From positions 62,001-126,000 of the IMG/VR virus record IMGVR_UViG_3300020477_000014: DNA of 64,000 nt; one strand, given 5' to 3'. Source of the DNA: a virus. The translations under genes and the position numbers were made by a program. The first letter of the stretch is position 1. Each line of letters opens with the position of its first letter. Of this stretch, positions 1-64,000 are shown one piece after another. The notes below the pieces were generated by a model. That model had not been told where the DNA came from. It was given only the letters and a program-made list of their open reading frames with translations, and made no database searches.

Positions 1-2
1 TG

Positions 3-1532
3 AGATTCACCGCTAGCGCTGACAACACGATTGTCAATGCTTATCAACAAAATCTGAGAATCCGCGGAACCGGTTCAAATGCGGGAATGGCAGATGTAGT
101 AGAGGTGTTTTCTATATATGGTAGACAAACCCCGCAAACCCCTACCCAGAGTGGCTCACAGGAGCTATCGAGATATTTGGTTAAGTTTCCTATTAGTGAG
201 ATTTCTGCATCTCGTATGTCGGGGATGCTTCCGGAAGCCGGTAAGGTTAGTTTTTATTTGCGTATGTTTAATGCTCAAACATCTAAGACGGTACCGATAG
301 ACTACAAGCTCGGAATTCATAAAATTACTCAAGAATGGCAAGAGGGAATCGGTTTAGATTTGGAAGGATACAAGGATCTTGTTAAGGGAAACATCGGATC
401 AGACTGGATCCAAAGGAAAAAGGGCGCCAATTGGACAACTGTTGGCGGTGCTTATGCTAGTGTTCCTGGAGTCGATTATTTTGAACAATACTTTGAGAAC
501 GGGCTAGAAGATATGGAGGTGGACGTAACTCCACTAGTGGAACAATGGCTAGATCCAGATCCCACTTCTTCTTATCCAAACTTTGGTCTTCTTGTAAAAT
601 TAACATCTAGTCAAGAAGCTTATTTCTCTAGCTCAACTGGCTTGAATTCAGGCAGCGTTATTCACAACCCTGATGGGGCAACGACTTCTTATTACACGAA
701 ACGATTTTTTGCTAGAGGAAGTCAGTATTATTTTAAGCGTCCAACGTTGGAGGCGCGCTGGGATAGCGCGCTAAGAGACGATAGGGGTAGTTTTTATTTT
801 AGTAGTTCTAGAGCCCCAGCAGCAGATAATTTGAACACTCTTTATTTTTATAATATAGTAAGAGGAAGACTTGTTAATTTGCCGGCTGTTGGTACCGGCT
901 CAATTTTGGTTAGTTTTTATTCTGGATCTGTGACAAACGAATATCCATCAGGCTCTAAACTTATTGTTAACTCCACCCAGTGGAATGTGACGGGCGGATA
1001 CGTGTCTCCGGGTATTTATTCTTGTTCGGTGGCTATAGCCTCTTCTTCAATTAAGACTCTTTATGATGTTTGGCACAGCGGCTCGGTTCAATATTACACT
1101 GGCAGCATTGTTCCACAATCTATTGATACGGGAGATTCACAAGCTACAGACGTTTATTATATGAATATAACGAATTTACAAGAACAATATTCTCACAAAG
1201 ACACAGTTCGTTTGAACTTATACGTAAGAAATAAAGATTGGCAGCCAACTATTTATACAGTGGCTAACAACACTCCCATGGCGGTGCCGATTGTTAGCGC
1301 ATCTTATCGAGTGTATAGGTTGTTGGATGGATATAGTGCAATTCCCTATGGTACTGGCTCAGACAAGCACACCGTGTTATCATATGATACTAATGGAAAC
1401 TACTTTAAATGTGATATGCGCTTATTGGAGCCCGGTTACGATTATGGGTTTAAGTTTGCATTTTATGATGAGGTCCTTAAATCCTGGGTTGAACAAGCGC
1501 CGGTTTTTAAATTTAAAGTAGTAGAGTTATAG
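3..1532 (+). CDS. Virion structural protein, 5' end at or just outside the window
   Basis: The frame is open from base 3. An internal ATG lies at 87, but the coding sequence clearly continues upstream (RFTASADNTIVNAYQQNLR...), and the window begins with 'tgagattc', so a start ATG is likely to use the base just before the window. The N-terminal TASADNTI and GTGSNAG/DVVEVFSIYG pattern is one I associate with structural proteins of uncultured marine phages; this is recollection, not a search. The protein is about 509 residues, rich in Ser, Gly, Tyr and beta-prone segments, without signal peptide or membrane segment. It ends one base before the next gene, so the two are probably co-transcribed. 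The exact virion location is unknown. Confidence 0.85.
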   Translation, partial: RFTASADNTIVNAYQQNLRIRGTGSNAGMADVVEVFSIYGRQTPQTPTQSGSQELSRYLVKFPISEISASRMSGMLPEAGKVSFYLRMFNAQTSKTVPIDYKLGIHKITQEWQEGIGLDLEGYKDLVKGNIGSDWIQRKKGANWTTVGGAYASVPGVDYFEQYFENGLEDMEVDVTPLVEQWLDPDPTSSYPNFGLLVKLTSSQEAYFSSSTGLNSGSVIHNPDGATTSYYTKRFFARGSQYYFKRPTLEARWDSALRDDRGSFYFSSSRAPAADNLNTLYFYNIVRGRLVNLPAVGTGSILVSFYSGSVTNEYPSGSKLIVNSTQWNVTGGYVSPGIYSCSVAIASSSIKTLYDVWHSGSVQYYTGSIVPQSIDTGDSQATDVYYMNITNLQEQYSHKDTVRLNLYVRNKDWQPTIYTVANNTPMAVPIVSASYRVYRLLDGYSAIPYGTGSDKHTVLSYDTNGNYFKCDMRLLEPGYDYGFKFAFYDEVLKSWVEQAPVFKFKVVEL

Positions 1533-1533
1533 C

Positions 1534-4500
1534 ATGAGCATCAAAGATCTATTCAATAGTTCGGGAAAAAGTGTAATTTACAGCGATTATAAGACTCAAA
1601 AAGAAGCTTTTGAGCCCATTGAGTCTGTACGTAATGCTGAACAAATCGAAATTAAGGACAAAGCCTTTGTTCCCTCAGTTGATTATTCCAATCCTGTTGA
1701 GTTTGCGCGCTATGGATCCGCCGAGTTATACTATAAAGGTGCTCTAGAAAAGATTATTGGCTATTATCCTTATGATGGCTCTAAAGCTGAACAGAATAAA
1801 TTTTATAACGGTCTTCTGGAGATTGAAAAATATGTTTTTGATGATTTGTATCCTACTTCATTGGGATATGTCACGATATCTGAAAACGCATATGATTCAT
1901 CTGGAACGACTCTTACTGGTTATGGACAATTTACGGCACCTAACGAAGAATATATTACCTTTTATGGCGGGCCAGGAACAGGCTCGTTGGCAGAAGGATC
2001 CACATTAAGCCAACAAAGTCCCAATCCTTATTCGAGTGCTTTTAACTATTCAAACATCTATGATGAAAATATTTATACCACCGAAGGGCTTCCTTATGAT
2101 TACGGCAAAGGAACACGTCTTTCGAATTTGAGAGCCAATTTTGACGATGGCGTGACAATAGAAACATGGCTAACCACTGGTTCTCTTCATCCCAAAGCCG
2201 ATGCTAGCAAACAAGTGCTTTTGGATTGGTGGAACAATAACATTCTTGCTTCTAGCGATTACGGGCGCCTTCGGGTTGAATTGACGTCTTCTAAAAATGC
2301 AGCCGGATTTGGTATAAGACCATTTGTAATAACGGTGAATTCGGGCTCTCAATCCTCGATGAACAAGGCAGCCAATAGTTTTTTTCTGGGCAAAGTGACA
2401 CTACATGATGATTTGGGTTCCCTATGGAAACACTATGCCATAACCCTTTATAACACTTCCTCTGCATACAACCAAGAGGGCACAACAATCAGGGCAGATC
2501 TCTATGTAGATGGGATTTTGAACGATACATATCCACGCGACGGCGGTATGAGCCTAGTTCGCGAGATCCCTGGAATTCAAGCGTGGTATCGATTGAGTGA
2601 GGATTATGATTCTTTAAGCTCGGTAACCGATCACAGCGGAAAAGGACACAATGGAAGCTTTGGAACTTATTCGAAACCCTCCAAATCTCAGACTACCCCC
2701 GGAACCTATCTCCAATCAGCATCAAATCTCTTTGATAATAGCGGTACCGACGGAATTAACATTGGGACCCCCGCGACGTGGGACGCGCTCATAGGAGCCG
2801 ATACTGGCGGAGGATCTACAGAGAAATTGACATTTGCAGCATGGGTGCGACGAACAGGCGCCGGCGCCGGCGGTAAAGGAAAAATTCTTGATTTTGGATT
2901 AGCGGATTTTGGTTTCTATATAGATTCCACAAATCACTTGTGTTTAGAGGCAAAGTGGGATTCTGGAACCCCCTCTTTATTTACCTACCGCTCAGATGAT
3001 GCAGTTTGCCCAACTACAGCTAGTGGTGAGTGGGTTCATGTGGCTGTAACTTATGATCTGTCTAGTGCGGCAAACGATCCTATTTTGTATGTGAATGGGA
3101 AATCTGTTCCAGGATCCTGGGATGGCGCCGTGGCTGGAACATTTGATGGAATTATTGGTGCCGACTGTTTCATAGGAAACAATTCTTCTAAGACACGGCA
3201 TTTTAATGGGTATATAGCTGAGGTGATCATATGTAACTCCGTGCTTCTGCCGCGAAAGATTTATGCTCTTTATGCGGATCGTGGACATACAGTGGGCGAA
3301 CTTCCGTCACAAAAGGCAATGGGAAGAATTGGCGCCCTTTTAACATCCCCGGGTTGGGGAGACACAGCAGCCGTATCTGGTGATGGCAAATTATCTGGCT
3401 CATTAGATGAGTTCAGATTTTGGAAAGTAAAAAGAACACAAAAACAAATAGCTGAAAACTTTTTCACTCAAGTGGGCGGAGGTGCGAATACTGATATCGC
3501 TAACGCCGATTTGGGGGTATATTATAAGTTTAATGAAGGGAAGACGGGTAATGCGACAACGGATCAAGTTGTGTTGGATTACGCAGGTCGAGTTTGCAAT
3601 GGAGTGTGGACAAATTATACGGCAAATTCTCGATTTACGGGTTCGGCTATTCTGTTGGCTAAAGCAGCACTAAGGGAAACCCCAGACCCAATTGTTCGTG
3701 CTAATAATCCGAGATATGCCGCACTTCAAACTTCTTTATTGGAAAAAGGCAGAGTTCATGATTTAAATAACAATTCAATGTTTATTAATTATTCTCCTTC
3801 TTGGGTTATAGATCTGCATGACACTCTCCAAGGTGCCTCACAGTATGATAATACTAATTTAGAAATGATTTCCCACTTGATGGGGGCTTATTTTGATAAA
3901 TTATATAACCTCATACATGAAGTTCCAAAACTCAAACACTACAATTACCCGAGCGCTAGCGCCACGCCATTGCCGTTTTCGATGCATTTGCCGCAATCAA
4001 TGGGGTTGTATGCACCAGATCTCTTTGTCGATGCTAGTGTGCTGGAGCATTTTGAAAACAGAACAGAGACAGAACAATTCGCCGGAAGAGTTGTTGATAT
4101 TAAGAATTTAATTTATCAAAATCTTTACAATAATATAGCCAATATTTACAAATCCAAAGGAACCGAGACAGCCATAAGAAACGTGTTGCGTTGTTTCAAT
4201 ATTGATGATTCGTTGGTGAGATTCAAAACTTATTCTCGTAATAACGTTTATGATTTAAAAAATAATTTACGACAAATAGCCCGAACTAATGCGCGCCTTA
4301 ATTATAATAACTTAGCACAATCACATGGCGTGGTATATCAAGCGAACAACTCATTAAGTTACCCAAGCACAGGATATATCCACGGCACTAGAGACGGCGC
4401 CGGTTTTGGAACGTGGGCAAGAGAAGAGGTTTGCGGTGCCACCATTGAAGCCGATATTGTGTTTCCAAAATTTGATCAAAATGAACACGTATTTCCAAGA

Positions 4501-7500
4501 TACTTTCACACTTCGTCTTTGTTTGGGATGTATACCGTTAATACGGCTAGCGCGGGATCCCTAAGTGGACACAATACAGCGTATGTATCTCAAGATGATT
4601 GGACCAATTTTCAGGTTTATGCAATTCGGGATTCTTTGGGCTCTAAAAATGTCCGCTTTATGCTTACGTCTGATCGCAGCCCTTATCCCATTCCAGAAAT
4701 TACCAGCAGTACGTTTTTGGATGTTTATGATGACAACCGTTGGAATTTATCAGTTCGCGTTAAGTCTAAAAACTATCCTTTAGGGGGAATCGTTTCGGGC
4801 TCTGGGCCCCCTTCTTTTGATGGGCAACCATTTGAAGTAATTTTTCGAGGTGTCAATACAGTATTGGGCACTGTCGTCGATCAGTTTGAGCTTACATCAG
4901 CTTTGAGTTACACCACTGCTTCTTATTTTTTAGGAAGCACAAAAAGGCTGTATTGCGGAGCAAAGCGCTTTAATATAACTTCGTCGATACAGCACCCAGC
5001 GGATACTTATATATCCGATTTGAAGTATTGGGCTCATTATATTGATAATTCCGATCTGGATCAGCATTTATATGATTTAGAAAATGCCGGCATTTCACAA
5101 ACCTATCAACCACTTCTGGCACAAACAAATAGTGAGATTTTACGTCGGAGTACGTTAGGTCTACATTGGTCTTTTGAAGATGTCACCTCTTCTAATTCAT
5201 TGGGGCAATTTAGAGTTATAGATTATAGCTCTGGATCTCGTCAGATGATTACAGCCTCGGGCTGGTTGGGAGAGGTTACTCAATATAGACATCCCGGGTT
5301 GGGCTATGGGTTTGTCACATCTTCTGGCGCCGCAATTAGTAGAACCTTAGAAAACTCTTTTAAGTTTACCGATCCCGAAGAAACGATATCTAGTAATATG
5401 ATATCCATCCTTTCAGAAGATGATAAGCTTTTTAAGATAGTGGAAACTGTTCCTAATTATGTTTTTACTATTGAAAAAAGCATGTATCAGGCAATATCGG
5501 AAGAGATGATGATATTTTTAGCTGGTGTGACAGATTTCCATAATCTAATTGGAAACCCCCTTAATCGTTACCGAGATCGATATAAAAACATAGAAAAATT
5601 GCGAGAGTTATTTTTTCAACGTGTTACTGAAATAAGTGATGTTGAAAAATATATTAAATATTACAAATGGTTTGATGATGCATTGGGCATTATTTTATCG
5701 CAATTGGTGCCTGCGTCTGCCGATTTGGTACCGGATGTATTAAATATTGTCGAGAGTCACACATTAGAGAGAAACAAATACGAAACCCAGTTCCCTACGA
5801 TAGAAAACTTTTCTCCTGTTGTTGGTTCATCTATCAAGGGATTTGGAGATCGTTCGTATCCTGGTTTTTTAGGTCAAACAACGCAGCCAACTTCTCCGCG
5901 TGATACAACTCGTCATATACCTTTTTGGAAAAAACGCGCCCTTAGAGACGCTCCAGAAATTACTTCTGGCGATGCGACGATTGATAGCCAACGAGAAACT
6001 TATCGCATCGTCATCAATTCTCATCCGCGCCTTAGTCAGAGTATTCCTTTTGTTGTTGATATGGCGACTAACCAAAAGTATTTTTATCGACCTTTTTTCC
6101 AAAGAGGGAGAAAATTAACTGGATTCAAATTTGATTCGCCAGTAACCAAGGCGCCCAGCAATGCGAAAGTATTAAAGGGTGGCACCAACTTTTCACCTAG
6201 CAAAGATATTGATTTTACGTATACAGCATTACGCCCTGCTGGTCCTGTTTATACAAGTGGGGGCGTGTATGTCCCACAAAACGTTCTTTTGTCTTTAGAG
6301 GAAGATTTTGCACAAATTCCAGTAAACAACGATCCCCCGTCGGATCCAAGCGAAAAAGAATATCGAGTTGTTAAAGTGCAACACGGTCGCGATTATCAAT
6401 TAGGTTTGGGTTATAGTAATGTAAAATCGACATTGGCATATCCTTTTAATATGGTGAGTTCTTCATTGACTACTGGTTACCAGAAAGATGTGACCAACCA
6501 GGTTAAAGGTATCAACATAGTCAATCTACACAATGATGTGTATGGTCCCCATATGGAGAAGCCGATTCAAGGACCCTTTACTGAGCATAACGTTGGCGGT
6601 CATCAGTCGCGCCACGTTCCTCTTAATAGGGGCGACGATTCATGGCGAACTAGACCGGAAGCATGGATGTTGATGCTCGGTAGATGTAGCGGAAATCTTG
6701 GCGCCATTGGTATGGTGGGTCCAGATTACCCATGGCCTGACGAAAATAGCCTTGAAAGACCAGATCCGTACCCGGCTATATTGTCTCAAAAGGCTTGGTT
6801 ATATCGCGACTTTACTGCGAAAAGTCCTGTAAATATAAAAAACATACATAGATCAGGAGCGATAGGTCCTGTTTTGGGCAACTACCGCCAGCCTTACGAT
6901 ATCGTGACAACTTTTGGAAAGCATAGTAATCCGAGTCACTTAGTAAAAAATGAGAATTGGGTAGTTTATCCTCCTGATACTTTTCCGTCATATGCCACCG
7001 GAACAACGGTTGTGAACACATTGTTGGATATTCGTAGTCGGGAACATGGAAAACTTTTTATTCCCGCCGGCGGTCCTGGGCCCGGAGATCGTCATCCGAG
7101 ATTTAACGGAGAGTATGCCACCTATTATCTTCAAGGAAGAGCAAACCGGTCAGTTATTTCAAACAGGTTTGGCGCACCTGGAGGGATGGACACCACCCAA
7201 CCCGGACTTAAAGATTTTAGATCTGGCGAGTTTTCTGCATATAATGCGTTGCCATTTAGAAATTTGATGGTTATTCGACCTAACCAAGGACCTAGCGGCA
7301 CCATTGGTGCTACCGAGGGCATGAGAATATCAGATCTTCACGGTAAGGATTTCGGCATGCGCGCATTACTCGCGCGACATTGTGGAAAATTTGGTAGAGA
7401 TTCTTTATGGGTCCAAAACCCCGGCGCAACTTATAATCAGCTTCCTAGTTTCCAAAAAACCAACCGCAATCGTTTAACTATGGTTGATCGAGAAGTAGTT

Positions 7501-10500
7501 TATCATCACGCCACTGTGACTGCTAGTTGTCTTTCTCAGCCCCCCGCGGACACCAAGGGTTTGGTGGTGGGAGTGTTGCCGCACATTGTAGTACCTGGAA
7601 ATCAATTTGAAGTAAAGGTTCCGTACGGATGGGAAGCTCCCACAGCACCACCGAGAATTTATACTTTTAATTATCAGACAATTCTTGGTAATCCAGGCTC
7701 TTCCGATCTCATAAATGTTCAAATTGGTGGCACTAATGATATTACGATTGCCAACACTATAGATGCCATTAACGGATTGGCAATATCGACGCAAGCGCGC
7801 TATTATGATAATAATCCGATCCATCGACCGCTTCGTATTACTGCCGCGGCATCTCCCGCGATGGGCGCCAAGGGAATCGATCTTTTCGCCACCATGATGG
7901 GAGATCTTGGTAATCTATTGGTTTATTATTCTTCCACCTCTTCATTGACGCACCCCACCAAAACCGGCATAAATCAGAATTTTTCGGGGGGAGTGACTGT
8001 TTACAATTCAGTTCCGGGTGTTCAATATAAATATGATAATGCTTTTGTCCAGCATGCGATCCCCAGATCAACTAGTCAGTATTTGTGGATTAGTGCGTCC
8101 GCGGTTAATTTAAACGCTGCCCACACCCCGGCTTATACACCTTTCAATTTTTTAGTATCCAGCGGCACCACTCTTATCAATGCTTATGATTTTGTGAGCG
8201 CGAGTGATTTTGGTGCATTTTCTTCATCCACCGGCTTTTATTATGGTAGAGATAAGAAGGATTCATGGTTAGTTGGAAAAGACTTTCTTCCGGTTGATTT
8301 TGTAGGATCGAATACGATTATAAACGAAAATGTGGACATGTCCACCAACACTGTTGGCAACGCAAATAGTTATTATGATTATTTGAATACGAACATCATA
8401 GATAAAGGGTTTGCCCCTTCGTCTCCGACTCCTTCCGCAGTCATACTAAACAGTTTGCTTTTGAATCGCGGCGGAGCATACGGCTGGTCAGGTAGACAAC
8501 CTTTATATCAAAACAACAATATCGTGTTGCGCAATGAAAGACAGAGCAACATGTTGAGTCTTAAAAACTCCGATAACTCTCTTACGAAATATAATAATCC
8601 ACCCATCACAATGGACGGACGGCCCGTATATGTGAATTTGGACTTTATGTTAACTTCGACATTGCCTTCGACCAATGTTACTTTGGAAATGCCGCTTGGT
8701 GTTTATCAGTATTTTAATACGAATGACTTAAATAATAGATTTAGTTTTGATCAATATTCTTATATCACACAATTTGAACAATTGATGCAATTGGCGAGAG
8801 ATTACAATTACAAATTAAATTGGGTATTGTATTCAGAATGTATTTTCCCTGCTGATCGTAATGAATTTTTGTCATATTCGCGAGGGAGAATAGGATATAC
8901 CAACGATTTTTGGAGAAACAACCGCCAACAGAGAAACACTCTTGGCAGCACTCTGCCAACGACATTTGATTATACGGGATATTCTCAATCGGCATGGGTT
9001 TTGGATGCGCCTATAGATTTCTTGACACGCACTGGTCCTCAAATTCTTAGTCATTGGTGGACCGGCTCTAATCGATCGGATTTATTAAAAATTTCAGGTG
9101 CTGCCGGCGAATTACAAAATATATATAGCACCTATACTTATGTGCCTTCAGCGTATGATTTCAATTCAAAATTTGAAACCTTTGGTGGCGCCGTTCCTTG
9201 GCCCGGGGTTTTAGTTGTTGGGCAACCAGTTTCTTCTGGGGGTGCCTATAAGGTTGATTGGAAATCTAAGGCTTTAACTCCGGGACCTTTATATGCGCGC
9301 AAATCCACATTGTCGAGCCAACTTTCTGTAGTTTCCCCTCATGGTATATCAAACCCTCCTGTGTATAGGATTAATTCCATATTCAGCGCCTGGGCTACTG
9401 GAAGTAATCATGGCGGTGGTCCGACTACTCATCAATTTCGAGTTTTGGATCCCCTTAAGGCTCAAAATACAGGCAGTCTTCGACGAAGTGATGCCGGCTA
9501 CATGTCTCAAAAGAATCAACGATTAGCAGGGGAGGCAAAATGGGAAGCCAACACCCTGGCGGGAATAGTTGTACAAAGCGGAACCACCTCCCAGTTTGTG
9601 TCGCACCCAAGTGAGCCATGGTTTGATGAGTATGGCGACTTTAAATACGAATTGCAAAAAATGGCGAAAGATTATGCCATTGTGCCTGAATTCAGAATCA
9701 GTGAACATATTAAATCTTATAAACAAAATGGCTTGCTGAATGAAGGAAAAACAAATACTTTTGAAATTGTGGGAACTTCTTTTGACAGTTCTCAGGACAT
9801 GTTCTATAGAGACTATTCAAATTCAGACTTTCTTAAAGAATTTGCAAATGTGAAAGCAAATTCGCTTTTAAATGCATCAGAGATTCGATTGGTTTGCGAC
9901 GCAGCCATCCGGTTCAATCCCTATAAAGGATTTTACCCAGCCCAGCGCAGCGCACAATTGGTAGATCAATTAAAAGATAGTTATAATCGATGTTATGAAG
10001 CGCGCGCCTATTATATTGGCACGGATGGCGTTGTGCCCTTTGAGTCTTCGGTGGGGCTATCTGGGCTTGGCAGTACCACCGCACGTACTATGGTCACGGG
10101 CGCCCAGGCAACGAATTTGTTTGAAGGACAATTCCCCGGCGCCACGAGACACCTAAACAAGACCCTCTTTGCTCCTGGTATTCTGTATAATAGCATCAAA
10201 GCAGGTGTTGCGGTCGATTATCCAATTGTTTCGGATGCTCGAAAAATTGCTCGAGCCTACCCGTTTCCTTCTTTTCTCCAGGCTGGAGATGGCTATGCCT
10301 CTAATGGTTTTCCGGCCGGCGCTAACCCTAGACACAATACTGATATTTCCATGTCTTACGAGAATGCTATGGCATATTGTCAGCCTCCGATGGCTTATGA
10401 CGCCGTAGACGGTACTGCATCTTTGCTTAATACGCCTGAGTGGAATCCGTGGTACGATGAGGGTGATGAAGTTGGCATCTACAAGGACTTTTTTGATATT

Positions 10501-13026
10501 CGATTACCTTTTGAAACAATTATTAAGCCCGAAAACCATCTTCAAAACGTGACAGTTTGCGATCTAGAGACAGACTATGCCTTGCGAGACGGTGGTACTT
10601 ATGGACTCATGTTGAATACTTTCCGAGGTCAGCCAGCAGACAACATTTATACATCTATGGCGCGAAACTTCTTTGGCGCAATTCCATCGTTTTTCTTGAA
10701 AGACAGTTCTTTCACAACTTTGAGATCGAAAACATTTGCCGGTACGCGACAGTTTGCTTCTGGCGCCGTTTACATGGCAAGAGTAAAAATGCTGTCTTCT
10801 TATAGCGGTTCACGAAATTATACTAACGAATATATGGCATCTGTGGGCGGAACTTCACAAAATTCAGCTTCAGTGTGGCTGGAGGCGGGACCCAGAGCGG
10901 TGACTGCCTCGATCGATCCTTCCGGAACCATTACACAGCTTCAATATTTATCCGGAAATGTGTGGTTCCCCATACCTCAGCATCCACGGAACAAGATTTA
11001 TGATCCTTCTCGTGGCATAGACCTGACTTTCCCGGACGGTAGGAATCTATCTTTTCAGGAAAGCTTCACAATGTACAGCCGGACCGATGCTTTTGGTCCT
11101 CCTTTGGCTGGTACATATGCCGGACCCGGCGCCGAAATGAGAAGACTTCTCCCCACTGTTCAAAGATGGCTCAGTGCGTCATATGCATATGCGGGGTGGG
11201 GCTATTTTCAGCCTTACTACACTTCCGGTCCACAAATTGGAACAGCTTCATATAACAACGTGGGGAATACCGCGCCAGCAGCGCCTCGATATTTAGAATA
11301 TACTATGGCGCCATGGGATAGAGAGGCTAATAGAGAATATCCAAACATGACCCCTCTTCCTGTTTTTGATAGCTTGACAGGGTACAACTGGGCATACACG
11401 CCGCCTTATTATGATGGCGAGGCTTGGGCAGATCTGATTTTTAGACCAGATCCCACCAAACATTACGATTTACAAACGATATTAGATGAAGTTGATGTTT
11501 ACCAATGGCGCGTCGATCCTGGCTATGTTAATCCTAATCCCCGGGTTAATATATTTAATAGTACCGAATTTGTTATCAACATAACGGGCACCATCTTCAG
11601 TAGCTCTAAGGGCATCGGTGGTGCGTATCCGCAGCCATTTTCTTATGGCAACAAAGTGTTTGATTATCCAAGCTCACCATACGCCGGAAAAATGATCAAC
11701 AAGAGTGCCATGCAGCTTAATGCGTCTGTTGATTTATTTGGTGTGGAAAATGTTGGATTTGTGCAAGAATCTACAACAGGCGAAAAGTCCACTCGAAACC
11801 AATCAATCGGACAGAGGTGGGTCATACAGCCCAAATTTGAGACTCCGCATGCAAACTTTAGTGATATCGGGACGCGCCCCTTGCGCAAGTCATTCATGGG
11901 GGTAACCGGTACGGTACCCGGAAATATCACGTTGCCTTTATATGCATCGTCGGCTGTGCCTCAAGGAATGTGGCACCAATTTGGAATTATCGATCCAGAT
12001 CCTCAAAAGGGAATCTTTTTAGAGATAGGGGCTATTCCTTCGAATTGGCTGAAGTATCACTACAATGTTACTCTAGAATCTAGCCCCTACAACAACTATA
12101 ATGTGCATGACGGACCAAATGTGCACAAGAATGTCCAAAGTTTGGCTCATTTGGCTGGGTTTGATAAGAGCCGTGCTCGCTTAGGAGAACTAAAAGAGTC
12201 TATGATAGTTAAAGAAGCTGTTGTGGCTGTTCCTTATATTACAACCATCCCTGTTCCTTTAGGAAGCAAAACTAAAAAGTATTTTGAAGGAAAGCGCTTC
12301 ATTACTATTCCTCGAGAGCGAATAGATGCAGCGCAAAGCTCCTTGCGAGGAACACCCTTGGGTCAGTCGCTGGACGCGGCAGGGATTTCTATTAGAGATC
12401 AGCTAGCTAAAATGGAGAATTATATTTTCCCACCACAATTTAATTTTATAGAAAATAGCAATCTTGATCCGATGGCTATGTATATTTTTGAGTTCACCTA
12501 TGAATTCGATAAGGATGATTTAAATTATATTTGGCAAAACCTCGCACCGAGAAACTATCAAAGAGTTCACATGCAGAGCGATTCGGTATCTCACGCATTG
12601 CTAAATAGTGAACTTCTTTCTGAACATAATTTGGCGGATAATGAAAATCTGAGATGGATGATTTTTAAAGTTAAACAACGCGGACAAGATGACTACTATG
12701 ATCATGTTAAACCTCAAGGCAGTATTGCGTCGGATGATGTATTCGAGGACGACACATTGACACCCGAAGAGAAATATTTACAGTATAATTGGCCCTATGA
12801 CTACCTTTCATTTGTGGAACTAATAAAGATGGACGTTCAAGTGAAATTTGATTCACCAACGTTGGCACTTACAGGATCAGAATTAGTTGAAATAGACATT
12901 CCTATCACGGCAGAGTTTCAAGATCCAAATAGTGTTAGTTCGCTTTCCTCTTTAGAGCAACAAGTTCCAGTTAATATAGCCAATAACGCCCCTTCTAACA
13001 TGAACAAGGGCGAAGGAGAGTATTAA
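1534..13026 (+). CDS. Giant virion structural protein (3,830 aa) with LamG-type domains
   Basis: One uninterrupted 11.5-kb frame, by far the largest gene here. Residues about 210-340 resemble a LamG/concanavalin-like jellyroll (VTIETWLTTGS, ADLYVDG). That fold seems to resume at about 595-650 (GALLTSPGWG, KLSGSLDEFRFWKVKRT). Between them, about 344-592, lies a complete second LamG-like unit (FAAWVRR, WVHVAVTYD, ILYVNGK). A different module with TIDAINGLAISTQARYYDN sits at about 2013-2162 and recurs in two other virion proteins. The rest is aromatic-rich and unfamiliar to me. Its ATG overlaps the next gene's start region (stop TAA shares its last A with the next ATG). It is probably a baseplate, tail or fibre component, perhaps glycan-binding through LamG; location is inferred only. 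Confidence 0.93.
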   Translation: MSIKDLFNSSGKSVIYSDYKTQKEAFEPIESVRNAEQIEIKDKAFVPSVDYSNPVEFARYGSAELYYKGALEKIIGYYPYDGSKAEQNKFYNGLLEIEKYVFDDLYPTSLGYVTISENAYDSSGTTLTGYGQFTAPNEEYITFYGGPGTGSLAEGSTLSQQSPNPYSSAFNYSNIYDENIYTTEGLPYDYGKGTRLSNLRANFDDGVTIETWLTTGSLHPKADASKQVLLDWWNNNILASSDYGRLRVELTSSKNAAGFGIRPFVITVNSGSQSSMNKAANSFFLGKVTLHDDLGSLWKHYAITLYNTSSAYNQEGTTIRADLYVDGILNDTYPRDGGMSLVREIPGIQAWYRLSEDYDSLSSVTDHSGKGHNGSFGTYSKPSKSQTTPGTYLQSASNLFDNSGTDGINIGTPATWDALIGADTGGGSTEKLTFAAWVRRTGAGAGGKGKILDFGLADFGFYIDSTNHLCLEAKWDSGTPSLFTYRSDDAVCPTTASGEWVHVAVTYDLSSAANDPILYVNGKSVPGSWDGAVAGTFDGIIGADCFIGNNSSKTRHFNGYIAEVIICNSVLLPRKIYALYADRGHTVGELPSQKAMGRIGALLTSPGWGDTAAVSGDGKLSGSLDEFRFWKVKRTQKQIAENFFTQVGGGANTDIANADLGVYYKFNEGKTGNATTDQVVLDYAGRVCNGVWTNYTANSRFTGSAILLAKAALRETPDPIVRANNPRYAALQTSLLEKGRVHDLNNNSMFINYSPSWVIDLHDTLQGASQYDNTNLEMISHLMGAYFDKLYNLIHEVPKLKHYNYPSASATPLPFSMHLPQSMGLYAPDLFVDASVLEHFENRTETEQFAGRVVDIKNLIYQNLYNNIANIYKSKGTETAIRNVLRCFNIDDSLVRFKTYSRNNVYDLKNNLRQIARTNARLNYNNLAQSHGVVYQANNSLSYPSTGYIHGTRDGAGFGTWAREEVCGATIEADIVFPKFDQNEHVFPRYFHTSSLFGMYTVNTASAGSLSGHNTAYVSQDDWTNFQVYAIRDSLGSKNVRFMLTSDRSPYPIPEITSSTFLDVYDDNRWNLSVRVKSKNYPLGGIVSGSGPPSFDGQPFEVIFRGVNTVLGTVVDQFELTSALSYTTASYFLGSTKRLYCGAKRFNITSSIQHPADTYISDLKYWAHYIDNSDLDQHLYDLENAGISQTYQPLLAQTNSEILRRSTLGLHWSFEDVTSSNSLGQFRVIDYSSGSRQMITASGWLGEVTQYRHPGLGYGFVTSSGAAISRTLENSFKFTDPEETISSNMISILSEDDKLFKIVETVPNYVFTIEKSMYQAISEEMMIFLAGVTDFHNLIGNPLNRYRDRYKNIEKLRELFFQRVTEISDVEKYIKYYKWFDDALGIILSQLVPASADLVPDVLNIVESHTLERNKYETQFPTIENFSPVVGSSIKGFGDRSYPGFLGQTTQPTSPRDTTRHIPFWKKRALRDAPEITSGDATIDSQRETYRIVINSHPRLSQSIPFVVDMATNQKYFYRPFFQRGRKLTGFKFDSPVTKAPSNAKVLKGGTNFSPSKDIDFTYTALRPAGPVYTSGGVYVPQNVLLSLEEDFAQIPVNNDPPSDPSEKEYRVVKVQHGRDYQLGLGYSNVKSTLAYPFNMVSSSLTTGYQKDVTNQVKGINIVNLHNDVYGPHMEKPIQGPFTEHNVGGHQSRHVPLNRGDDSWRTRPEAWMLMLGRCSGNLGAIGMVGPDYPWPDENSLERPDPYPAILSQKAWLYRDFTAKSPVNIKNIHRSGAIGPVLGNYRQPYDIVTTFGKHSNPSHLVKNENWVVYPPDTFPSYATGTTVVNTLLDIRSREHGKLFIPAGGPGPGDRHPRFNGEYATYYLQGRANRSVISNRFGAPGGMDTTQPGLKDFRSGEFSAYNALPFRNLMVIRPNQGPSGTIGATEGMRISDLHGKDFGMRALLARHCGKFGRDSLWVQNPGATYNQLPSFQKTNRNRLTMVDREVVYHHATVTASCLSQPPADTKGLVVGVLPHIVVPGNQFEVKVPYGWEAPTAPPRIYTFNYQTILGNPGSSDLINVQIGGTNDITIANTIDAINGLAISTQARYYDNNPIHRPLRITAAASPAMGAKGIDLFATMMGDLGNLLVYYSSTSSLTHPTKTGINQNFSGGVTVYNSVPGVQYKYDNAFVQHAIPRSTSQYLWISASAVNLNAAHTPAYTPFNFLVSSGTTLINAYDFVSASDFGAFSSSTGFYYGRDKKDSWLVGKDFLPVDFVGSNTIINENVDMSTNTVGNANSYYDYLNTNIIDKGFAPSSPTPSAVILNSLLLNRGGAYGWSGRQPLYQNNNIVLRNERQSNMLSLKNSDNSLTKYNNPPITMDGRPVYVNLDFMLTSTLPSTNVTLEMPLGVYQYFNTNDLNNRFSFDQYSYITQFEQLMQLARDYNYKLNWVLYSECIFPADRNEFLSYSRGRIGYTNDFWRNNRQQRNTLGSTLPTTFDYTGYSQSAWVLDAPIDFLTRTGPQILSHWWTGSNRSDLLKISGAAGELQNIYSTYTYVPSAYDFNSKFETFGGAVPWPGVLVVGQPVSSGGAYKVDWKSKALTPGPLYARKSTLSSQLSVVSPHGISNPPVYRINSIFSAWATGSNHGGGPTTHQFRVLDPLKAQNTGSLRRSDAGYMSQKNQRLAGEAKWEANTLAGIVVQSGTTSQFVSHPSEPWFDEYGDFKYELQKMAKDYAIVPEFRISEHIKSYKQNGLLNEGKTNTFEIVGTSFDSSQDMFYRDYSNSDFLKEFANVKANSLLNASEIRLVCDAAIRFNPYKGFYPAQRSAQLVDQLKDSYNRCYEARAYYIGTDGVVPFESSVGLSGLGSTTARTMVTGAQATNLFEGQFPGATRHLNKTLFAPGILYNSIKAGVAVDYPIVSDARKIARAYPFPSFLQAGDGYASNGFPAGANPRHNTDISMSYENAMAYCQPPMAYDAVDGTASLLNTPEWNPWYDEGDEVGIYKDFFDIRLPFETIIKPENHLQNVTVCDLETDYALRDGGTYGLMLNTFRGQPADNIYTSMARNFFGAIPSFFLKDSSFTTLRSKTFAGTRQFASGAVYMARVKMLSSYSGSRNYTNEYMASVGGTSQNSASVWLEAGPRAVTASIDPSGTITQLQYLSGNVWFPIPQHPRNKIYDPSRGIDLTFPDGRNLSFQESFTMYSRTDAFGPPLAGTYAGPGAEMRRLLPTVQRWLSASYAYAGWGYFQPYYTSGPQIGTASYNNVGNTAPAAPRYLEYTMAPWDREANREYPNMTPLPVFDSLTGYNWAYTPPYYDGEAWADLIFRPDPTKHYDLQTILDEVDVYQWRVDPGYVNPNPRVNIFNSTEFVINITGTIFSSSKGIGGAYPQPFSYGNKVFDYPSSPYAGKMINKSAMQLNASVDLFGVENVGFVQESTTGEKSTRNQSIGQRWVIQPKFETPHANFSDIGTRPLRKSFMGVTGTVPGNITLPLYASSAVPQGMWHQFGIIDPDPQKGIFLEIGAIPSNWLKYHYNVTLESSPYNNYNVHDGPNVHKNVQSLAHLAGFDKSRARLGELKESMIVKEAVVAVPYITTIPVPLGSKTKKYFEGKRFITIPRERIDAAQSSLRGTPLGQSLDAAGISIRDQLAKMENYIFPPQFNFIENSNLDPMAMYIFEFTYEFDKDDLNYIWQNLAPRNYQRVHMQSDSVSHALLNSELLSEHNLADNENLRWMIFKVKQRGQDDYYDHVKPQGSIASDDVFEDDTLTPEEKYLQYNWPYDYLSFVELIKMDVQVKFDSPTLALTGSELVEIDIPITAEFQDPNSVSSLSSLEQQVPVNIANNAPSNMNKGEGEY
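2566..3310 (+). other. LamG-like domain apparently nested inside another LamG-like domain
   Basis: Within the 3,830-residue protein, the segment from about residue 344 (GIQAWYRLSEDYD) to about 592 reads as a self-contained LamG unit with its own WYRL start, AAWVRR, WVHVAVTYD and LYVNGK strands. The flanking sequence reads as the two halves of another LamG fold: ADLYVDG before it and GALLTSP...LDEFRFW after it. Boundaries are approximate and come from reading motifs, not from a structure. Confidence 0.6.
7573..8020 (+). other. Recurrent virion module, copy in the 3,830-aa protein
   Basis: Residues about 2013-2162 carry the order: VKVPYGWE, an isoleucine/valine-rich beta region, TIDAINGL, STQARYYDNN, then a 'GG' region near the end (FSGGVTVYNS). 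The same order occurs in the 572-residue and 1,617-residue proteins of this window, whose other parts are unrelated. I do not recognise a named family. Confidence 0.6.
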
Positions 13027-14744
13027 TGGCAAAATTTTTAAATCGCAAAGAACAAGTTTATGATTTGAAGCTAACGAATTATGGTAAATATTTATTATCT
13101 GTCGGAGAATTAGAGCCGGTTTATTATGGATTTTTAGATGATAATATTATCTATGATGGTAAATATGCCGGCGTTGTCGAGGTTCAAAATGGGGTTATCG
13201 AGAGAATGAGACAAGATTCTCAATATATTGAGAGTTTAACAACCTTTGAAGATCCAGAAAACCAACAATTAAAACTAGGTGTCGCGCCGTCAAGTGAATA
13301 TCTGGTTAAGACCCTGAATTTGATAACAGACATGTACCCTACTCTAGGGGGGAGCGGCATATATCCATTGCTTGATACCATGGGAACAAGTTTTTCTGGT
13401 GTCTCAAATAATTATTTCGGTTCACTATTAGTAAATGCACTGTATAGTCATTACGACGTCGATGTAAGCCCGCAGAGAATTGAAGCGCGCGCAGATTCGT
13501 ATCCTTTTACTGCGTTAATAGGGGATGCTTATCTAGATGGAGACACACAAAATGCCCCCGCATGGAAAGTGGTTGCTTTAGAGGGGCGTATAAGTTCATC
13601 GACAAAAATAGATTCTAAAAATTCTATTTCTATTCCGCAAATAAACATAGATGTGACATATACGAAAGAGATACAAGATTATGACGCCGCCACGGTGTTG
13701 AGTGATCAGGATTTTCGTGATATTGTGAGCACTACGGAGCCTTTTGTTGATAATGCTGTAATAAAATTGGTCCCCGAGGATCTTTTGATTTATGGAGAAG
13801 AGATGAATACTCAGTTGTTAACGGAGAATTTTGAGATAGAAGTTTTTGAAGTAGTAAAAGATGCATATCCTAATAGTGCTGCTTTATATTGTGTGACGCC
13901 GGTAACGGCAAGCCTTACGGCATCTGGTGGAAGCGGGCTCCAACTTAGCTCCCCTGCTGATGGGGATGTATTTCAGATTGGAGTACCCCCGGGGTATTAC
14001 GGAAAATCCTGGAACCTTTTTGCTGCTGACGAGGATTTGCCGGCGCTCGAGACTGTTTATAAATATCAATTTCAAACCACTTTGACTTCCCCTGCCAATG
14101 AACTTCAAATTAATATTCAACGTGGCCCGAGTGAAGTTCAGAACACTATTGCTGCGATTAACGGCAATGCTAATTCCACCCAGGCGCGTTATTATAACAA
14201 TGAGAAAACAAACCGCGCGCGGCGAGTTTTAGCAACACAAATAGGATCATCCACAGAAATTAATTTAGGATCTTTAAACTCAGGAACGAAAGGCAATGGT
14301 GCTTGGTTTTCTTCGGACTTTAACAGTGCAACTCCGAATCCGGCGGTTGGGATCAAGCAAGAACTTCTTGGTGGCATCGACGGCATTTTTTGTCCCAGAA
14401 AAGATTTGCTAAAAAGAAAGTATTTTTATGATCCTCAAACTAAAATTGAAGGACAAAACATGACCACCGCAGAAGACATAGAGGGGCAAAAGATAGCGAT
14501 CGCGACTCAAAAAGGCAATCCTTCCATTTCGGCTGCTCCTTCTACTCCTAGTCATGTAGGTTATTTCTTCGACTTATTGGTGGATGAAAATGTATCAGAG
14601 AAAACTGCTTGCAAGGCAGCTTCCGCATTCAATAAAGAATCTTATTATGTGGATCTAGATTTTGATTGCGATGAGGCGGAAGAGATGGAAATTACTAATG
14701 TGGATATTTATGGAAAAGTAACGGAGCCTGAGATATGCCTGTAA
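13026..14744 (+). CDS. Virion structural protein (572 aa) with 'LTNYGKYLLS' N-terminus
   Basis: The N-terminus VYDLKLTNYGKYLLSVGEL...YYGFLDDNIIYD shares a pattern (LT-x-x-G-x-x-x-L followed by a G/L-D-D-x-I-x-Y) with the genes at 23328 and 24387, so the three probably derive from one structural family. Residues about 295-455 carry the recurrent module with VPPGYYG, TIAAINGN and STQARYYNNEKTN, apparently inserted between NFEIEVFEV and LKRKYFYDP. The C-terminus is acidic. The start codon overlaps the previous stop by one base and the gene overlaps the next by 10 nt, indicating translational coupling. Exact virion position is unknown. Confidence 0.9.
   Translation: MAKFLNRKEQVYDLKLTNYGKYLLSVGELEPVYYGFLDDNIIYDGKYAGVVEVQNGVIERMRQDSQYIESLTTFEDPENQQLKLGVAPSSEYLVKTLNLITDMYPTLGGSGIYPLLDTMGTSFSGVSNNYFGSLLVNALYSHYDVDVSPQRIEARADSYPFTALIGDAYLDGDTQNAPAWKVVALEGRISSSTKIDSKNSISIPQINIDVTYTKEIQDYDAATVLSDQDFRDIVSTTEPFVDNAVIKLVPEDLLIYGEEMNTQLLTENFEIEVFEVVKDAYPNSAALYCVTPVTASLTASGGSGLQLSSPADGDVFQIGVPPGYYGKSWNLFAADEDLPALETVYKYQFQTTLTSPANELQINIQRGPSEVQNTIAAINGNANSTQARYYNNEKTNRARRVLATQIGSSTEINLGSLNSGTKGNGAWFSSDFNSATPNPAVGIKQELLGGIDGIFCPRKDLLKRKYFYDPQTKIEGQNMTTAEDIEGQKIAIATQKGNPSISAAPSTPSHVGYFFDLLVDENVSEKTACKAASAFNKESYYVDLDFDCDEAEEMEITNVDIYGKVTEPEICL
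13912..14390 (+). other. Recurrent virion module, copy in the 572-aa protein
   Basis: Residues about 295-455: VPPGYYG, a beta-rich stretch, NTIAAINGNANSTQARYYNN, then LLGGIDG. It resembles the segment at 7573-8020 most closely: both contain an AINGxxxSTQARYYxNN core. Boundaries are approximate. Confidence 0.6.
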
Positions 14745-17700
14745 ATCAATTTACTGGAGACTTAAATGACAAATTTGGGAATATACTGCCTATTCCTTTT
14801 ATTGATAAAGTAGAATTATTTGTTGGCAAGCTTGTTGTATATTATAGCCTATATTTGGATATGGATTATTATGGGAGAGACAACATTGAGTCATATTTGG
14901 AACATTTACATAATGAGGGTTTAAAATTTGGACTTGTAATGGGAATAGATATAGAAGATCCAGATGGGGAACAAAAACAGAGAACCTCTTATACAGATGT
15001 TATTGAAGGTAAAAAGGGCGCCCTAAGCGCCATTATTAGTACTTTCCGCCAACGATATGATCCGAACAATTCGAGCAATTCGTCGACGAATTTTCGATAT
15101 GGAACATTCTATCAAAGTAACAGCCAGAAGAGTAGTTTCTGGCACATGCCGACACTTGCAACCGTTTTGGCTGCACACAATGCGGCTCCAAATTCTGGTA
15201 TAATTACGACCACATATAGCACCGAGGACTCACCGATAGTTAAAGTTTCATTTCAAATGGATGTACAAATATCAAGCCAGGTTTCACCTTCAGCCCACTA
15301 TTACTACACGGACTCCATAGGCTGTCCTGACGCCCCAATGGGTCAACAGGGACCACCACTCACTTTCACTGACGCAACCAAATTGCCGGACATTCTTTCA
15401 TCGTTTCTGCAACCGGGGTATGTCGATTCGGTCACTGGCTTCGAATATGTACAGCCGGTTACTAAAATGGGGTTGATAAGCTTTTCTTATGTTGCTGATA
15501 AAAGGCAGTATGGATATGCAGAATTATTAGATAAAATTTTTACCCATGGCTGTCAACAGGTTGCAGTTGACAATTATCCTGAGATCGAGACCGAGGGACA
15601 CTTAGGAGATGCACCTCTTGTGAACTCTTCGATATCTGATATATCTTATTTGACTGTGGTAGAGAATGCGGCTTTGGATATTAAACCAGAGGTAGTGTTT
15701 TTAGATTCAAATGATAACCTAGTTCAAGAAGTTATGCAGACTATTGATGGTTCTTATTATAAAGTATCTCCGAATTTACATGTCCAAATTCAAGAAGATG
15801 TATTAAGTTTAGTATCAAATCCCACTAACGATGAGCCTTTACAAGCTTTGTTTAATAGTGTGGCGACAACTACGTCTATCTATGCTAATTTGGCTGCATT
15901 GGTGCCAGAATTAAACAATTTAAGGCAAACGATAGTAGACAAAAGCAGCGTGACTGCTATTGGAAAATTTTATAATAATCTTAAGTTAAAGATTTTGCGC
16001 GCAAATGAGGCAATTGGTCGCGGCGAAAAAGTTCGAAAACAATTGATGAACAATCCACGTCTTTTCAATTTTCGATCCGGTATCGACGGGAGCGCGTCAC
16101 CGCCCCTCGAGGGTTCCGAGACCCACAATTTGTCTTCTTGGGATGATTGGGAGATGCGCCTAGACCCCCAGTTAGAGCAAGTGTACCCTGGTTTCGAAGT
16201 TTCTTTTAAAGGTTGGCCAACGCCGACTTCTTTTAATGGCACTCAGCCAACATTTGCAAACAAAGATGCTTATATTTATCCTGGTGCCACTAGATTTCGA
16301 ACGGAAGAATTTCAATGGTATATTTATGGATCCAACAATCCCGACTATAAACGATTACTGCAATGTTATGTAGATCACGGATATTGGTATTTTGATTACG
16401 AAAAGGCTCTTAAAACGAGAAGCGCACTTTCTCAATTGGTTAATGTAGAAAAATTTGAAACTTTATTTGGGACTGGGATGACAGGAGCAGAATTTCGTTT
16501 AGCCGACACATATGTGCACTACAAAAGACTTAAGACGGCAGAGGACAGAGACGCAGAAGACAAAGAAGAGAGTGGACCCTTCGTATTGAACACTCCACTT
16601 CCACAATATGTAACGGGAGATTCTATTCCAAAAGAACACTTTGCGTTTGAATTTAGTATGAAAAATACGTGGTTTTTTCCACCCGAGCGCCAAAACTCGC
16701 CGCATCTTCCCGACGGCATGACGTTCGATCTCGAGGATTATTGGTACGGATCCCGCGAGATTGATCCCCACGGTTGTATTATTAATTACTATTATGGATC
16801 CCGACACCCAGATCTCGGTGGTAATGAGCAAGATGAATTTGAACGCGATCACAATAATTCGTATTTAATGTTCGATGACCCTATGCAAACACCAAGGGAT
16901 CCAAATGGGCGCCCCCTCAAGCCCTGGAATGCCCTACGAGCGGAAAACCCTAGAGACATAGATGGTTTTCATGAACTGTTTGGGGAAACACAAGAATCCA
17001 GGCGATATCGTTTAATGACATTTGAATTTGAAAAATATAAGACATTTATGACCCCTTGGGAACTCGACCAGCAAGATTGCAAATTTGATTCCTCAACGAA
17101 GGACGACAAAAAGAGATTTCATGAAACTCGAAGATTTATGTTTTGGGAGTTCAATGTTTATATACAAGACGGTACCCACCGACTTTATCAGGAACTAATG
17201 GAGATATATCGCATCATCGATGAGTTGTTGGAATTATATTCGTTAGCAGCCGCAGAGCCGTGCGCTTTCGATGAGGCATCTGGATTTTTTACGTCAATTT
17301 TTATAAATGGTGTTAATGAAATGTATTTATCAGCGGAATCACCAATGGATCCGCCGTGGGTTTCGGCGCCTTTTTACTATGAATTTATGTTAGATTTGTT
17401 GTTCAACACTCACGATGGAGAGATGGCGTTAATTGAGAAAGCCGCGGCAGACCAATCAGCGTTGATTGGTCCAACAACCGGATCTCCAACCGCGATCGCG
17501 CGGTTTCTTGATGGATGGAAAATCTTGTGGGAGTATTACATTGGGAACCAGACCCCAGATCGGTTTTATCCACCGGCTGACATGTATTCCCCCGGCGCTA
17601 AATTTTTTCATCATTACTACGGACAGAGGGGTGTTAATTATTGTCGAAAATTTGGTCCCGATCTCCAAACTTCCGGTTTCCACGACTTTCCAAGTGGGAT

Positions 17701-18460
17701 TAATCATCCGGACGTAAGCACTCGCACGAGTAAATATACATACTTACATTATAAGATTGATGATGAATCTTACGAGCTTGAGGATCCATGGTGGATTGAT
17801 CAAGAGCCGGAGTTTAGTGCTTTCGGCGGAGAAAAAGAAGAAGCGGGACTAGTTGCAACCCCGGGCCCTTGGAGTACAGAGTTTGCTGACGTGTCTGGCG
17901 AAGAGCCAATTTGGGTCTGGTCGCAAGAAAATGCGGCGTGGTCCAAACGCCAACACGACATCATTAATATGGCAGTTAATCAGTATCAAGACATGTCTCA
18001 ATATTATTCTTCTTATGATCTTTATACGGAGGGGCGCACGTGGAACATCTTCTCGATGTTGCCAACTTGGGTGACAGAAGACATGTCTAAAGAACAAATT
18101 GCAGAAATGGAACTAATGAGAGAAGCGCAAAAAGATCAACTAGCCTCACTCCTTGATCAAATGGTTAACACTGCCATTGCTGAGCAAAGTTCTACCTCCC
18201 AGGAGGATTTAGTTAAATCTTTAAAATCTCAGTCGGAGCTTTTGTCGGAAGCTGTGATTCATTTAACAAAACTGATGGAAATCGCCTTGGGGGGCCAATC
18301 AAATGACAATCAGACCGCCGCGGGCGATCCTATTTATATACAAGAAAATCGGAGACTAACCGAAGAAGAAAAATATGCACTAACCGATTCCGAACGAAAG
18401 GAATATAATGCATGGCTGACAACATTTGAGCCCGGAAACACGATCCATGAGAACTCATAG
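14735..18460 (+). CDS. Large virion structural protein (1,241 aa)
   Basis: A long Tyr/Trp/Asp-rich protein starting MPVNQFTGDLNDKFG, with no signal peptide or membrane segment. The C-terminal region, about residues 1105-1190, is charged and heptad-like (KEQIAEMELMREAQKDQLAS and onward), suggesting a coiled coil or oligomerisation stalk. It overlaps the preceding gene by 10 nt and is followed by a 59-nt gap. I do not recognise a family. The context among uninterrupted structural genes supports a tail or baseplate role by inference only. Confidence 0.9.
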   Translation: MPVNQFTGDLNDKFGNILPIPFIDKVELFVGKLVVYYSLYLDMDYYGRDNIESYLEHLHNEGLKFGLVMGIDIEDPDGEQKQRTSYTDVIEGKKGALSAIISTFRQRYDPNNSSNSSTNFRYGTFYQSNSQKSSFWHMPTLATVLAAHNAAPNSGIITTTYSTEDSPIVKVSFQMDVQISSQVSPSAHYYYTDSIGCPDAPMGQQGPPLTFTDATKLPDILSSFLQPGYVDSVTGFEYVQPVTKMGLISFSYVADKRQYGYAELLDKIFTHGCQQVAVDNYPEIETEGHLGDAPLVNSSISDISYLTVVENAALDIKPEVVFLDSNDNLVQEVMQTIDGSYYKVSPNLHVQIQEDVLSLVSNPTNDEPLQALFNSVATTTSIYANLAALVPELNNLRQTIVDKSSVTAIGKFYNNLKLKILRANEAIGRGEKVRKQLMNNPRLFNFRSGIDGSASPPLEGSETHNLSSWDDWEMRLDPQLEQVYPGFEVSFKGWPTPTSFNGTQPTFANKDAYIYPGATRFRTEEFQWYIYGSNNPDYKRLLQCYVDHGYWYFDYEKALKTRSALSQLVNVEKFETLFGTGMTGAEFRLADTYVHYKRLKTAEDRDAEDKEESGPFVLNTPLPQYVTGDSIPKEHFAFEFSMKNTWFFPPERQNSPHLPDGMTFDLEDYWYGSREIDPHGCIINYYYGSRHPDLGGNEQDEFERDHNNSYLMFDDPMQTPRDPNGRPLKPWNALRAENPRDIDGFHELFGETQESRRYRLMTFEFEKYKTFMTPWELDQQDCKFDSSTKDDKKRFHETRRFMFWEFNVYIQDGTHRLYQELMEIYRIIDELLELYSLAAAEPCAFDEASGFFTSIFINGVNEMYLSAESPMDPPWVSAPFYYEFMLDLLFNTHDGEMALIEKAAADQSALIGPTTGSPTAIARFLDGWKILWEYYIGNQTPDRFYPPADMYSPGAKFFHHYYGQRGVNYCRKFGPDLQTSGFHDFPSGINHPDVSTRTSKYTYLHYKIDDESYELEDPWWIDQEPEFSAFGGEKEEAGLVATPGPWSTEFADVSGEEPIWVWSQENAAWSKRQHDIINMAVNQYQDMSQYYSSYDLYTEGRTWNIFSMLPTWVTEDMSKEQIAEMELMREAQKDQLASLLDQMVNTAIAEQSSTSQEDLVKSLKSQSELLSEAVIHLTKLMEIALGGQSNDNQTAAGDPIYIQENRRLTEEEKYALTDSERKEYNAWLTTFEPGNTIHENS

Positions 18461-18519
18461 GGGCAGTACTTTAATTATAAAATCTGCAAATAGACTAGTT
18501 ACACCAAGAGAGATAAAAC

Positions 18520-19101
18520 ATGGCCTTTTTAATAAGAAAAGTAAGTAATAATCCACGCAAAGCTTCAGACAAACAGAAAGTCCAAGCACTCAAAAAGCAA
18601 AACAAATTTCAAGTTACTATTGGAAATTATACCGTTCCGAGCACCCCAGAAGACATTGGAACTTTAGTGGGGACATTGCGGCTAGTGGACGCAAGAACTT
18701 TAAATGAACTTTCTTATAATATTAATTCCAAACAGATGGCCACAATGATGCTGGGGGCTCTCGATATGGTTGTGCGAAATGATATGGGAAAAAACTACAG
18801 CATCGTAGGGGACCAAAACAATCCTTATATGATAGATAATCCCAATATTGTTCCCTCTTCTATTGGGGATATTTCTAATTCTCTAAGTGATCCATCAAAG
18901 CAATCATTTAAGTCCCACTCTGATCCTTTTTATGAGTTAGATGAGGGCGCCCCAGAATATTATAAAGAACAGCAGAATCTCCTGAAAACCTTTAATGAAA
19001 AGGATTTGACTCAACTTGCGGCTGCTTTTAATCGATTGAATAATAATATTTCCTCCCCTGGAACTAAAAATCTCAAACAATTTAACGTTTTGCAGAAATA
19101 A
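18520..19101 (+). CDS. Small virion-associated protein, unknown function (193 aa)
   Basis: Starts MAFLIRKVSNNPRKASD after an 'AGAGAGATAAAAC' purine-rich ribosome-binding region. The N-terminal 40 residues are basic, the middle is mixed alpha/beta (VGTLRLVDARTLNELSYNIN) and the C-terminus is polar. There is no export signal. It is flanked by two large structural genes with short gaps, so it is probably a minor tail or baseplate component. I do not recognise the family. Confidence 0.85.
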   Translation: MAFLIRKVSNNPRKASDKQKVQALKKQNKFQVTIGNYTVPSTPEDIGTLVGTLRLVDARTLNELSYNINSKQMATMMLGALDMVVRNDMGKNYSIVGDQNNPYMIDNPNIVPSSIGDISNSLSDPSKQSFKSHSDPFYELDEGAPEYYKEQQNLLKTFNEKDLTQLAAAFNRLNNNISSPGTKNLKQFNVLQK

Positions 19102-19123
19102 ACATTATCGGAAAAACACACAC

Positions 19124-20173
19124 ATGCCTTCAAATGAAATCTTCGACTCTAGTCACATACACAAAGAATATGTAATTACGCAATTCAAGACCGGCATCAT
19201 CTCTGCTATGGACTACAACTGGGTGCAAGGAAAGCAAAAGTTTATTAGTGTCAACAAGCAGGCACAAAAACTTTTCGAGGAACAGTTTTATTATTCCATA
19301 AAATATTACCTCTTTGTTTCGACAGCTTTTTCGGTCGACCCAGGAACCGCCCGCAGGGCTGGCGAACTAGAAACCGTCACGACGGGGCAGAGCCTTTTGG
19401 ATCCGCCAACAGGCGGCGGTACCGGCATTGTGACGATAGACACCGGCGGAAATTCACAGCCAGTGATGCTCGATGGGCTGAGCACACCTGAGACCCTTAC
19501 AGAGCCTTTTATTACAACCGCTAAGGGAACTTTTACTGCTCTGAGAATGATAGAGATAGATCTGGATACCGGTGTAGGTGGAGGATCTTATCATGCGAAT
19601 GTTCAACGGGATCCCGTAACCAACACATATCATCAGCCAAGCACTCATGGCTACACGGGCTGGACCCACTTGGACCGCGAAGACTACGTTCCCGCCATAA
19701 AGACAGAAATCCATCAATATGTAACCAGCACCGGCACTGCTACACTGCGTTGGATAAAATATGTACAGAGATATATCTCTTTCGTGGAGGACACATCCAA
19801 TCCCAACTGGATGGATCTGCCACCTGATGGAAACATTGATAATCATACTCCCGAAGCATGGGTGTTGCGATATTGGTTCGGAAGCGGCTGGTTCCGCGAG
19901 TTGATCGAGGGACAAGATCTTAGTGGTCTTGGACCATTCCCAGATATCCTCGGTACCGGTCGCCCCACTGTGCCTCATAGTCCTCAAAATGCAATGAGAT
20001 ATTTTTTCCTTCGCCGCGGCGAGCAAAATGAGAAATTAAAGCTTAATCGAAAAGCTTTAATATCCAAGCGCACACCTAATCGTCTAAAAGCAAAAAACTT
20101 TAGTGCCCTGGACCCATCCGAAATAGTTCCACGAACACGAACGGGTAATGAAAACTCAGCGGGAGGATATTAA
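19124..20173 (+). CDS. Virion structural protein, unknown function (349 aa)
   Basis: The N-terminal 70 residues (HKEYVITQFKTGIISAMDYNW...) are followed by a Gly/Thr-rich linker, about residues 95-125, and a Trp-rich central region (YTGWTHLDRED, HTPEAWVLRYWFGSGWF). The C-terminal 40 residues are basic and polar. It lies 2 nt before the next gene. Base composition here is more GC-rich than its neighbours in the middle third, which could reflect a more recently acquired segment. Assignment to the virion rests on gene context. Confidence 0.88.
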   Translation: MPSNEIFDSSHIHKEYVITQFKTGIISAMDYNWVQGKQKFISVNKQAQKLFEEQFYYSIKYYLFVSTAFSVDPGTARRAGELETVTTGQSLLDPPTGGGTGIVTIDTGGNSQPVMLDGLSTPETLTEPFITTAKGTFTALRMIEIDLDTGVGGGSYHANVQRDPVTNTYHQPSTHGYTGWTHLDREDYVPAIKTEIHQYVTSTGTATLRWIKYVQRYISFVEDTSNPNWMDLPPDGNIDNHTPEAWVLRYWFGSGWFRELIEGQDLSGLGPFPDILGTGRPTVPHSPQNAMRYFFLRRGEQNEKLKLNRKALISKRTPNRLKAKNFSALDPSEIVPRTRTGNENSAGGY

Positions 20174-20175
20174 AT

Positions 20176-23100
20176 ATGCCAGCACCAACACTCTCGTATG
20201 TGACGCCACTGTCTCCCCCAACAACTACGACTTATTGCAGATCTCGACGTGTTATGTATAGATCATCCAACTTTCTTTATGGAAGCGAGGATAAGGTGCG
20301 CAACGCATTTGGGGGTAGCTATGCCTACTTTAACATAAGTAAGTATTTTGAATCTTACAGTGAAGACCCTTATATTAGCGTCTTGTCTACGGCTTTAAAA
20401 AGCTTGGGATCGATGATTAGCGATGATGTAATCGGCACAACATGGATAGATACCCAAGGGGCAAACACGGCTAATTATTGGGCTGTTTCTGCATTGGATT
20501 TGATAGGAAGCATGGGTCAGTTTCCACCCGCCGATATGCCGGCAGTTGATATATTTTCAGAATATGATCCTGTTACTGAAACATACAATACAACCCCTTT
20601 TGTTCAAGAGGTATATGTAAAGCCTCAAGAATGGGTAGGAGAGATCTCGGATGATTTAATATATCCGAGTTTATCTGCGCCTGTTTTATTGATTGGCAAT
20701 GAATTCTCTATTGTTGATGATCTCCATTGGAAGAAAATCATCGCCGGCGGTCTCTATAATCAGAGAGAATACGCAGGGATCAACACTCACGATCAGGTAT
20801 TCCCAGGACTTAACACTTCAATAACACTGCCTTATGAGAAGTTGGAGTCCCGCCTATATGCGGCTGAACATGATAAAGATTATATAACCTATGAATATCT
20901 TCAGATTGAAAGCAAATATAACATATATGTACCGGAACTACAGAACAAAGAGTGTACCATATATGAGCTTCCGAATCTTTATCTTTTGACGTATTATTCA
21001 TCTTATCCGGCCCTCAGTAATCAGCCGATAGCTTATTCGGACGAATTAAAGGAATTTTGTAGTCTTAATGGTTATTATACCTCGGGTATACTTGAAACGA
21101 ATCTTGGATTAAACGGAAGGCAGTATCCTTTTCCTCCCCCTGTACCGGCTAAAGGTACAATGATGCATGGTGGTGATTTTTTAGATGATCAATATTATAT
21201 GCGAGAATACTATTGGAAATGGGCACAAACAGACTTTAGTGAGAAGACACTTGATGCAGTTAGTGAGCAAATGAAAAACATCTTTCTAGAACCTAAAGCC
21301 ACTAAGGGCGTCGCTCTCGGGGTGTTAAATTCAGAAGAAAACATTCCTTTGGGAGTAGATATTCAGATCCCTCGAGAAAAACAATCTACTGGCTGTGGAC
21401 TCATCCATTCGATTTTTAATGATCAGTTCCAGCATGTTTTGATGTTTCACATCAAGGATAAGTTCGTCAACAATACGCCTCTTCAATTGGATGTTTTAGA
21501 GGTAGCCAAAAGCGAAGAGGAAGAACAAACTGGAGCGGGCATTTCGCAACAAGAGACATATGACAGATTGCGCGCCACGATGGGCGGAGATGCAATGATT
21601 CGATATATGGTAGAACGAGGTACTATGCTGGACGGAAAGGGTGGCGAAACAAAATTAAATTATGTTGATTTTAGTAAAATTTTATTAGAAGAAGTCAATA
21701 ATCCTAAATTTGGAATTAAAGATTTTATATACATCGGCGGCAGTACTGGTTTTAATATTGAAATGATTAAAGATAATGAAAACGCAGCTAATTATCGCTA
21801 TCTTCGAACTAGTTTAGCCAACACAATGATTCTTAATACTCAAGATTATCTCAAGGGGATAATGGACACGCAAGGTGATGATATCTTTCCTGTTAATCAT
21901 CGTCATGATGGCTCCAACTGGACTGCCGGACCAGATCCCTGGTCTTTAAATGATTTTTTGTGGCAGCCAGAAATGATAGATGAATCCTTATATGGTGGGT
22001 GTGTCGGCTTTCGAATTGAAAAAACAATGATCGCCCCTTCTCAAAACAATACAGCAAAGTCGGCAGTAGTTCAAAATATTTATATACCGTCGGATCCCAA
22101 CCAGGCTGACATTCTGCGTTATTTTGACACCCAAGTACATTATGGAGAAACGTATAAGTATAAAATTTATCGTTACGAATTGGCAGTGTCGTATAGATAC
22201 TCTTATAAAGATCTAAAGATTTCAGAACAAATAGCCATAAATAATAAAAAATATTGTTTAAGTTTTTATGATCCAGTTACCAATCAAAGTAAAAATTTGG
22301 CATGGTATATTAATCCCGAAGATCCGTCATGGGTACCGGGATCTCCCATAGAAAATGTGGCTGCCCACGCAATTACCACAGGCGCACCAACTTTTGCATC
22401 GGACGCCGAGGCAATATCTGGGCACCCATATATAGCAGAAATGGTTCTACAAATAGAACCCAATATTGCGATATATGAAATTCCTACTCATGAGAAAGAA
22501 ATAACAATTTTAGATAATCCCCCTCAAAGCGTCGACATAACCCCCTTTCAGCGTAAGGATGATTCTCAGATAATTGGATTTTTGGTAAGAAAAGAAGAGT
22601 TTTATAAAGCTCTCTATCCGTCACCTTTGAACTCCAAAGAAACCAAGCTGGGTCAATCTTATTTAGAGTCAAATAATTTGTTACCTTCTGAAGAAATAAT
22701 AAAGCCTTCGATTTCTGCATTAAGATATTTACAAGTTTTCCGATTAGACAGAAAACCAAAAAGCATTAAAGATTTTGACAACTTTATGATAGAAGAGAAA
22801 GACTTAAAGATAATGCCTGACAACGCATTTGAAGAAGAAGCAAACACTTCCTACCCTTTCTATCATACTACGCAGGCTTCCCCGATTTGTTTTTATGAAG
22901 AAAAGATTCAATCTAATAAAACTTATTATTATTTATTTAGATTTTTGAATGAACACCGCATGCCCGGGAGAGTCGGTCCGATCTATGCAATAACTTTGAT
23001 GGATGATGGTGGGTATAAATATTTACAATCTGAAGTGATACAAGAATCAGATTTAAGTCACAATTCTGATGTTTATAGCGCAAGCAAAGATTTTAAAAAA

Positions 23101-23319
23101 ATATTTCAATTTCTCCCCACCATTGAACAGATTCAATTAGAAACAAAAGCTGTTGACCATGAAGCCACAGCTTTGAGTCAGCTTGACAAAATAGAAATAG
23201 GAGACCCTACATTGAAAGAGTCCATCTGGGGAAAAACATTCAAGATTCGACTAACCTCTAAGAAAACAGCGAAAAAAGTTGACTTGAATGTTACTTATAA
23301 TTTAAAAGACAGGTATTAA
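20176..23319 (+). CDS. Large virion structural protein (1,047 aa) with Fn3-like segments
   Basis: No signal peptide. Two segments look like fibronectin-III-type strands: around residues 650-680 (HYGETYKYKIYRYELAVSY) and around 900-950 (KTYYYLFRFLNEHRMPGRVG). This is typical of tail or baseplate proteins that surround a fibre or tube. A central segment (YDRLRATMGGDAMIRYMVER) is helical. The C-terminus is basic and beta-rich (KTFKIRLTSKKTAKKVDLNV). It sits 2 nt after the previous gene and 8 nt before the next. Function beyond 'structural' is inference. Confidence 0.9.
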   Translation: MPAPTLSYVTPLSPPTTTTYCRSRRVMYRSSNFLYGSEDKVRNAFGGSYAYFNISKYFESYSEDPYISVLSTALKSLGSMISDDVIGTTWIDTQGANTANYWAVSALDLIGSMGQFPPADMPAVDIFSEYDPVTETYNTTPFVQEVYVKPQEWVGEISDDLIYPSLSAPVLLIGNEFSIVDDLHWKKIIAGGLYNQREYAGINTHDQVFPGLNTSITLPYEKLESRLYAAEHDKDYITYEYLQIESKYNIYVPELQNKECTIYELPNLYLLTYYSSYPALSNQPIAYSDELKEFCSLNGYYTSGILETNLGLNGRQYPFPPPVPAKGTMMHGGDFLDDQYYMREYYWKWAQTDFSEKTLDAVSEQMKNIFLEPKATKGVALGVLNSEENIPLGVDIQIPREKQSTGCGLIHSIFNDQFQHVLMFHIKDKFVNNTPLQLDVLEVAKSEEEEQTGAGISQQETYDRLRATMGGDAMIRYMVERGTMLDGKGGETKLNYVDFSKILLEEVNNPKFGIKDFIYIGGSTGFNIEMIKDNENAANYRYLRTSLANTMILNTQDYLKGIMDTQGDDIFPVNHRHDGSNWTAGPDPWSLNDFLWQPEMIDESLYGGCVGFRIEKTMIAPSQNNTAKSAVVQNIYIPSDPNQADILRYFDTQVHYGETYKYKIYRYELAVSYRYSYKDLKISEQIAINNKKYCLSFYDPVTNQSKNLAWYINPEDPSWVPGSPIENVAAHAITTGAPTFASDAEAISGHPYIAEMVLQIEPNIAIYEIPTHEKEITILDNPPQSVDITPFQRKDDSQIIGFLVRKEEFYKALYPSPLNSKETKLGQSYLESNNLLPSEEIIKPSISALRYLQVFRLDRKPKSIKDFDNFMIEEKDLKIMPDNAFEEEANTSYPFYHTTQASPICFYEEKIQSNKTYYYLFRFLNEHRMPGRVGPIYAITLMDDGGYKYLQSEVIQESDLSHNSDVYSASKDFKKIFQFLPTIEQIQLETKAVDHEATALSQLDKIEIGDPTLKESIWGKTFKIRLTSKKTAKKVDLNVTYNLKDRY

Positions 23320-23327
23320 TTAAACTT

Positions 23328-24317
23328 ATGGCATTACAGAAAGATTGCGGCACCATTATTATAGACGCCTTGCTGACCGACGTCGGCCGCCAAAAATTGG
23401 CGCGCGGTGATTTTCAAATTACTGCCTTTGGCTTAGGTGATGATGAAATAAATTATGAAATAGGAAATTCTAGCACCGGAACATGGATGCTTACATACGA
23501 TGCTCCTATTTTTGAAGCGACCGGCAAAGGGGCTCCGAGTATTCGTTATGGGTTGATGAATTTAAACAACCGATCTGATATTTTATATTTGCCTCGTCTC
23601 TATACTAATGAAAAAATTCCTGGTGCTGTAAATTTAGTTACTGGTAGTATGAAATATTGGATAGCTGCCAACAGTGAAACAACTCTCAAACTACAACAGC
23701 AATCCGGAAGCAATTACGTATTAGAAAACAATGAAAGCTTACGGAACTTTATATTGGTGGAGTCCATGATATTACAATCTCCTACGTCCACCTTGGTGGA
23801 TGACACAGCAGCATACAAAGAAAGATATTTAACTAATCTTGATTTATTGGATGAATATATGTTTATTTATGCCGATGGTCGCTTTATTGATAATTTGCTG
23901 ATCAATGGAAAAGACGCTGTTCTTAAAAATGATATAGGAAACAATCTTTATTCAACGATTTTGCCTCTCGAAAAAGCTGTCAAAGTTTCTATAGATTCTG
24001 GTTTGGAATATTACGAAACATATAAAGCCCGGGCTATTGATAATGATATTTTTAATGATAACGATTTGTCTCATACGGATCACGTTGGGTGTCACGGATC
24101 GGCTCTAGCGTTTAATTTTCAATTAAACCAGCGCCTAGGAGAAAGCTCATCTTCATTGCCTGATGAGAGGTATACTTCGTTTGGTACGACAGGCGCGCCT
24201 CTTTTCGGCTCTGATGATAAATATGACTATATTGACACTAATGTATTATTAGAAGGGGCATCCAGCGCAGCACAGTTAGTTGTGCCGCTACGCATTGTTC
24301 GTTATGCGGGTAAGTGA
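23328..24317 (+). CDS. Virion structural protein, 'LTDVGRQKLA' family (329 aa)
   Basis: The N-terminus DCGTIIIDALLTDVGRQKLA followed by ITAFGLGDDEINYE matches the N-terminus of the next gene (GDIILDAVLTDTGRRRLA ... FALGDDDINYS) and more weakly the gene at 13026. C-termini also agree (KYDYIDTNVLLEG...VPLRIVRYAGK versus TYDYIDTMVYLFG...IPIRIIRRAT). The two are therefore adjacent paralogues that have diverged in the middle. Followed by a 69-nt gap that contains a candidate late-promoter motif. Confidence 0.92.
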   Translation: MALQKDCGTIIIDALLTDVGRQKLARGDFQITAFGLGDDEINYEIGNSSTGTWMLTYDAPIFEATGKGAPSIRYGLMNLNNRSDILYLPRLYTNEKIPGAVNLVTGSMKYWIAANSETTLKLQQQSGSNYVLENNESLRNFILVESMILQSPTSTLVDDTAAYKERYLTNLDLLDEYMFIYADGRFIDNLLINGKDAVLKNDIGNNLYSTILPLEKAVKVSIDSGLEYYETYKARAIDNDIFNDNDLSHTDHVGCHGSALAFNFQLNQRLGESSSSLPDERYTSFGTTGAPLFGSDDKYDYIDTNVLLEGASSAAQLVVPLRIVRYAGK

Positions 24318-24358
24318 GTTATTTTCTTTTTTATAAAAGGAATACAAATAAAATATGA

Positions 24359-24366
24359 ACTATTTA
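24359..24366 (+). promoter_or_regulatory. ACTATTTA motif, candidate late promoter
   Basis: ACTATTTA lies 20 nt before the start codon at 24387 in a 69-nt gap between paralogous structural genes. The same octamer occurs upstream of several other structural genes in this window. No TTGACA-type -35 box accompanies it. Confidence 0.5.
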
Positions 24367-24386
24367 TGTAAAGAGAGGAAGAATAT

Positions 24387-25454
24387 ATGGCTTTTTTAGA
24401 CAACTCAGGAGATATCATTTTAGATGCAGTTCTTACTGACACAGGCAGGCGCAGATTAGCCGAAGCCGCCAATGGGCTTGGATCTGCTGGCGCCGCCCGG
24501 ATTTCTCATTTTGCTTTGGGCGATGATGATATTAATTATTCCCAATATGATCTTAATAATCCTAGTGGATCCAACTATGCTGATTTATCCATTTTGCAAA
24601 CACCGGTACTAGAGGCATTTACACAAGATAACGCCAACATAAATTATGGACTGTTAAGTTTGCCCAATCCGTCAATTTTATATTTGCCGGCGCTTGTTGT
24701 TAATGAAAAACAGTCGGGAACTACTTTTCCGGCTATGCAATCAAAGAGCGGAGTTTTCTATTTGGCAGTAAACACTACGACCTGGGACACCCTTGTCAAC
24801 ACTGAAGCTGGTATTGGAGCAACACAAGTGATGGCTGGCGATCCAACTTCGGGCGGCAGCAGAAGCCCCTTTGTGTTTGTTGAGGGAGGAATAGATTCTG
24901 CACTAGTGGCAAAAACAACTGCTAATCGAAATTCCTATATAACGAACATGGGAACCTCAAACACAACTTATGTACTAGGGGTTGATAGTCGCCTAGGCGG
25001 AAGTGTTTATACTCTAAATAATGGTATATTTGCAAATAATGCATCAAATGCTGACAGTCGGACGTCCTTTAGTGTAAAGATCACTAATCCTAATTCTGCC
25101 GGCTATATGGGATTGGAGAATTATAATTTTTACTCATGTGCTTCTGTTGTGAATGGTGTTCTAGAACCACAAAGCGGAGGTTCTGCTACACAGTATTCTG
25201 CAATAGGGGGAGTAGGCGACACAGTTACGTGTTTTAAATTTTTGGTACCTACTCCGCTTTCGTCAGATGGAACCGCCGGCGGCTTGAGAGACGTCTTGTA
25301 TGATCAGTTGGGTCAAGTAGGAGTTAGTAGTGCTGTGTTGTTTGGCTCAGCAGGTCGCACATATGATTATATAGACACTATGGTATATTTATTTGGTACC
25401 ACTACCGGCGCAATGATTTCTATCCCGATCAGAATTATTAGAAGAGCAACATAA
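24387..25454 (+). CDS. Virion structural protein, 'LTDTGRRRLA' family (355 aa)
   Basis: Paralogue of the preceding gene: shared N-terminal LTDTGRRRLA and ALGDDDINY and shared C-terminal TYDYIDTMVYL / PIRIIRR. The ribosome-binding site is AGAGAGGAAG, about 8 nt before ATG. The middle (residues 110-300) is Ser/Thr/Gly-rich and differs from its paralogue, so surface variation is likely there. Its own ACTATTTA motif may allow separate late transcription. Confidence 0.92.
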   Translation: MAFLDNSGDIILDAVLTDTGRRRLAEAANGLGSAGAARISHFALGDDDINYSQYDLNNPSGSNYADLSILQTPVLEAFTQDNANINYGLLSLPNPSILYLPALVVNEKQSGTTFPAMQSKSGVFYLAVNTTTWDTLVNTEAGIGATQVMAGDPTSGGSRSPFVFVEGGIDSALVAKTTANRNSYITNMGTSNTTYVLGVDSRLGGSVYTLNNGIFANNASNADSRTSFSVKITNPNSAGYMGLENYNFYSCASVVNGVLEPQSGGSATQYSAIGGVGDTVTCFKFLVPTPLSSDGTAGGLRDVLYDQLGQVGVSSAVLFGSAGRTYDYIDTMVYLFGTTTGAMISIPIRIIRRAT

Positions 25455-25468
25455 AACGGAGAATATAG

Positions 25469-26521
25469 ATGCCAGTAATAAACTTACAACAAATCAACCC
25501 CCTGACCGACATAACCACAACCAACACATTGTTACACGAGGTTATACCGATTACGGGTACTATTTTGGCGGGAACCTATGGAGGATTCCCCAACGAGAAT
25601 AACGTAAAGAATTATATACACGGAATGTTTCAGTCCATATATGACTATCCTTATTTGAGTTCTTCTGCTAATCACCTAATGGATTTGACCATGGGATATG
25701 ATGAGCAGTCGGCGTTATATAATCCCTCACACGTTCAGAATTCCAAGAAAACGAACATGTACAACCAGATGGCTCAAATTCTTTTGGGATACACTTCGTC
25801 TACTGCCGATTCTATCAGAAAATTTGAGAAAGATTTACAACTGGATGGATCTGGAGCAATGCAAAATGTGTTCTTTATGTCTTTATCGCGTTTGTTGACT
25901 AAAGATGAGATTAAGAGAAATTCTTTTAGTATCACACTGGGAAAAGGAAACTGGGCAACCCCATGGTCCAGTTTAATGACGCTAGCCGACATGTCTGCCT
26001 CCTATGGAAGCAACGGAGGTGTGGGATCGAGTGTTGGTGGTGATTATGGCGTATTGTATGATGTTACAAGCAGTGGAGTAACACACGGCGTGGTGTTTTA
26101 TCAGGCTGGAATTGTTGCCTTAAGTTCTTCGATTTTTCGTGGAGTTGCGCAATTTAATCAGAAGGGAGCCAGTTATGATTCCGTCGCTGCTTCTTTTACG
26201 GGTTCTAGCATGACTAGCTCATGTAATGCTTTTCGCCGACGAATTAAAACGATGTCCTTCAACAATACAACAGAAATCAATTCTACCATTTATTTTTGTC
26301 GCATTCCTCATAATCAATTTAACTATAGTTCTAATCCTACATATGTGACCGGGAGCAAAATTAGAGTTAAGAACGTCGCATCCGATCCGCCAGTATCTTA
26401 TCTGACAACAGTGGGTCTCTATAATGCTGCCGGAGAAATGTTGGCAGTTGCTAAAGTTTCAGAACCTCTCAGAAAAGATAATGCCAACGATATTACCATT
26501 AGAGTAAGACTGGACTACTAA
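25469..26521 (+). CDS. Virion structural protein (350 aa), paralogue of the next gene
   Basis: The C-terminal half carries FNYSSNPTYVTGS followed by LTTVGLYNAAGEMLAVAKVS and ends ITIRVRLDY. The next protein has VNYSNNPTYIEHG, ISRVAIYDKNKNLIGIATLA and ISFKLKLDI in the same order. The two are adjacent paralogues. There is no export signal. The ribosome-binding site is ACGGAGAATATAG. It is probably a tail or baseplate protein from its context; I do not recognise a T4 counterpart. Confidence 0.9.
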   Translation: MPVINLQQINPLTDITTTNTLLHEVIPITGTILAGTYGGFPNENNVKNYIHGMFQSIYDYPYLSSSANHLMDLTMGYDEQSALYNPSHVQNSKKTNMYNQMAQILLGYTSSTADSIRKFEKDLQLDGSGAMQNVFFMSLSRLLTKDEIKRNSFSITLGKGNWATPWSSLMTLADMSASYGSNGGVGSSVGGDYGVLYDVTSSGVTHGVVFYQAGIVALSSSIFRGVAQFNQKGASYDSVAASFTGSSMTSSCNAFRRRIKTMSFNNTTEINSTIYFCRIPHNQFNYSSNPTYVTGSKIRVKNVASDPPVSYLTTVGLYNAAGEMLAVAKVSEPLRKDNANDITIRVRLDY

Positions 26522-26522
26522 A

Positions 26523-27824
26523 ATGTCTTTAAAAAAGTTCGGTGACAAAGATGTCTTTGTTAACACGATGCGAGCCCATCCGACTAGTCAATTTATTATT
26601 TTTGATGGAAAAGTAATATACAATCATATACCTGAATTGAGCGGATCCCGAAACGATCAAGTATATAATGTGGACTCCGGAAAAGGATTTGTAAGTCTTT
26701 ACGAATATAATATTGATCGTCCATCATCTTCGGCGAATTCTCCTGTACAATTTGTGGGCTCCAAGGTATTTGGGGAATCTTTGGTTGACTACGGCCGTAT
26801 ATATCCTTGGATTGCGAAAGATAGCGCACGTGCTAGTTTTAAGTCTATTAGTCAAACATCTTATGATAACGAGTTTATTTATGGGGATATACTCACAGGC
26901 TCTTATCCTCTTTCGGCGTCTATAATCCGCGATTATCTAGCACTAAACTCCTATCTTGGACCGGGTTATGCTTATCCGCCTTATGTATCATTAAGGAATC
27001 AATTAAATTTTTATAGTGTTTTATCGGATCACTATAAAGTATCTTCATCATACGGAGATAAAGATAGGCAACCTCTTAATCTTGTTTCGGTGCCGTCTAT
27101 TTTTTATGGATCCAGAATTAAAAAAGGATCTATTTCGTTGAAGTGGTATTTTACGGGCTCTTTAATAGGAGAACTACAAGATGTCCGACAGAATGGCGAA
27201 CTTATCCAAGTTGGACCGCACGGATCCCCGGGTTCTGGTTCGGTAGCTGGGGTAGTTCTGTATAATGAAGGCATATTTGTATTAACTGGATCTTGGGAAC
27301 TTAATCAAGAAACGATAGCTATGAGGTACTCGTCCACGATGCTCGCGTCGGAAATAAATGCTAAACCAAAATGGATTTATTTTGCCGCCGGCTGCAATGA
27401 TGTCATCAGTGATAACAAAAATAATGCCACGTGGCAAAGTACGTACAATCCAACCTTTGTGTCTGCTTCTTTTGATATGTCTTTCAAGGGAGAATCACAG
27501 ACACAGGTAATGACAATGTTCGCACACGCCAAACGAGGTGAGGTGAACTATTCCAACAATCCTACGTATATCGAACATGGTCAATCCGACCGGCTGTTTT
27601 TTACTTCGTCGCACGTCTATGAGGAAAAGAAAGATATAAAATTGAAAAATTTTGTTAGCTCTTCTCATTCACACTATTCTGCATCTTTTGAGAGACAAGT
27701 TGTGATATCTCGCGTTGCCATCTATGATAAAAACAAGAATTTGATTGGAATTGCTACATTGGCGAATCCGGTAATAAAAAAAGAATCAGAAGATATTTCT
27801 TTTAAATTAAAACTTGACATTTAA
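26523..27824 (+). CDS. Virion structural protein (433 aa), paralogue of the previous gene
   Basis: Shares with the previous gene the NYSxNPTY motif, the V/I-x-L/I-Y-D/N-x-x-x-x-L/M-(hydrophobic)-A-x-A segment and the C-terminal beta strand. It is about 80 residues longer, mainly in the N-terminal half. It is the last gene of the upstream structural block: the promoter of the ruvC-like gene overlaps its final codons (TTGACA at 27814-27819 encodes part of the C-terminus). Confidence 0.9.
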   Translation: MSLKKFGDKDVFVNTMRAHPTSQFIIFDGKVIYNHIPELSGSRNDQVYNVDSGKGFVSLYEYNIDRPSSSANSPVQFVGSKVFGESLVDYGRIYPWIAKDSARASFKSISQTSYDNEFIYGDILTGSYPLSASIIRDYLALNSYLGPGYAYPPYVSLRNQLNFYSVLSDHYKVSSSYGDKDRQPLNLVSVPSIFYGSRIKKGSISLKWYFTGSLIGELQDVRQNGELIQVGPHGSPGSGSVAGVVLYNEGIFVLTGSWELNQETIAMRYSSTMLASEINAKPKWIYFAAGCNDVISDNKNNATWQSTYNPTFVSASFDMSFKGESQTQVMTMFAHAKRGEVNYSNNPTYIEHGQSDRLFFTSSHVYEEKKDIKLKNFVSSSHSHYSASFERQVVISRVAIYDKNKNLIGIATLANPVIKKESEDISFKLKLDI

Positions 27825-27842
27825 TAATAAATATGTTATATT
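27814..27842 (+). promoter_or_regulatory. Sigma70-type extended -10 promoter of the ruvC-like gene
   Basis: TTGACA (27814-27819), 17-bp spacer, TATATT (27837-27842) preceded by TGT (extended -10). A start about 7 nt downstream falls on or next to the ATG at 27849, and no Shine-Dalgarno sequence is seen, so the mRNA would be leaderless. Three other promoters in the window share this layout. Confidence 0.8.
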
Positions 27843-27848
27843 ATAATA

Positions 27849-28397
27849 ATGATTTTAGGCGTTGATGTATCCACTAGCATAACAGGATTTGCGGTTATCG
27901 ATGATGATGGCAAATTGATAGAAGCGTCGGCTTGCGATCTTCGAAAGCACAAAGATTTCTTCGAAAAATGTTTACATTTTCGTGAGTGCTCTTTAGATTT
28001 AGCTGACAAGCACTGTAAGCTTTTTAATAGAGTAGGGGTGTCTCACATCTACATTGAACAACCTTTTACGTTCTTTAACTCCGGAGGTTCGAGTGCCAAG
28101 ACCATGGCAGCCCTACAGCGGTTTAACGGCGTGGTCTCTTGGATGTTGTATGAGATATTCGAAATAGTACCACAGTATGTGGGCGCCACACAAGCTCGCA
28201 AGAAAGTCGGGATCAAGGTCCCACGAGGGCAGAAAGCCAAGAAGGTCGTGATGGAACACCTTCTTAAGGATGATGAAGACTTTAAAATTGAATACACTTA
28301 TCGCGGAAATCCAAAACCACAATACTATGATATGGCAGACGCACTCGTAATCGCACGTGCTGGACGAATTATAGAAAAAGAGAAAGAATCTTCTTGA
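27849..28397 (+). CDS. ruvC: RuvC-like Holliday junction resolvase family nuclease
   Basis: 182 residues with the RNase H-like RuvC arrangement: GVDVSTS at residues 4-10 (Asp6), YIEQP at 68-72 (Glu70), and YDMADALVIARA near 160-171 (Asp161/Asp164). These match the acidic metal-binding set of RuvC-type resolvases. In a phage this would resolve branched DNA made during replication and recombination before packaging, a role filled in T4 by an unrelated enzyme (gp49). It begins a block of DNA-processing genes and has its own strong promoter, which overlaps the preceding gene. The start is fixed by the promoter: no upstream in-frame start is plausible. Substrate preference is inferred from the family. 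Confidence 0.85.
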   Translation: MILGVDVSTSITGFAVIDDDGKLIEASACDLRKHKDFFEKCLHFRECSLDLADKHCKLFNRVGVSHIYIEQPFTFFNSGGSSAKTMAALQRFNGVVSWMLYEIFEIVPQYVGATQARKKVGIKVPRGQKAKKVVMEHLLKDDEDFKIEYTYRGNPKPQYYDMADALVIARAGRIIEKEKESS

Positions 28398-28422
28398 CAT
28401 ATATACTAATACATGATATATT
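28394..28422 (+). promoter_or_regulatory. Sigma70-type extended -10 promoter of the primase gene
   Basis: TTGACA (28394-28399), 17-bp spacer, TATATT (28417-28422) with TGA just before it. The predicted start near 28429 leaves about a 10-nt leader holding the GAGGAAG ribosome-binding site. The -35 box overlaps the stop codon of the ruvC-like gene. Confidence 0.8.
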
Positions 28423-28438
28423 TTCTTTATGAGGAAGT

Positions 28439-29377
28439 ATGAATAGACAACAAGCTAAGAAGATTTTACATGAAACTTTTGGATACTACAGCGACAAAGG
28501 AAACGAGCTTCTTTTCGCGTGTCCGGCATGCGATCATCACAAGCGCAAACTCTCTGTTAATTTGGACAAAAATGCTTTTAAGTGTTGGGTATGTGATTAT
28601 CGCGGTCGTAATATTAGGCATCTTGTTAGGCGTTTTGGCTCGTATCGACAGCTACAAAAGTGGGACGAGATTTCAGGTCGGGCCGATCTTAGCGGCTTTG
28701 ATTCTTTATTCATGGTTTCGAGTGAGCGAAATGAAAAGCAGAAGCTCGACTTGCCAGAAGAATTTGAAACACTGACATCAACAAAAATTCCAGCCACAGG
28801 GACATATGCTCATAAATATTTGATGTCTCGTGGTCTTAGCCGGTCAGATATTGTCCGGTGGAAAATTGGCTATTGCTTTAGCGGAGAATATAGAAATAGG
28901 ATAATTGTGCCGTCGTTCGATGAAGACGGTGATGTAAACTATTTTATGGCTCGTTCATACAATGGTGACTCTTATAAATATAAGAATCCTAAAGCATCTA
29001 AAGATGTTGTCTTCAATGAGCTTTATGTGGATTGGGATACCGACTTGGTATTGGTAGAAGGAATATTCGACGCAATAATTGCGGGGAATGGAGTGCCTAT
29101 TCTCGGCAGCACTCTTCGTTCTGATTCCAGGCTCATACAAAAGATTGTCCGCAATGATACACCAGTGTATGTAGCCCTTGATTCTGACGCAGCCGACAAA
29201 GAAAGAAAGATTATTCAGACTCTTTTAAAGTATGATGTAGAGCTTTATAAAATTGATGTTTCTGGATATGAAGATGTGGGGTCGATGTCTAAAGAAATAT
29301 TCACAGAGCGCAAAAGGGATGCTGCGTTCGTGGATCGAGAAGATTATCTTCTGCGAGATTTGCTTTCTGCAATTTAG
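28439..29377 (+). CDS. DNA primase (zinc ribbon plus TOPRIM domain)
   Basis: 312 residues. The N-terminal zinc ribbon has Cys28-x2-Cys31 (CPAC) and Cys49-x2-Cys52 (CWVC). A TOPRIM domain follows, with the glutamate motif LVLVEGIFDAI (Glu207) and the DxD motif ALDSDAAD (Asp248, Asp250). This is the layout of DnaG/T4 gp61-type primases that make RNA primers at the fork. It lacks any helicase domain, so the replicative helicase must be encoded elsewhere. The ribosome-binding site GAGGAAG is 4-5 nt from ATG. It has its own promoter. Confidence 0.9.
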   Translation: MNRQQAKKILHETFGYYSDKGNELLFACPACDHHKRKLSVNLDKNAFKCWVCDYRGRNIRHLVRRFGSYRQLQKWDEISGRADLSGFDSLFMVSSERNEKQKLDLPEEFETLTSTKIPATGTYAHKYLMSRGLSRSDIVRWKIGYCFSGEYRNRIIVPSFDEDGDVNYFMARSYNGDSYKYKNPKASKDVVFNELYVDWDTDLVLVEGIFDAIIAGNGVPILGSTLRSDSRLIQKIVRNDTPVYVALDSDAADKERKIIQTLLKYDVELYKIDVSGYEDVGSMSKEIFTERKRDAAFVDREDYLLRDLLSAI

Positions 29378-29380
29378 TCC

Positions 29381-29409
29381 TTGACAGGTCTACCACAACA
29401 TGTTATAAT
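29381..29409 (+). promoter_or_regulatory. Consensus sigma70 promoter of the sbcDC-ftsZ-like operon
   Basis: TTGACA (29381-29386), 17-bp spacer, TGT then TATAAT (29404-29409): both hexamers are perfect consensus with an extended -10. Predicted start near 29416, at the base of a perfect hairpin. Confidence 0.85.
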
Positions 29410-29414
29410 ATGTT

Positions 29415-29430
29415 AACGGACAGATCCGTT
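29415..29430 (+). promoter_or_regulatory. Hairpin at the 5' end of the sbcDC mRNA
   Basis: AACGGA (29415-29420), loop CAGA, TCCGTT (29425-29430): a perfect 6-bp stem beginning at the predicted transcription start and ending one base before the ribosome-binding site GGAGGG (29432-29437). It could protect the mRNA 5' end or position the ribosome-binding site; function is inferred. Confidence 0.55.
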
Positions 29431-29440
29431 TGGAGGGAAA

Positions 29441-32400
29441 TTGAAGTTTGCGCATATTAGCGATACTCATATTAAGAATTTAAAATATCACTTTGAGTAT
29501 CGTGAGGTCTTCCGTCAGCTTTATGAGCGATTAAGACAAGAAGAAGTAGATTATATCATTCACTGTGGAGACATTGCTCACACAAAAACTCAGATCTCAC
29601 CTGAGTTCGTAGAAATGTGTTCGCAGTTCTTTCGTAGCTTAGCGGCGATTGCACCCACTTATATCATCTTGGGTAACCATGATGGCAACTTGAAGAACAG
29701 CAGCCGTCAGGACGCATTAACGCCCATTGTAGAGGCACTTAATCTACCAGATCTGCATCTACTGAAGAATTCGGGTGAGACTCATATTGATGACACGTTT
29801 TGCCTGAATGTGTTGTCTGTATTTGACCGGGGAAATTGGACAAATCCAACCAATCCCGATAAGATCAATATCGCTCTCTATCACGGATCTATTTCACGTT
29901 CCAGAACCGATATGAACTGGGTAATGGAGATTGGCGAAGACACACTAGACATATTTAAGCCTTTCGATTTTGCAATGTTGGGCGACATTCATCGTCGCCA
30001 ATTCTTAGATGAAGAAGGTCGCATCTGGTATGCCGGCTCTACCGTTCAACAGAATCACGGCGAGACGAACGACAAGGGCATTCTCATCTGGGACATCACA
30101 TCTAAAGACGACTGGGATATTGAGCCTATAGTTCTAAGGAACCCTAAGCCATTTACAACCATTCAACTTACTCCCACCGGTCGAATGCCACCGCGAGTAA
30201 ATATTCCAACCGGCGCTCGATTGCGGCTAGTTAGCAACAACAATCTTCCTTTGGGAACGATGCGTCGAGCGATGGAGATAGCCAAACACCGCTTTAAGCC
30301 CGAAAGTATTTCGTTTCTTAATCGTGCCGCTGGCCAGCGTGGTAATGTGGAAGAGATAGCGGACACACTAAAGACCGAGAATCTTCGCGATCCTAAAATT
30401 CAAGAACAATTAATAAGAGAATATCTTAAAGAATATCAAGCACCAGAAGATATGTTAGAAAAAGTATTTGAAATTAATCGTCATTACAATAAGCTAGCCG
30501 AGAACAGCGAAGATATATCGAGAAACATAAATTGGAAGTTACGGTCTTTTAAGTGGGATAATCTCTTTAATTATGGTACTCAGAATTCTATTAATTTTGA
30601 TAACTTAAATGGCATTATTGGCATATTTGGTAAAAACTTTTCAGGCAAAAGTTCGATTGTTGATGCTGCGCTCTATACCTTGTTTAACACAACCTCCAAA
30701 AACGAAAGAAAAAATCTCAATGTTATTAACCAGACTGCCAACAAGTGTTGTGGTGAGCTTGTAATTGAGGTTGGTGAAAAAGTGTACACTATCCATAGAC
30801 AGTCGGAGAAATATACAAAACGCCTCAAAGGCGAAGAAACTCTTGAAGCGAAGACAGATTTGAATTTTGAAGTCTATGATAACATTACAGGAGAAACTAC
30901 CTCATTAAACGGCAATACTCGCAATCTAACGGACGCTAACATCAGAAAGCACTTTGGGTCCCTTGAAGACTTTTCAGTGTCTTCTCTGGCGTCTCAGCAC
31001 GGTTCTCTGGCATTTATTGATGAAGGGTCAACAAGACGTAAAGAAATCATCGCCAAATTCTTAGATTTGGAGGTTTTTGATAAGAAATTTAAGCTAGCAA
31101 AAGAAGATTCGGTTGATATGAAAGTTTTGTTGAAAAAACACCAAGATCGCAATTTCGATGAAGAGATAGAAGAGATAGACGATCGCCTTCGTGGCTATCG
31201 ACAAAGTGTGGAAGAAAACCGAGCGATGTGTTTGCAGTTGAGGGCTGAGCTTAAAAAGATTGATGCCTCTATAGCGACTATAGATGAGACTATTGGTGCG
31301 ATTCCGAATGAATACATAGATATTGCTCGTTTAATTAAACTACAACAACAGAAAGAGAATACGATAGCTTCCCTACATCAGAAAATTGTTGAAGACTCTA
31401 AGGTTATTGATCTTAAAAAACAGGAGATTAGAGCCTCTAAGGAATTGTTATCTGATATCGATTTTGAAGAACTACAATCTCAACAATTACAGATTGAAGA
31501 GTTGAGACAGAAAGAAAAAGAATACATTCAAGAGCTTCAAGATATCGAAAAGAAACGGAAACTTCTAGATGGGATCCCATGCGGAGACTCCTATCCTACA
31601 TGCAAGTTTATTCGAGATGCAAATATTGCTGTTGTATCGAAAGACTTGGTGGAGGGCGATCTTAATTATGTCGGCACACAATTGGAAAAATTGGCTCCCG
31701 ATGATGTGCCTGGTCGTATTGAAGAATATATCAATATCCAGGCTGTGATCGATGAAGCCCACAAGATGGTTGCTGATTTAAGTTTGCGGAGAGAAAGAAA
31801 CAAGGGACTTAAACTTTCTCATGAAGCAAAATTGCATGCTACTGAGGCTAAGATAGAAGAATATAACTCAAATAAGGAGGCAATAGAAAATTTGGAAAGA
31901 CTCTTACAGATGAAAGTTGATCATGATTTGATGGCTGTGACTAAAGAAGAAAAGATATGCGAGTGTGACGAGCAAACCTTAGAGTTGGTTAAATTGGTAG
32001 GATCTTGCGAGCAACAAATAGAAGACCTTGCGAATCAAAAAAATGAACATAAAGAGTTGCAAGAATCCTTTTCGGCTTATGATCTGTTTATGCGTTGCAT
32101 GCATCCTAATGGGATAGCTTATGACATTATTAAGAAGAAGATTCCAGTGATTAACCAAGAGATTGCTAAGATTTTGACCAACATTGTTGAATTTGAGGTG
32201 ATTTTTGAAAGCAATGGTAATAAATTTGACATTTTTATTAAGCATCCAAAATACGAAGCAAGACCAATTGAGATGGCGTCCGGATCTGAGAAAACCATGG
32301 CAGCCATGGCAATTCGTCTTGCGTTGCTTAGTGTGTCATCGCTTCCTAAAGGCGACTTGTTTATTCTTGATGAGCCCGGTACCGCATTGGATGAGGAAAA

Positions 32401-32548
32401 TTTAGAGGGTTTTATTCGTATTTTGACACTAATTAAGATGTATTTTAAGAACGTTCTTCTCATCTCTCATCTTGATTCGCTTAAAGATTGTGTTGATCAG
32501 CAGATTGTTATAGAGAAATACAAAGATCAAGCAAGGGTTAATCAATGA
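29441..32548 (+). CDS. Fused SbcD (Mre11)-SbcC (Rad50) nuclease/ATPase
   Basis: One 1,035-residue protein joins both subunits. The N-terminal calcineurin-like phosphoesterase has DTH (Asp8, His10), GD (43-44), GNHD (78-81), YHG (His148) and GDIH (181-184). The C-terminal SMC-type ATPase has Walker A GKNFSGKS (397-404), long coiled coils, a hook CGDSYPTC (Cys714, Cys721), the ABC signature SGSEKT (947-952) and Walker B LFILDEP (973-979). T4 encodes these as separate genes 47 and 46, essential for recombination-dependent replication and host DNA breakdown. The start is TTG with a strong GGAGGG site 3 nt before it, fixed because DTH begins at residue 8. The stop overlaps the next ATG by 4 nt. 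The hook pair has six residues between the cysteines instead of the classic two. Confidence 0.93.
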   Translation: MKFAHISDTHIKNLKYHFEYREVFRQLYERLRQEEVDYIIHCGDIAHTKTQISPEFVEMCSQFFRSLAAIAPTYIILGNHDGNLKNSSRQDALTPIVEALNLPDLHLLKNSGETHIDDTFCLNVLSVFDRGNWTNPTNPDKINIALYHGSISRSRTDMNWVMEIGEDTLDIFKPFDFAMLGDIHRRQFLDEEGRIWYAGSTVQQNHGETNDKGILIWDITSKDDWDIEPIVLRNPKPFTTIQLTPTGRMPPRVNIPTGARLRLVSNNNLPLGTMRRAMEIAKHRFKPESISFLNRAAGQRGNVEEIADTLKTENLRDPKIQEQLIREYLKEYQAPEDMLEKVFEINRHYNKLAENSEDISRNINWKLRSFKWDNLFNYGTQNSINFDNLNGIIGIFGKNFSGKSSIVDAALYTLFNTTSKNERKNLNVINQTANKCCGELVIEVGEKVYTIHRQSEKYTKRLKGEETLEAKTDLNFEVYDNITGETTSLNGNTRNLTDANIRKHFGSLEDFSVSSLASQHGSLAFIDEGSTRRKEIIAKFLDLEVFDKKFKLAKEDSVDMKVLLKKHQDRNFDEEIEEIDDRLRGYRQSVEENRAMCLQLRAELKKIDASIATIDETIGAIPNEYIDIARLIKLQQQKENTIASLHQKIVEDSKVIDLKKQEIRASKELLSDIDFEELQSQQLQIEELRQKEKEYIQELQDIEKKRKLLDGIPCGDSYPTCKFIRDANIAVVSKDLVEGDLNYVGTQLEKLAPDDVPGRIEEYINIQAVIDEAHKMVADLSLRRERNKGLKLSHEAKLHATEAKIEEYNSNKEAIENLERLLQMKVDHDLMAVTKEEKICECDEQTLELVKLVGSCEQQIEDLANQKNEHKELQESFSAYDLFMRCMHPNGIAYDIIKKKIPVINQEIAKILTNIVEFEVIFESNGNKFDIFIKHPKYEARPIEMASGSEKTMAAMAIRLALLSVSSLPKGDLFILDEPGTALDEENLEGFIRILTLIKMYFKNVLLISHLDSLKDCVDQQIVIEKYKDQARVNQ

Positions 32549-33696
32549 GCAAAAAGAAAAAAGAAGCTAAGAACGAGTTTGATTTTCTGCCACCGGCAGA
32601 GCCACCACCATCTTTCGTACAAGAGAAAGACACATACCACGAAAAAGTGGAAGCTGAAGACTTTGGAATGGTGGAAGATTTTGGACTCCAAATGGAATAT
32701 GCAGATGAAGATCTCCTTCCAGATAATACCGCGCCATCTTCGCTAAATATCGGATTTGTGGGTGTCGGCGGTGGTGGCAACAAAATGGCCAATGCATTTT
32801 TGCAGCTTGGTTTTAATAAAACGCTTTTGGTTAATTCTACAGGAAAAGACATCCCTAAGAATGTAGCTGAAGAACACGTATGTCTTATTCCCGATTCAGA
32901 TGGGATCGGCAAGAATATTGAATATGGTAAAGAAATACTTTCTCAGAACGGCGCAGTCGTAGAAGACGCATTGCGAATTAGGTTTGGGAAAGTCGATTGG
33001 TTATTTGTTTTTGCTGGCGGTGGTGGTGGCACCGGATCGTCAGTTGCAGCACTTCATAATGTTTTTGAGCGATATATGCAGTCGGTTCAGTCGACCGGTA
33101 AGGTCGTTTATATAGTTTCATGGCCGACTGCCCAAGAGGCACTAAACCCTACTATTGCCAAAAACGCACTCACCCTCCTTAATGATGTGTCTGTCTATCC
33201 TCACTTTGTATTGGATAATGAAAGAGCTACGCGGCTTCTGCGTGGTAGGATCGGGATGCTTGGTTTATATCCCGTTGCTAACACACAATTTGCCAAGTCA
33301 CTAGCTCAGGTGCTCAAACTCTCAGATGAAGATTCGCCGATCCAGTCTTTCGACTCAAAAGATTTGGAAACGTGTCTCGGAAACAACGGCCGAGGCTTTG
33401 TGGGATCGACAATGATTAAAGATCCGAACACTGCAAAGCTTGGGTCGGTGATTCTTCACAACTGTATGAACCGCTCTCCTTGTCCTCCGCCGAAAGGAAA
33501 GGCAGCAGCCGGCTCTCTCGTATTGGTGGCTTCCGAAGAAATGGTTGCAGATCCTCGCATCAGCAAACATTTGGAATCTGCGATCGCATACGTAGGTGGT
33601 CGATGTGAAACACTCTTTTCGGGAGTATATGTTCGGCAGAACGTACCTGGGTTGATTGCTATACTAGGTATGAATGGATTACCTAGTGGAGAATAA
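32545..33696 (+). CDS. FtsZ/tubulin-like GTPase
   Basis: 383 residues. After an acidic, Pro-rich extension (1-65) come the T1-type loop GVGGGGNK (73-80), the tubulin/FtsZ signature AGGGGGTGSS (157-166), a guanine-contact-like LDNER (Asn225) and an H7/T7-like QSFDSKDLETCL (267-278). In the last, Asp270 and Asp273 keep the D-x-x-D spacing of the FtsZ catalytic loop. A C-terminal FtsZ-like domain follows (SLVLVASEEM, AIAYVGGRCETLFSGVYV). It should therefore bind GTP, polymerise and hydrolyse GTP; activity is inferred. It is translationally coupled to the SbcDC fusion (ATGA overlap) and is 2 nt before the next gene. Phage tubulins (PhuZ) centre the replication compartment in phiKZ-like phages, but no nucleus-shell protein is visible here. 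Confidence 0.88.
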   Translation: MSKKKKEAKNEFDFLPPAEPPPSFVQEKDTYHEKVEAEDFGMVEDFGLQMEYADEDLLPDNTAPSSLNIGFVGVGGGGNKMANAFLQLGFNKTLLVNSTGKDIPKNVAEEHVCLIPDSDGIGKNIEYGKEILSQNGAVVEDALRIRFGKVDWLFVFAGGGGGTGSSVAALHNVFERYMQSVQSTGKVVYIVSWPTAQEALNPTIAKNALTLLNDVSVYPHFVLDNERATRLLRGRIGMLGLYPVANTQFAKSLAQVLKLSDEDSPIQSFDSKDLETCLGNNGRGFVGSTMIKDPNTAKLGSVILHNCMNRSPCPPPKGKAAAGSLVLVASEEMVADPRISKHLESAIAYVGGRCETLFSGVYVRQNVPGLIAILGMNGLPSGE

Positions 33697-33698
33697 CA

Positions 33699-34421
33699 AT
33701 GAAACTAATAATGGAAAATTGGAACAAGTTCGTGACCGAGGAAGAAGCCGAAGATCCGTCGACTAATCTGATCGAATTGCTTAAACAAGCATGGGAGAAT
33801 ACTTCTGAGGCACACCTTGCCAAAGGTTTTGGACAACGGTCTCCCGGTGGTGCAGGTAGCACTTTTGATGAAGGAACAACTTTGGATACGCTTAAGGACG
33901 CCTCATGGCAGCCTTTTGAGCATAAATATGTAAGACAAAATCCTGAAAACGGGTACCCAAAAGCATTTAAAGCAGATATTGGCGGAGTTTTGGGGATGCT
34001 GCCGGTTTCTGCGTTAGCTGAATCTAATCCAAATATGAAGGTGCGCTTTCAGCCGGCACATATGGGTCAAGCAAAAACACCAGACGGAGAAACGGTTTAT
34101 GAAGTTGTTACATCCTTTGAAGGTGGTCGACCACAAATGAACATGACAACATTGCTAATAGGCCCGAAATGGTATCCGGGTCATGCAAAAGATGACGATA
34201 AGCCAGTCATTTGGACTTTCTATCCCGGTGAGCCGACTCCACCTCCCAATCCAAAATCCCCCAGATATATTCTTGAGAAAGATATCACCAAATATACCAC
34301 CGACAGCGTTGACTCTGGTTTTAAGGATGAGGAAGGGAATTCAATGGCAGCTTACATAGGTACGATTGGGGATGCAGCGAAGTTGGGTTATGGCAACATT
34401 AAACATGTAGAAGGAAACTAA
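33699..34421 (+). CDS. Unknown protein with putative capsid-targeting-like N-terminus (240 aa)
   Basis: Starts MKLIMENWNKFVTEEE, strikingly like the start of the gene at 35187 (MKLIIEGWRGYLSE) and in style like the T4 internal-protein targeting peptide MKTYQEFIAE. The rest is globular with GPKWYPGHAKDDDKPVIWTF near residues 151-170 and a Pro-rich loop; I know no family for it. It sits 2 nt after the FtsZ-like gene and 2 nt before the next. A role as a packaged internal protein is inferred from the N-terminus only. Confidence 0.85.
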   Translation: MKLIMENWNKFVTEEEAEDPSTNLIELLKQAWENTSEAHLAKGFGQRSPGGAGSTFDEGTTLDTLKDASWQPFEHKYVRQNPENGYPKAFKADIGGVLGMLPVSALAESNPNMKVRFQPAHMGQAKTPDGETVYEVVTSFEGGRPQMNMTTLLIGPKWYPGHAKDDDKPVIWTFYPGEPTPPPNPKSPRYILEKDITKYTTDSVDSGFKDEEGNSMAAYIGTIGDAAKLGYGNIKHVEGN

Positions 34422-34423
34422 CC

Positions 34424-34900
34424 ATGAAAATCACAAAAGCACAACTTAAAAAACTTATCGCCGAAGAACTTGAAGAGATTCGCGTTGGCGGCATGGGAGG
34501 TTATCTCCCGGGAGAAACCGGAGGCATGCGTGGACGCGTTCGCGCGGATGTTCCTGGTACAGAAGAGTCTCCTTGTGCCATGGCAGCAGCCGAAGAGCCT
34601 CCCGATCTCGAAACACGTGTGGCGGCTATCGAAGACAAGCTTGATATGATCTTGTCTCAATTGCAGATATCAGAAGAAGCCAATCGCACAGCTAAAGGAA
34701 ATGTTACCCAGGCTGCTCGCGAAAAGTATGCGACTGTCGGTGATGATGGGTTTCCCATTTTTGATAAGAAGTCTGCGAAAGCGGCGATAGATTTGCGAGG
34801 CCATGCGCCCGAAGCAGATCGATCAAAGATTATTAATAAGGCTGCCAAGCGCGCCCCTGAAGCTGCCAAGAAAGCAAGAGAAGCTGACAAAAAGAAATGA
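34424..34900 (+). CDS. Small charged protein, putative prohead-associated (158 aa)
   Basis: N-terminus MKITKAQLKKLIAEELEEI parallels the next gene (MKVSKSKLEQIIREELKSV) and contains an I-A-E sequence of the (L/I)-x-E type cut by T4 gp21. The middle has a short helical heptad stretch (VAAIEDKLDMILSQLQISEE, about residues 67-86), and the C-terminal 55 residues are Ala/Lys-rich (KAAKRAPEAAKKAREADKKK). Stop and next ATG overlap by 4 nt. No family recognised; possible DNA-associated internal protein from its basic tail. Confidence 0.82.
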   Translation: MKITKAQLKKLIAEELEEIRVGGMGGYLPGETGGMRGRVRADVPGTEESPCAMAAAEEPPDLETRVAAIEDKLDMILSQLQISEEANRTAKGNVTQAAREKYATVGDDGFPIFDKKSAKAAIDLRGHAPEADRSKIINKAAKRAPEAAKKAREADKKK

Positions 34901-35190
34901 AGGTTTCTAAGTCCAAACTTGAACAGATCATTCGTGAAGAACTAAAGAGCGTTTTATCTAAAACTACGTCACCGTTTCAGGTACCGACTTATCTTATTCA
35001 AGATCCCGAAGGTGATGCGATAGATGACGAGGAAGATATCGAAGAAGTGCTTGGTCCCGATGATGATGTGGGCGACTATATAGATGATTTCTCTGATTCA
35101 AATGCTCCGTCTTTAAAAGGCAAGAGCAAGGAGAAGAGAAAAGAGATGGCTATAGCCGCTCACTATGCTGCGAAGGAAAAAGACTCATGA
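34897..35190 (+). CDS. Small acidic protein, unknown function (97 aa)
   Basis: MKVSKSKLEQIIREELKSV shares the amphipathic N-terminal pattern of the preceding gene. The middle is very acidic (DDEEDIEEVLGPDDDVGDYI, about residues 43-62) and the C-terminus is basic with Lys-Glu repeats. It is coupled by 4-nt ATGA overlaps to both neighbours, so it is part of the same operon. No function can be assigned. Confidence 0.8.
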   Translation: MKVSKSKLEQIIREELKSVLSKTTSPFQVPTYLIQDPEGDAIDDEEDIEEVLGPDDDVGDYIDDFSDSNAPSLKGKSKEKRKEMAIAAHYAAKEKDS

Positions 35191-35954
35191 AGTTGATAAT
35201 TGAAGGTTGGCGGGGCTACCTATCTGAACTTAAGCGCGCCGAAGACGAACAACAAGTTGGGCCCATTTATGATAATGTTGCGCTTCTTGTCGCCTTATCA
35301 AACATCGATCAGATCGATGAGGCTAGTTGGAAAAAAGGACTCGCCGGTCTTGGTTTGGCTACGGCACTTGGCGTGGGCGGTGGAGCGGGAATCGGTTCGG
35401 CAATAACAAGCCATGATGGCACGTCCAAAGCTCCACAAGTCCACCAAGATGTTGGCGGCTTGACTGATATGCCCACCTTCGGAAAAAACGACAAGGCCGG
35501 CGATGAGATGCCGATTGACAAAAACTGGACCAGATCTCCCACGCGCGGAGAGTATGTCTGGGTATCCCCGGATCAGTTTGAGGGAGGCTTTGTTCTTCCG
35601 TTGGGCAACGTCACCGTAGATGATTATAGAGAGTATCTATCTGCGTGGAATATCGACGATCTCTATAAACTGCTTTATGGAAGCAGTGGGCAATGGTCTT
35701 ACACCAAAGAAGCTCCCAATTTACCTAAAACTTTCGACAACCATCCTGGTTCTGGGCTCGAAATGTTGCCTCCTGACTGGTCGATCGCTTTTGATGTTTA
35801 TAAAGAAAAAGTGGAAGGAGCCACTGAACACATTCAAGATCGCATTAGTGATGCAGAAGACGGCGGTCTTTCAATCGCGAAAGGACTTGGGCACGAGGAT
35901 GTGGAAAGCTTACTTCAAGATCTTCAGAAATTAAACAGATCTGTTGAATATTAA
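35187..35954 (+). CDS. Unknown protein with glycine-zipper segment (255 aa)
   Basis: Begins MKLIIEGWRGYLSE, the same N-terminal tag type as the gene at 33699. Residues about 50-73 (GLAGLGLATALGVGGGAGIG) form a Gly/Ala-rich hydrophobic segment that could insert in a membrane. A globular acidic region with aromatic motifs (GEYVWVSPDQFEGGFVLPLG) follows. It closes the operon that starts at the TTG of the SbcDC fusion; the next promoter begins 2 nt after its stop. An injected or internal capsid protein is one possibility; unproven. Confidence 0.83.
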   Translation: MKLIIEGWRGYLSELKRAEDEQQVGPIYDNVALLVALSNIDQIDEASWKKGLAGLGLATALGVGGGAGIGSAITSHDGTSKAPQVHQDVGGLTDMPTFGKNDKAGDEMPIDKNWTRSPTRGEYVWVSPDQFEGGFVLPLGNVTVDDYREYLSAWNIDDLYKLLYGSSGQWSYTKEAPNLPKTFDNHPGSGLEMLPPDWSIAFDVYKEKVEGATEHIQDRISDAEDGGLSIAKGLGHEDVESLLQDLQKLNRSVEY

Positions 35955-35955
35955 C

Positions 35956-35984
35956 TTGACAACTGTGGAATAATATGATATATT
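35956..35984 (+). promoter_or_regulatory. Sigma70-type extended -10 promoter of the lysis/packaging operon
   Basis: TTGACA (35956-35961), 17-bp spacer, TGA then TATATT (35979-35984). The predicted start near 35991 coincides with AGGAG, the ribosome-binding site of the gene at 36006. Fourth member of the identical promoter set. Confidence 0.82.
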
Positions 35985-36005
35985 ATTAATAGGAGTGGAA
36001 AAAAG

Positions 36006-36164
36006 ATGAAAAGAAATATTATTTTAGGACTATTTTTTGTTACAGGTGTGTGTGTTAGTTCGTATCTCACATATGAGGCATTAAACAACAATGACATTGG
36101 CTCAACTTACGAGAACACCGAAACGATTAAAAACATTTCAGATTACGAAAGGAGTAATAAATGA
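36006..36164 (+). CDS. Small membrane protein (52 aa)
   Basis: MKRNIILGLFFVTGVCVSSY: basic start, then a hydrophobic segment (residues 5-20), then a short polar, mainly extracytoplasmic tail rich in Asn and Thr. Strong AGGAG site 10 nt upstream. The cysteine at 16 lacks a good lipobox (Val before it), so an anchored membrane protein is more likely than a lipoprotein. Its stop overlaps the next start (ATGATG). It opens the lysis-like cassette; it may be an anti-holin or accessory membrane protein, by position only. Confidence 0.75.
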   Translation: MKRNIILGLFFVTGVCVSSYLTYEALNNNDIGSTYENTETIKNISDYERSNK

Positions 36165-36358
36165 TGCAATATGCACAAGGGAAACTTGATAAACTAGTTG
36201 AGAAGGCAATTTCTCGAAAGTTTTTGGTGTGGTTGACTGCCACAGCTTTGATGGCAACGTCCGGATTAGAATCCGGAGATTGGGTTATCATCTCTGCGCT
36301 TTATATTGGAGGCCAAACTGTTATCGATGGGATTGCAAAATTAAAAGGTCTTGAATGA
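36161..36358 (+). CDS. Holin-like small membrane protein (65 aa)
   Basis: Two hydrophobic segments: residues about 20-36 (FLVWLTATALMATSG) and 41-57 (WVIISALYIGGQTVIDG), with a charged N-terminus and short basic end (AKLKGLE). Size, topology and position directly before a spanin-like gene fit a holin that forms lesions in the inner membrane to time lysis. The ribosome-binding site is AAGGAG. No endolysin gene is adjacent in this window, which is the weak point of the assignment. Confidence 0.72.
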   Translation: MMQYAQGKLDKLVEKAISRKFLVWLTATALMATSGLESGDWVIISALYIGGQTVIDGIAKLKGLE

Positions 36359-36747
36359 TCACGGTTAACTTTTTGCAAATTTTGTCTCTCTTCAAAAAGT
36401 ATTGGAGAGAGATTTTAATTATTGTGTTGTCTGTCATTGTTGTTGGTAAAATGAGAATAGATCACAACAGGATAGAAAAAACTTACAAAACTACCCAGGA
36501 AGAATTGCAAAAACAAATTACTGAGCTTAACAGGATCCACGTGCACGAAATGAAAGAGAAAGAGAAAGCAATAAAACTTTACAAAGAGACACTGGTTAAT
36601 ATAGAAAAAGATTATGAGGAACAAAAAAAAAAGAATAAAGAACTGAGCACCCAAAGAAAAACAAAACTAGAAAAACAATTCACTCGTGATAAGGATCAGC
36701 TAGCACATGAAATTAATAAAACTTTTGGCATTAAATATATTCCTTAG
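36355..36747 (+). CDS. i-spanin-like (Rz-type) protein (130 aa)
   Basis: A single N-terminal membrane segment (residues about 20-31, ILIIVLSVIVVG) is followed by a long charged coiled coil (about 40-125), the topology of Rz-type inner-membrane spanins that help breach the outer membrane at the end of lysis. The start overlaps the holin-like stop by 4 nt. The last 41 nt overlap the next gene in another frame, recalling the Rz/Rz1 arrangement. Confidence 0.72.
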   Translation: MITVNFLQILSLFKKYWREILIIVLSVIVVGKMRIDHNRIEKTYKTTQEELQKQITELNRIHVHEMKEKEKAIKLYKETLVNIEKDYEEQKKKNKELSTQRKTKLEKQFTRDKDQLAHEINKTFGIKYIP

Positions 36748-37135
36748 TTCAACATCATACGCCACCGAAGGAAAATTTACATTTTTGGGACAAGGACAAT
36801 GTGCCTTATACGAGGGGGGTCTTTTTGATCCTTCTGCCATGGCACAAATGGTTGTTGTGGTGGAGGATTTGCAGACTGATTGTGATTTAAGAATGGAATA
36901 TGAATTAGACAAATCGGCCACACAACATCAGTTGGAAATAGAAAACCACCACATAGCCTATAGAACCCTTCAGAAGAAATATGATTTACTTGAAAATTAT
37001 AGTAATACTCAAATTACAAATCTTCAAAATGCTTTGGACTCTATTTCATCTACTAACAAGTGGCGGTGGTTTGGTGGGGGAATCGTAGTGGGCGTTGTTA
37101 CAACTTATGCTGGTTATCGAATGTTTAATGAGTGA
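36707..37135 (+). CDS. Exported protein with C-terminal membrane anchor (142 aa), lysis cassette
   Basis: A typical signal peptide (residues 1-19, cleaved near SYA/TEG), a globular part with two cysteines (FLGQGQCALYEGG, LQTDCDLRM), a coiled-coil-like region (about 70-110) and a C-terminal hydrophobic segment (WFGGGIVVGVVTTYAGYRMF, 118-137). This layout resembles a periplasm-spanning protein, and the 41-nt out-of-frame overlap with the i-spanin-like gene supports a joint function. It is not an Rz1-type lipoprotein because no lipobox is present. A unimolecular-spanin-like role is an inference. Confidence 0.7.
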   Translation: MKLIKLLALNIFLSSTSYATEGKFTFLGQGQCALYEGGLFDPSAMAQMVVVVEDLQTDCDLRMEYELDKSATQHQLEIENHHIAYRTLQKKYDLLENYSNTQITNLQNALDSISSTNKWRWFGGGIVVGVVTTYAGYRMFNE

Positions 37136-37517
37136 TAAATATAATAAAATAGCTGCTATTGAACAAGCCATATCTAAAAAGTATGGGGACGATGCCATAC
37201 AAAACCCAAAAGCAAACTGGGATGAAGAAAAAGAACGAGAATACTTAGAGCAATCAAAAGAGTTTTATCGCAAAGTTCGTCGAAATGACGAGTGGCAAGA
37301 AAAAGTAGAGGTAAATGGTGTAAAGGTTTCAAAAAAACTACTTAATAGAGAATCTTTAATTTCTTGTCCTATTTGCGGGAATTTCCCCAAAGGCGTGATG
37401 GATGATGTGTGTTTATCAAAATTTGATTGCTGCAACAATTGTTATGTAAAATATGTAGAAGGACGAGAAGATAGATGGCTAAAAGGATGGAGACCCGATA
37501 ATGGCAACAACTTATGA
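37128..37517 (+). CDS. Zinc-ribbon protein, unknown function (129 aa)
   Basis: The start MSDKYNKIAAIEQAISKKYG is preferred over upstream in-frame ATGs because it overlaps the previous gene by only 8 nt and gives a soluble, typical N-terminus. Two cysteine pairs, CPIC (about residue 87) and CCNNC (about 107), flank a short loop and should bind zinc. It is acidic and basic in patches. It overlaps the next gene by 17 nt and stands three genes before the terminase. I recall similar proteins in marine phage contigs but no assigned function. Confidence 0.8.
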   Translation: MSDKYNKIAAIEQAISKKYGDDAIQNPKANWDEEKEREYLEQSKEFYRKVRRNDEWQEKVEVNGVKVSKKLLNRESLISCPICGNFPKGVMDDVCLSKFDCCNNCYVKYVEGREDRWLKGWRPDNGNNL

Positions 37518-38034
37518 AATTATACAAGGATTGGCACAAGCTGCCGCAAATTCCTATGATGGAGCACTTGGCGAAGATTATGAGCCTGTAAATGATGGCA
37601 TTCTTCGAAGAGAAGAAGGGAACGCCCTCATTGATCAACGCGTGATGGATGGATTTAATGTTAAATTTTATGGCAACATGATGTGTCTTAGTTATCAAGC
37701 CGAGATCAAACTTAAAGAAGTATACGCCGGCGGATTTGAAGAAGAGACGGATCAGCGCCTGACTGATATTGCTGGATGGCTCAAGAAAGAGTACAAAAAG
37801 ATTACAGGCAACAGCGTTACTCTGACTGCCAAAGGCGAGGTGGACATTCGAGTAGAAAATTCTTCACGAGTACGATCGTGGGTGACAGCAAAAAAACATT
37901 ATCAAATTGGCGGTCTGAAAGAAGATATGGCTATCGAACAACCATCTGAAGACAGGGTAGAAAACAGTTGGCAAACCTTTTTGGGCCAGGGCGGATGGGG
38001 GAAGCGCCCCAAAAATGATACGAGAAAAAAATAA
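37501..38034 (+). CDS. Conserved-type protein upstream of terminase (177 aa)
   Basis: MATTYEIIQGLAQAAANSYDGA: helical N-terminus, then an alpha/beta region (EIKLKEVYAGGFEEETDQRL) and a short C-terminus with WQTFLGQGGWGKRPKND. Its position 8 nt before the large terminase would fit a small terminase subunit, but I see no helix-turn-helix or extended coiled coil typical of that role. It is left as unknown. Confidence 0.8.
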   Translation: MATTYEIIQGLAQAAANSYDGALGEDYEPVNDGILRREEGNALIDQRVMDGFNVKFYGNMMCLSYQAEIKLKEVYAGGFEEETDQRLTDIAGWLKKEYKKITGNSVTLTAKGEVDIRVENSSRVRSWVTAKKHYQIGGLKEDMAIEQPSEDRVENSWQTFLGQGGWGKRPKNDTRKK

Positions 38035-38042
38035 GATGACAC

Positions 38043-39626
38043 ATGAGCTTCAAGTTAACGAAAAAACAACAAGTTTCTGAAATTATTAAATGTGGAAAAA
38101 ACCCTTCTTATTTTTTGAAGACATATGCTCGCATTTCTCATCCTATGCATGGATTGATTTTATTTGATACCTATGATTTTCAGGACGATCTTCTTAAAGA
38201 TTTTAATGATTACCGATTTAATGTTATATTAAAAGCTCGACAGCTTGGTATTTCAACCATTACTGCCGGCTACATTGTTTGGATGATGCTTTTTCATCGA
38301 GATAAGAATATTCTCGTAATGGCTACCAAATTTGCGACAGCAGGTAACTTAGTAAAGAAAGTCAAGAGTATTATGAAGAATCTTCCTGTTTGGTTGACGA
38401 TCGCCAAAATTGATGTCGACAACAGAACGTCTTTTGAACTTTCAAACGGATCTACAATTAAGGCTACTTCAACATCTGGCGATGCTGGTCGTTCGGAAGC
38501 CTTGTCTTTGCTTGTTTTAGATGAGGCGGCACATATCGAGGGTCTCGAAGATTTGTGGACAGGTCTGTACCCCACGTTGTCTACTGGTGGTCGATGTATT
38601 GCTTTGTCTACCCCGAATGGTGTCGGAAACTGGTTTCATAAAACCTGTGCTGATTCGGAGTCTGGTGCTAATAATTTTAAATTAACAGTATTGCCTTGGA
38701 TTGTTCATCCGGAACGGGATGAAGAGTGGTTTAAGAAAGAAACCAAGAACATGTCCCGCCGCCAAATCGCCCAAGAACTTGAGTGTAATTTTAATACATC
38801 TGGAGAAACCGTTATCGATCCAGATTGCATGGAGTGGTTATTAACAAATGTCCGAGAACCTAAACACAGAACAGGGTTTGATAGAAACTTTTGGATCTGG
38901 GAAGAATTTGATCCTACTTGTAATTACCTTATCGTTGCTGACGTGGCTCGCGGAGACGCTGCTGACTATTCCACTTTCCATATTCTTAAGTTAGAGACAA
39001 TGGAGTTTGTCGGCGAATATCAAGGTAAACCAACACCGGACCTATATGCCAACATGCTTAATCAAGTAGGAAGAGAGTTCGGAAACGCCATGATGGTAGT
39101 AGAAAATAACAACATTGGTTACACGGTTTTAGATAAATTGTTAGAGCACGGATATCCCAACCTATATCACTCTATTAAGTCGACCCACGAGTATATCGAA
39201 CAACATCAAGCCGAAATTAGAACCAACTCAGTAGCGGGATTTACGACGACGATGAAAACCCGACCCCTAATAATTGCAAAATTAGAAGAGTTTATAAGAA
39301 ATAAACTAATTACTCTATATTCTTCTCGAACTATTAACGAGATGAAGACATTTATTTGGAGTCATGGAAAACCACAAGCAATGAAAGGATATCACGACGA
39401 TTTAATTATGGCACTTGCGATCGCCTGTTGGGTGCGCGACACCGCAATTCAATCTAATGCTCGTGATTTAAACTATCAACGTGCTTTTGTGGATGCTATC
39501 TATACGACTAGAACAACTATGAATACACAAATAAAAGGACAAATAGGCTACAAAGCAGACAATTTTGCAGATTCTGTAAATGAAGCTAAAAGTCTTTACG
39601 ACGAATTTAAATGGATTATAAAGTGA
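38043..39626 (+). CDS. terL: Terminase large subunit (T4 gp17-like)
   Basis: 527 residues. The ATPase has an adenine/Walker A-type segment LKARQLGIST (63-72) and Walker B LLVLDEAAH (156-164). The RNase H-like nuclease follows, with VADVARGDAADYS (Asp300) and GYHDDLIMALAIA (Asp452/Asp453). This enzyme cuts concatemeric DNA and pumps it into the prohead through the portal. The length is a little below T4 gp17 (610). It lies 8 nt after the previous gene and 8 nt before the portal gene, the usual packaging order. Confidence 0.95.
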   Translation: MSFKLTKKQQVSEIIKCGKNPSYFLKTYARISHPMHGLILFDTYDFQDDLLKDFNDYRFNVILKARQLGISTITAGYIVWMMLFHRDKNILVMATKFATAGNLVKKVKSIMKNLPVWLTIAKIDVDNRTSFELSNGSTIKATSTSGDAGRSEALSLLVLDEAAHIEGLEDLWTGLYPTLSTGGRCIALSTPNGVGNWFHKTCADSESGANNFKLTVLPWIVHPERDEEWFKKETKNMSRRQIAQELECNFNTSGETVIDPDCMEWLLTNVREPKHRTGFDRNFWIWEEFDPTCNYLIVADVARGDAADYSTFHILKLETMEFVGEYQGKPTPDLYANMLNQVGREFGNAMMVVENNNIGYTVLDKLLEHGYPNLYHSIKSTHEYIEQHQAEIRTNSVAGFTTTMKTRPLIIAKLEEFIRNKLITLYSSRTINEMKTFIWSHGKPQAMKGYHDDLIMALAIACWVRDTAIQSNARDLNYQRAFVDAIYTTRTTMNTQIKGQIGYKADNFADSVNEAKSLYDEFKWIIK

Positions 39627-39634
39627 GATAACTT

Positions 39635-41635
39635 ATGGCACCTCCCTTAAAAAATGGCAAAAACCCTGCGAATGATCAGTCTCAGTTATTTAAAGCACTA
39701 ACTAGGTTGTTCTCCGGGCCGATTATAAATTATAGATCGCAGTCCGGGCGCCGTATTAGGCGTCAACATTTGGACAAATTTTCGTCCCGCTTTAAGACCG
39801 CTTCCGGACAACAATTCAAAAAGGCTCTCTACAATCCTTTAGATGTTATTGCCTCCAACGCGATGCAGAACCAACGCCGCGGCGAAAGATATATTGATTT
39901 CGATCAGATGGAATACATGCCCGAGATTGCCTCTACTATGGACATCTATGCTGATGAGATGACAACTTATTCTGAGTTACGTCCAATGCTTAATATAAAA
40001 TGTGCCAACGAAGAGATAAAAGCGGTTTTGGCTACTTTGTATAGCAACATTCTTAATTTAGAGTACAACTTGTTTGGGTGGTGCCGTACGATGTGTAAGT
40101 ATGGTGATTTTTTCCTTTATCTAGATATTGATGATAAATATGGAGTAAAATCTGTTATAGCTCTCCCATCGGCTGAAATAGAAAGATTAGAAGGCCAGGA
40201 TGCAACCAATCCTAATTACATTCAATATCAATGGAATTCTGCTGGAATGACTTTTGAGAATTGGCAGGTCGCACACTTCCGCATTCTTGGTAACGACAAA
40301 TATGCCCCATACGGAACTTCCATTCTTGAGCCGGCTCGTCGTATTTGGCGACAACTTGTTCTTATGGAAGATGCTATGATGGCTTATCGTGTTATTCGTT
40401 CTTCAGAAAGGCGCGTGTTCAAAATTGATGTCGGCGGCATTAATCCGCAAGATGTTGAACAATACATGCAGAAGATCGTTACTCAACTTAAGAGGCATAG
40501 CGTTGTGGACCCCACCACTGGGCGTATCGATTTGCGTTACAATCCAATGTCCATTGAGGAAGATTATTTTATTCCTGTTCGTGCTGGTTCTGTTACAGAT
40601 ATTCAAAGTCTTGCCGGCGCCACAAATATTACAGCTATCGATGATATTAAGTATTTGCGTGATAAATTGTTCTCTGCATTAAAGGTACCTCAGTCTTATC
40701 TTACGATGGGCGAAGGGGCAGAAGAAGACAAAACAACGCTAGCGCAAAAAGATATTCGTTTTGCTAGGACTATACAAAGACTCCAACGGGTCGTTATAGC
40801 TGAGCTAGAAAAGATCGGAATTATCCATCTTTATACTCTCGGTTTTCGCGGCGACGATCTCTTGTCGTTTAATCTTTCACTTAATAATCCTTCGAAGATC
40901 GCAGAACTCCAAGAACTTGAGCACTGGAAGCAGAAATTTGATATTGCAGCCTCTGCCACAGAGGGGTACTTTTCTCGTCGCTGGGTTTCCGAGCACGTGT
41001 TCGGCATGTCTCACGAAGATTTCGTGAGAAACCAGAGAGAGCTTTATTTTGATCGCAAACAAGACGCTGCACTCCAAGCGGTGGCGGAAGCTGCTGCTGG
41101 TGCTGAACTAGGTGGCGGTGATCTTGGCGGTGATCTTGGTGGCGACTTAGGCGGTGAGGCTGGTGCTTTTCCGCCCGGCGATGAATTAGCCGGCGATGAT
41201 ATCGGCGGTGGTCAAGAAATGCCTGCCGGCGAAGCTGGCGCGCCAGAAAGCCCATTGTTGGCGGTACCTCCTGGTTCTCGCAAGGCGCCCACAGTTAAAT
41301 CACTAGAGCCTCAAGCTAAGGGCAAGCGCCACTTTCCCACGACAGTCGATAAACGTCAAGCTGGTGCGCGCTCTCGGTCCTATAGCGCACATGGCGGTAG
41401 TCAAAAAGGTAGTTCGGGTATTCGTAATGTGGTACCGGGATATTCTGATTTGAAAGGCATGGCGCGCATGGATGGCATCTCCGCTGGGATTTATGAACAA
41501 GAGGTGCCTACTTATAATATAAGAGAACAAACTGAAGAGAATCAAATATTTCAACGTAGCAACGATATTCGGCTTTTAATTGAGGATTTAGAAAATAATT
41601 TATTGGAGAATGAAGATAATGAAAATAAAACATAA
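39635..41635 (+). CDS. Portal protein (T4 gp20-like)
   Basis: 666 residues. The core shows gp20-type features: IDFDQMEYMPEIASTMDIYA early, a clip/stem region with KYLRDKLFSALKVPQSYLTM and DKTTLAQKDIRFARTIQRLQ. It forms the dodecameric DNA channel and docks terminase and neck. The C-terminal 180 residues are unusual: a Gly/Asp-rich repeat (GGDLGGDLGGDLGGEAG, about residue 500) and basic, Ser-rich linkers follow. The end overlaps the next gene by 17 nt. Confidence 0.93.
   Translation: MAPPLKNGKNPANDQSQLFKALTRLFSGPIINYRSQSGRRIRRQHLDKFSSRFKTASGQQFKKALYNPLDVIASNAMQNQRRGERYIDFDQMEYMPEIASTMDIYADEMTTYSELRPMLNIKCANEEIKAVLATLYSNILNLEYNLFGWCRTMCKYGDFFLYLDIDDKYGVKSVIALPSAEIERLEGQDATNPNYIQYQWNSAGMTFENWQVAHFRILGNDKYAPYGTSILEPARRIWRQLVLMEDAMMAYRVIRSSERRVFKIDVGGINPQDVEQYMQKIVTQLKRHSVVDPTTGRIDLRYNPMSIEEDYFIPVRAGSVTDIQSLAGATNITAIDDIKYLRDKLFSALKVPQSYLTMGEGAEEDKTTLAQKDIRFARTIQRLQRVVIAELEKIGIIHLYTLGFRGDDLLSFNLSLNNPSKIAELQELEHWKQKFDIAASATEGYFSRRWVSEHVFGMSHEDFVRNQRELYFDRKQDAALQAVAEAAAGAELGGGDLGGDLGGDLGGEAGAFPPGDELAGDDIGGGQEMPAGEAGAPESPLLAVPPGSRKAPTVKSLEPQAKGKRHFPTTVDKRQAGARSRSYSAHGGSQKGSSGIRNVVPGYSDLKGMARMDGISAGIYEQEVPTYNIREQTEENQIFQRSNDIRLLIEDLENNLLENEDNENKT
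41112..41160 (+). repeat. Short degenerate Gly-Asp coding repeat in the portal gene
   Basis: Tandem copies of a 12-nt unit ggcggtgatctt with changes encode GGDL repeated. It lies in the portal C-terminal extension and could vary in length between relatives through slippage. Confidence 0.6.
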
Positions 41636-42446
41636 CAAAAAAAGAAACACTGCCTTTGTTTTTGAATCGTTGATTAAAGAAATAACACTTGCCATATTAA
41701 AAGAGGATGCGCCAAGGAAAGATAAAGCCGTCTCCATAGTGAGGAAACATTTTGCTCCCGATTCTATTCTTTCCCGACAACTACAGTGCTATCGCTCGTT
41801 GTATGAAAATCAAAATACAGACAGGATAACTTCTGAAAAGATAATGCGAGAATCGAAAATGGCAAATCGCCTTATTGATCCCGACGGGCTTTTTAAGAGC
41901 CAAACTAGCTTAATCAAAGATATAAATAAAGAACTAGATCCATCGATTTTTAATAATTTTGTTCCTAACTATAAAACTTTGGCAACGATTGATCAGATAT
42001 TTTCTGGAAAATTGTCACCGCGAAACACAATAATCTTAGAAAATCAAATTATTTCTAATATGATCAAGCCATCACAAACTAAAGATCAAATAGAGACCAT
42101 TGACGATTTAGCAGTTACTTCTTTCATAAAAAAGTTTAACACCAAGTACGAGGGTGGTTTGTTAGAAAACCAAAAGTCTTTGTTGAATCATTATATTTCA
42201 TCTTTTAGTGATAATTCTTTAAGTTTGAAAATGTTTTTAAATGAAGAATTATTACGGCTAAAAACAAGACTTAAAGAGGCTCTTGAGATAGAAGAAATTC
42301 GTAGCGATGAAGACATGCTTGCCAAAGCCGGCTTAGTTATTCAAAAGCTTGACGAGTTTAAAAATTGTCAATTAAGCGACACCGTAGTGTTGACAGTTTT
42401 GAAGACTCAACAACTAGAAAAGGAAATTTTCAACAATGACAATTAA
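41619..42446 (+). CDS. Unknown protein between portal and protease (275 aa)
   Basis: The start at 41619 (MKIKHNKKRNTAFVFESLIK) is chosen over an ATG nine bases upstream because the GGAG site at 41605-41608 is then 10 nt away. The protein is helical, Lys/Asp/Asn-rich, without membrane segments, and has two long helical regions. It overlaps the portal gene by 17 nt and the next gene by 11 nt. In T4 small head-core genes occupy this position (67, 68), so a core or head-assembly role is possible; no sequence motif proves it. Confidence 0.85.
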   Translation: MKIKHNKKRNTAFVFESLIKEITLAILKEDAPRKDKAVSIVRKHFAPDSILSRQLQCYRSLYENQNTDRITSEKIMRESKMANRLIDPDGLFKSQTSLIKDINKELDPSIFNNFVPNYKTLATIDQIFSGKLSPRNTIILENQIISNMIKPSQTKDQIETIDDLAVTSFIKKFNTKYEGGLLENQKSLLNHYISSFSDNSLSLKMFLNEELLRLKTRLKEALEIEEIRSDEDMLAKAGLVIQKLDEFKNCQLSDTVVLTVLKTQQLEKEIFNNDN

Positions 42447-42978
42447 GGTCACCATTGGAAAGAACGAAACTAAGGCGACTGTTCGCCTCGAAATGGATAT
42501 CCGAAAATCGATTAATGGAGATTTGATGATTTTTGATCATGGCGATATCGACATTGTTTTGTCTACCACTTCTAATAGGGTATTGGCTTTTCCTAAAGAA
42601 AATATGAATGATTTGGTATATGGCGCTCAAAATAGACTGTTTACTCATCTTCATAGGCGCGGCGTGGTTATACCCGAATCTATTCAAGCTGCATCTTTTG
42701 CCGGCGCTTTCGAAGCAACGTTGCAGAAACCATTTACTGAAAGTATTAGCGCGGCTAAGTTTGCTTTAATTAATATTTCGCAATTTATCAACGAAGAGCG
42801 CCCTTATTTTGAGTCGACTGAGGCAATAATTTCTATGACGGATGATGAATTAGTCCACCCAGATAAGACAGACTCTACTGAGCTTGGGGACGTCCCACAG
42901 GCAGCCCAAAAGGGTTCTATACGCCCGGGCTATTCTCGAGATCCTTATGCTCTCAATTATTTATATACGCTAGAATAA
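42436..42978 (+). CDS. Unknown head-region protein (180 aa)
   Basis: MTIKVTIGKNETKATVRLEM begins a beta-rich N-terminal half (SINGDLMIFDHGDIDIVLST). A helical part follows (SIQAASFAGAFEATLQKPFT) and then a C-terminus with Tyr repeats (SRDPYALNYLYTLE). No export signal. Overlaps the previous gene by 11 nt, with AAGGAAA as ribosome-binding site. I do not recognise a family; head assembly is suggested by neighbours only. Confidence 0.82.
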   Translation: MTIKVTIGKNETKATVRLEMDIRKSINGDLMIFDHGDIDIVLSTTSNRVLAFPKENMNDLVYGAQNRLFTHLHRRGVVIPESIQAASFAGAFEATLQKPFTESISAAKFALINISQFINEERPYFESTEAIISMTDDELVHPDKTDSTELGDVPQAAQKGSIRPGYSRDPYALNYLYTLE

Positions 42979-42989
42979 GAGGTCTCAAA

Positions 42990-43361
42990 ATGGAGCTTAT
43001 ATATTTTATATTAATAGCATATGGATTAACTCAAATTGTGGTTTACGGGGATATGCCTCTGATAAGGAAGTTGCGCCCCTCTAAAGAGTTTTTAAAGGGG
43101 TATGGTAAACTTTTTCATTGTCCTATGTGTATGGGTTTCCATGTTGGATGGCTTTTAATGTTACTTTCTCCGTACACTGAACTATTTAGTTTTGATGTTT
43201 CTATAGCCAACTTTTTCCTTTTGGGGTGGTTGTCGTCGGGAACGTCATATATTCTCAACATGCTTATTGGAGATCGGGGAATTAAAATTTTACGTAACGT
43301 AGAGGTAGTTAAAGATGAAGAATGGTATTTACATGACAAAGTGGATGATTCAGCCAGTTAG
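42990..43361 (+). CDS. DUF1360-like membrane protein (123 aa)
   Basis: Three hydrophobic stretches (residues about 1-18, 50-62 and 72-95) and the motif FHCPMCMGFHVGW, resembling the C-x-x-C-x-G-F/W signature I associate with DUF1360 membrane proteins seen in phages and Bacillus. Function unknown. It ends the portal sub-operon and is followed by a hairpin terminator, so it is transcribed with the packaging genes. An alternative is a small membrane protein for superinfection exclusion; that is speculation. Confidence 0.78.
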   Translation: MELIYFILIAYGLTQIVVYGDMPLIRKLRPSKEFLKGYGKLFHCPMCMGFHVGWLLMLLSPYTELFSFDVSIANFFLLGWLSSGTSYILNMLIGDRGIKILRNVEVVKDEEWYLHDKVDDSAS

Positions 43362-43389
43362 GCGATGCAAGTCAGGCTGTTGACTCACG

Positions 43390-43408
43390 CGGGTAGCGCC
43401 CGTTTTTT
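43390..43408 (+). terminator. Weak intrinsic terminator after the portal block
   Basis: CGGG (43390-43393), loop TAGCG, CCCG (43399-43402), then six T (43403-43408). The stem is only 4 bp, so partial read-through into the protease gene is likely. Confidence 0.55.
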
Positions 43409-43425
43409 AAAACAAGGATAGCAAA

Positions 43426-44031
43426 ATGGCTAAGAAACTTTTACGAGAGTATTATCAATTGTGCGAGGGAGGCGTTTGTCAAGATTTATTAACTGAAGAA
43501 GAAAAACGTTTCGTTGCCAATGGTGGCATGATCTTATCGGGTATTATGCAAATGGCAGAAACAGTCAATGGCAATGGTCGCATTTATCCCCAAGCCGTCT
43601 TGATGAATGAAATCAAGAATTATCAAAAACTAATTAAAGAAAAGAGAGCTTTGGGAGAATTAGATCATCCTGAAGATTCTGTTATAAATTTAAGAAATGC
43701 TTCTCATTTGGTAACGTCATGCTGGATGGAAGAGAAAAATGTAATGGGGAAGATTCAAGTGTTGAATACGCCATCTGGCAAAATTTTGCAAGAGCTTGTT
43801 CGTGGAGGTGTCAGTATAGGGATTTCATCAAGAGGAATGGGCTCCGTTACAGAAAGTAACGGACAAACAATTGTAGAAGACGACTTCCAGTTAATTTGTT
43901 TTGACATGGTTTCTGAACCATCCACCCCTGGCGCCTTTATGATGCGCGAAGCAAAAGACTATGACAACCAAGTGTTTACAAGAGCCGATCGAATCAACAG
44001 GCTGTTAAACGAGGTTTTGGGAGATGAATGA
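43426..44031 (+). CDS. Prohead protease (T4 gp21-like)
   Basis: 201 residues with the order of gp21-type serine proteases: GELDHPED (His81), GVSIGISSRGMG (Ser134/Ser135 region) and LICFDMVSEPSTPGAFM. This enzyme is activated inside the prohead, cleaves scaffold, capsid protein and internal proteins, usually after (L/I)-x-E, and clears space for DNA. It lies upstream of two small proteins and the bS21-like gene. The stop overlaps the next gene by 8 nt. Possible targets with such sites are the capsid protein and several small proteins in this window. Confidence 0.88.
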   Translation: MAKKLLREYYQLCEGGVCQDLLTEEEKRFVANGGMILSGIMQMAETVNGNGRIYPQAVLMNEIKNYQKLIKEKRALGELDHPEDSVINLRNASHLVTSCWMEEKNVMGKIQVLNTPSGKILQELVRGGVSIGISSRGMGSVTESNGQTIVEDDFQLICFDMVSEPSTPGAFMMREAKDYDNQVFTRADRINRLLNEVLGDE

Positions 44032-44734
44032 TTGGTCCAGTTTTCCTAAAGATAAACAACTGATGGACTCATGGAGAAAACATTTAAACGAGGGACCTTT
44101 GGATGCTATGGACGATTTCACCGATTGGTGGCGAGATAAAGAAGAGTACGACTTCGGATATAAGGGCGCTCAGCAAGGTGTTCCCCAAGACGATGTTCGC
44201 TTACCGGCGCCAGCCGCGGACGTGGAGTGGGTACCAAATGCTGAAGTAGAGTGGGAAGAAGATGAGCCCGATCTAGAAACTCTCCCTTATTTGTTGCACC
44301 ACTCTTTCGGTTCTACCCAAACCAAAAGCGACGTCTATAAGACATATAAAAATCGATATAATAGAGCCTTTAAGGAAGGCAACATTGAAACAAAAAATCA
44401 GTTTGAAAAAGACTTGACTTATTTTGTTAATTTTGTAGGGCCCTTTTTGCGGTATTATGATAAACGCAAGAGTGTTTCTGAAGAAAAAGATATTAAGGAT
44501 ATTAAAAAAATGATCAGCGTCTCTCATCGATTCGCTCAAGACAATGAGAATATATCAAATATCATAAACACCTACCGAGCAACAAAAATAGAACACCCAA
44601 ATAGTGCACAATCAGTAGCAAGAATGGCAAAACTCTTTGCTGACACGGCGGCTAAAAGACATTTGGGAAATTTGATAACTTATATTAAAAAGAGAAATAG
44701 CAATGAAAAAACAAGATCTAAAGAAACTCATTAA
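44024..44734 (+). CDS. Unknown helical protein after the protease (236 aa)
   Basis: The N-terminus contains LMDSWRKHLNEGPLDAMDD, similar in pattern to the W-x-K-(F/Y)-x-x-E tags at 33699 and 35187 and including an L-N-E sequence. The C-terminal 120 residues are highly helical and charged, rich in Lys, Asn and Tyr. It overlaps the protease by 8 nt and the next gene by 32 nt. A core/internal head protein is a reasonable inference; no family recognised. Confidence 0.82.
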   Translation: MNDWSSFPKDKQLMDSWRKHLNEGPLDAMDDFTDWWRDKEEYDFGYKGAQQGVPQDDVRLPAPAADVEWVPNAEVEWEEDEPDLETLPYLLHHSFGSTQTKSDVYKTYKNRYNRAFKEGNIETKNQFEKDLTYFVNFVGPFLRYYDKRKSVSEEKDIKDIKKMISVSHRFAQDNENISNIINTYRATKIEHPNSAQSVARMAKLFADTAAKRHLGNLITYIKKRNSNEKTRSKETH

Positions 44735-45140
44735 ACCATTAGTAAAAGAATGTATTCATGAAGTTCTTATCGAAGAGGGGCACCTTTCTGATATCGTAAG
44801 TGAAGTTGCAAAGGGGATGAACAGACAGCCCCTATTGGAGTCGCGGAGCCCAAAACCCTCACGCCGCCAGGAAAAAGAAGTAGAGCGCGAAAAAACACAA
44901 TACACAGAACGAAGGCGCCGCAAATTAACCGAACAGCGACAACAGTTGGCTGATGCGATTGGGCGCGACGCCTATAATGGTGTTAATTTATTTGAGGGAA
45001 CGGAGCCTTTGCGCCGTGGTGGAAAAGCCGGCGGAGATCCAGAAATGCCAGATGTGCTAGGGGATGACCACCGAGACTCCGGGGTCGATATTAGTTCTTT
45101 GTTGGGCGGAGCCACTAAAGTCTGGAAAGCAATCAAATAA
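44703..45140 (+). CDS. Small charged head-region protein (145 aa)
   Basis: MKKQDLKKLIKPLVKECIHE starts an amphipathic N-terminal helix related in pattern to those at 34424 and 34897. A very basic stretch follows (SPKPSRRQEKEVEREKTQYT and ERRRRKLTEQRQQ), then an acidic C-terminal part (DVLGDDHRDSGVDIS). It starts 32 nt before the preceding stop. No recognised family. It may be a prohead core or DNA-associated internal protein. Confidence 0.8.
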   Translation: MKKQDLKKLIKPLVKECIHEVLIEEGHLSDIVSEVAKGMNRQPLLESRSPKPSRRQEKEVEREKTQYTERRRRKLTEQRQQLADAIGRDAYNGVNLFEGTEPLRRGGKAGGDPEMPDVLGDDHRDSGVDISSLLGGATKVWKAIK

Positions 45141-45148
45141 GGTGTGAA

Positions 45149-45400
45149 ATGAAAAAGAAGCTAGTTTATGCAAGTGTGACTGCGAAGGAGTGTAAGGGGA
45201 ATATAGACCGCATGATTCGGAAGTTTATGAAGAAAGTTAAGAAAGAAAGAATTATTGAGCAAGTTCGAGATCGACGCTTTCACAAAAAGCCGTCGGTGAA
45301 GAAAAGAGAGAAGCGCATTAGAGCCGAACGCGCGCGTAAACGAGAGGAAGCAAAGCGTCAACGGAGATTGAAAAAACAAATGCGAAACTACAAAAAATAA
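45149..45400 (+). CDS. rpsU: Ribosomal protein bS21-like protein
   Basis: 83 residues, about half Lys/Arg. The order NIDRMIRKFMKKVKK (18-32), EQVRDRRFHKKPSVKKREK (37-55) and an Arg/Lys helix to the end matches bacterial bS21 (an 'ALRRFKR' helix, then 'RR-x-(F/Y)-x-x-KP-(S/T)', then a basic tail). bS21 sits near the Shine-Dalgarno helix of the 30S subunit. Phage-encoded bS21 is known in some marine and large phages and may steer ribosomes to phage mRNA. Here it lies between head genes and the fibre block. An alternative is a DNA-condensing basic protein. An inverted repeat overlaps its last codons. Confidence 0.75.
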   Translation: MKKKLVYASVTAKECKGNIDRMIRKFMKKVKKERIIEQVRDRRFHKKPSVKKREKRIRAERARKREEAKRQRRLKKQMRNYKK

Positions 45401-45420
45401 CTACTTATCTAATAGTTATT
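45396..45420 (+). repeat. AT-rich inverted repeat after the bS21-like gene
   Basis: AATAACTA (45396-45403), 9-nt loop, TAGTTATT (45413-45420): perfect 8-bp arms. It overlaps the stop of the bS21-like gene and the ACTACTTA motif. It could be a weak terminator without a T-run or a protein-binding site. Confidence 0.5.
45400..45407 (+). promoter_or_regulatory. ACTACTTA motif, candidate late promoter
   Basis: Lies 32 nt before the start codon at 45440, at the head of the fibre/decoration block; one base from the ACTATTTA form found elsewhere. Confidence 0.4.
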
Positions 45421-45439
45421 ACATTTTCCGGGTTAATTT

Positions 45440-45793
45440 ATGAGTTCAAACATTTATACAGCAGGGTTAAGAAATGTCGGTAGTTATCAAGTGGCTGGCA
45501 TACCCTATCTTACAGCGTCTTATCTTATTGAGCAAGAAAAGCAATTTACATTTCCGTATGTTACTAAAAACATTTTAGTTCAAAATACAGGCTCTAATGA
45601 GTTGTATTTGTATTTTTCTGGTTCTTCAATAAACAAGTTGATAATTCCTCCGGGAAAAACTATAAATATGGATGTGAAGTGTGTGCTTATTTATGCATCG
45701 GCATCTAGTCAGACAGGCATGCAGATGGCAGCCGAATTGACCACCATAGGCACTAATCACATGTATTCATTAGATGGATTGGAGGGAGTATAG
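45440..45793 (+). CDS. Small virion protein, 'GLRNVGSYQV' family, first copy (117 aa)
   Basis: The N-terminal signature GLRNVGSYQVAGIPYLT, then FPYVTKNILVQN, INMDVKCVLIYAS and the C-terminal MYSLDGL. The next two genes carry the same four landmarks. All-beta composition suggests a small jellyroll or sandwich. It is probably a decoration or fibre-attachment protein given the third family member's LamG insert. Ribosome-binding site is poor (no clear GGAG). Ends with a 1-nt overlap with the next gene. Confidence 0.85.
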   Translation: MSSNIYTAGLRNVGSYQVAGIPYLTASYLIEQEKQFTFPYVTKNILVQNTGSNELYLYFSGSSINKLIIPPGKTINMDVKCVLIYASASSQTGMQMAAELTTIGTNHMYSLDGLEGV

Positions 45794-46161
45794 TGGCTGA
45801 TTTTATTTATAGTGTGGGCATCAACAATGTCGGATCTTATCAAGTGTCTGGGCGCCCATTTTGTGTTACTGGTACGGTGAACAATAGTGGTAGAAGAGTT
45901 GGGTTTCCGCACGTAACCAAACAATTGATAGTCATCAATCGTCATTCGGTTAACCCAATGCAGGTTTATTTTCATGTTGCTTCTCCTGATCCCAGTTGTC
46001 GATATAGCATTAATGCCGGAGAACAACAGACTTTTAATATGAAATGTAAAGAGGTTTTTGTAAGTTCGTCGGCTGCCGTAGACTATACTTTATATGCTTC
46101 TTTGACCGGTATCCCTGCTCAGCGAATGTACGCACTAACTGGATCCGGAATAACGAGTTAA
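45793..46161 (+). CDS. Small virion protein, 'GLRNVGSYQV' family, second copy (122 aa)
   Basis: Starts with GTG at 45793 (GGAGGGAGTATAGTG, with a strong ribosome-binding site); the stop/start overlap with the preceding gene is one base. Landmarks: GINNVGSYQVSGRPFCV, FPHVTKQLIVIN, FNMKCKEVFVSSS and MYALTGSGI. It lacks the long insertion seen in the third copy, so it shows what the uninterrupted fold looks like. Confidence 0.85.
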   Translation: MADFIYSVGINNVGSYQVSGRPFCVTGTVNNSGRRVGFPHVTKQLIVINRHSVNPMQVYFHVASPDPSCRYSINAGEQQTFNMKCKEVFVSSSAAVDYTLYASLTGIPAQRMYALTGSGITS

Positions 46162-46163
46162 GC

Positions 46164-49100
46164 ATGGCCAAAAAGTATACCCCCAGCACTGGTTTGAGAA
46201 ATGTTGGTAGCTATCAAGTGTCCGGCACTCCCTTTATAAAGCGAGCCACACTTGCGTCCGGTGATGAAGTTAAAATTGAGTTTCCTTCGGTGGCGCGTAA
46301 TATAACAGTACAGTTGGATTCGGAGGTTGGTGGTGAAATTGACAACGGATCTTATAAGGTAACCAACAATGATGGCGGTGCGGTCACTCAAGGTCAAGCT
46401 TGGACAACTGACGGAAAAGAGTTCACTGTTTCATTTTGGGCTAAAGTAAATGCAGCCCCCGTGTACTCTACTATAGTTGGGTTTGCGGCATCCCCGTCGG
46501 GGCAAAACGAGGGTCGTTGGAGTTTGCGGGTCCTAGGCGCCAACAACTATAGGATGCGATTCAGAACCGCTGATAATAATTTGGTGACTGATGATTGGAC
46601 ACCTAGCTTTACCTCTACGGATTGGAATTTTTATACGCTTGTTCAAACTAAAAATCAACTTTCTCTTCATATGAACGGAAATACGACTCCGGAGAAAACT
46701 ATAACAGCAAATCCAGGAGAGGTGATAGATACTGGTAATTTAGTTAGATATCTTCAAATAGGGGATCCAAATAATACTAACGAGAGCGCACAAATCAATA
46801 TAATAGATTTGGTCGTTTGGGATCGCGCATTGAAAGATGCGGATATTACTGCTATCTATAATTCTGGCGACGAATACGATTACAAGACTGCCCTCCCTAA
46901 TCGCGATTATCCTTCTTCCAGCTTCTCGTTTGCTGATGGTACAGCATACACAAGAACCATAGCGTCCCGCGATGGACCACCCCCTAGTAGTGTGTCTTAT
47001 CCCGATCAATATACTTATACATCAGGCGATAAGGGCTGGCGCTTTATGGCACCAAAGTCGGATTCCACCGTACAGATTCGTTTGCCGATCGGCTGGAAAC
47101 ATAACGGTGTAACCCTCACCGAATACAAAGACATAAATATTCGCCTTACTGGACAAACAGCCACCCCCCTTGCAGCCCCCACATATGATGATATGTTGGT
47201 GCGCGTTTGGACGGGAGAAGCCGGCGAAAACAGCCCTATCACACCTTTAAGTAGCTCAGTCAATTTTGTCGACGCTATCAACGGATTAGGAACAACTGAT
47301 CAATATAACGTTAATACCAGCACGATGCCGGGAGGGATGACAGAAGGTCTCCCAGGATTTTCAGCATCTGTAAGTCCCAATATTCAAGGCGGCGTTGATA
47401 TGTGGGTTGCCGAAGATCAAGATCAATCACTGGCTCAATATCTGCGCATACGCACCCCTTACACCGATGATCGCGGTGCATTCATGACACCGAATGCTGT
47501 AGCCAACATGCCTTATAGTTCGGACGATGGGTGTTACGAGATTATTGCTAGCGGAAGTGGTGGCTTCAAAGCACAAGCACCGCCATGGCTTACTGACGGT
47601 CGAGAATTCACAGTATCGTTTTGGGCAAAAGTGACGTCGCGTAGCACAACATGGGGAGAGCCCGGAAACGGCAAGCGCTCACTGGTCGGCTTTGCTACCA
47701 ATCTAGTCAATCCGGGCGGTAGTGCAGAAAATACTTGGTATTTTCGTATTTATGGCGCCAACAATCCGGGCGAAAACTATTCTTTTTGTCCCAAGAAAAG
47801 CTACGATCCAGCCACACAGTCAGACACCACCGAATCTGAAACCGGTTTCAGCCTGGCGGGGACCGACTGGTCTAAGTGGCAATTTTACACCATTGTACAA
47901 AAGCGCGATTCGGCGGTGATTTACGTTGATGGCGTGGAGCGAAAGACGTATAATTTGACTGCCGGGCACGTAATTGCCACATCTCAGTATCGCTATTTGA
48001 CCTTTGGAGATCCTAGTAATCCTCAAGATGAGTCCGCCCCAATGCAAGTTCGCAATGCAGTACTCTGGGATCGCCCTCTGAGTACAGATGACATAGCTGC
48101 CATTTTTGCAAAACACAACAATGTCGATTATGAAACACCTCTCCCGGTGAGAACTTCTTATCCATCGTCAAGCTTTGTGTATTCTTACGAAGGGGCATAT
48201 CAGCACACATTTGGAAGCAAGTCAGACGAAAGTGCGTTGTCGATACTTGATCAATATACATATACCGGAGGCAATAAAGGGTTTAATTTAGAGAACTCTC
48301 AAGACGGAAGCAATTTTCAACTTTACCTTCCAGCCGGCTGGAAACAAAATGGCGCCACTTTATCTGAGCCCAAATTTATAACGTTGCAACAAGCCGGCAC
48401 AATTCCCGGCTCGATCCCAGCCGGGATTGACATGGTGGTGAAGTGTGCAACCGGCGATCCAGCCGCAGATGCCATTAACCTTGTTGATGCAATCAATGGG
48501 CTCGGAACAGTGGCTCAATATAAGGTGAGTGCCCCCACGATGCCGGGAGGAATCCAAGAAGGAGTCCCGGGACTGTCTGCTTCCATGAGTCCGAACACCG
48601 AAGGGGGAGTCGATGTGTGGGTGACCTCCGAACAAGATTCAAATTTAGCGCAATATGTGAGAGTGCGCGCACCCACTTCTGCGTCGGTCACTGGGTGGAC
48701 CGGTCTGCCGGCATCGACAGCAGTTCCAGCCGCCGCCGGTGAAATGCCTAAAGGTGTGGCACAATCATGGGAGAATAAAGATGTAGATCATGGTGGTTTT
48801 ATTGCAAAGAACCCCAATGCACCCGAAGCGTGTTTTCCAGGATATAATAGCGCCGGACAACTTCAAGGGATGACTACCTCTCTATCGTTTTGGATGAAAA
48901 TGACAGGCGATCCTTCGACGTCGGGATATACTTATGACGGCGATCCCATGATGTTAGTTTATGGATTTGGATTAGAGGATGGATCTCCGGGGTCTCATTT
49001 CTTTGGCTTTTCAGATTGGGGTACCCCCGGTGGTACCGATGCTGCTGCTAGTTTTAGAATTCAAACTCAATCTTCTTATCGTCTAAACAAGCAATTCACA

Positions 49101-51017
49101 AACATGCCCGATCCTCGCCAATGGCGCCATTATACGATTGTGTATGATCGCCTAAACGTGGTCATTGGCAATAAGATGGCGTTTTATATTGATGGTGTTC
49201 TGCATGATAGTTGGGTTGGTACCTCGCCATACCCAACTCAATATCGAAACGACGTCGCCTGGAATGTCGATTACACCCCTCAGATTGGTTCTCCGTGGGG
49301 AGGCGCCAACGCATCTAATATTGGCGTTTATAAAGATTTTATAATGTGGAACAATCGCGCCCTGAATGCTGATCAGGTTGCAGAATTGTACAATGCTGGC
49401 AATTATAACGAAGATCTCACTACCATATTTCAGACCGGAAGCGCAGGGGATCCTGTCAAGTACGGCTGTTTTTATGATAATGGTACTGATGGAACCTTTT
49501 ATAATGGAGCTAAGGGGTTTGTTGTTACGAGTAGTAATGCGGTAGCCAACACACGTTGGGGAATCCGCATACCCCCGGAGTGGCATGCAGGCTGGGGATT
49601 TAAAGATTATTGGTGGAGATTTTATGCCGATGTTTCTACACAAGCAGATCCGTCGTACAACGCTAATCAAGGTATTAAAGTCCAACTTGGGGCGACCGCC
49701 GAGGAATCAGCAGATAATTTTAGAAAATGCCTTAATAGAACCGTGGACACCAATTATTGTCGGTATTACAATGGAGATCCCACCGTGCCCGGTGGCGCCC
49801 CACAGTACCTCTCTGGCGCCATTAATGATCTTTATCCGCGCGCCGTAGATATACATGTAAGCGCTAGTTTATCTGGTGACGAGGTATACCGACAAGCAAT
49901 TTGTCCTAAGATTAGTTTCAAGCTGGTTTCCATGGTGAACCCAACAGTTGATGAAGATTTTGTTTTTCCTCCCGGCTACTATGAGGCCCTAAATGATCGG
50001 CAGCCTGGCAGTCCGCATGCTTTTTATATGACAGATTGGTTTGGGTGCACACACCCAGACAAAAGAATCTGGTGGTTATCGGATTCTGGTTCTTCCCCAG
50101 GTTCGGATATTCCCCAGGATACCCTTTCTTATCTATATAATCACGCAACAGGCACCGCAGCACAGAGTACGTTTGACGTTAGTGGTCTTGCTGACCATGA
50201 TCATCGTTTCACACACATGACGGGAACCATACGTCATGATGATAGAGGCGGCTTCACTACCGATGTTCCCTACGCTTATCCAGTTGGATTTGAGTCTTGG
50301 GTAAGTTGGAACTGGGACTGGTTCACTGACGACGTTAACGCACAAAAATTGATCTGGTATGATTGCAATCGAAATAGCGGCGATACCACGGGCTCATTAT
50401 ACAATAATTCTACGGACCCTCGGGCTATTACCGGCAGTTGTGCGACTTTTCCTAATGCTTCTGCGAGCATACCGATTTCTGATGATGGCAGATTCTATAT
50501 CGCCACGCCAACAGGATCGGCGCTAGACAAAGAGAAGTGGAACTGGAACTGGACACTAGATAACGTGAACGCACAAAAGTTGATTTGGTATGATTTTGAT
50601 ACCAATGCCAGCCCTAAACCAGATGACACAACCAGCAAATTTTGGAATCGTTCTACGGAGCGTCGAGCCATTCTGAATGGTAATCCTGATTTTCCCAACG
50701 CATCTGCGAGCGTTACAACGCCGGCTTACGGGGAATACGAGGCTAATGTTCCGCCGGGATATCCGACAGGTAGTGAGTCCGGAGGCGGTATTGCCTATAT
50801 GGGATTCAAATCCACAGGATCTTATCCGGGAGTAATCTCCAACAAGCACTATTGGAAGCTTGAGAACAAAAACGACAAATTATCTATGAACATAAAAGCA
50901 AAAGAAATCTATTTATCTGCAACAGATGGAGATTGTACTTATTCGGTACAAGCAGATCTTACTTCTATTTCTACTGAGAGCATGTTCGAGCTAACTGGCT
51001 CAGGAATAGATTCATAA
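46164..51017 (+). CDS. Giant LamG-rich fibre/decoration protein, split 'GLRNVGSYQV' family (1,617 aa)
   Basis: The first 55 residues (GLRNVGSYQVSGTPF, FPSVARNITVQL) and the last about 55 (LSMNIKAKEIYLSATDG, MFELTGSGI) align with the two preceding 120-residue proteins. Between them lie about 1,500 residues: three LamG-like units (about 70-240, 460-650, 880-1080), each followed by a copy of a beta-rich module with (V/I)DAINGL or a related core. Two WNWDW/WNWNW...AQKLIWYD repeats near residues 1375 and 1455 come next. This looks like a receptor- or glycan-binding insert displayed on a conserved anchor. It is 2 nt after the previous gene. Confidence 0.9.
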   Translation: MAKKYTPSTGLRNVGSYQVSGTPFIKRATLASGDEVKIEFPSVARNITVQLDSEVGGEIDNGSYKVTNNDGGAVTQGQAWTTDGKEFTVSFWAKVNAAPVYSTIVGFAASPSGQNEGRWSLRVLGANNYRMRFRTADNNLVTDDWTPSFTSTDWNFYTLVQTKNQLSLHMNGNTTPEKTITANPGEVIDTGNLVRYLQIGDPNNTNESAQINIIDLVVWDRALKDADITAIYNSGDEYDYKTALPNRDYPSSSFSFADGTAYTRTIASRDGPPPSSVSYPDQYTYTSGDKGWRFMAPKSDSTVQIRLPIGWKHNGVTLTEYKDINIRLTGQTATPLAAPTYDDMLVRVWTGEAGENSPITPLSSSVNFVDAINGLGTTDQYNVNTSTMPGGMTEGLPGFSASVSPNIQGGVDMWVAEDQDQSLAQYLRIRTPYTDDRGAFMTPNAVANMPYSSDDGCYEIIASGSGGFKAQAPPWLTDGREFTVSFWAKVTSRSTTWGEPGNGKRSLVGFATNLVNPGGSAENTWYFRIYGANNPGENYSFCPKKSYDPATQSDTTESETGFSLAGTDWSKWQFYTIVQKRDSAVIYVDGVERKTYNLTAGHVIATSQYRYLTFGDPSNPQDESAPMQVRNAVLWDRPLSTDDIAAIFAKHNNVDYETPLPVRTSYPSSSFVYSYEGAYQHTFGSKSDESALSILDQYTYTGGNKGFNLENSQDGSNFQLYLPAGWKQNGATLSEPKFITLQQAGTIPGSIPAGIDMVVKCATGDPAADAINLVDAINGLGTVAQYKVSAPTMPGGIQEGVPGLSASMSPNTEGGVDVWVTSEQDSNLAQYVRVRAPTSASVTGWTGLPASTAVPAAAGEMPKGVAQSWENKDVDHGGFIAKNPNAPEACFPGYNSAGQLQGMTTSLSFWMKMTGDPSTSGYTYDGDPMMLVYGFGLEDGSPGSHFFGFSDWGTPGGTDAAASFRIQTQSSYRLNKQFTNMPDPRQWRHYTIVYDRLNVVIGNKMAFYIDGVLHDSWVGTSPYPTQYRNDVAWNVDYTPQIGSPWGGANASNIGVYKDFIMWNNRALNADQVAELYNAGNYNEDLTTIFQTGSAGDPVKYGCFYDNGTDGTFYNGAKGFVVTSSNAVANTRWGIRIPPEWHAGWGFKDYWWRFYADVSTQADPSYNANQGIKVQLGATAEESADNFRKCLNRTVDTNYCRYYNGDPTVPGGAPQYLSGAINDLYPRAVDIHVSASLSGDEVYRQAICPKISFKLVSMVNPTVDEDFVFPPGYYEALNDRQPGSPHAFYMTDWFGCTHPDKRIWWLSDSGSSPGSDIPQDTLSYLYNHATGTAAQSTFDVSGLADHDHRFTHMTGTIRHDDRGGFTTDVPYAYPVGFESWVSWNWDWFTDDVNAQKLIWYDCNRNSGDTTGSLYNNSTDPRAITGSCATFPNASASIPISDDGRFYIATPTGSALDKEKWNWNWTLDNVNAQKLIWYDFDTNASPKPDDTTSKFWNRSTERRAILNGNPDFPNASASVTTPAYGEYEANVPPGYPTGSESGGGIAYMGFKSTGSYPGVISNKHYWKLENKNDKLSMNIKAKEIYLSATDGDCTYSVQADLTSISTESMFELTGSGIDS
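47005..47460 (+). repeat. Recurrent module, first copy in the 1,617-aa protein
   Basis: Order: DQYTYTSGDKGWRF, LPIGWKHNG, FVDAINGLGTTDQYN, MPGGMTEGLPGFSASVSPN, QYLRIRTP. The second copy at 48250-48690 repeats every landmark. Confidence 0.75.
48250..48690 (+). repeat. Recurrent module, second copy in the 1,617-aa protein
   Basis: Order: DQYTYTGGNKGFNL, LPAGWKQNG, LVDAINGLGTVAQYK, MPGGIQEGVPGLSASMSPN, QYVRVRAP. Clear duplicate of 47005-47460; the preceding LamG unit is also duplicated. Confidence 0.75.
49480..49910 (+). repeat. Recurrent module, divergent third copy in the 1,617-aa protein
   Basis: Order: GAKGFVVTSS, IPPEWHAG, a beta region, ADNFRKCLNRTVDTNYCRYY, then AVDIHVSASLSG. It keeps position relative to its LamG unit and the P-x-x-W plus RYYN landmarks but has lost the AINGL core. 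Confidence 0.5.
50290..50720 (+). repeat. Two WNW...AQKLIWYD coding repeats
   Basis: Residues about 1376-1440 and 1457-1520 share W-x-WNWDW/WNWNW, NAQKLIWYD, (S/N)xSTDPRAI or RSTERRAI and FPNASAS. They are the most similar repeat pair in the protein, suggesting recent duplication. Confidence 0.7.
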
Positions 51018-51030
51018 TGAGGTACATACA

Positions 51031-51705
51031 ATGAGTTTTGGATGGGCATATATAAACTGTAGCGGAAGCGGTGGTGATCACGTTGGTGGACCTCAGAGTT
51101 CGATTCAATTTATTAAACAACCCTACCATTCTACGGGATCTGCGAATTTAGTTTTCTATACTAGTTCTTATGGAGGTTACGGGCCAAACACAATGAGGCT
51201 CAAAGGCACACTGCACGTCAGTGGCACTATTAGCGCTAGCCATTATCACATTGAAAACGTTACCGAGATCGACGCTAGTGGATCTACGTACTTTGGTAAC
51301 ACAAATGACGATGTTCATATTAGGACCGGGAGCCTAGAGGTTGTTAAGGCAGACGGTAGTTATATTCTCCAGTCTTTAACTGCCACTCGCCAAACCAAAA
51401 TCAAGGCATTGCGACTAGGATTAGACATAGTGGATACAGCTATCTATACAGCCTCACAAGATACTTGTATTTTGGGTATTGCACAACCTAATGATGTGTA
51501 TATTCAATTGCTAACAGCTTCGGTAGCCGGTTCTGGATCCGTAGTGGTAATTAAGGATCAGATTGCACCCAACCGCGGCCCTTATTCTATTTATTTGTCA
51601 GCTTCGAGTTCAGATAGGATTGATGGCTCTACTATCTATGAAATGACTGGTTCTATGCTAGCCATTAATTTATATTCAGATGGGCGGAACTGGTACGTAT
51701 TCTAA
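51031..51705 (+). CDS. Fibre-like protein with shared C-terminal domain (224 aa)
   Basis: The beta-rich N-terminal half (NTMRLKGTLHVSGTISASHY) resembles fibre shaft repeats. The C-terminal 60 residues (VVVIKDQ, SDRIDGSTIYEMTGS, INLYSDGRNWYVF) match the end of the next gene (LVIKDEG, SDKIDGQSSVILQSP, IQLFCNGSGSYFIY). This looks like a shared fibre tip or trimerisation module. Ribosome-binding site is AATGAGG. It follows the LamG giant by 13 nt. Confidence 0.85.
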   Translation: MSFGWAYINCSGSGGDHVGGPQSSIQFIKQPYHSTGSANLVFYTSSYGGYGPNTMRLKGTLHVSGTISASHYHIENVTEIDASGSTYFGNTNDDVHIRTGSLEVVKADGSYILQSLTATRQTKIKALRLGLDIVDTAIYTASQDTCILGIAQPNDVYIQLLTASVAGSGSVVVIKDQIAPNRGPYSIYLSASSSDRIDGSTIYEMTGSMLAINLYSDGRNWYVF

Positions 51706-51720
51706 GGGGAGCACACTTTA

Positions 51721-52467
51721 ATGGCATTTAACCAATTATCCGGTACCATTATTGCTCCAGAATACTTTGGACCCTCCCCGGGGAGTGGTCTGAATAATGT
51801 TATTGTGGGAACTGTCTCTGGTACTCTCCAAGGCAATGCCGCAGATATTGAGGGGGTTCCTCGTATTGTGGCGAATGCCACTGAAAACAACCTTTTAACC
51901 GTTGGGGTAGATGCCGATTCGCTTGTGGGGGAACCAACCCTAACTTTCGATGGTGTTCGATTAAACATATCCGGGCAATTGACCGCAAGTTCTGCTATTT
52001 CCGCTTCGGTCTTTTATGGTTCCGCCGCGGGGTTAACGGACTTGCCAGCCGCAAATGGCGGCGGTCCTTCTGGCGCAATTCAATTTATGACTAATGCCGG
52101 ATCCATTAGTGGATCTGGTGGGTTTTTGTTTCAGAATAACAATTTAAAGATAGATGGCGGTGTAATTGGCAGACGAAGAAACATAGCCTCCAATGTACAA
52201 GGTGCCACTGCATCAGTTAGCGATTACATTATTGGAGTGGACACCACAGCTACTTCTACGGGGATAAGACTTCAGCGCGCCATCACACTTGAGAATGGGC
52301 AAATGCTTGTCATTAAAGACGAGGGAGGATCCGCAAATATTAATAATATCACAATTAATGCATCAGGATCTGATAAAATTGATGGTCAAAGTTCGGTCAT
52401 TTTGCAATCACCTTATGCATCAATCCAGTTATTTTGTAATGGGTCAGGATCCTACTTTATTTACTGA
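51721..52467 (+). CDS. Fibre-like protein with shared C-terminal domain (248 aa)
   Basis: An N-terminal FNQLSGTIIAPEYFGP and a middle ASVFYGSAAGLTDLPA, a motif common in phage fibre shafts and also present in the gene at 54132 (AYFGSGVGLTNLQA). The C-terminal domain is shared with the preceding gene. Ends before a 136-nt leader region with two RNA hairpins, so the fibre block may be divided into two transcripts here. Confidence 0.85.
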   Translation: MAFNQLSGTIIAPEYFGPSPGSGLNNVIVGTVSGTLQGNAADIEGVPRIVANATENNLLTVGVDADSLVGEPTLTFDGVRLNISGQLTASSAISASVFYGSAAGLTDLPAANGGGPSGAIQFMTNAGSISGSGGFLFQNNNLKIDGGVIGRRRNIASNVQGATASVSDYIIGVDTTATSTGIRLQRAITLENGQMLVIKDEGGSANINNITINASGSDKIDGQSSVILQSPYASIQLFCNGSGSYFIY

Positions 52468-52515
52468 CGAAAATTAAATTACTTTTCGTTGCACTGCTCT
52501 CTAATTAAAGACGAT

Positions 52516-52568
52516 TGGGTGGAATATCCATCCATTCATCCATGAACGGTTGCGACTGTTCATTGGAT
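52516..52568 (+). promoter_or_regulatory. Two consecutive RNA hairpins in a 136-nt leader
   Basis: Hairpin 1: TGGGTGG (52516-52522), loop AATAT, CCATCCA (52528-52534), 7 bp with one G-U pair. Hairpin 2: ATCCATGAACGGT (52538-52550), loop TGCG, ACTGTTCAT then a bulged T and GGAT (to 52568), 13 bp with one G-U pair. No T-run follows, so a simple terminator is unlikely. The rest of 52468-52603 holds an ACTATATTTA motif and the ribosome-binding site GGAGGG. Confidence 0.6.
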
Positions 52569-52578
52569 AGCTTTAAAA

Positions 52579-52588
52579 ACTATATTTA
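52579..52588 (+). promoter_or_regulatory. ACTATATTTA, variant candidate late promoter motif
   Basis: ACTATTTA with two extra bases, 15 nt before the ATG at 52604; weaker match than the other sites. Confidence 0.3.
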
Positions 52589-52603
52589 TGGAGGGTTTTT
52601 TAT

Positions 52604-53809
52604 ATGGCTTATAAATTTCAATTAGGACCCGCTCTTTTAAGCGGTTCCGTAACACAAAAGGGTGTTGCCCCTGGTTTCATCCAGTTGGTGGACGAAAACT
52701 TTGCTACCAAAATCGAACTTGATGCAGGTCCCGGCGCGATTTCGGGCTCTGGAGCAGCTAAGTTTGGGCTAGATCTTACTGCTAGCGCTGTACACGCAAA
52801 ATCAGAAATTCATGCAAATACAAATGTATCATGTAATGGTGCCATGGTCACCAATAGAATTTCGGACAAAGGTGGGCTTCTGGCTATGACCGGATCTAAT
52901 CAACTGGCTTTTCGTGCCGGTGGCGGCGGTAATGCGTATATAAAGTTCTATAACTCAAGCACTGGCACCAGTGCTGATCACGAATTCTACTCTGGGTGGT
53001 TTCAAAACAGAACCGGTAAAACTTTACTCGGAGCCGATATGTCTCAAGATTCAATATGTACGTTCAAGGAAGGAAATTTTGATAGATTTACTATCGGAAA
53101 CGACACTAGTAAAGACACATTTAGTATCGATTCGGGGAATTCCTTGAGTGATACTCCGTTGCTCTCTGTCGGACCTTTTGATAAAGGCGGCGTTAAAACA
53201 ACAATGGGAATTACTGCTCAGTTGGGTCTAACCGGCGCTTTAAAGTACAGAATGGATCTTGCCCCGGGTGGCGGTCTTGTTAATTCCGGTACCGGAGTTG
53301 GTCCTTTCGACAACACTGGCAACTATAGCTTGGGTCTAAGTGCCTCTGTGTTGAATGCTGCGGCTCCATCTGTTGGTGGTGATTCGATGTTGTTTTATAA
53401 TAACGCTGGTGTGGCTAAGCGGATGAGTATGATTGACTATGCTAACAATATTGCAGGTAATGGTATTACTGCTGTTAGTGGTGTGCTTAGTGTCGATACA
53501 CAGGCGGGAGACCGTATCAGCGCCTGGTCTCATGGAGATGCAAATGCCAACATGAAGGCAGGTATTAACTATGCTAGTGCACAGTTAACTCAAAATCGTG
53601 TGTGGACGCTTCCTTCTGGATCGGCTAATGTCAAAGATGGCGAAGTCTTTCACGTGAAGCTTGCGACTCTTGCTGCGCAGAAGGCTCTAGTTGTTACATG
53701 TCAAGGCGCTGCTAGAATCGATGATAGTCATTTGACAGTTGTTCTCGGTGCAGAATATACTTCTGTTGCTTTTGTGTACGTTGGTGCAGATAAGTGGCGA
53801 ATCGTCTAA
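52604..53809 (+). CDS. Fibre or decoration protein (401 aa)
   Basis: Starts MAYKFQLGPALLSGSVTQKG after GGAGGG. It is Gly/Ala/Ser/Asn-rich and beta-prone. Middle landmarks are DHEFYSGWFQNRTGKTLLGA and SMLFYNNAGVAKRMSMIDYA. The C-terminal domain is compact (AYTSVAFVYVGADKWRIV-like end). Followed by a strong terminator. Probably a distal fibre protein by composition and place; I do not recognise a named family. Confidence 0.86.
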   Translation: MAYKFQLGPALLSGSVTQKGVAPGFIQLVDENFATKIELDAGPGAISGSGAAKFGLDLTASAVHAKSEIHANTNVSCNGAMVTNRISDKGGLLAMTGSNQLAFRAGGGGNAYIKFYNSSTGTSADHEFYSGWFQNRTGKTLLGADMSQDSICTFKEGNFDRFTIGNDTSKDTFSIDSGNSLSDTPLLSVGPFDKGGVKTTMGITAQLGLTGALKYRMDLAPGGGLVNSGTGVGPFDNTGNYSLGLSASVLNAAAPSVGGDSMLFYNNAGVAKRMSMIDYANNIAGNGITAVSGVLSVDTQAGDRISAWSHGDANANMKAGINYASAQLTQNRVWTLPSGSANVKDGEVFHVKLATLAAQKALVVTCQGAARIDDSHLTVVLGAEYTSVAFVYVGADKWRIV

Positions 53810-53845
53810 TCTTTACTGTTATTTATTAGAAAGCAATGCTTTCAG

Positions 53846-53870
53846 GCACCCCCTCGTGGGGTGCTTTTTT
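53846..53870 (+). terminator. Strong intrinsic terminator after the fibre gene
   Basis: GCACCCC (53846-53852), loop CTCGT, GGGGTGC (53858-53864), then six T (53865-53870). Confidence 0.92.
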
Positions 53871-53882
53871 ATAAGGAGATAT

Positions 53883-54101
53883 ATGAAGACGTTAGATTTA
53901 CATGGAGAAAGGCATTCCGATATTGCTCGAAAGGTAGCAAATTTTATTCTTTTAAACAAACCCCCTTTAAAAATAGTGACTGGGAAATCGCAAAGGATGA
54001 TAGCCATAGTTACACAAATTTTAGACAAATATGATTTTGATTACTATCCGGAATATTTTATCAATTATGGGGCTTATATTGTACAGGAAAAAAGAAGATA
54101 A
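53883..54101 (+). CDS. Mini Smr-like protein (72 aa)
   Basis: The start at 53883 follows a strong AAGGAGATAT site; a longer in-frame ORF upstream would run through the terminator and is rejected. The protein shows LDLHGERH (residues 4-11) and LKIVTGKSQRM (29-39), the two landmarks of the Smr fold (a 'LDLHG' strand-turn and a 'x-TGKG'-like loop) that cleaves or binds branched or stalled nucleic acids in other families. At 72 residues it is close to the minimal domain. It stands alone among fibre genes, after a terminator and before the motif CCTATTTA. Smr-type ribosome rescue or nuclease function is inferred from the fold. Confidence 0.75.
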   Translation: MKTLDLHGERHSDIARKVANFILLNKPPLKIVTGKSQRMIAIVTQILDKYDFDYYPEYFINYGAYIVQEKRR

Positions 54102-54105
54102 TCGC

Positions 54106-54113
54106 CCTATTTA
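54106..54113 (+). promoter_or_regulatory. CCTATTTA, variant candidate late promoter motif
   Basis: One mismatch from ACTATTTA, 18 nt before the ATG at 54132. Confidence 0.4.
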
Positions 54114-54131
54114 TAGTGAAGAGGGTTATTT

Positions 54132-55280
54132 ATGGCTTATTATGGTAATCAAAAAACTGATTCAAATAAACACAACACCAAGAATAAAAAAACGGAAGTG
54201 TCCGACACTCATTATCTGGGCGCCGTTACCGCTAGCGCGTTTTATGATTCTTTCGAAAGAAAAACATTACGCCCCCCGGCCATAACCAATATAATCAACG
54301 ATCATCGGAATCGGGTATTGGTGTCGCGCGGCGATGGTACCGCTGTTGCGTTCAAGGGGCTAAGTTTTAATGGAGACTCTTTGCTAGCATCTGCTTATTT
54401 TGGTTCTGGTGTAGGTTTGACGAATCTTCAAGCTAGTGCTTTGGTGGGAAATGTACCATTAAAGAATATTAATTACGGCGCTGGCTTGGTGGCTGCCAAT
54501 AACCAACTTCAGGTAAACATAGCTGAGGGATTGGTGTTAACCAATAACCAGGTTGGTATTAAGACTACGGCGAAAGGAGGTCTTCGGTTGACTCCCGACG
54601 GGATTCGTGTAGATCCTAGCATGGCACCTGAAAAAAGAGCAGTAAGCATTAATGATAGATTTTTGATTTCAGATAGTGATAACCAAGATGCAGCTAAAGG
54701 AGTGGCTATACGATATCTATCTAATTATTTTCAGAACACACTTAATTTTTCGCAGCCTAGTGGCAGAGATGCCCACATTCAGTTTAACAATAATGGGAGA
54801 TTTGGCTCTTCCCCTCATTTGACCTTCCGGGGAGAGACTTTGGCTACTATTAATGTATCCGCGCGCGGACATATACAAGTGGGGACCAATTTATTGAAGG
54901 CTGATCGTACGATGCTAGCATTGCCAAGTGTGCCTATCGATAATTCTACATTACCAAACAATGGTCTTTGCATGTATATAGATGAAGAGCAAAACAAGCT
55001 GATGTTAAAGGTGAAATATTCTACGGGAGTCGTTAGGAACATTGCTGTCGATCTTATAGAGAGGGCGATAGTGCAAGAAGAGGATGATGAATCAGAAAAC
55101 CAAGGCTTCATAATGGATGATGAAAGTATGGATGAAAAAATAGGGATTAACAACCCGAATGACTTGGAAGAGTTGGACGATAAGTCGTTTCAGGATATCG
55201 AATCTCCCGAGATCGAAATGACATCTTCCTCGTCGGGGGGCATTTTGGGTTATTTTAAAAGTGCGTTTACTAAAAAATAA
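54132..55280 (+). CDS. Fibre-like structural protein (382 aa)
   Basis: The N-terminus is basic and polar (GNQKTDSNKHNTKNKKTEVS), then SDTHYLGAVTASAFYDSFER. Fibre-shaft motifs follow (AYFGSGVGLTNLQA, GAGLVAANNQLQVNIAEGLV, RGHIQVGTNLLKADRTMLAL). The C-terminal 80 residues are strongly acidic with a short basic end (GILGYFKSAFTKK). It ends 44 nt before the scaffold gene. A fibre or head-fibre role is inferred from motifs and place. Confidence 0.85.
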   Translation: MAYYGNQKTDSNKHNTKNKKTEVSDTHYLGAVTASAFYDSFERKTLRPPAITNIINDHRNRVLVSRGDGTAVAFKGLSFNGDSLLASAYFGSGVGLTNLQASALVGNVPLKNINYGAGLVAANNQLQVNIAEGLVLTNNQVGIKTTAKGGLRLTPDGIRVDPSMAPEKRAVSINDRFLISDSDNQDAAKGVAIRYLSNYFQNTLNFSQPSGRDAHIQFNNNGRFGSSPHLTFRGETLATINVSARGHIQVGTNLLKADRTMLALPSVPIDNSTLPNNGLCMYIDEEQNKLMLKVKYSTGVVRNIAVDLIERAIVQEEDDESENQGFIMDDESMDEKIGINNPNDLEELDDKSFQDIESPEIEMTSSSSGGILGYFKSAFTKK

Positions 55281-55281
55281 C

Positions 55282-55289
55282 ACTATTTA
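55282..55289 (+). promoter_or_regulatory. ACTATTTA motif, candidate late promoter of scaffold/capsid
   Basis: Exact ACTATTTA in a 44-nt gap, 35 nt before the scaffold ATG. It would drive the scaffold and major capsid genes together. Confidence 0.55.
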
Positions 55290-55324
55290 GATAATGGAAA
55301 AGTATTTTATTAGGAGAGTTCTCT

Positions 55325-56509
55325 ATGTCAAGTTTACTTAAAGAAGCGATTGTCGATGCGGCCGCTCTTAAAGAGGCAGCGTTGAAAAACGCAGAAGCAG
55401 CAATTATCCAAAAGTATTCTGCTGAAGTAAAAGACACAATTGATAAATTGTTAGAACAAGATGATTTAACTGCCGAACTAGGCGGAGACCTAAGCGGTGA
55501 AGAAATGGGCGACCCCGGCATGGGTGAAGACCCTGCGGTGGCTGCGGATGCTCCACTGGAAGAGGTTGAAGAAGTTACTGAAGACGATATTCCTTTGGCT
55601 AGCACTAATGGGCTTTCTAAAGAGGTGGGCGTTGGTTTAAACGAAGCCCCTACCGAGGGAGAAAACGTCGAGTTTAATGTCAACTTAGAAGCTCTCCATG
55701 AAGCAATTCAAGAACTGCAAGCGGAATTAGATGAAGAGATTGAAATTACCGAGGAAGATTTAGAAGGATTGCTGGAAGACCCGGAACAACTTGCAGAAGC
55801 AGACCCAACAACTGCCTCTGCTGCGGCAGAGGATGCTGACGTTAACGCAATGGATAGCCTGGAAGACACACCTAATCCACAAAAAGACGAAGAAGGCGAA
55901 GCTGTTGATGCTTCTGTGATGGGCGAAAACGAAGTTGAAGAGATTTCGGAAGATCTCATCGATGCAGTAATGGAAAAACTTACAGTCGATATGGGAGCTA
56001 CCCTATCCGGATGGGCGGGACGCTCATCTGAGTCTATGAAGTGGGAGATTGAAAAAGCTCTTGCACATAGAAGAAGCTCCGATTTCGATGAAGAATTTGA
56101 AGATTTGAAAAAAGCTCACAAAGAATTGGTTTTCGAAAATAACCAAATCAAAGAGCATAATGATAAATATAAGCAGACAGTTGCGCAACTTAAGGAGAAT
56201 CTACAGGATATTAATCTCTCCAACGCGCGACTGCTTTACACGAACCGTGTTCTTAGGAATACCTCCTTGAATGAGCGACAGAAACAGAAAATTGTCGAAG
56301 CTATTTCAAACGCCGGTTCAGTTACGGAGGCAAAGACAATATACAAGACCCTTCAGAGCACAATGGAGACCAAGCAAACAAAGCCCGGTCCACAATCGTT
56401 GAGCGAAGCAATTGGTAGTCGGCCTTCTTTTGTTCGTGCTACTCGCAAAGAAAGTAAACCTGTTGATACTTTAAGCGATAGGATGAAGAAACTAGCTGGA
56501 ATTAAATAA
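55325..56509 (+). CDS. Prohead scaffold/core protein (T4 gp22-like)
   Basis: 394 residues with a strongly acidic central region (about 40-210) and a long coiled coil (about 255-345, EFEDLKKAHKELVFENNQIK onward). The basic C-terminus ends RATRKESKPVDTLSDRMKKL. This composition and its position directly before the major capsid gene are typical of T4 gp22-type core proteins that nucleate the prohead and are later degraded by the protease. The N-terminus MSSLLKEAIVDAAALKEAAL is an amphipathic helix. Ribosome-binding site is TAGGAGAG. Confidence 0.85.
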   Translation: MSSLLKEAIVDAAALKEAALKNAEAAIIQKYSAEVKDTIDKLLEQDDLTAELGGDLSGEEMGDPGMGEDPAVAADAPLEEVEEVTEDDIPLASTNGLSKEVGVGLNEAPTEGENVEFNVNLEALHEAIQELQAELDEEIEITEEDLEGLLEDPEQLAEADPTTASAAAEDADVNAMDSLEDTPNPQKDEEGEAVDASVMGENEVEEISEDLIDAVMEKLTVDMGATLSGWAGRSSESMKWEIEKALAHRRSSDFDEEFEDLKKAHKELVFENNQIKEHNDKYKQTVAQLKENLQDINLSNARLLYTNRVLRNTSLNERQKQKIVEAISNAGSVTEAKTIYKTLQSTMETKQTKPGPQSLSEAIGSRPSFVRATRKESKPVDTLSDRMKKLAGIK

Positions 56510-56530
56510 AAATTATGGAGGTATTTAAAT

Positions 56531-58330
56531 ATGTCTAGTATTATTGAAAGACTGACTGAAGGCGTTGTCAACCGCGACATGAAAGCCGAAGGTCATGCTC
56601 TACTTAAAAAATGGGAACGCACTGGTCTCCTTGAGGGATTAACCAATGAGCGTCAAAAAAATTCTATGGCTCGATTGCTTGAAAACCAAGCTAAAGAGCT
56701 TCTTCGCGAAGCAAGTACTATGGCGATGCCAAGTAGCGACGTGGAAGGTTTTGCATCTGTTGCATTTCCTATCGTCCGTCGTGTTTTCGCAGGTCTGATC
56801 GCAAACGATCTTGTTTCCGTTCAGCCAATGAGCCTTCCAAGTGGACTCATCTTCTTCCTTGACTTTACGTTCAACAGCACCCGTATGGATGGCACTGAGG
56901 ACAAGTCAATTTATGGTGGCGATGAGGTTGGTTCAGAGATCACCGGCGGCGTAGACTTGGTGGGAGCCTTGAAGCAAGATTTTGCTGGTCCCCGTACAGT
57001 CGCGGCTCGTGGTTATGCTTACGCATCTCCAACCGGCTCTGGCGCACCAACTGAGGTTACAAAGATAAGTTGTTTTTCTCTGACTTCTTCAACAAATGCT
57101 CAACGACGAGATACTTTGATTTATGATCCTGATATTTTGTCTCTATCGGCTTCTGCTGGTAAATATACTGCTCTTTCTGTTGTGGTGGCCAAAGAAGCTA
57201 TTACAGGTTCTCAAGCTGGCCAACCGGCTGATTATGACAATCTTGGTGCTTTCACTTTGTCAGGGATTACTGCTCTTACCAATGTTGCATCAACCGCAGT
57301 TCAAATTAAACGACTGACCCAGTTGACAACTCTTGCTGGTAAGCCAGATCCTGCCGGCGGTTATGTTCAATTTGTGTTGTTCGGTACCGATGACTCTAGC
57401 GGAATCAAAAACATTGCCGGCACTGCCGCTAATGCTGATGGTTCTTTACACCCCAGTATTACAATCACTTATCCTATTAAAGATAATATCGTGGATGCAA
57501 ACGCTGTTGGCGCAGTTAAGGGTACTCAATTGTGGGGGCTCGAAAACAATACAGCCATCCCTGAGATCGACATCAAGGTCGATAGCATCGCTGTCACCGC
57601 GCAAACCAAGAAACTGAAAGCCAAGTGGACACCTGAATTGGGTCAAGACTTGAATGCTTATCATAACTTGGACGCAGAAGTTGAGTTGACTTCGATCCTT
57701 TCTGAGCAAATTGCTCTTGAAATCGATCGTGAGATCTTGGCTGACCTTGTGAACGGCGCGAAAGCTTCTACCTATTATTGGTCACGTTCTCCTGGTTTGT
57801 TTGTAGATCGTGTCACCGGCAACGAGGTGGGTGCTGCTTCTAAAGCTCCCGACTTTACGGGTACGGTTTCTGAATGGTATGAGACTCTTATTGAAACAAT
57901 TAATGACGTCTCGGCTCAGATCCACCGCAAGACTCTTCGGGGTGGCGCTAACTTTATCGTCTGCGGACCTGAAGTGGCTAATATCCTTGAGTTCACTGCT
58001 GGCTTCCGTGCTTCTGTCACTAATGATGACGAAAGCGGCTCGGTTGGTGCTGTGAAAGTTGGTAGTCTTTCTAAGAAGTTTGACGTTATCGTCGATCCTT
58101 ACTTCATTCGGAATGTTATTCTCGTTGGTCGTCGGGGTTCTAGCTTCCTTGAAAGCGGATATGTGTATGCACCGTATGTGCCACTACAAACTACTCCCAC
58201 AATCTTCGGGCCTGAAGACTTCGTGCCAAGAAAGGGTGTCATGACCCGTTACGCGAAGCAGATGGTTCGTCCAGATATGTATGGATTGGTTATCGTTCGT
58301 GGTCTTCTTGGTGAGGACGGAGGCGCTTAA
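56531..58330 (+). CDS. Major capsid protein (T4 gp23-like)
   Basis: 599 residues with the gp23-type block FPIVRRVFAGLIANDLVSVQ (about 77-96) followed by MSLPSGLIFFLDFTF, a core with INDVSAQIHRKTLRGGANFI, and the end DFVPRKGVMTRYAKQMVRPD. The N-terminal 60 residues are helical and charged. LLREAS at 57-62 contains an L-R-E, the (L/I)-x-E type cut by gp21; cleavage after Glu60 would parallel T4 gp23 (Glu65). GGAGG ribosome-binding site. Codon usage is rich in C-ending codons compared with neighbours, fitting very high expression. A strong terminator follows. Confidence 0.94.
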   Translation: MSSIIERLTEGVVNRDMKAEGHALLKKWERTGLLEGLTNERQKNSMARLLENQAKELLREASTMAMPSSDVEGFASVAFPIVRRVFAGLIANDLVSVQPMSLPSGLIFFLDFTFNSTRMDGTEDKSIYGGDEVGSEITGGVDLVGALKQDFAGPRTVAARGYAYASPTGSGAPTEVTKISCFSLTSSTNAQRRDTLIYDPDILSLSASAGKYTALSVVVAKEAITGSQAGQPADYDNLGAFTLSGITALTNVASTAVQIKRLTQLTTLAGKPDPAGGYVQFVLFGTDDSSGIKNIAGTAANADGSLHPSITITYPIKDNIVDANAVGAVKGTQLWGLENNTAIPEIDIKVDSIAVTAQTKKLKAKWTPELGQDLNAYHNLDAEVELTSILSEQIALEIDREILADLVNGAKASTYYWSRSPGLFVDRVTGNEVGAASKAPDFTGTVSEWYETLIETINDVSAQIHRKTLRGGANFIVCGPEVANILEFTAGFRASVTNDDESGSVGAVKVGSLSKKFDVIVDPYFIRNVILVGRRGSSFLESGYVYAPYVPLQTTPTIFGPEDFVPRKGVMTRYAKQMVRPDMYGLVIVRGLLGEDGGA

Positions 58331-58355
58331 TTAAGAGCATTCTGAAAATTATCAC

Positions 58356-58382
58356 AACCCCCGCCATTTGGCGGGGGTTTTT
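58356..58382 (+). terminator. Strong intrinsic terminator after the major capsid gene
   Basis: AACCCCCGCC (58356-58365), loop ATTT, GGCGGGGGTT (58370-58379), continuing into a T-run to 58382. The arms give an 8-bp GC stem plus two A-T pairs. Confidence 0.93.
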
Positions 58383-58394
58383 GTTTGTGAAGAT

Positions 58395-58402
58395 ACTACT
58401 TA
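58395..58402 (+). promoter_or_regulatory. ACTACTTA motif, candidate late promoter
   Basis: Immediately after the capsid terminator and 55 nt before the start codon at 58458. Confidence 0.4.
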
Positions 58403-58457
58403 AAGATGTATGCCGATGGATATTCTCGGCGCTTTCATTTTAAGGAGAAATAAGAAA

Positions 58458-58892
58458 ATGGCTGTATCACCGAACTTGGCGAGATTAAAGAAGTTGCTCA
58501 GTGACTTTACTGTGGGAAAAATTAATACGGACAAAAGCGTATCGTTGATGAATTCAACTATCCACCTTAAAGGCGGGGGTGCCGTCGTTCAAACCAACAA
58601 TAAAAGCGAACCAGTGACTTTGAATCGGAATGCCGGCAAAATTACCATGCGCGGAGATGATGCTATGAATTCCGGGGATGTAAGGCACTTTACCCTCAAT
58701 AATGTATACATTAGCGAAGATAGCGTGGTTCTCTTAAATCTTGTCGACAATACTCACGGAAACAAATATATTGCTTGGGTCACTCACTTGAACAACAACG
58801 GATCATGCAGAATAACAGTAGAGAAGATATCTGGCGGCTCAGAAACAGACGCGGTTGTGATCAATTTCGCTGTCTTTCATATCCAAACCTGA
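58458..58892 (+). CDS. Capsid decoration-like protein (144 aa)
   Basis: The start at 58458 (MAVSPNLARLKKLLSDF) is chosen because AAGGAGAAATAAGAAA precedes it; an upstream in-frame ATG at 58410 has no site. The beta-sandwich-like part has NAGKITMRGDDAMNSGDVRH, FTLNNVYISEDSVVLLNLVD, then SCRITVEKISGG and DAVVINFAVFHIQ. This pattern recurs in small virion proteins of marine phages as I recall. Its own transcription unit, between two terminators directly after the capsid gene, fits an abundant decoration protein; this is inference. Confidence 0.84.
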   Translation: MAVSPNLARLKKLLSDFTVGKINTDKSVSLMNSTIHLKGGGAVVQTNNKSEPVTLNRNAGKITMRGDDAMNSGDVRHFTLNNVYISEDSVVLLNLVDNTHGNKYIAWVTHLNNNGSCRITVEKISGGSETDAVVINFAVFHIQT

Positions 58893-58920
58893 TATTATAT
58901 TCTTAGTATATTCTTAGTAA

Positions 58921-58946
58921 AATCCCTCCCGAATGGAGGGTTTTTT
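58921..58946 (+). terminator. Intrinsic terminator after the decoration-like gene
   Basis: CCCTCC (58924-58929), loop CGAAT, GGAGGG (58935-58940), then six T (58941-58946). The remaining sequence to 59038 is AT-rich with a weak GCAAA/TTTGC stem and six T ending at 59006. Confidence 0.88.
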
Positions 58947-59038
58947 GTTAAAATGTCGATCTGTCAAATTTTACCGCCGGCAAATTTTTGAGATTTTTGC
59001 TTTTTTGTACTAATTACTATACAAAATAGGAGTTTTTT

Positions 59039-59305
59039 ATGGGTAAGCCTTGGAAAAGAATGAAATTTAGACGCAAGCGACAGAAAGCAGCGCAAACCCG
59101 AACACAAGAAGTGTTAGTGTCGGATCCGCCGGCTGTTTCTCCACCCGTGGTAGAGAATTCTCCACCCGTGGTAGAGAAAGTAGAACAAACAACAGAAGAG
59201 AAGCCTGCAATCAAAAAGCCAACACGAAAGCGCACAACTCCTACGTCCAAACCCAAGGTCACAAAACGTGCCGCAAAGAAGACCACAAAAAAGGTCGCAA
59301 AATAA
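59039..59305 (+). CDS. Lys-rich histone H1-like basic protein (88 aa)
   Basis: The N-terminal 20 residues are basic (PWKRMKFRRKRQKAAQTRT) and are followed by a Pro/Val/Glu linker. The C-terminal 40 residues are Lys/Thr/Ala-rich (KPKVTKRAAKKTTKKVAK), as in H1-like tails. Likely binds DNA, perhaps inside the capsid or during condensation; inferred from composition. The linker contains a perfect 21-nt tandem duplication. GGAG site 9 nt upstream. Low-complexity proteins can be over-called, but the clear ribosome-binding site and its own gap support it. Confidence 0.78.
   Translation: MGKPWKRMKFRRKRQKAAQTRTQEVLVSDPPAVSPPVVENSPPVVEKVEQTTEEKPAIKKPTRKRTTPTSKPKVTKRAAKKTTKKVAK
59137..59178 (+). repeat. 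Perfect tandem repeat, 2 x 21 nt
   Basis: The 21-nt unit (59137-59157) is repeated without change at 59158-59178, adding one SPPVVEN/K heptad to the linker of the basic protein. Recent slippage duplication. Confidence 0.93.
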
Positions 59306-59340
59306 AACGCTATTACATTTTGAGTTTTAGCTCTATCACA

Positions 59341-59348
59341 ACTATTTA
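59341..59348 (+). promoter_or_regulatory. ACTATTTA motif, candidate late promoter of the neck block
   Basis: Exact ACTATTTA, 20 nt before the ATG at 59369, in the 63-nt gap after the basic protein gene; spacing equals that at 24359. Confidence 0.55.
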
Positions 59349-59368
59349 GGATGTAGGAGTGTTTATGT

Positions 59369-60637
59369 ATGCCGACCAATTTAAGCCCAAAATCTCAGAC
59401 AAGTGCTGTAGTATTAACTAGCACAGGATCAGCCGCCGATGTAGCGGCTGCGTTGCCTTTTGGTATTTATGCTAGTTCTGATGCCTTTCTTAGCGGCGCC
59501 GCCTCTCAAGTAGCTTATATATATAAGAAGCTTGGTGGCGATGTTGTTGATATAGAATTAACGCCGGCAAATGTATATGCTGCCTATGAAGAAGCGGTCT
59601 TAGAGTATTCATACATTGTTAATTTACACCAAGGCAAGAATGTCCTCTCTAGTGTTTTGGGAGAACAGACAGGCACATTTGATCAGTATGGAAACCTAAC
59701 TTCAGGACCGAGTGGAAGCAATTTGCGATATCCTCGCTTTTCGTTGGGTTATGCTCGGCGAGTGGGTGACGGCGCCGCGGCTGCCGGTGGTTTTGGTGGG
59801 ACAATTCCCGAATATTCAGCTTCGTTTCAGCCAAAAGACAATCAACAAGATTACGATCTACAAGCGATCATACAGAGCGCCTCTGTCAATGGCGTTGATG
59901 ATTCGGGTCGCCCTGTTGCATATGCTGGCAAGGTGGGAGATAAACGGGTTATAGTAACTCAAGTCTATTATCGATCTCCCCGCGCCATGTGGCGTTTTTA
60001 CGGCTATTATGGTGGCGTTGGAGTGGTAGGTAATCTGACTACGTATGGGCAATATGCGGATGATGCGACATTTGAGATTATTCCAACTTGGCAAAACAAA
60101 ATGCAAGCTATCATGTATGAGGACTCTATCTACACTCGCACATCTCACTATTCTTATGAGCTTATTAATAATAAATTACGACTATATCCTACTCCAAGTT
60201 ATTGGGGATATGACGAATCTAATAGAATATGGGTGAGATTTTATGTTGATTTGGGAGCTTTCGAAACCGGATCGTATAACGTGGGCATAGAGGGAATCAA
60301 CAATCTGAATACATTGCCGTTCGATAATGTACCTTATATTAATATTAATTCTATTGGCAAACAGTGGATCAGGAAATTTTCATTAGCAGTCTGTAAAGAA
60401 ATGTTGGGCCAAATTCGAGGAAAGTTTGCAACTATCCCCATCCCAGGAGATTCAGTTACTTTAAATGCTTCAGATTTGTTAAGTCAAGCTAAAGACGAAC
60501 AAGAACGCCTCAAAGATAAGCTGATGGAACTCCTGAAAGAAACTGAGTACACCGCATTAGCTAAGTCTGATCAAGAGTTGACGGATGCGGCTACCAATAC
60601 TTTAAAAGTGAGTCCGTTGCCAATTTTTGTAGGATAA
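59369..60637 (+). CDS. Neck/head-completion protein (422 aa), T4 gp13-like by position
   Basis: The N-terminal low-complexity stretch (Ser/Thr/Ala) is followed by AYIYKKLGGDVVDIELTPAN and AAYEEAVLEYSYIVNLHQGK, a helical pattern seen in neck proteins of T4-like and marine phages. A beta-rich Tyr region and a C-terminal helix (DEQERLKDKLMELLKETEYT) complete it. It is the first of three genes leading to the sheath, matching the T4 order 13-14-15-18. The gp13 label comes from order and style. Confidence 0.78.
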   Translation: MPTNLSPKSQTSAVVLTSTGSAADVAAALPFGIYASSDAFLSGAASQVAYIYKKLGGDVVDIELTPANVYAAYEEAVLEYSYIVNLHQGKNVLSSVLGEQTGTFDQYGNLTSGPSGSNLRYPRFSLGYARRVGDGAAAAGGFGGTIPEYSASFQPKDNQQDYDLQAIIQSASVNGVDDSGRPVAYAGKVGDKRVIVTQVYYRSPRAMWRFYGYYGGVGVVGNLTTYGQYADDATFEIIPTWQNKMQAIMYEDSIYTRTSHYSYELINNKLRLYPTPSYWGYDESNRIWVRFYVDLGAFETGSYNVGIEGINNLNTLPFDNVPYININSIGKQWIRKFSLAVCKEMLGQIRGKFATIPIPGDSVTLNASDLLSQAKDEQERLKDKLMELLKETEYTALAKSDQELTDAATNTLKVSPLPIFVG

Positions 60638-60644
60638 TTAATGA

Positions 60645-61133
60645 ATGTCGAATGAATGGAAAAGACCAAAACAACCACCTCCGCCGCTGTTTTTAGGAGA
60701 GAAAGAGCGCAATCTAGTTAAACAGGTTAATGACGAACTTATAGAGAAGGTCATAGGTCAACAAATTCTCTATTATCCTATTGATCTAGAAAGTACTCAT
60801 TTTCACGATTTGTATGGCGAGGCTATCACTAAGAGCTATCTGCCTCCCGTAAGAGTATATGCCTTGGTGGAGTTTACCAAAGAAGGCACTGAGTACCTAG
60901 AGAATGCCGGAGTTGACAAAACGTGGGAAATTATGGTCAATTTTCATCGTCGACGACTAACAGAAGATCAGAACTTGTATGTTCGTGAAGGAGATTTTGT
61001 CTTATATGGGGATTATTATTATGAGATTGTATCTCTTTCGGAGCCACGTAAATTATTTGGCCAAGTAGATTATTCGTTTGAAATTGCTGCTACTTGTAAG
61101 AGATCTAGAAAAGGATTATTCGATGCTACCTGA
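60645..61133 (+). CDS. Head-closure/neck protein (162 aa), T4 gp14-like by position
   Basis: MSNEWKRPKQPPPPLFLGEK starts after ATGAATG overlap-style spacing. A beta-rich core includes YYPIDLESTHFHDLYGEAIT and VREGDFVLYGDYYYEIVSLS. The compact size and place between neck and tail-completion genes support a head-tail connector role. The end overlaps the next gene by 11 nt. The gp14 label is positional. Confidence 0.78.
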   Translation: MSNEWKRPKQPPPPLFLGEKERNLVKQVNDELIEKVIGQQILYYPIDLESTHFHDLYGEAITKSYLPPVRVYALVEFTKEGTEYLENAGVDKTWEIMVNFHRRRLTEDQNLYVREGDFVLYGDYYYEIVSLSEPRKLFGQVDYSFEIAATCKRSRKGLFDAT

Positions 61134-62007
61134 TAACTTTAACTTCGCACAGATGCCAACGGGCTCCGGACCCTTTTCTTTGAAAGAGGTGGGAATGCTT
61201 TCGTCCACTATCGAGGACATTGACCAAGCTATGACCGCATGGGTTAAGGATGACTTACGTTTGACGACGCGCACCAACGAAGGATTGATTACGGTTCCTG
61301 TTTTGTGGCAGGCGCCCGAAAGAGCTTATCAAATCAAGCACAAGAAGGATTTACGAGATGATGCCGGCGCCCTTAAGCTTCCCTTGGTATCCGTTGAGCG
61401 CACCAATATCACCAAAGATCCATCAAGAAAAGGATCTTTCCAGGCGCACCTGTTTTCAGCTAATCGTAATGGCAGGTCGGGAAGATTCGTGATCGCCAAG
61501 CGTATAGTGCCGAACAAGACGCGCAACTTTGCTGTAGCAGCCGGCACTCGAGTTGAAGATGTAGCTGACGGCGAGCGACAAAGATATTTTCCAAGAGTTA
61601 ATAAAAAAGTAGTTATTCAGACTGTTTCTATCCCGATCCCTGTGTATGTAAGCGTGGATTACAAAATTACTCTTAAATCTGAGTACCAACAACAAATGAA
61701 TGATTTGGTGGCTCCCTTTGTTGCGCGCACCGGACAGATTAATGCCTTTACACTATACAGAAAGAACCATTCTTATGAGGCTTTTATCCAACAAACCTTT
61801 GCTCACAATAATAATGTTTCTAATTTAGCGGAAGATATGCGGATGTTTGGAACGGAGATAACAATCAGTGTTTTGGGGTATCTAATCGGGGAAGGGGAAA
61901 GCGACGATCGTCCCATTGTTCGCATTGACGAAAACACAGTAGAGTTTCAGTTTCCTAGTGAGTCGGTGGTACCACCGGGTAATCCAAATTTATTTAGTTC
62001 AAAGTAG
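61123..62007 (+). CDS. Tail completion/sheath stabiliser (T4 gp15-like), 294 aa
   Basis: The start at 61123 (MLPDNFNFAQMPTG) is preferred to an in-frame ATG at 61078, which would add 15 residues inside the previous gene. Layout resembles gp15: an early ITVPVLWQAPERAY, then LPLVSVERTNITKD, and a later pair of strands with SIPIPVYVSVDYKITLKSEY and GTEITISVLGYLIGEGES. gp15 caps the tail and joins it to the neck. The next gene is the sheath, as expected. Confidence 0.8.
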   Translation: MLPDNFNFAQMPTGSGPFSLKEVGMLSSTIEDIDQAMTAWVKDDLRLTTRTNEGLITVPVLWQAPERAYQIKHKKDLRDDAGALKLPLVSVERTNITKDPSRKGSFQAHLFSANRNGRSGRFVIAKRIVPNKTRNFAVAAGTRVEDVADGERQRYFPRVNKKVVIQTVSIPIPVYVSVDYKITLKSEYQQQMNDLVAPFVARTGQINAFTLYRKNHSYEAFIQQTFAHNNNVSNLAEDMRMFGTEITISVLGYLIGEGESDDRPIVRIDENTVEFQFPSESVVPPGNPNLFSSK

Positions 62008-62064
62008 ATCAGGAAGTGAAAACAATCTTTTATTGGTGTGGGTCCGCCTTTTGAGAATAAAAAT

Positions 62065-62072
62065 ACTATTTA
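62065..62072 (+). promoter_or_regulatory. ACTATTTA motif, candidate late promoter of the sheath gene
   Basis: Exact ACTATTTA, 62 nt before the sheath ATG in a 127-nt gap. No terminator-like hairpin is evident in that gap. Confidence 0.5.
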
Positions 62073-62134
62073 TTTAATGATTGAAGTGGCAAATAACAGA
62101 CCATTTTTTAGACATCTTAAAAGGAACCATAATC

Positions 62135-64000
62135 ATGTCAGTGAAAAGTTTTAAATTTGTATCTCCTGGAGTGTTTATTCACGAAATAGATAATTCCTTT
62201 GTGCCGAAATCGGCGGAAGCCATTGGTCCCGTTGTTATCGGGAGGGCTGCCAGAGGGATATCAATGCAGCCGGTAAAGGTGGAGTCGTATTCTGAGTATG
62301 TTGAAATGTTCGGCGATACGGTACCTGGATTTGCCGGTGGTGACATTTCCCGAGATGGAAATTTCCAATCTCCGATGTATGGAACTTATGCTTCGAAGGC
62401 TTTTTTGCGGGCTAATGTGGCTCCATTAAATTATATTCGTCTTTTGGGACAACAAAGCACAAACGCTAGTGCCGAGGGCTACGCTGGGTGGCAAACTGAA
62501 AACAATGTTAATCCCCAACTAGACTCAAATGGTGGCGCCTATGGGATGTTCTTGTTTAAAAGCAGTAGTGCCACCCAAGGGAAACTCCTGGGTCAGGTAA
62601 ATTTGGGAGAAGGACGCCTAGGGGCTATCTTTTATGTTAACAATTCGGCATCGTTACAGTTGTCGGGCAACTTTATTTCGGGTACCCGAGGCGACTGGGA
62701 CGCGAACAACGCCGGCCAAGGAATCGGAACAGTTATCTATAATCACGATGAGGGTGACCGCCTTTTTACGGTTGTTCTTACTTCATCGAATGGAACGTAT
62801 AATGAGAAAGTCCAATTTAACTTTGATGACACTTCGGATTTTTACATCAGGAAGAGAATCAACACCAATCCTCAATTGACTAGTGCTCCTGGTTCCTTTT
62901 ATCCCACCAGTTCTCACAAGCCGTATTGGTTAGGGGCGACATATGATCAATTTTTACGCGAAGGTGGTTATATCCCGGGCAAAAATTTGTCCGCAGTTAT
63001 ATTGCCCTTGGCAAATACCGCAAGTACATCCATCGGACCTCATAACTTGCGCGAAGCATCTAGAGAGGCTGCGACTGGCTGGTTCGTTGGTCAAGATACT
63101 GGTCCTCACGGCACATCCTTCGTAATTCAACATTTAAAGAACAACAAACTATTTCGCCTTAAAGGTCGCGGTCACGGAGAATGGCTTCATAGGAATCTGA
63201 AAGTTTCTATTGAGAAAATACGAGTTTCTAATTCCTCTCTTACCGACTACGGTACATTTTCGGTAGTTTTGCGCAGCCTGCTGGACACAGATAACAATGT
63301 GCAGGTAGTTGAGAGATTCGATAACTGCACATTAGATCCATCTTCTCCTAATTTTGTTGCACGAAAGATCGGCGATATGTATCTTAAGTGGGATGACAAC
63401 AAGAAAACACTTCAACAGGTAGGGGAGTATCCTAATAATTCTCGCTTTGTGTATGTTGAATGTAATCCGGATGTGGAAGCCGGCGCAACAAACCCGGCGC
63501 TTTTGCCAGTAGGGTTTTTGGGAATTCCTAAATTTACCAACGTGACAGACCTCTTCGCCGGAGCAGTTGTGGGAGCAGGCGTCGGCAATAATTCTCTAGC
63601 GAACAAGTATATTTATTGGACCACCACCGCCGACGGGTTCATTGGACTAGGCATGCCGGGTACCCTCCCCAGGACACATCTCAACAGATCAATATTGAGC
63701 GGCGGCGCCGGGACAACCAACGTCGTAGCTGGCTCCGGACACCATTCGGCGTCTTTGATGGCATTTCCCTCTAGTTCTTATAGACAGAACGCCTCCGATG
63801 GTGGACTGTCAGATCCCACAAATGCTTATTGGGGATTTAGTACTACACGGACTGTCGACTCGAGTCGAAGTGATCATAGTGTTATGGATTTGGGGAACCT
63901 GCTTAAAAGCGACTTTAAGGATGATTGGTCGACCTATGATGCCGCGACTGACGGAATCGACCCATGGGACTTGATTTTCACCTTACAAGATCTTTCGGCT
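62135..64000 (+). CDS. Tail sheath protein (T4 gp18-like), 3' truncated by the window
   Basis: The open frame runs from ATG at 62135 (AAAAGGAACC site upstream) to the window end, 622 codons without a stop. The N-terminus SFKFVSPGVFIHEIDNSFVP, then IGPVVIGRAARGISMQPVKV and FGDTVPGF is the classic contractile sheath start. It shows the phage has a contractile tail. The middle (LSGNFISGTRGDWDANNAGQ and later loops) is an insertion-rich surface region. The C-terminal assembly domain lies outside the window. Confidence 0.92.
   Translation, partial: MSVKSFKFVSPGVFIHEIDNSFVPKSAEAIGPVVIGRAARGISMQPVKVESYSEYVEMFGDTVPGFAGGDISRDGNFQSPMYGTYASKAFLRANVAPLNYIRLLGQQSTNASAEGYAGWQTENNVNPQLDSNGGAYGMFLFKSSSATQGKLLGQVNLGEGRLGAIFYVNNSASLQLSGNFISGTRGDWDANNAGQGIGTVIYNHDEGDRLFTVVLTSSNGTYNEKVQFNFDDTSDFYIRKRINTNPQLTSAPGSFYPTSSHKPYWLGATYDQFLREGGYIPGKNLSAVILPLANTASTSIGPHNLREASREAATGWFVGQDTGPHGTSFVIQHLKNNKLFRLKGRGHGEWLHRNLKVSIEKIRVSNSSLTDYGTFSVVLRSLLDTDNNVQVVERFDNCTLDPSSPNFVARKIGDMYLKWDDNKKTLQQVGEYPNNSRFVYVECNPDVEAGATNPALLPVGFLGIPKFTNVTDLFAGAVVGAGVGNNSLANKYIYWTTTADGFIGLGMPGTLPRTHLNRSILSGGAGTTNVVAGSGHHSASLMAFPSSSYRQNASDGGLSDPTNAYWGFSTTRTVDSSRSDHSVMDLGNLLKSDFKDDWSTYDAATDGIDPWDLIFTLQDLSA

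Follow-up and report, generated by a model that had tools for sequence, protein, structure and literature searches.

The window considered here is a stretch of 64,000 bp that corresponds to bases 62001–126000 of a virus record of 189,712 bp (approximately 190 kb). The virus is a marine phage of the T4 superfamily; the window carries genes for a T4-type portal, a prohead protease of the S77 family and the gp23 capsid protein. The best matches of its capsid protein among named phages are in Flavobacterium phage immuto, Microcystis phage Mel-JY01 and Rhodothermus phage RM378 (43–48% identity over about 60% of the length). Hundreds of far closer relatives are found among uncultured viral contigs. 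A relative of the capsid gene was found in only two MAG contigs, from Acidiferrobacteraceae and Flavobacteriales. The relevant features of the window are listed in Table 1. Four genes at 33699–35954 form an island between the FtsZ/tubulin-like gene and a conserved small membrane-protein gene, and a fifth gene of interest lies in the head operon. A preceding sequence-only reading had quoted similar N-terminal peptides from 33699, 34424, 34897, 35187 and 44024, and all five are starts of open frames at these positions.

Table 1. Features of the window relevant to the tagged proteins (window coordinates; the arrow marks the tag end)
Feature	Position	Strand	Details
FtsZ/tubulin-like gene, left island border	32545..33696	+	Pfam Tubulin 2.4e-8; 81 loci compared
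Class B tagged protein, 240 aa, body without known family	33699..34421	+	tag MKLIMENWNKFVTE↓, bases 33699-33740; profile score 32.5 vs null maximum 9.6
Class A tagged protein, 158 aa	34424..34900	+	tag MKITKAQLKKLIAE↓E, bases 34424-34465; profile score 39.4 vs null maximum 7.3
Class A tagged protein, 97 aa	34897..35190	+	tag MKVSKSKLEQIIRE↓E, bases 34897-34938; profile score 36.0 vs null maximum 7.3
Class B tagged protein, 255 aa, hydrophobic segment	35187..35954	+	tag MKLIIEGWRGYLSE↓, bases 35187-35228; profile score 21.5
Conserved small membrane-protein gene, right island border	36161..36358	+	present downstream of island in most of 81 loci
Portal protein gp20	39635..41635	+	Pfam PF07230 1.8e-76
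Prohead protease, Peptidase_S77, gp21 type, proposed cutting enzyme	43426..44031	+	Pfam PF03420 3.6e-31; phrog_207 head maturation protease 6e-55
Class B tagged head-operon accessory protein, 236 aa	44024..44734	+	tag end WRKHLNE↓, bases 44024-44092; profile score 30.5
Conserved head-operon protein, not modular tag	44703..45140	+	begins MKKQDLKKLIKPLVKE; missed by both profiles
Probable scaffold, L/I-x-E-rich	55325..56509	+	directly upstream of gp23; 17 sites in 394 aa
Major capsid protein gp23	56531..58330	+	Pfam PF07068 5.8e-74

The tags fall into two classes in this genome. The profiles of both classes were trained on relatives only, in order to avoid circularity, and all internal windows of the phage's own proteins served as the null. 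With these held-out profiles 14 of the 197 proteins matched, compared to 0.39 expected; 12 of the matches scored higher than any of the 43,848 windows in this null, and an independent regular expression yielded 14 proteins against approximately 0.4 expected. The claim that otherwise unrelated proteins share these tags is therefore borne out beyond chance. The sequence-only reading had seen part of a true set but underestimated its size, as the tags are distributed genome-wide in two classes and a third class exists in relatives. In genome coordinates, class A genes start at 2610, 3459, 4737, 5552, 6430, 96424 and 96897, and class B genes at 2947, 9866, 95699, 97187, 106024 and probably 176127. 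The genome-wide scan proposed earlier adds to the window at least seven tagged genes outside it (2610, 2947, 3459, 4737, 5552, 6430 and 9866; probably also 176127). One of the two weak profile matches, at genome 162532, is probably false. Imperfect tags are found in a 1146-aa protein at genome 171291 and in a Nudix protein at 9154, whose homologues in relatives carry good tags. A search upstream of the tagged genes for T4-type late promoters (TATAAATA) found none.

The class A consensus is MKITKxQLKxIIKE, followed by E, and that of class B is MKLxxENWxxF(L/V)xE. The tag is usually 14 residues long, in some proteins 10–11. Counted back from the tag end, both classes have bulky residues at P7 and P4, I, L or V at P3, and E at P1. 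Among 460 distinct class A tags P7 is L/I, P4 is I/L in 92%, P3 is I in 95% and P1 is E in 94%, while in 130 class B tags P7 is W in 96%, P4 is F/Y/H in 90%, P3 is L/V/I in 91% and P1 is E in 79%; these counts are descriptive and carry no test, since the tag sequences were picked by the profiles. The start methionine precedes the conserved glutamate by 13 residues in 96% of the 460 class A tags. In predicted structures the tag is modelled as a helix, with low confidence in that part.

An unbiased search for N-terminal segments common to unrelated bodies yielded one dominant group covering 319 body groups, in which the classes are mixed because it was built by single linkage; the next largest group covered 9. 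When C-termini and mid-segments were searched in this way, the largest groups covered 13 and 10 body groups, respectively, and most were low-complexity or charged repeats. With relatives included, there are approximately 625 tagged proteins with roughly 300 unrelated bodies: 465 proteins with 237 bodies in class A, 130 with 59 in class B, and 30 with 16 in class C, the third form (MARRKNTKRIDPRYFLNE) found in relatives. Thirteen body groups bear more than one tag class, these being single-linkage groups, one of them very large. For example, the family of the 35187 protein (n = 32) has a class B tag here and a class A tag in 23 members. When the same kind of blind search was applied to T4 alone, the top group consisted of proteins starting with MKTYQEFIAE or MKTFKEF, which we take to be the internal proteins.

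The exchange of bodies behind a tag is visible at the island. The first gene past the FtsZ-like gene is tagged in 50 of the 81 phages, with 42 body clusters among these first genes, and 67 of the 81 have a tagged gene within the first four positions. Between the 33699 gene and its counterpart in relative L408, 44 of 48 bases are identical in the tag, followed by 10 of 27 past it; in L408 the 240-aa protein is replaced by a P-loop body with a weak AAA_33 match. When the whole 33699 protein was used as a query for related loci, only the tag region was found elsewhere, that is, relatives share the tag alone. The 33699 and 35187 bodies gave no family, PDB or fold match, and the structure model of the 33699 protein, modelled alone, is poor (pLDDT 34).

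The head genes provide a candidate cutting enzyme and putative substrates. The N-terminus of the protease itself, MAKKLLRE, fits the L/I-x-E rule. In gp23, a propeptide would be cut after LLRE (residue 60, codon 56708–56710); LLRE followed by A or S is kept in the capsid proteins of the clade and aligns with FLTE-A of T4 gp23. The probable scaffold has 4.3 L/I-x-E sites per 100 aa, or 3.6 in a second count, and its family is at 1.63 times expectation, in keeping with a protein destined for degradation. The 44024 gene lies directly downstream of the protease gene, and a class B gene occupies that place in 36 of 70 relatives. Its product has zero L/I-x-E in the 211 aa past residue 25. Its identification as an essential scaffold was rejected, given that about half of the relatives have no such gene there and that the 55325 family fits a scaffold better. 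The pattern at 44703, previously listed as a related tag, does not belong to the set: it is matched by neither profile, and its N-terminus stays on one conserved body in all 59 direct homologues from the loci compared. Derivation of the class A tags from the N-terminus of this family was rejected as well (hhalign probability 1.8). Further, 16 of the 20 long records found by the class A DNA pattern hold S77, and three of the four S77-less ones also lack the portal and capsid genes; none of 16 random records holds S77, but these are shorter on average, which makes the control weak. In the fourth of the S77-less records, G013, a T4-like portal accompanies a single plausible tag, yet neither S77 nor gp23 was found in 125 kb.

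Exposure of the tagged proteins to a protease with L/I-x-E specificity should leave their bodies poor in this motif. Occurrences were counted with the first 42 residues left out and one protein retained per body. The ratio of L/I-x-E to expectation was 0.85 for tagged bodies and 1.24 for untagged proteins (bootstrap difference −0.37, 95% interval −0.54 to −0.21); for size-matched sets the values were 0.80 and 1.21. Within the tagged bodies, the control patterns L/I-x-D, L/I-x-Q, L/I-x-K and VxE were at 1.23–1.40. LxE showed the strongest tagged-versus-untagged depletion among 262 XxY pairs (z −5.7). T4 cargo likewise avoids L/I-x-E (0.75 vs 1.26 per 100 aa), and the motif is absent from the mature portions of its two MKTYQEFIAE proteins. 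Against this, no depletion is seen in the mature capsid protein (1.51, one family), although the protease has access to it too, and tagged bodies are likewise short of a few other pairs (IxI, KxD). Just past the tag, in residues 16–42, L/I-x-E is enriched 1.8-fold, which is consistent with backup cuts as in the propeptides of giant phages (PMC10052503).

Few bodies could be assigned: at a Pfam threshold of 1e-3 only about 5 of 120 representatives matched. They include a pentapeptide-repeat body (3.9e-32), a HAD-like body, and, under the curated cut-offs, a kinase-like (9.2e-7) and a LigT/2H-phosphoesterase-like one (4e-4). Nudix and HAD/polynucleotide-kinase-phosphatase-like proteins are tagged in relatives, and the Nudix homologue in this genome scores 6.9e-23. 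Proteins of these kinds would suit a role as injected host-modifying factors. Pfam gave no support for a sequence-based guess that the tagged Mel-JY01 proteins are ADP-ribosyltransferases.

In our view the tags are likely to be capsid-targeting propeptides like those of the T4 internal proteins. What the sequence itself displays is a set of modular, exchangeable tags, the protease and capsid protein that accompany them, and the avoidance of cleavage sites in the bodies; docking, actual cleavage, presence in virions and injection are what we infer from these. During assembly, the amphipathic N-terminal segment would dock each cargo protein on the prohead core; the gp21-type protease would then cut after (I/L/V)-x-E at the tag end, and often also at a second L/I-x-E site shortly past it. 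The mature body would remain in the head with the DNA and be delivered along with it at infection. The proposal of the sequence-only reading that these proteins are packaged into the prohead and trimmed is well supported by the spacing, the gp21-type protease, LxE in the capsid protein, tag swapping and L/I-x-E avoidance, and we regard packaging and trimming as very likely. Injection of most of the cargo, suggested by analogy with T4, appears probable, and the word "effector" would apply to the tagged proteins by the same analogy.

The tagged proteins might instead be packaged and trimmed but work inside the particle, in core assembly, DNA condensation or control of head size. Some tagged genes do lie in the head operon beside the protease, and T4 IPIII may aid head assembly (PMC9026906). 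We hold this to be unlikely, as the bodies are extremely variable and exchanged at one locus, unlike structural parts, and several are enzyme-like (Nudix, HAD, kinase-like).

Two further explanations dispense with the head altogether. The modelled helix, of low confidence as it is, and the position of the main island beside the FtsZ/tubulin-like gene could point to a signal that directs proteins to, or docks them on, a different structure, such as the host membrane, a polymerase or a phage FtsZ-like filament. Yet other tagged genes are located far from the FtsZ-like gene, such as the one next to the protease. A signal of this kind would also not account for the conserved (I/L/V)-x-E at the tag end or for bodies that avoid the site, and the same blind search in T4 yields proven capsid-targeting sequences; it is thus quite improbable. 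Cassette exchange at the DNA level, visible at the tag boundary, is what functionless leftovers of duplication and mosaic recombination would produce too. In contrast, the conservation of spacing across differently spelled classes, class swapping on homologous bodies and the specific depletion of LxE outside the tag require selection, and mere leftovers are hardly credible.

In the reading that we prefer, that of capsid-targeting propeptides, a broader picture is somewhat favoured: in a large marine clade of the T4 superfamily, several interchangeable, differently spelled capsid-loading tags would arm virions with a rapidly exchanged injected arsenal of hundreds of families, mostly without known function, and the injected set of an uncultured phage could be read from tag and site avoidance. 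With the tag, hundreds of putative injected proteins could then be catalogued in ocean phages, and genes so far annotated as hypothetical would become candidates that can be tested for a role in the first minutes of infection, some of them perhaps in counter-defence. Several spellings under one spacing rule make recognition by the prohead core testable, and protease-site avoidance in cargo bodies offers a sequence-only signal of phage-head contents. The tag strings were not found in the literature searched, which is weak evidence of novelty as most subscription papers were outside its coverage. Searches for capsid-targeting sequences in marine phages gave work on T4 and giant phages, and no catalogue of such cargo outside these and T4's close kin was found in the papers searched.

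Among known systems, giant phages share part of the scheme. In phiKZ and SPN3US, ejection proteins of the head are trimmed by a gp21-related protease (gp175/gp245) and their propeptides have repeated cut sites (PMC10052503, PMC9026906). The phiKZ motif is S/A-x-E and most SPN3US propeptides have 111–254 residues, unlike the short tags with I/L/V at P3 described here; the S/A-x-E rule does not hold for these tags, and [AFM]xE is not depleted in the tagged bodies. The phage also resembles the Far-T4 phages (PMC4360716), environmental members of the T4 superfamily with a T4-like shell, portal and terminase; internal proteins are not mentioned in the text of that paper. Smaller sets of similarly spaced N-termini exist in immuto and Mel-JY01, and RM378 has no excess of them. 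The short consensus tags gave no tblastn match in named phages, where masking of low complexity is possible.

The closest comparison is with T4. IPIII, which begins MKTYQEFIAE, is targeted through residues 4 and 7 and processed through residues 8 and 10, with L/I-x-E as the sequence after which gp21 cuts (PMC9026906); relative to the cut, the four residues are P7, P4, P3 and P1. The same spacing and L/I-x-E end are seen here, with V also allowed at P3 in class B. As in IPI, IPII, IPIII and Alt of Tequatrovirus, a short N-terminal tag precedes unrelated bodies and the cargo locus is variable; each of T4's three internal proteins blocks a restriction enzyme of its own (PMC12373910). A gp21-type protease in the same phage, an L-x-E site in gp23 and bodies poor in L/I-x-E are likewise shared. 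In contrast to T4, the tag letters are different and the tags longer, two classes replace each other with a third in relatives, and a genome has around a dozen tagged genes, against a handful in T4, with about 300 body groups over the clade. The T4 tags score under the threshold with our profiles and no letter likeness to MKTYQEFIAE was found, so the likeness lies in spacing rather than in letters; a class B-like protein of one relative begins MDKWFRYINE, with ten residues to the glutamate as in the T4 tag, and agrees in spacing only. Likeness of tag letters is not a defining feature of function, and all other features of the T4 internal-protein system that can be tested in sequence are present. 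Packaging and injection are predicted here, and the marine system is best filed as one that would work like the T4 internal-protein system, strongly expanded, the tag spellings and the breadth being new.

Besides classes A and B, the two N-terminal tags proposed to load unrelated proteins into the capsid, the related phages carry a third tag, class C, with the form MARRKNTKRIDPRYF(L/M)(N/D)E. It is found on 16 unrelated bodies, the protein parts behind the tag (e.g., L041:80 and L528:7130, locus and position), and it too has an x-E ending, here (L/M)-x-E. Homologous bodies are common to the third tag and both of these classes. The third tag is not among the tagged proteins listed for the genome of the phage studied here.

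Tagged proteins of the relatives share a second motif at residues 13–48, (D/E)EG followed by two hydrophobic residues and (D/S/G). Among 461 class A proteins 24 have this motif, among 130 class B proteins 12, and among 2738 untagged proteins 7. The motif resembles either another x-E↓G site or an additional docking element. Two named relatives have common N-termini of their own, MIKLKSLLQE in Microcystis phage Mel-JY01 (genome 60276–62718, L136) and MENFDLKKFLVE in Flavobacterium phage immuto (genome 1803, 117587 and 118588), with spacing similar to that of the tags of this phage; each lineage may thus spell the tag in its own way.

Other N-terminal patterns recur in this genome. GL(R/N)NVGSYQVSG occurs in three proteins encoded in a row (117, 122 and 1617 aa) and is probably a module by which fibre or decoration proteins attach. 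At one end of the record, about ten small genes form a cluster and share the start K(I/V)GDLV; their short products apparently make up one family.

Features of the phage genome and their coordinates
Feature	Coordinates	Basis
FtsZ/tubulin-like gene	window 32545–33696	Pfam Tubulin 2.4e-8, above cut-off
GL(R/N)NVGSYQVSG proteins	window 45440–51017	
Candidate adenylosuccinate-synthetase-type enzyme	genome 158769–159752	GDEGKGK, by-eye likeness
Candidate GroEL-type chaperonin	genome 167024–168595	by-eye likeness
K(I/V)GDLV genes (L008)	genome 185027–189406	

In the relatives, the variable island of tagged genes also encodes recurrent small proteins that lack a class A, B or C tag and have Trp-rich amphipathic starts, e.g., MNWLKSLWTTLVRKTS; these are encoded by the first gene after the FtsZ-like gene (L497, L509, L529, L534 and other loci). 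The FtsZ/tubulin-like gene at the island border, whose product has FtsZ as its top PDB matches, is strongly conserved, at 82–99%, in no fewer than 80 relatives from the T4 superfamily. Jumbo phages are the setting from which phage tubulins are best known, and the family of this gene lies far from it.
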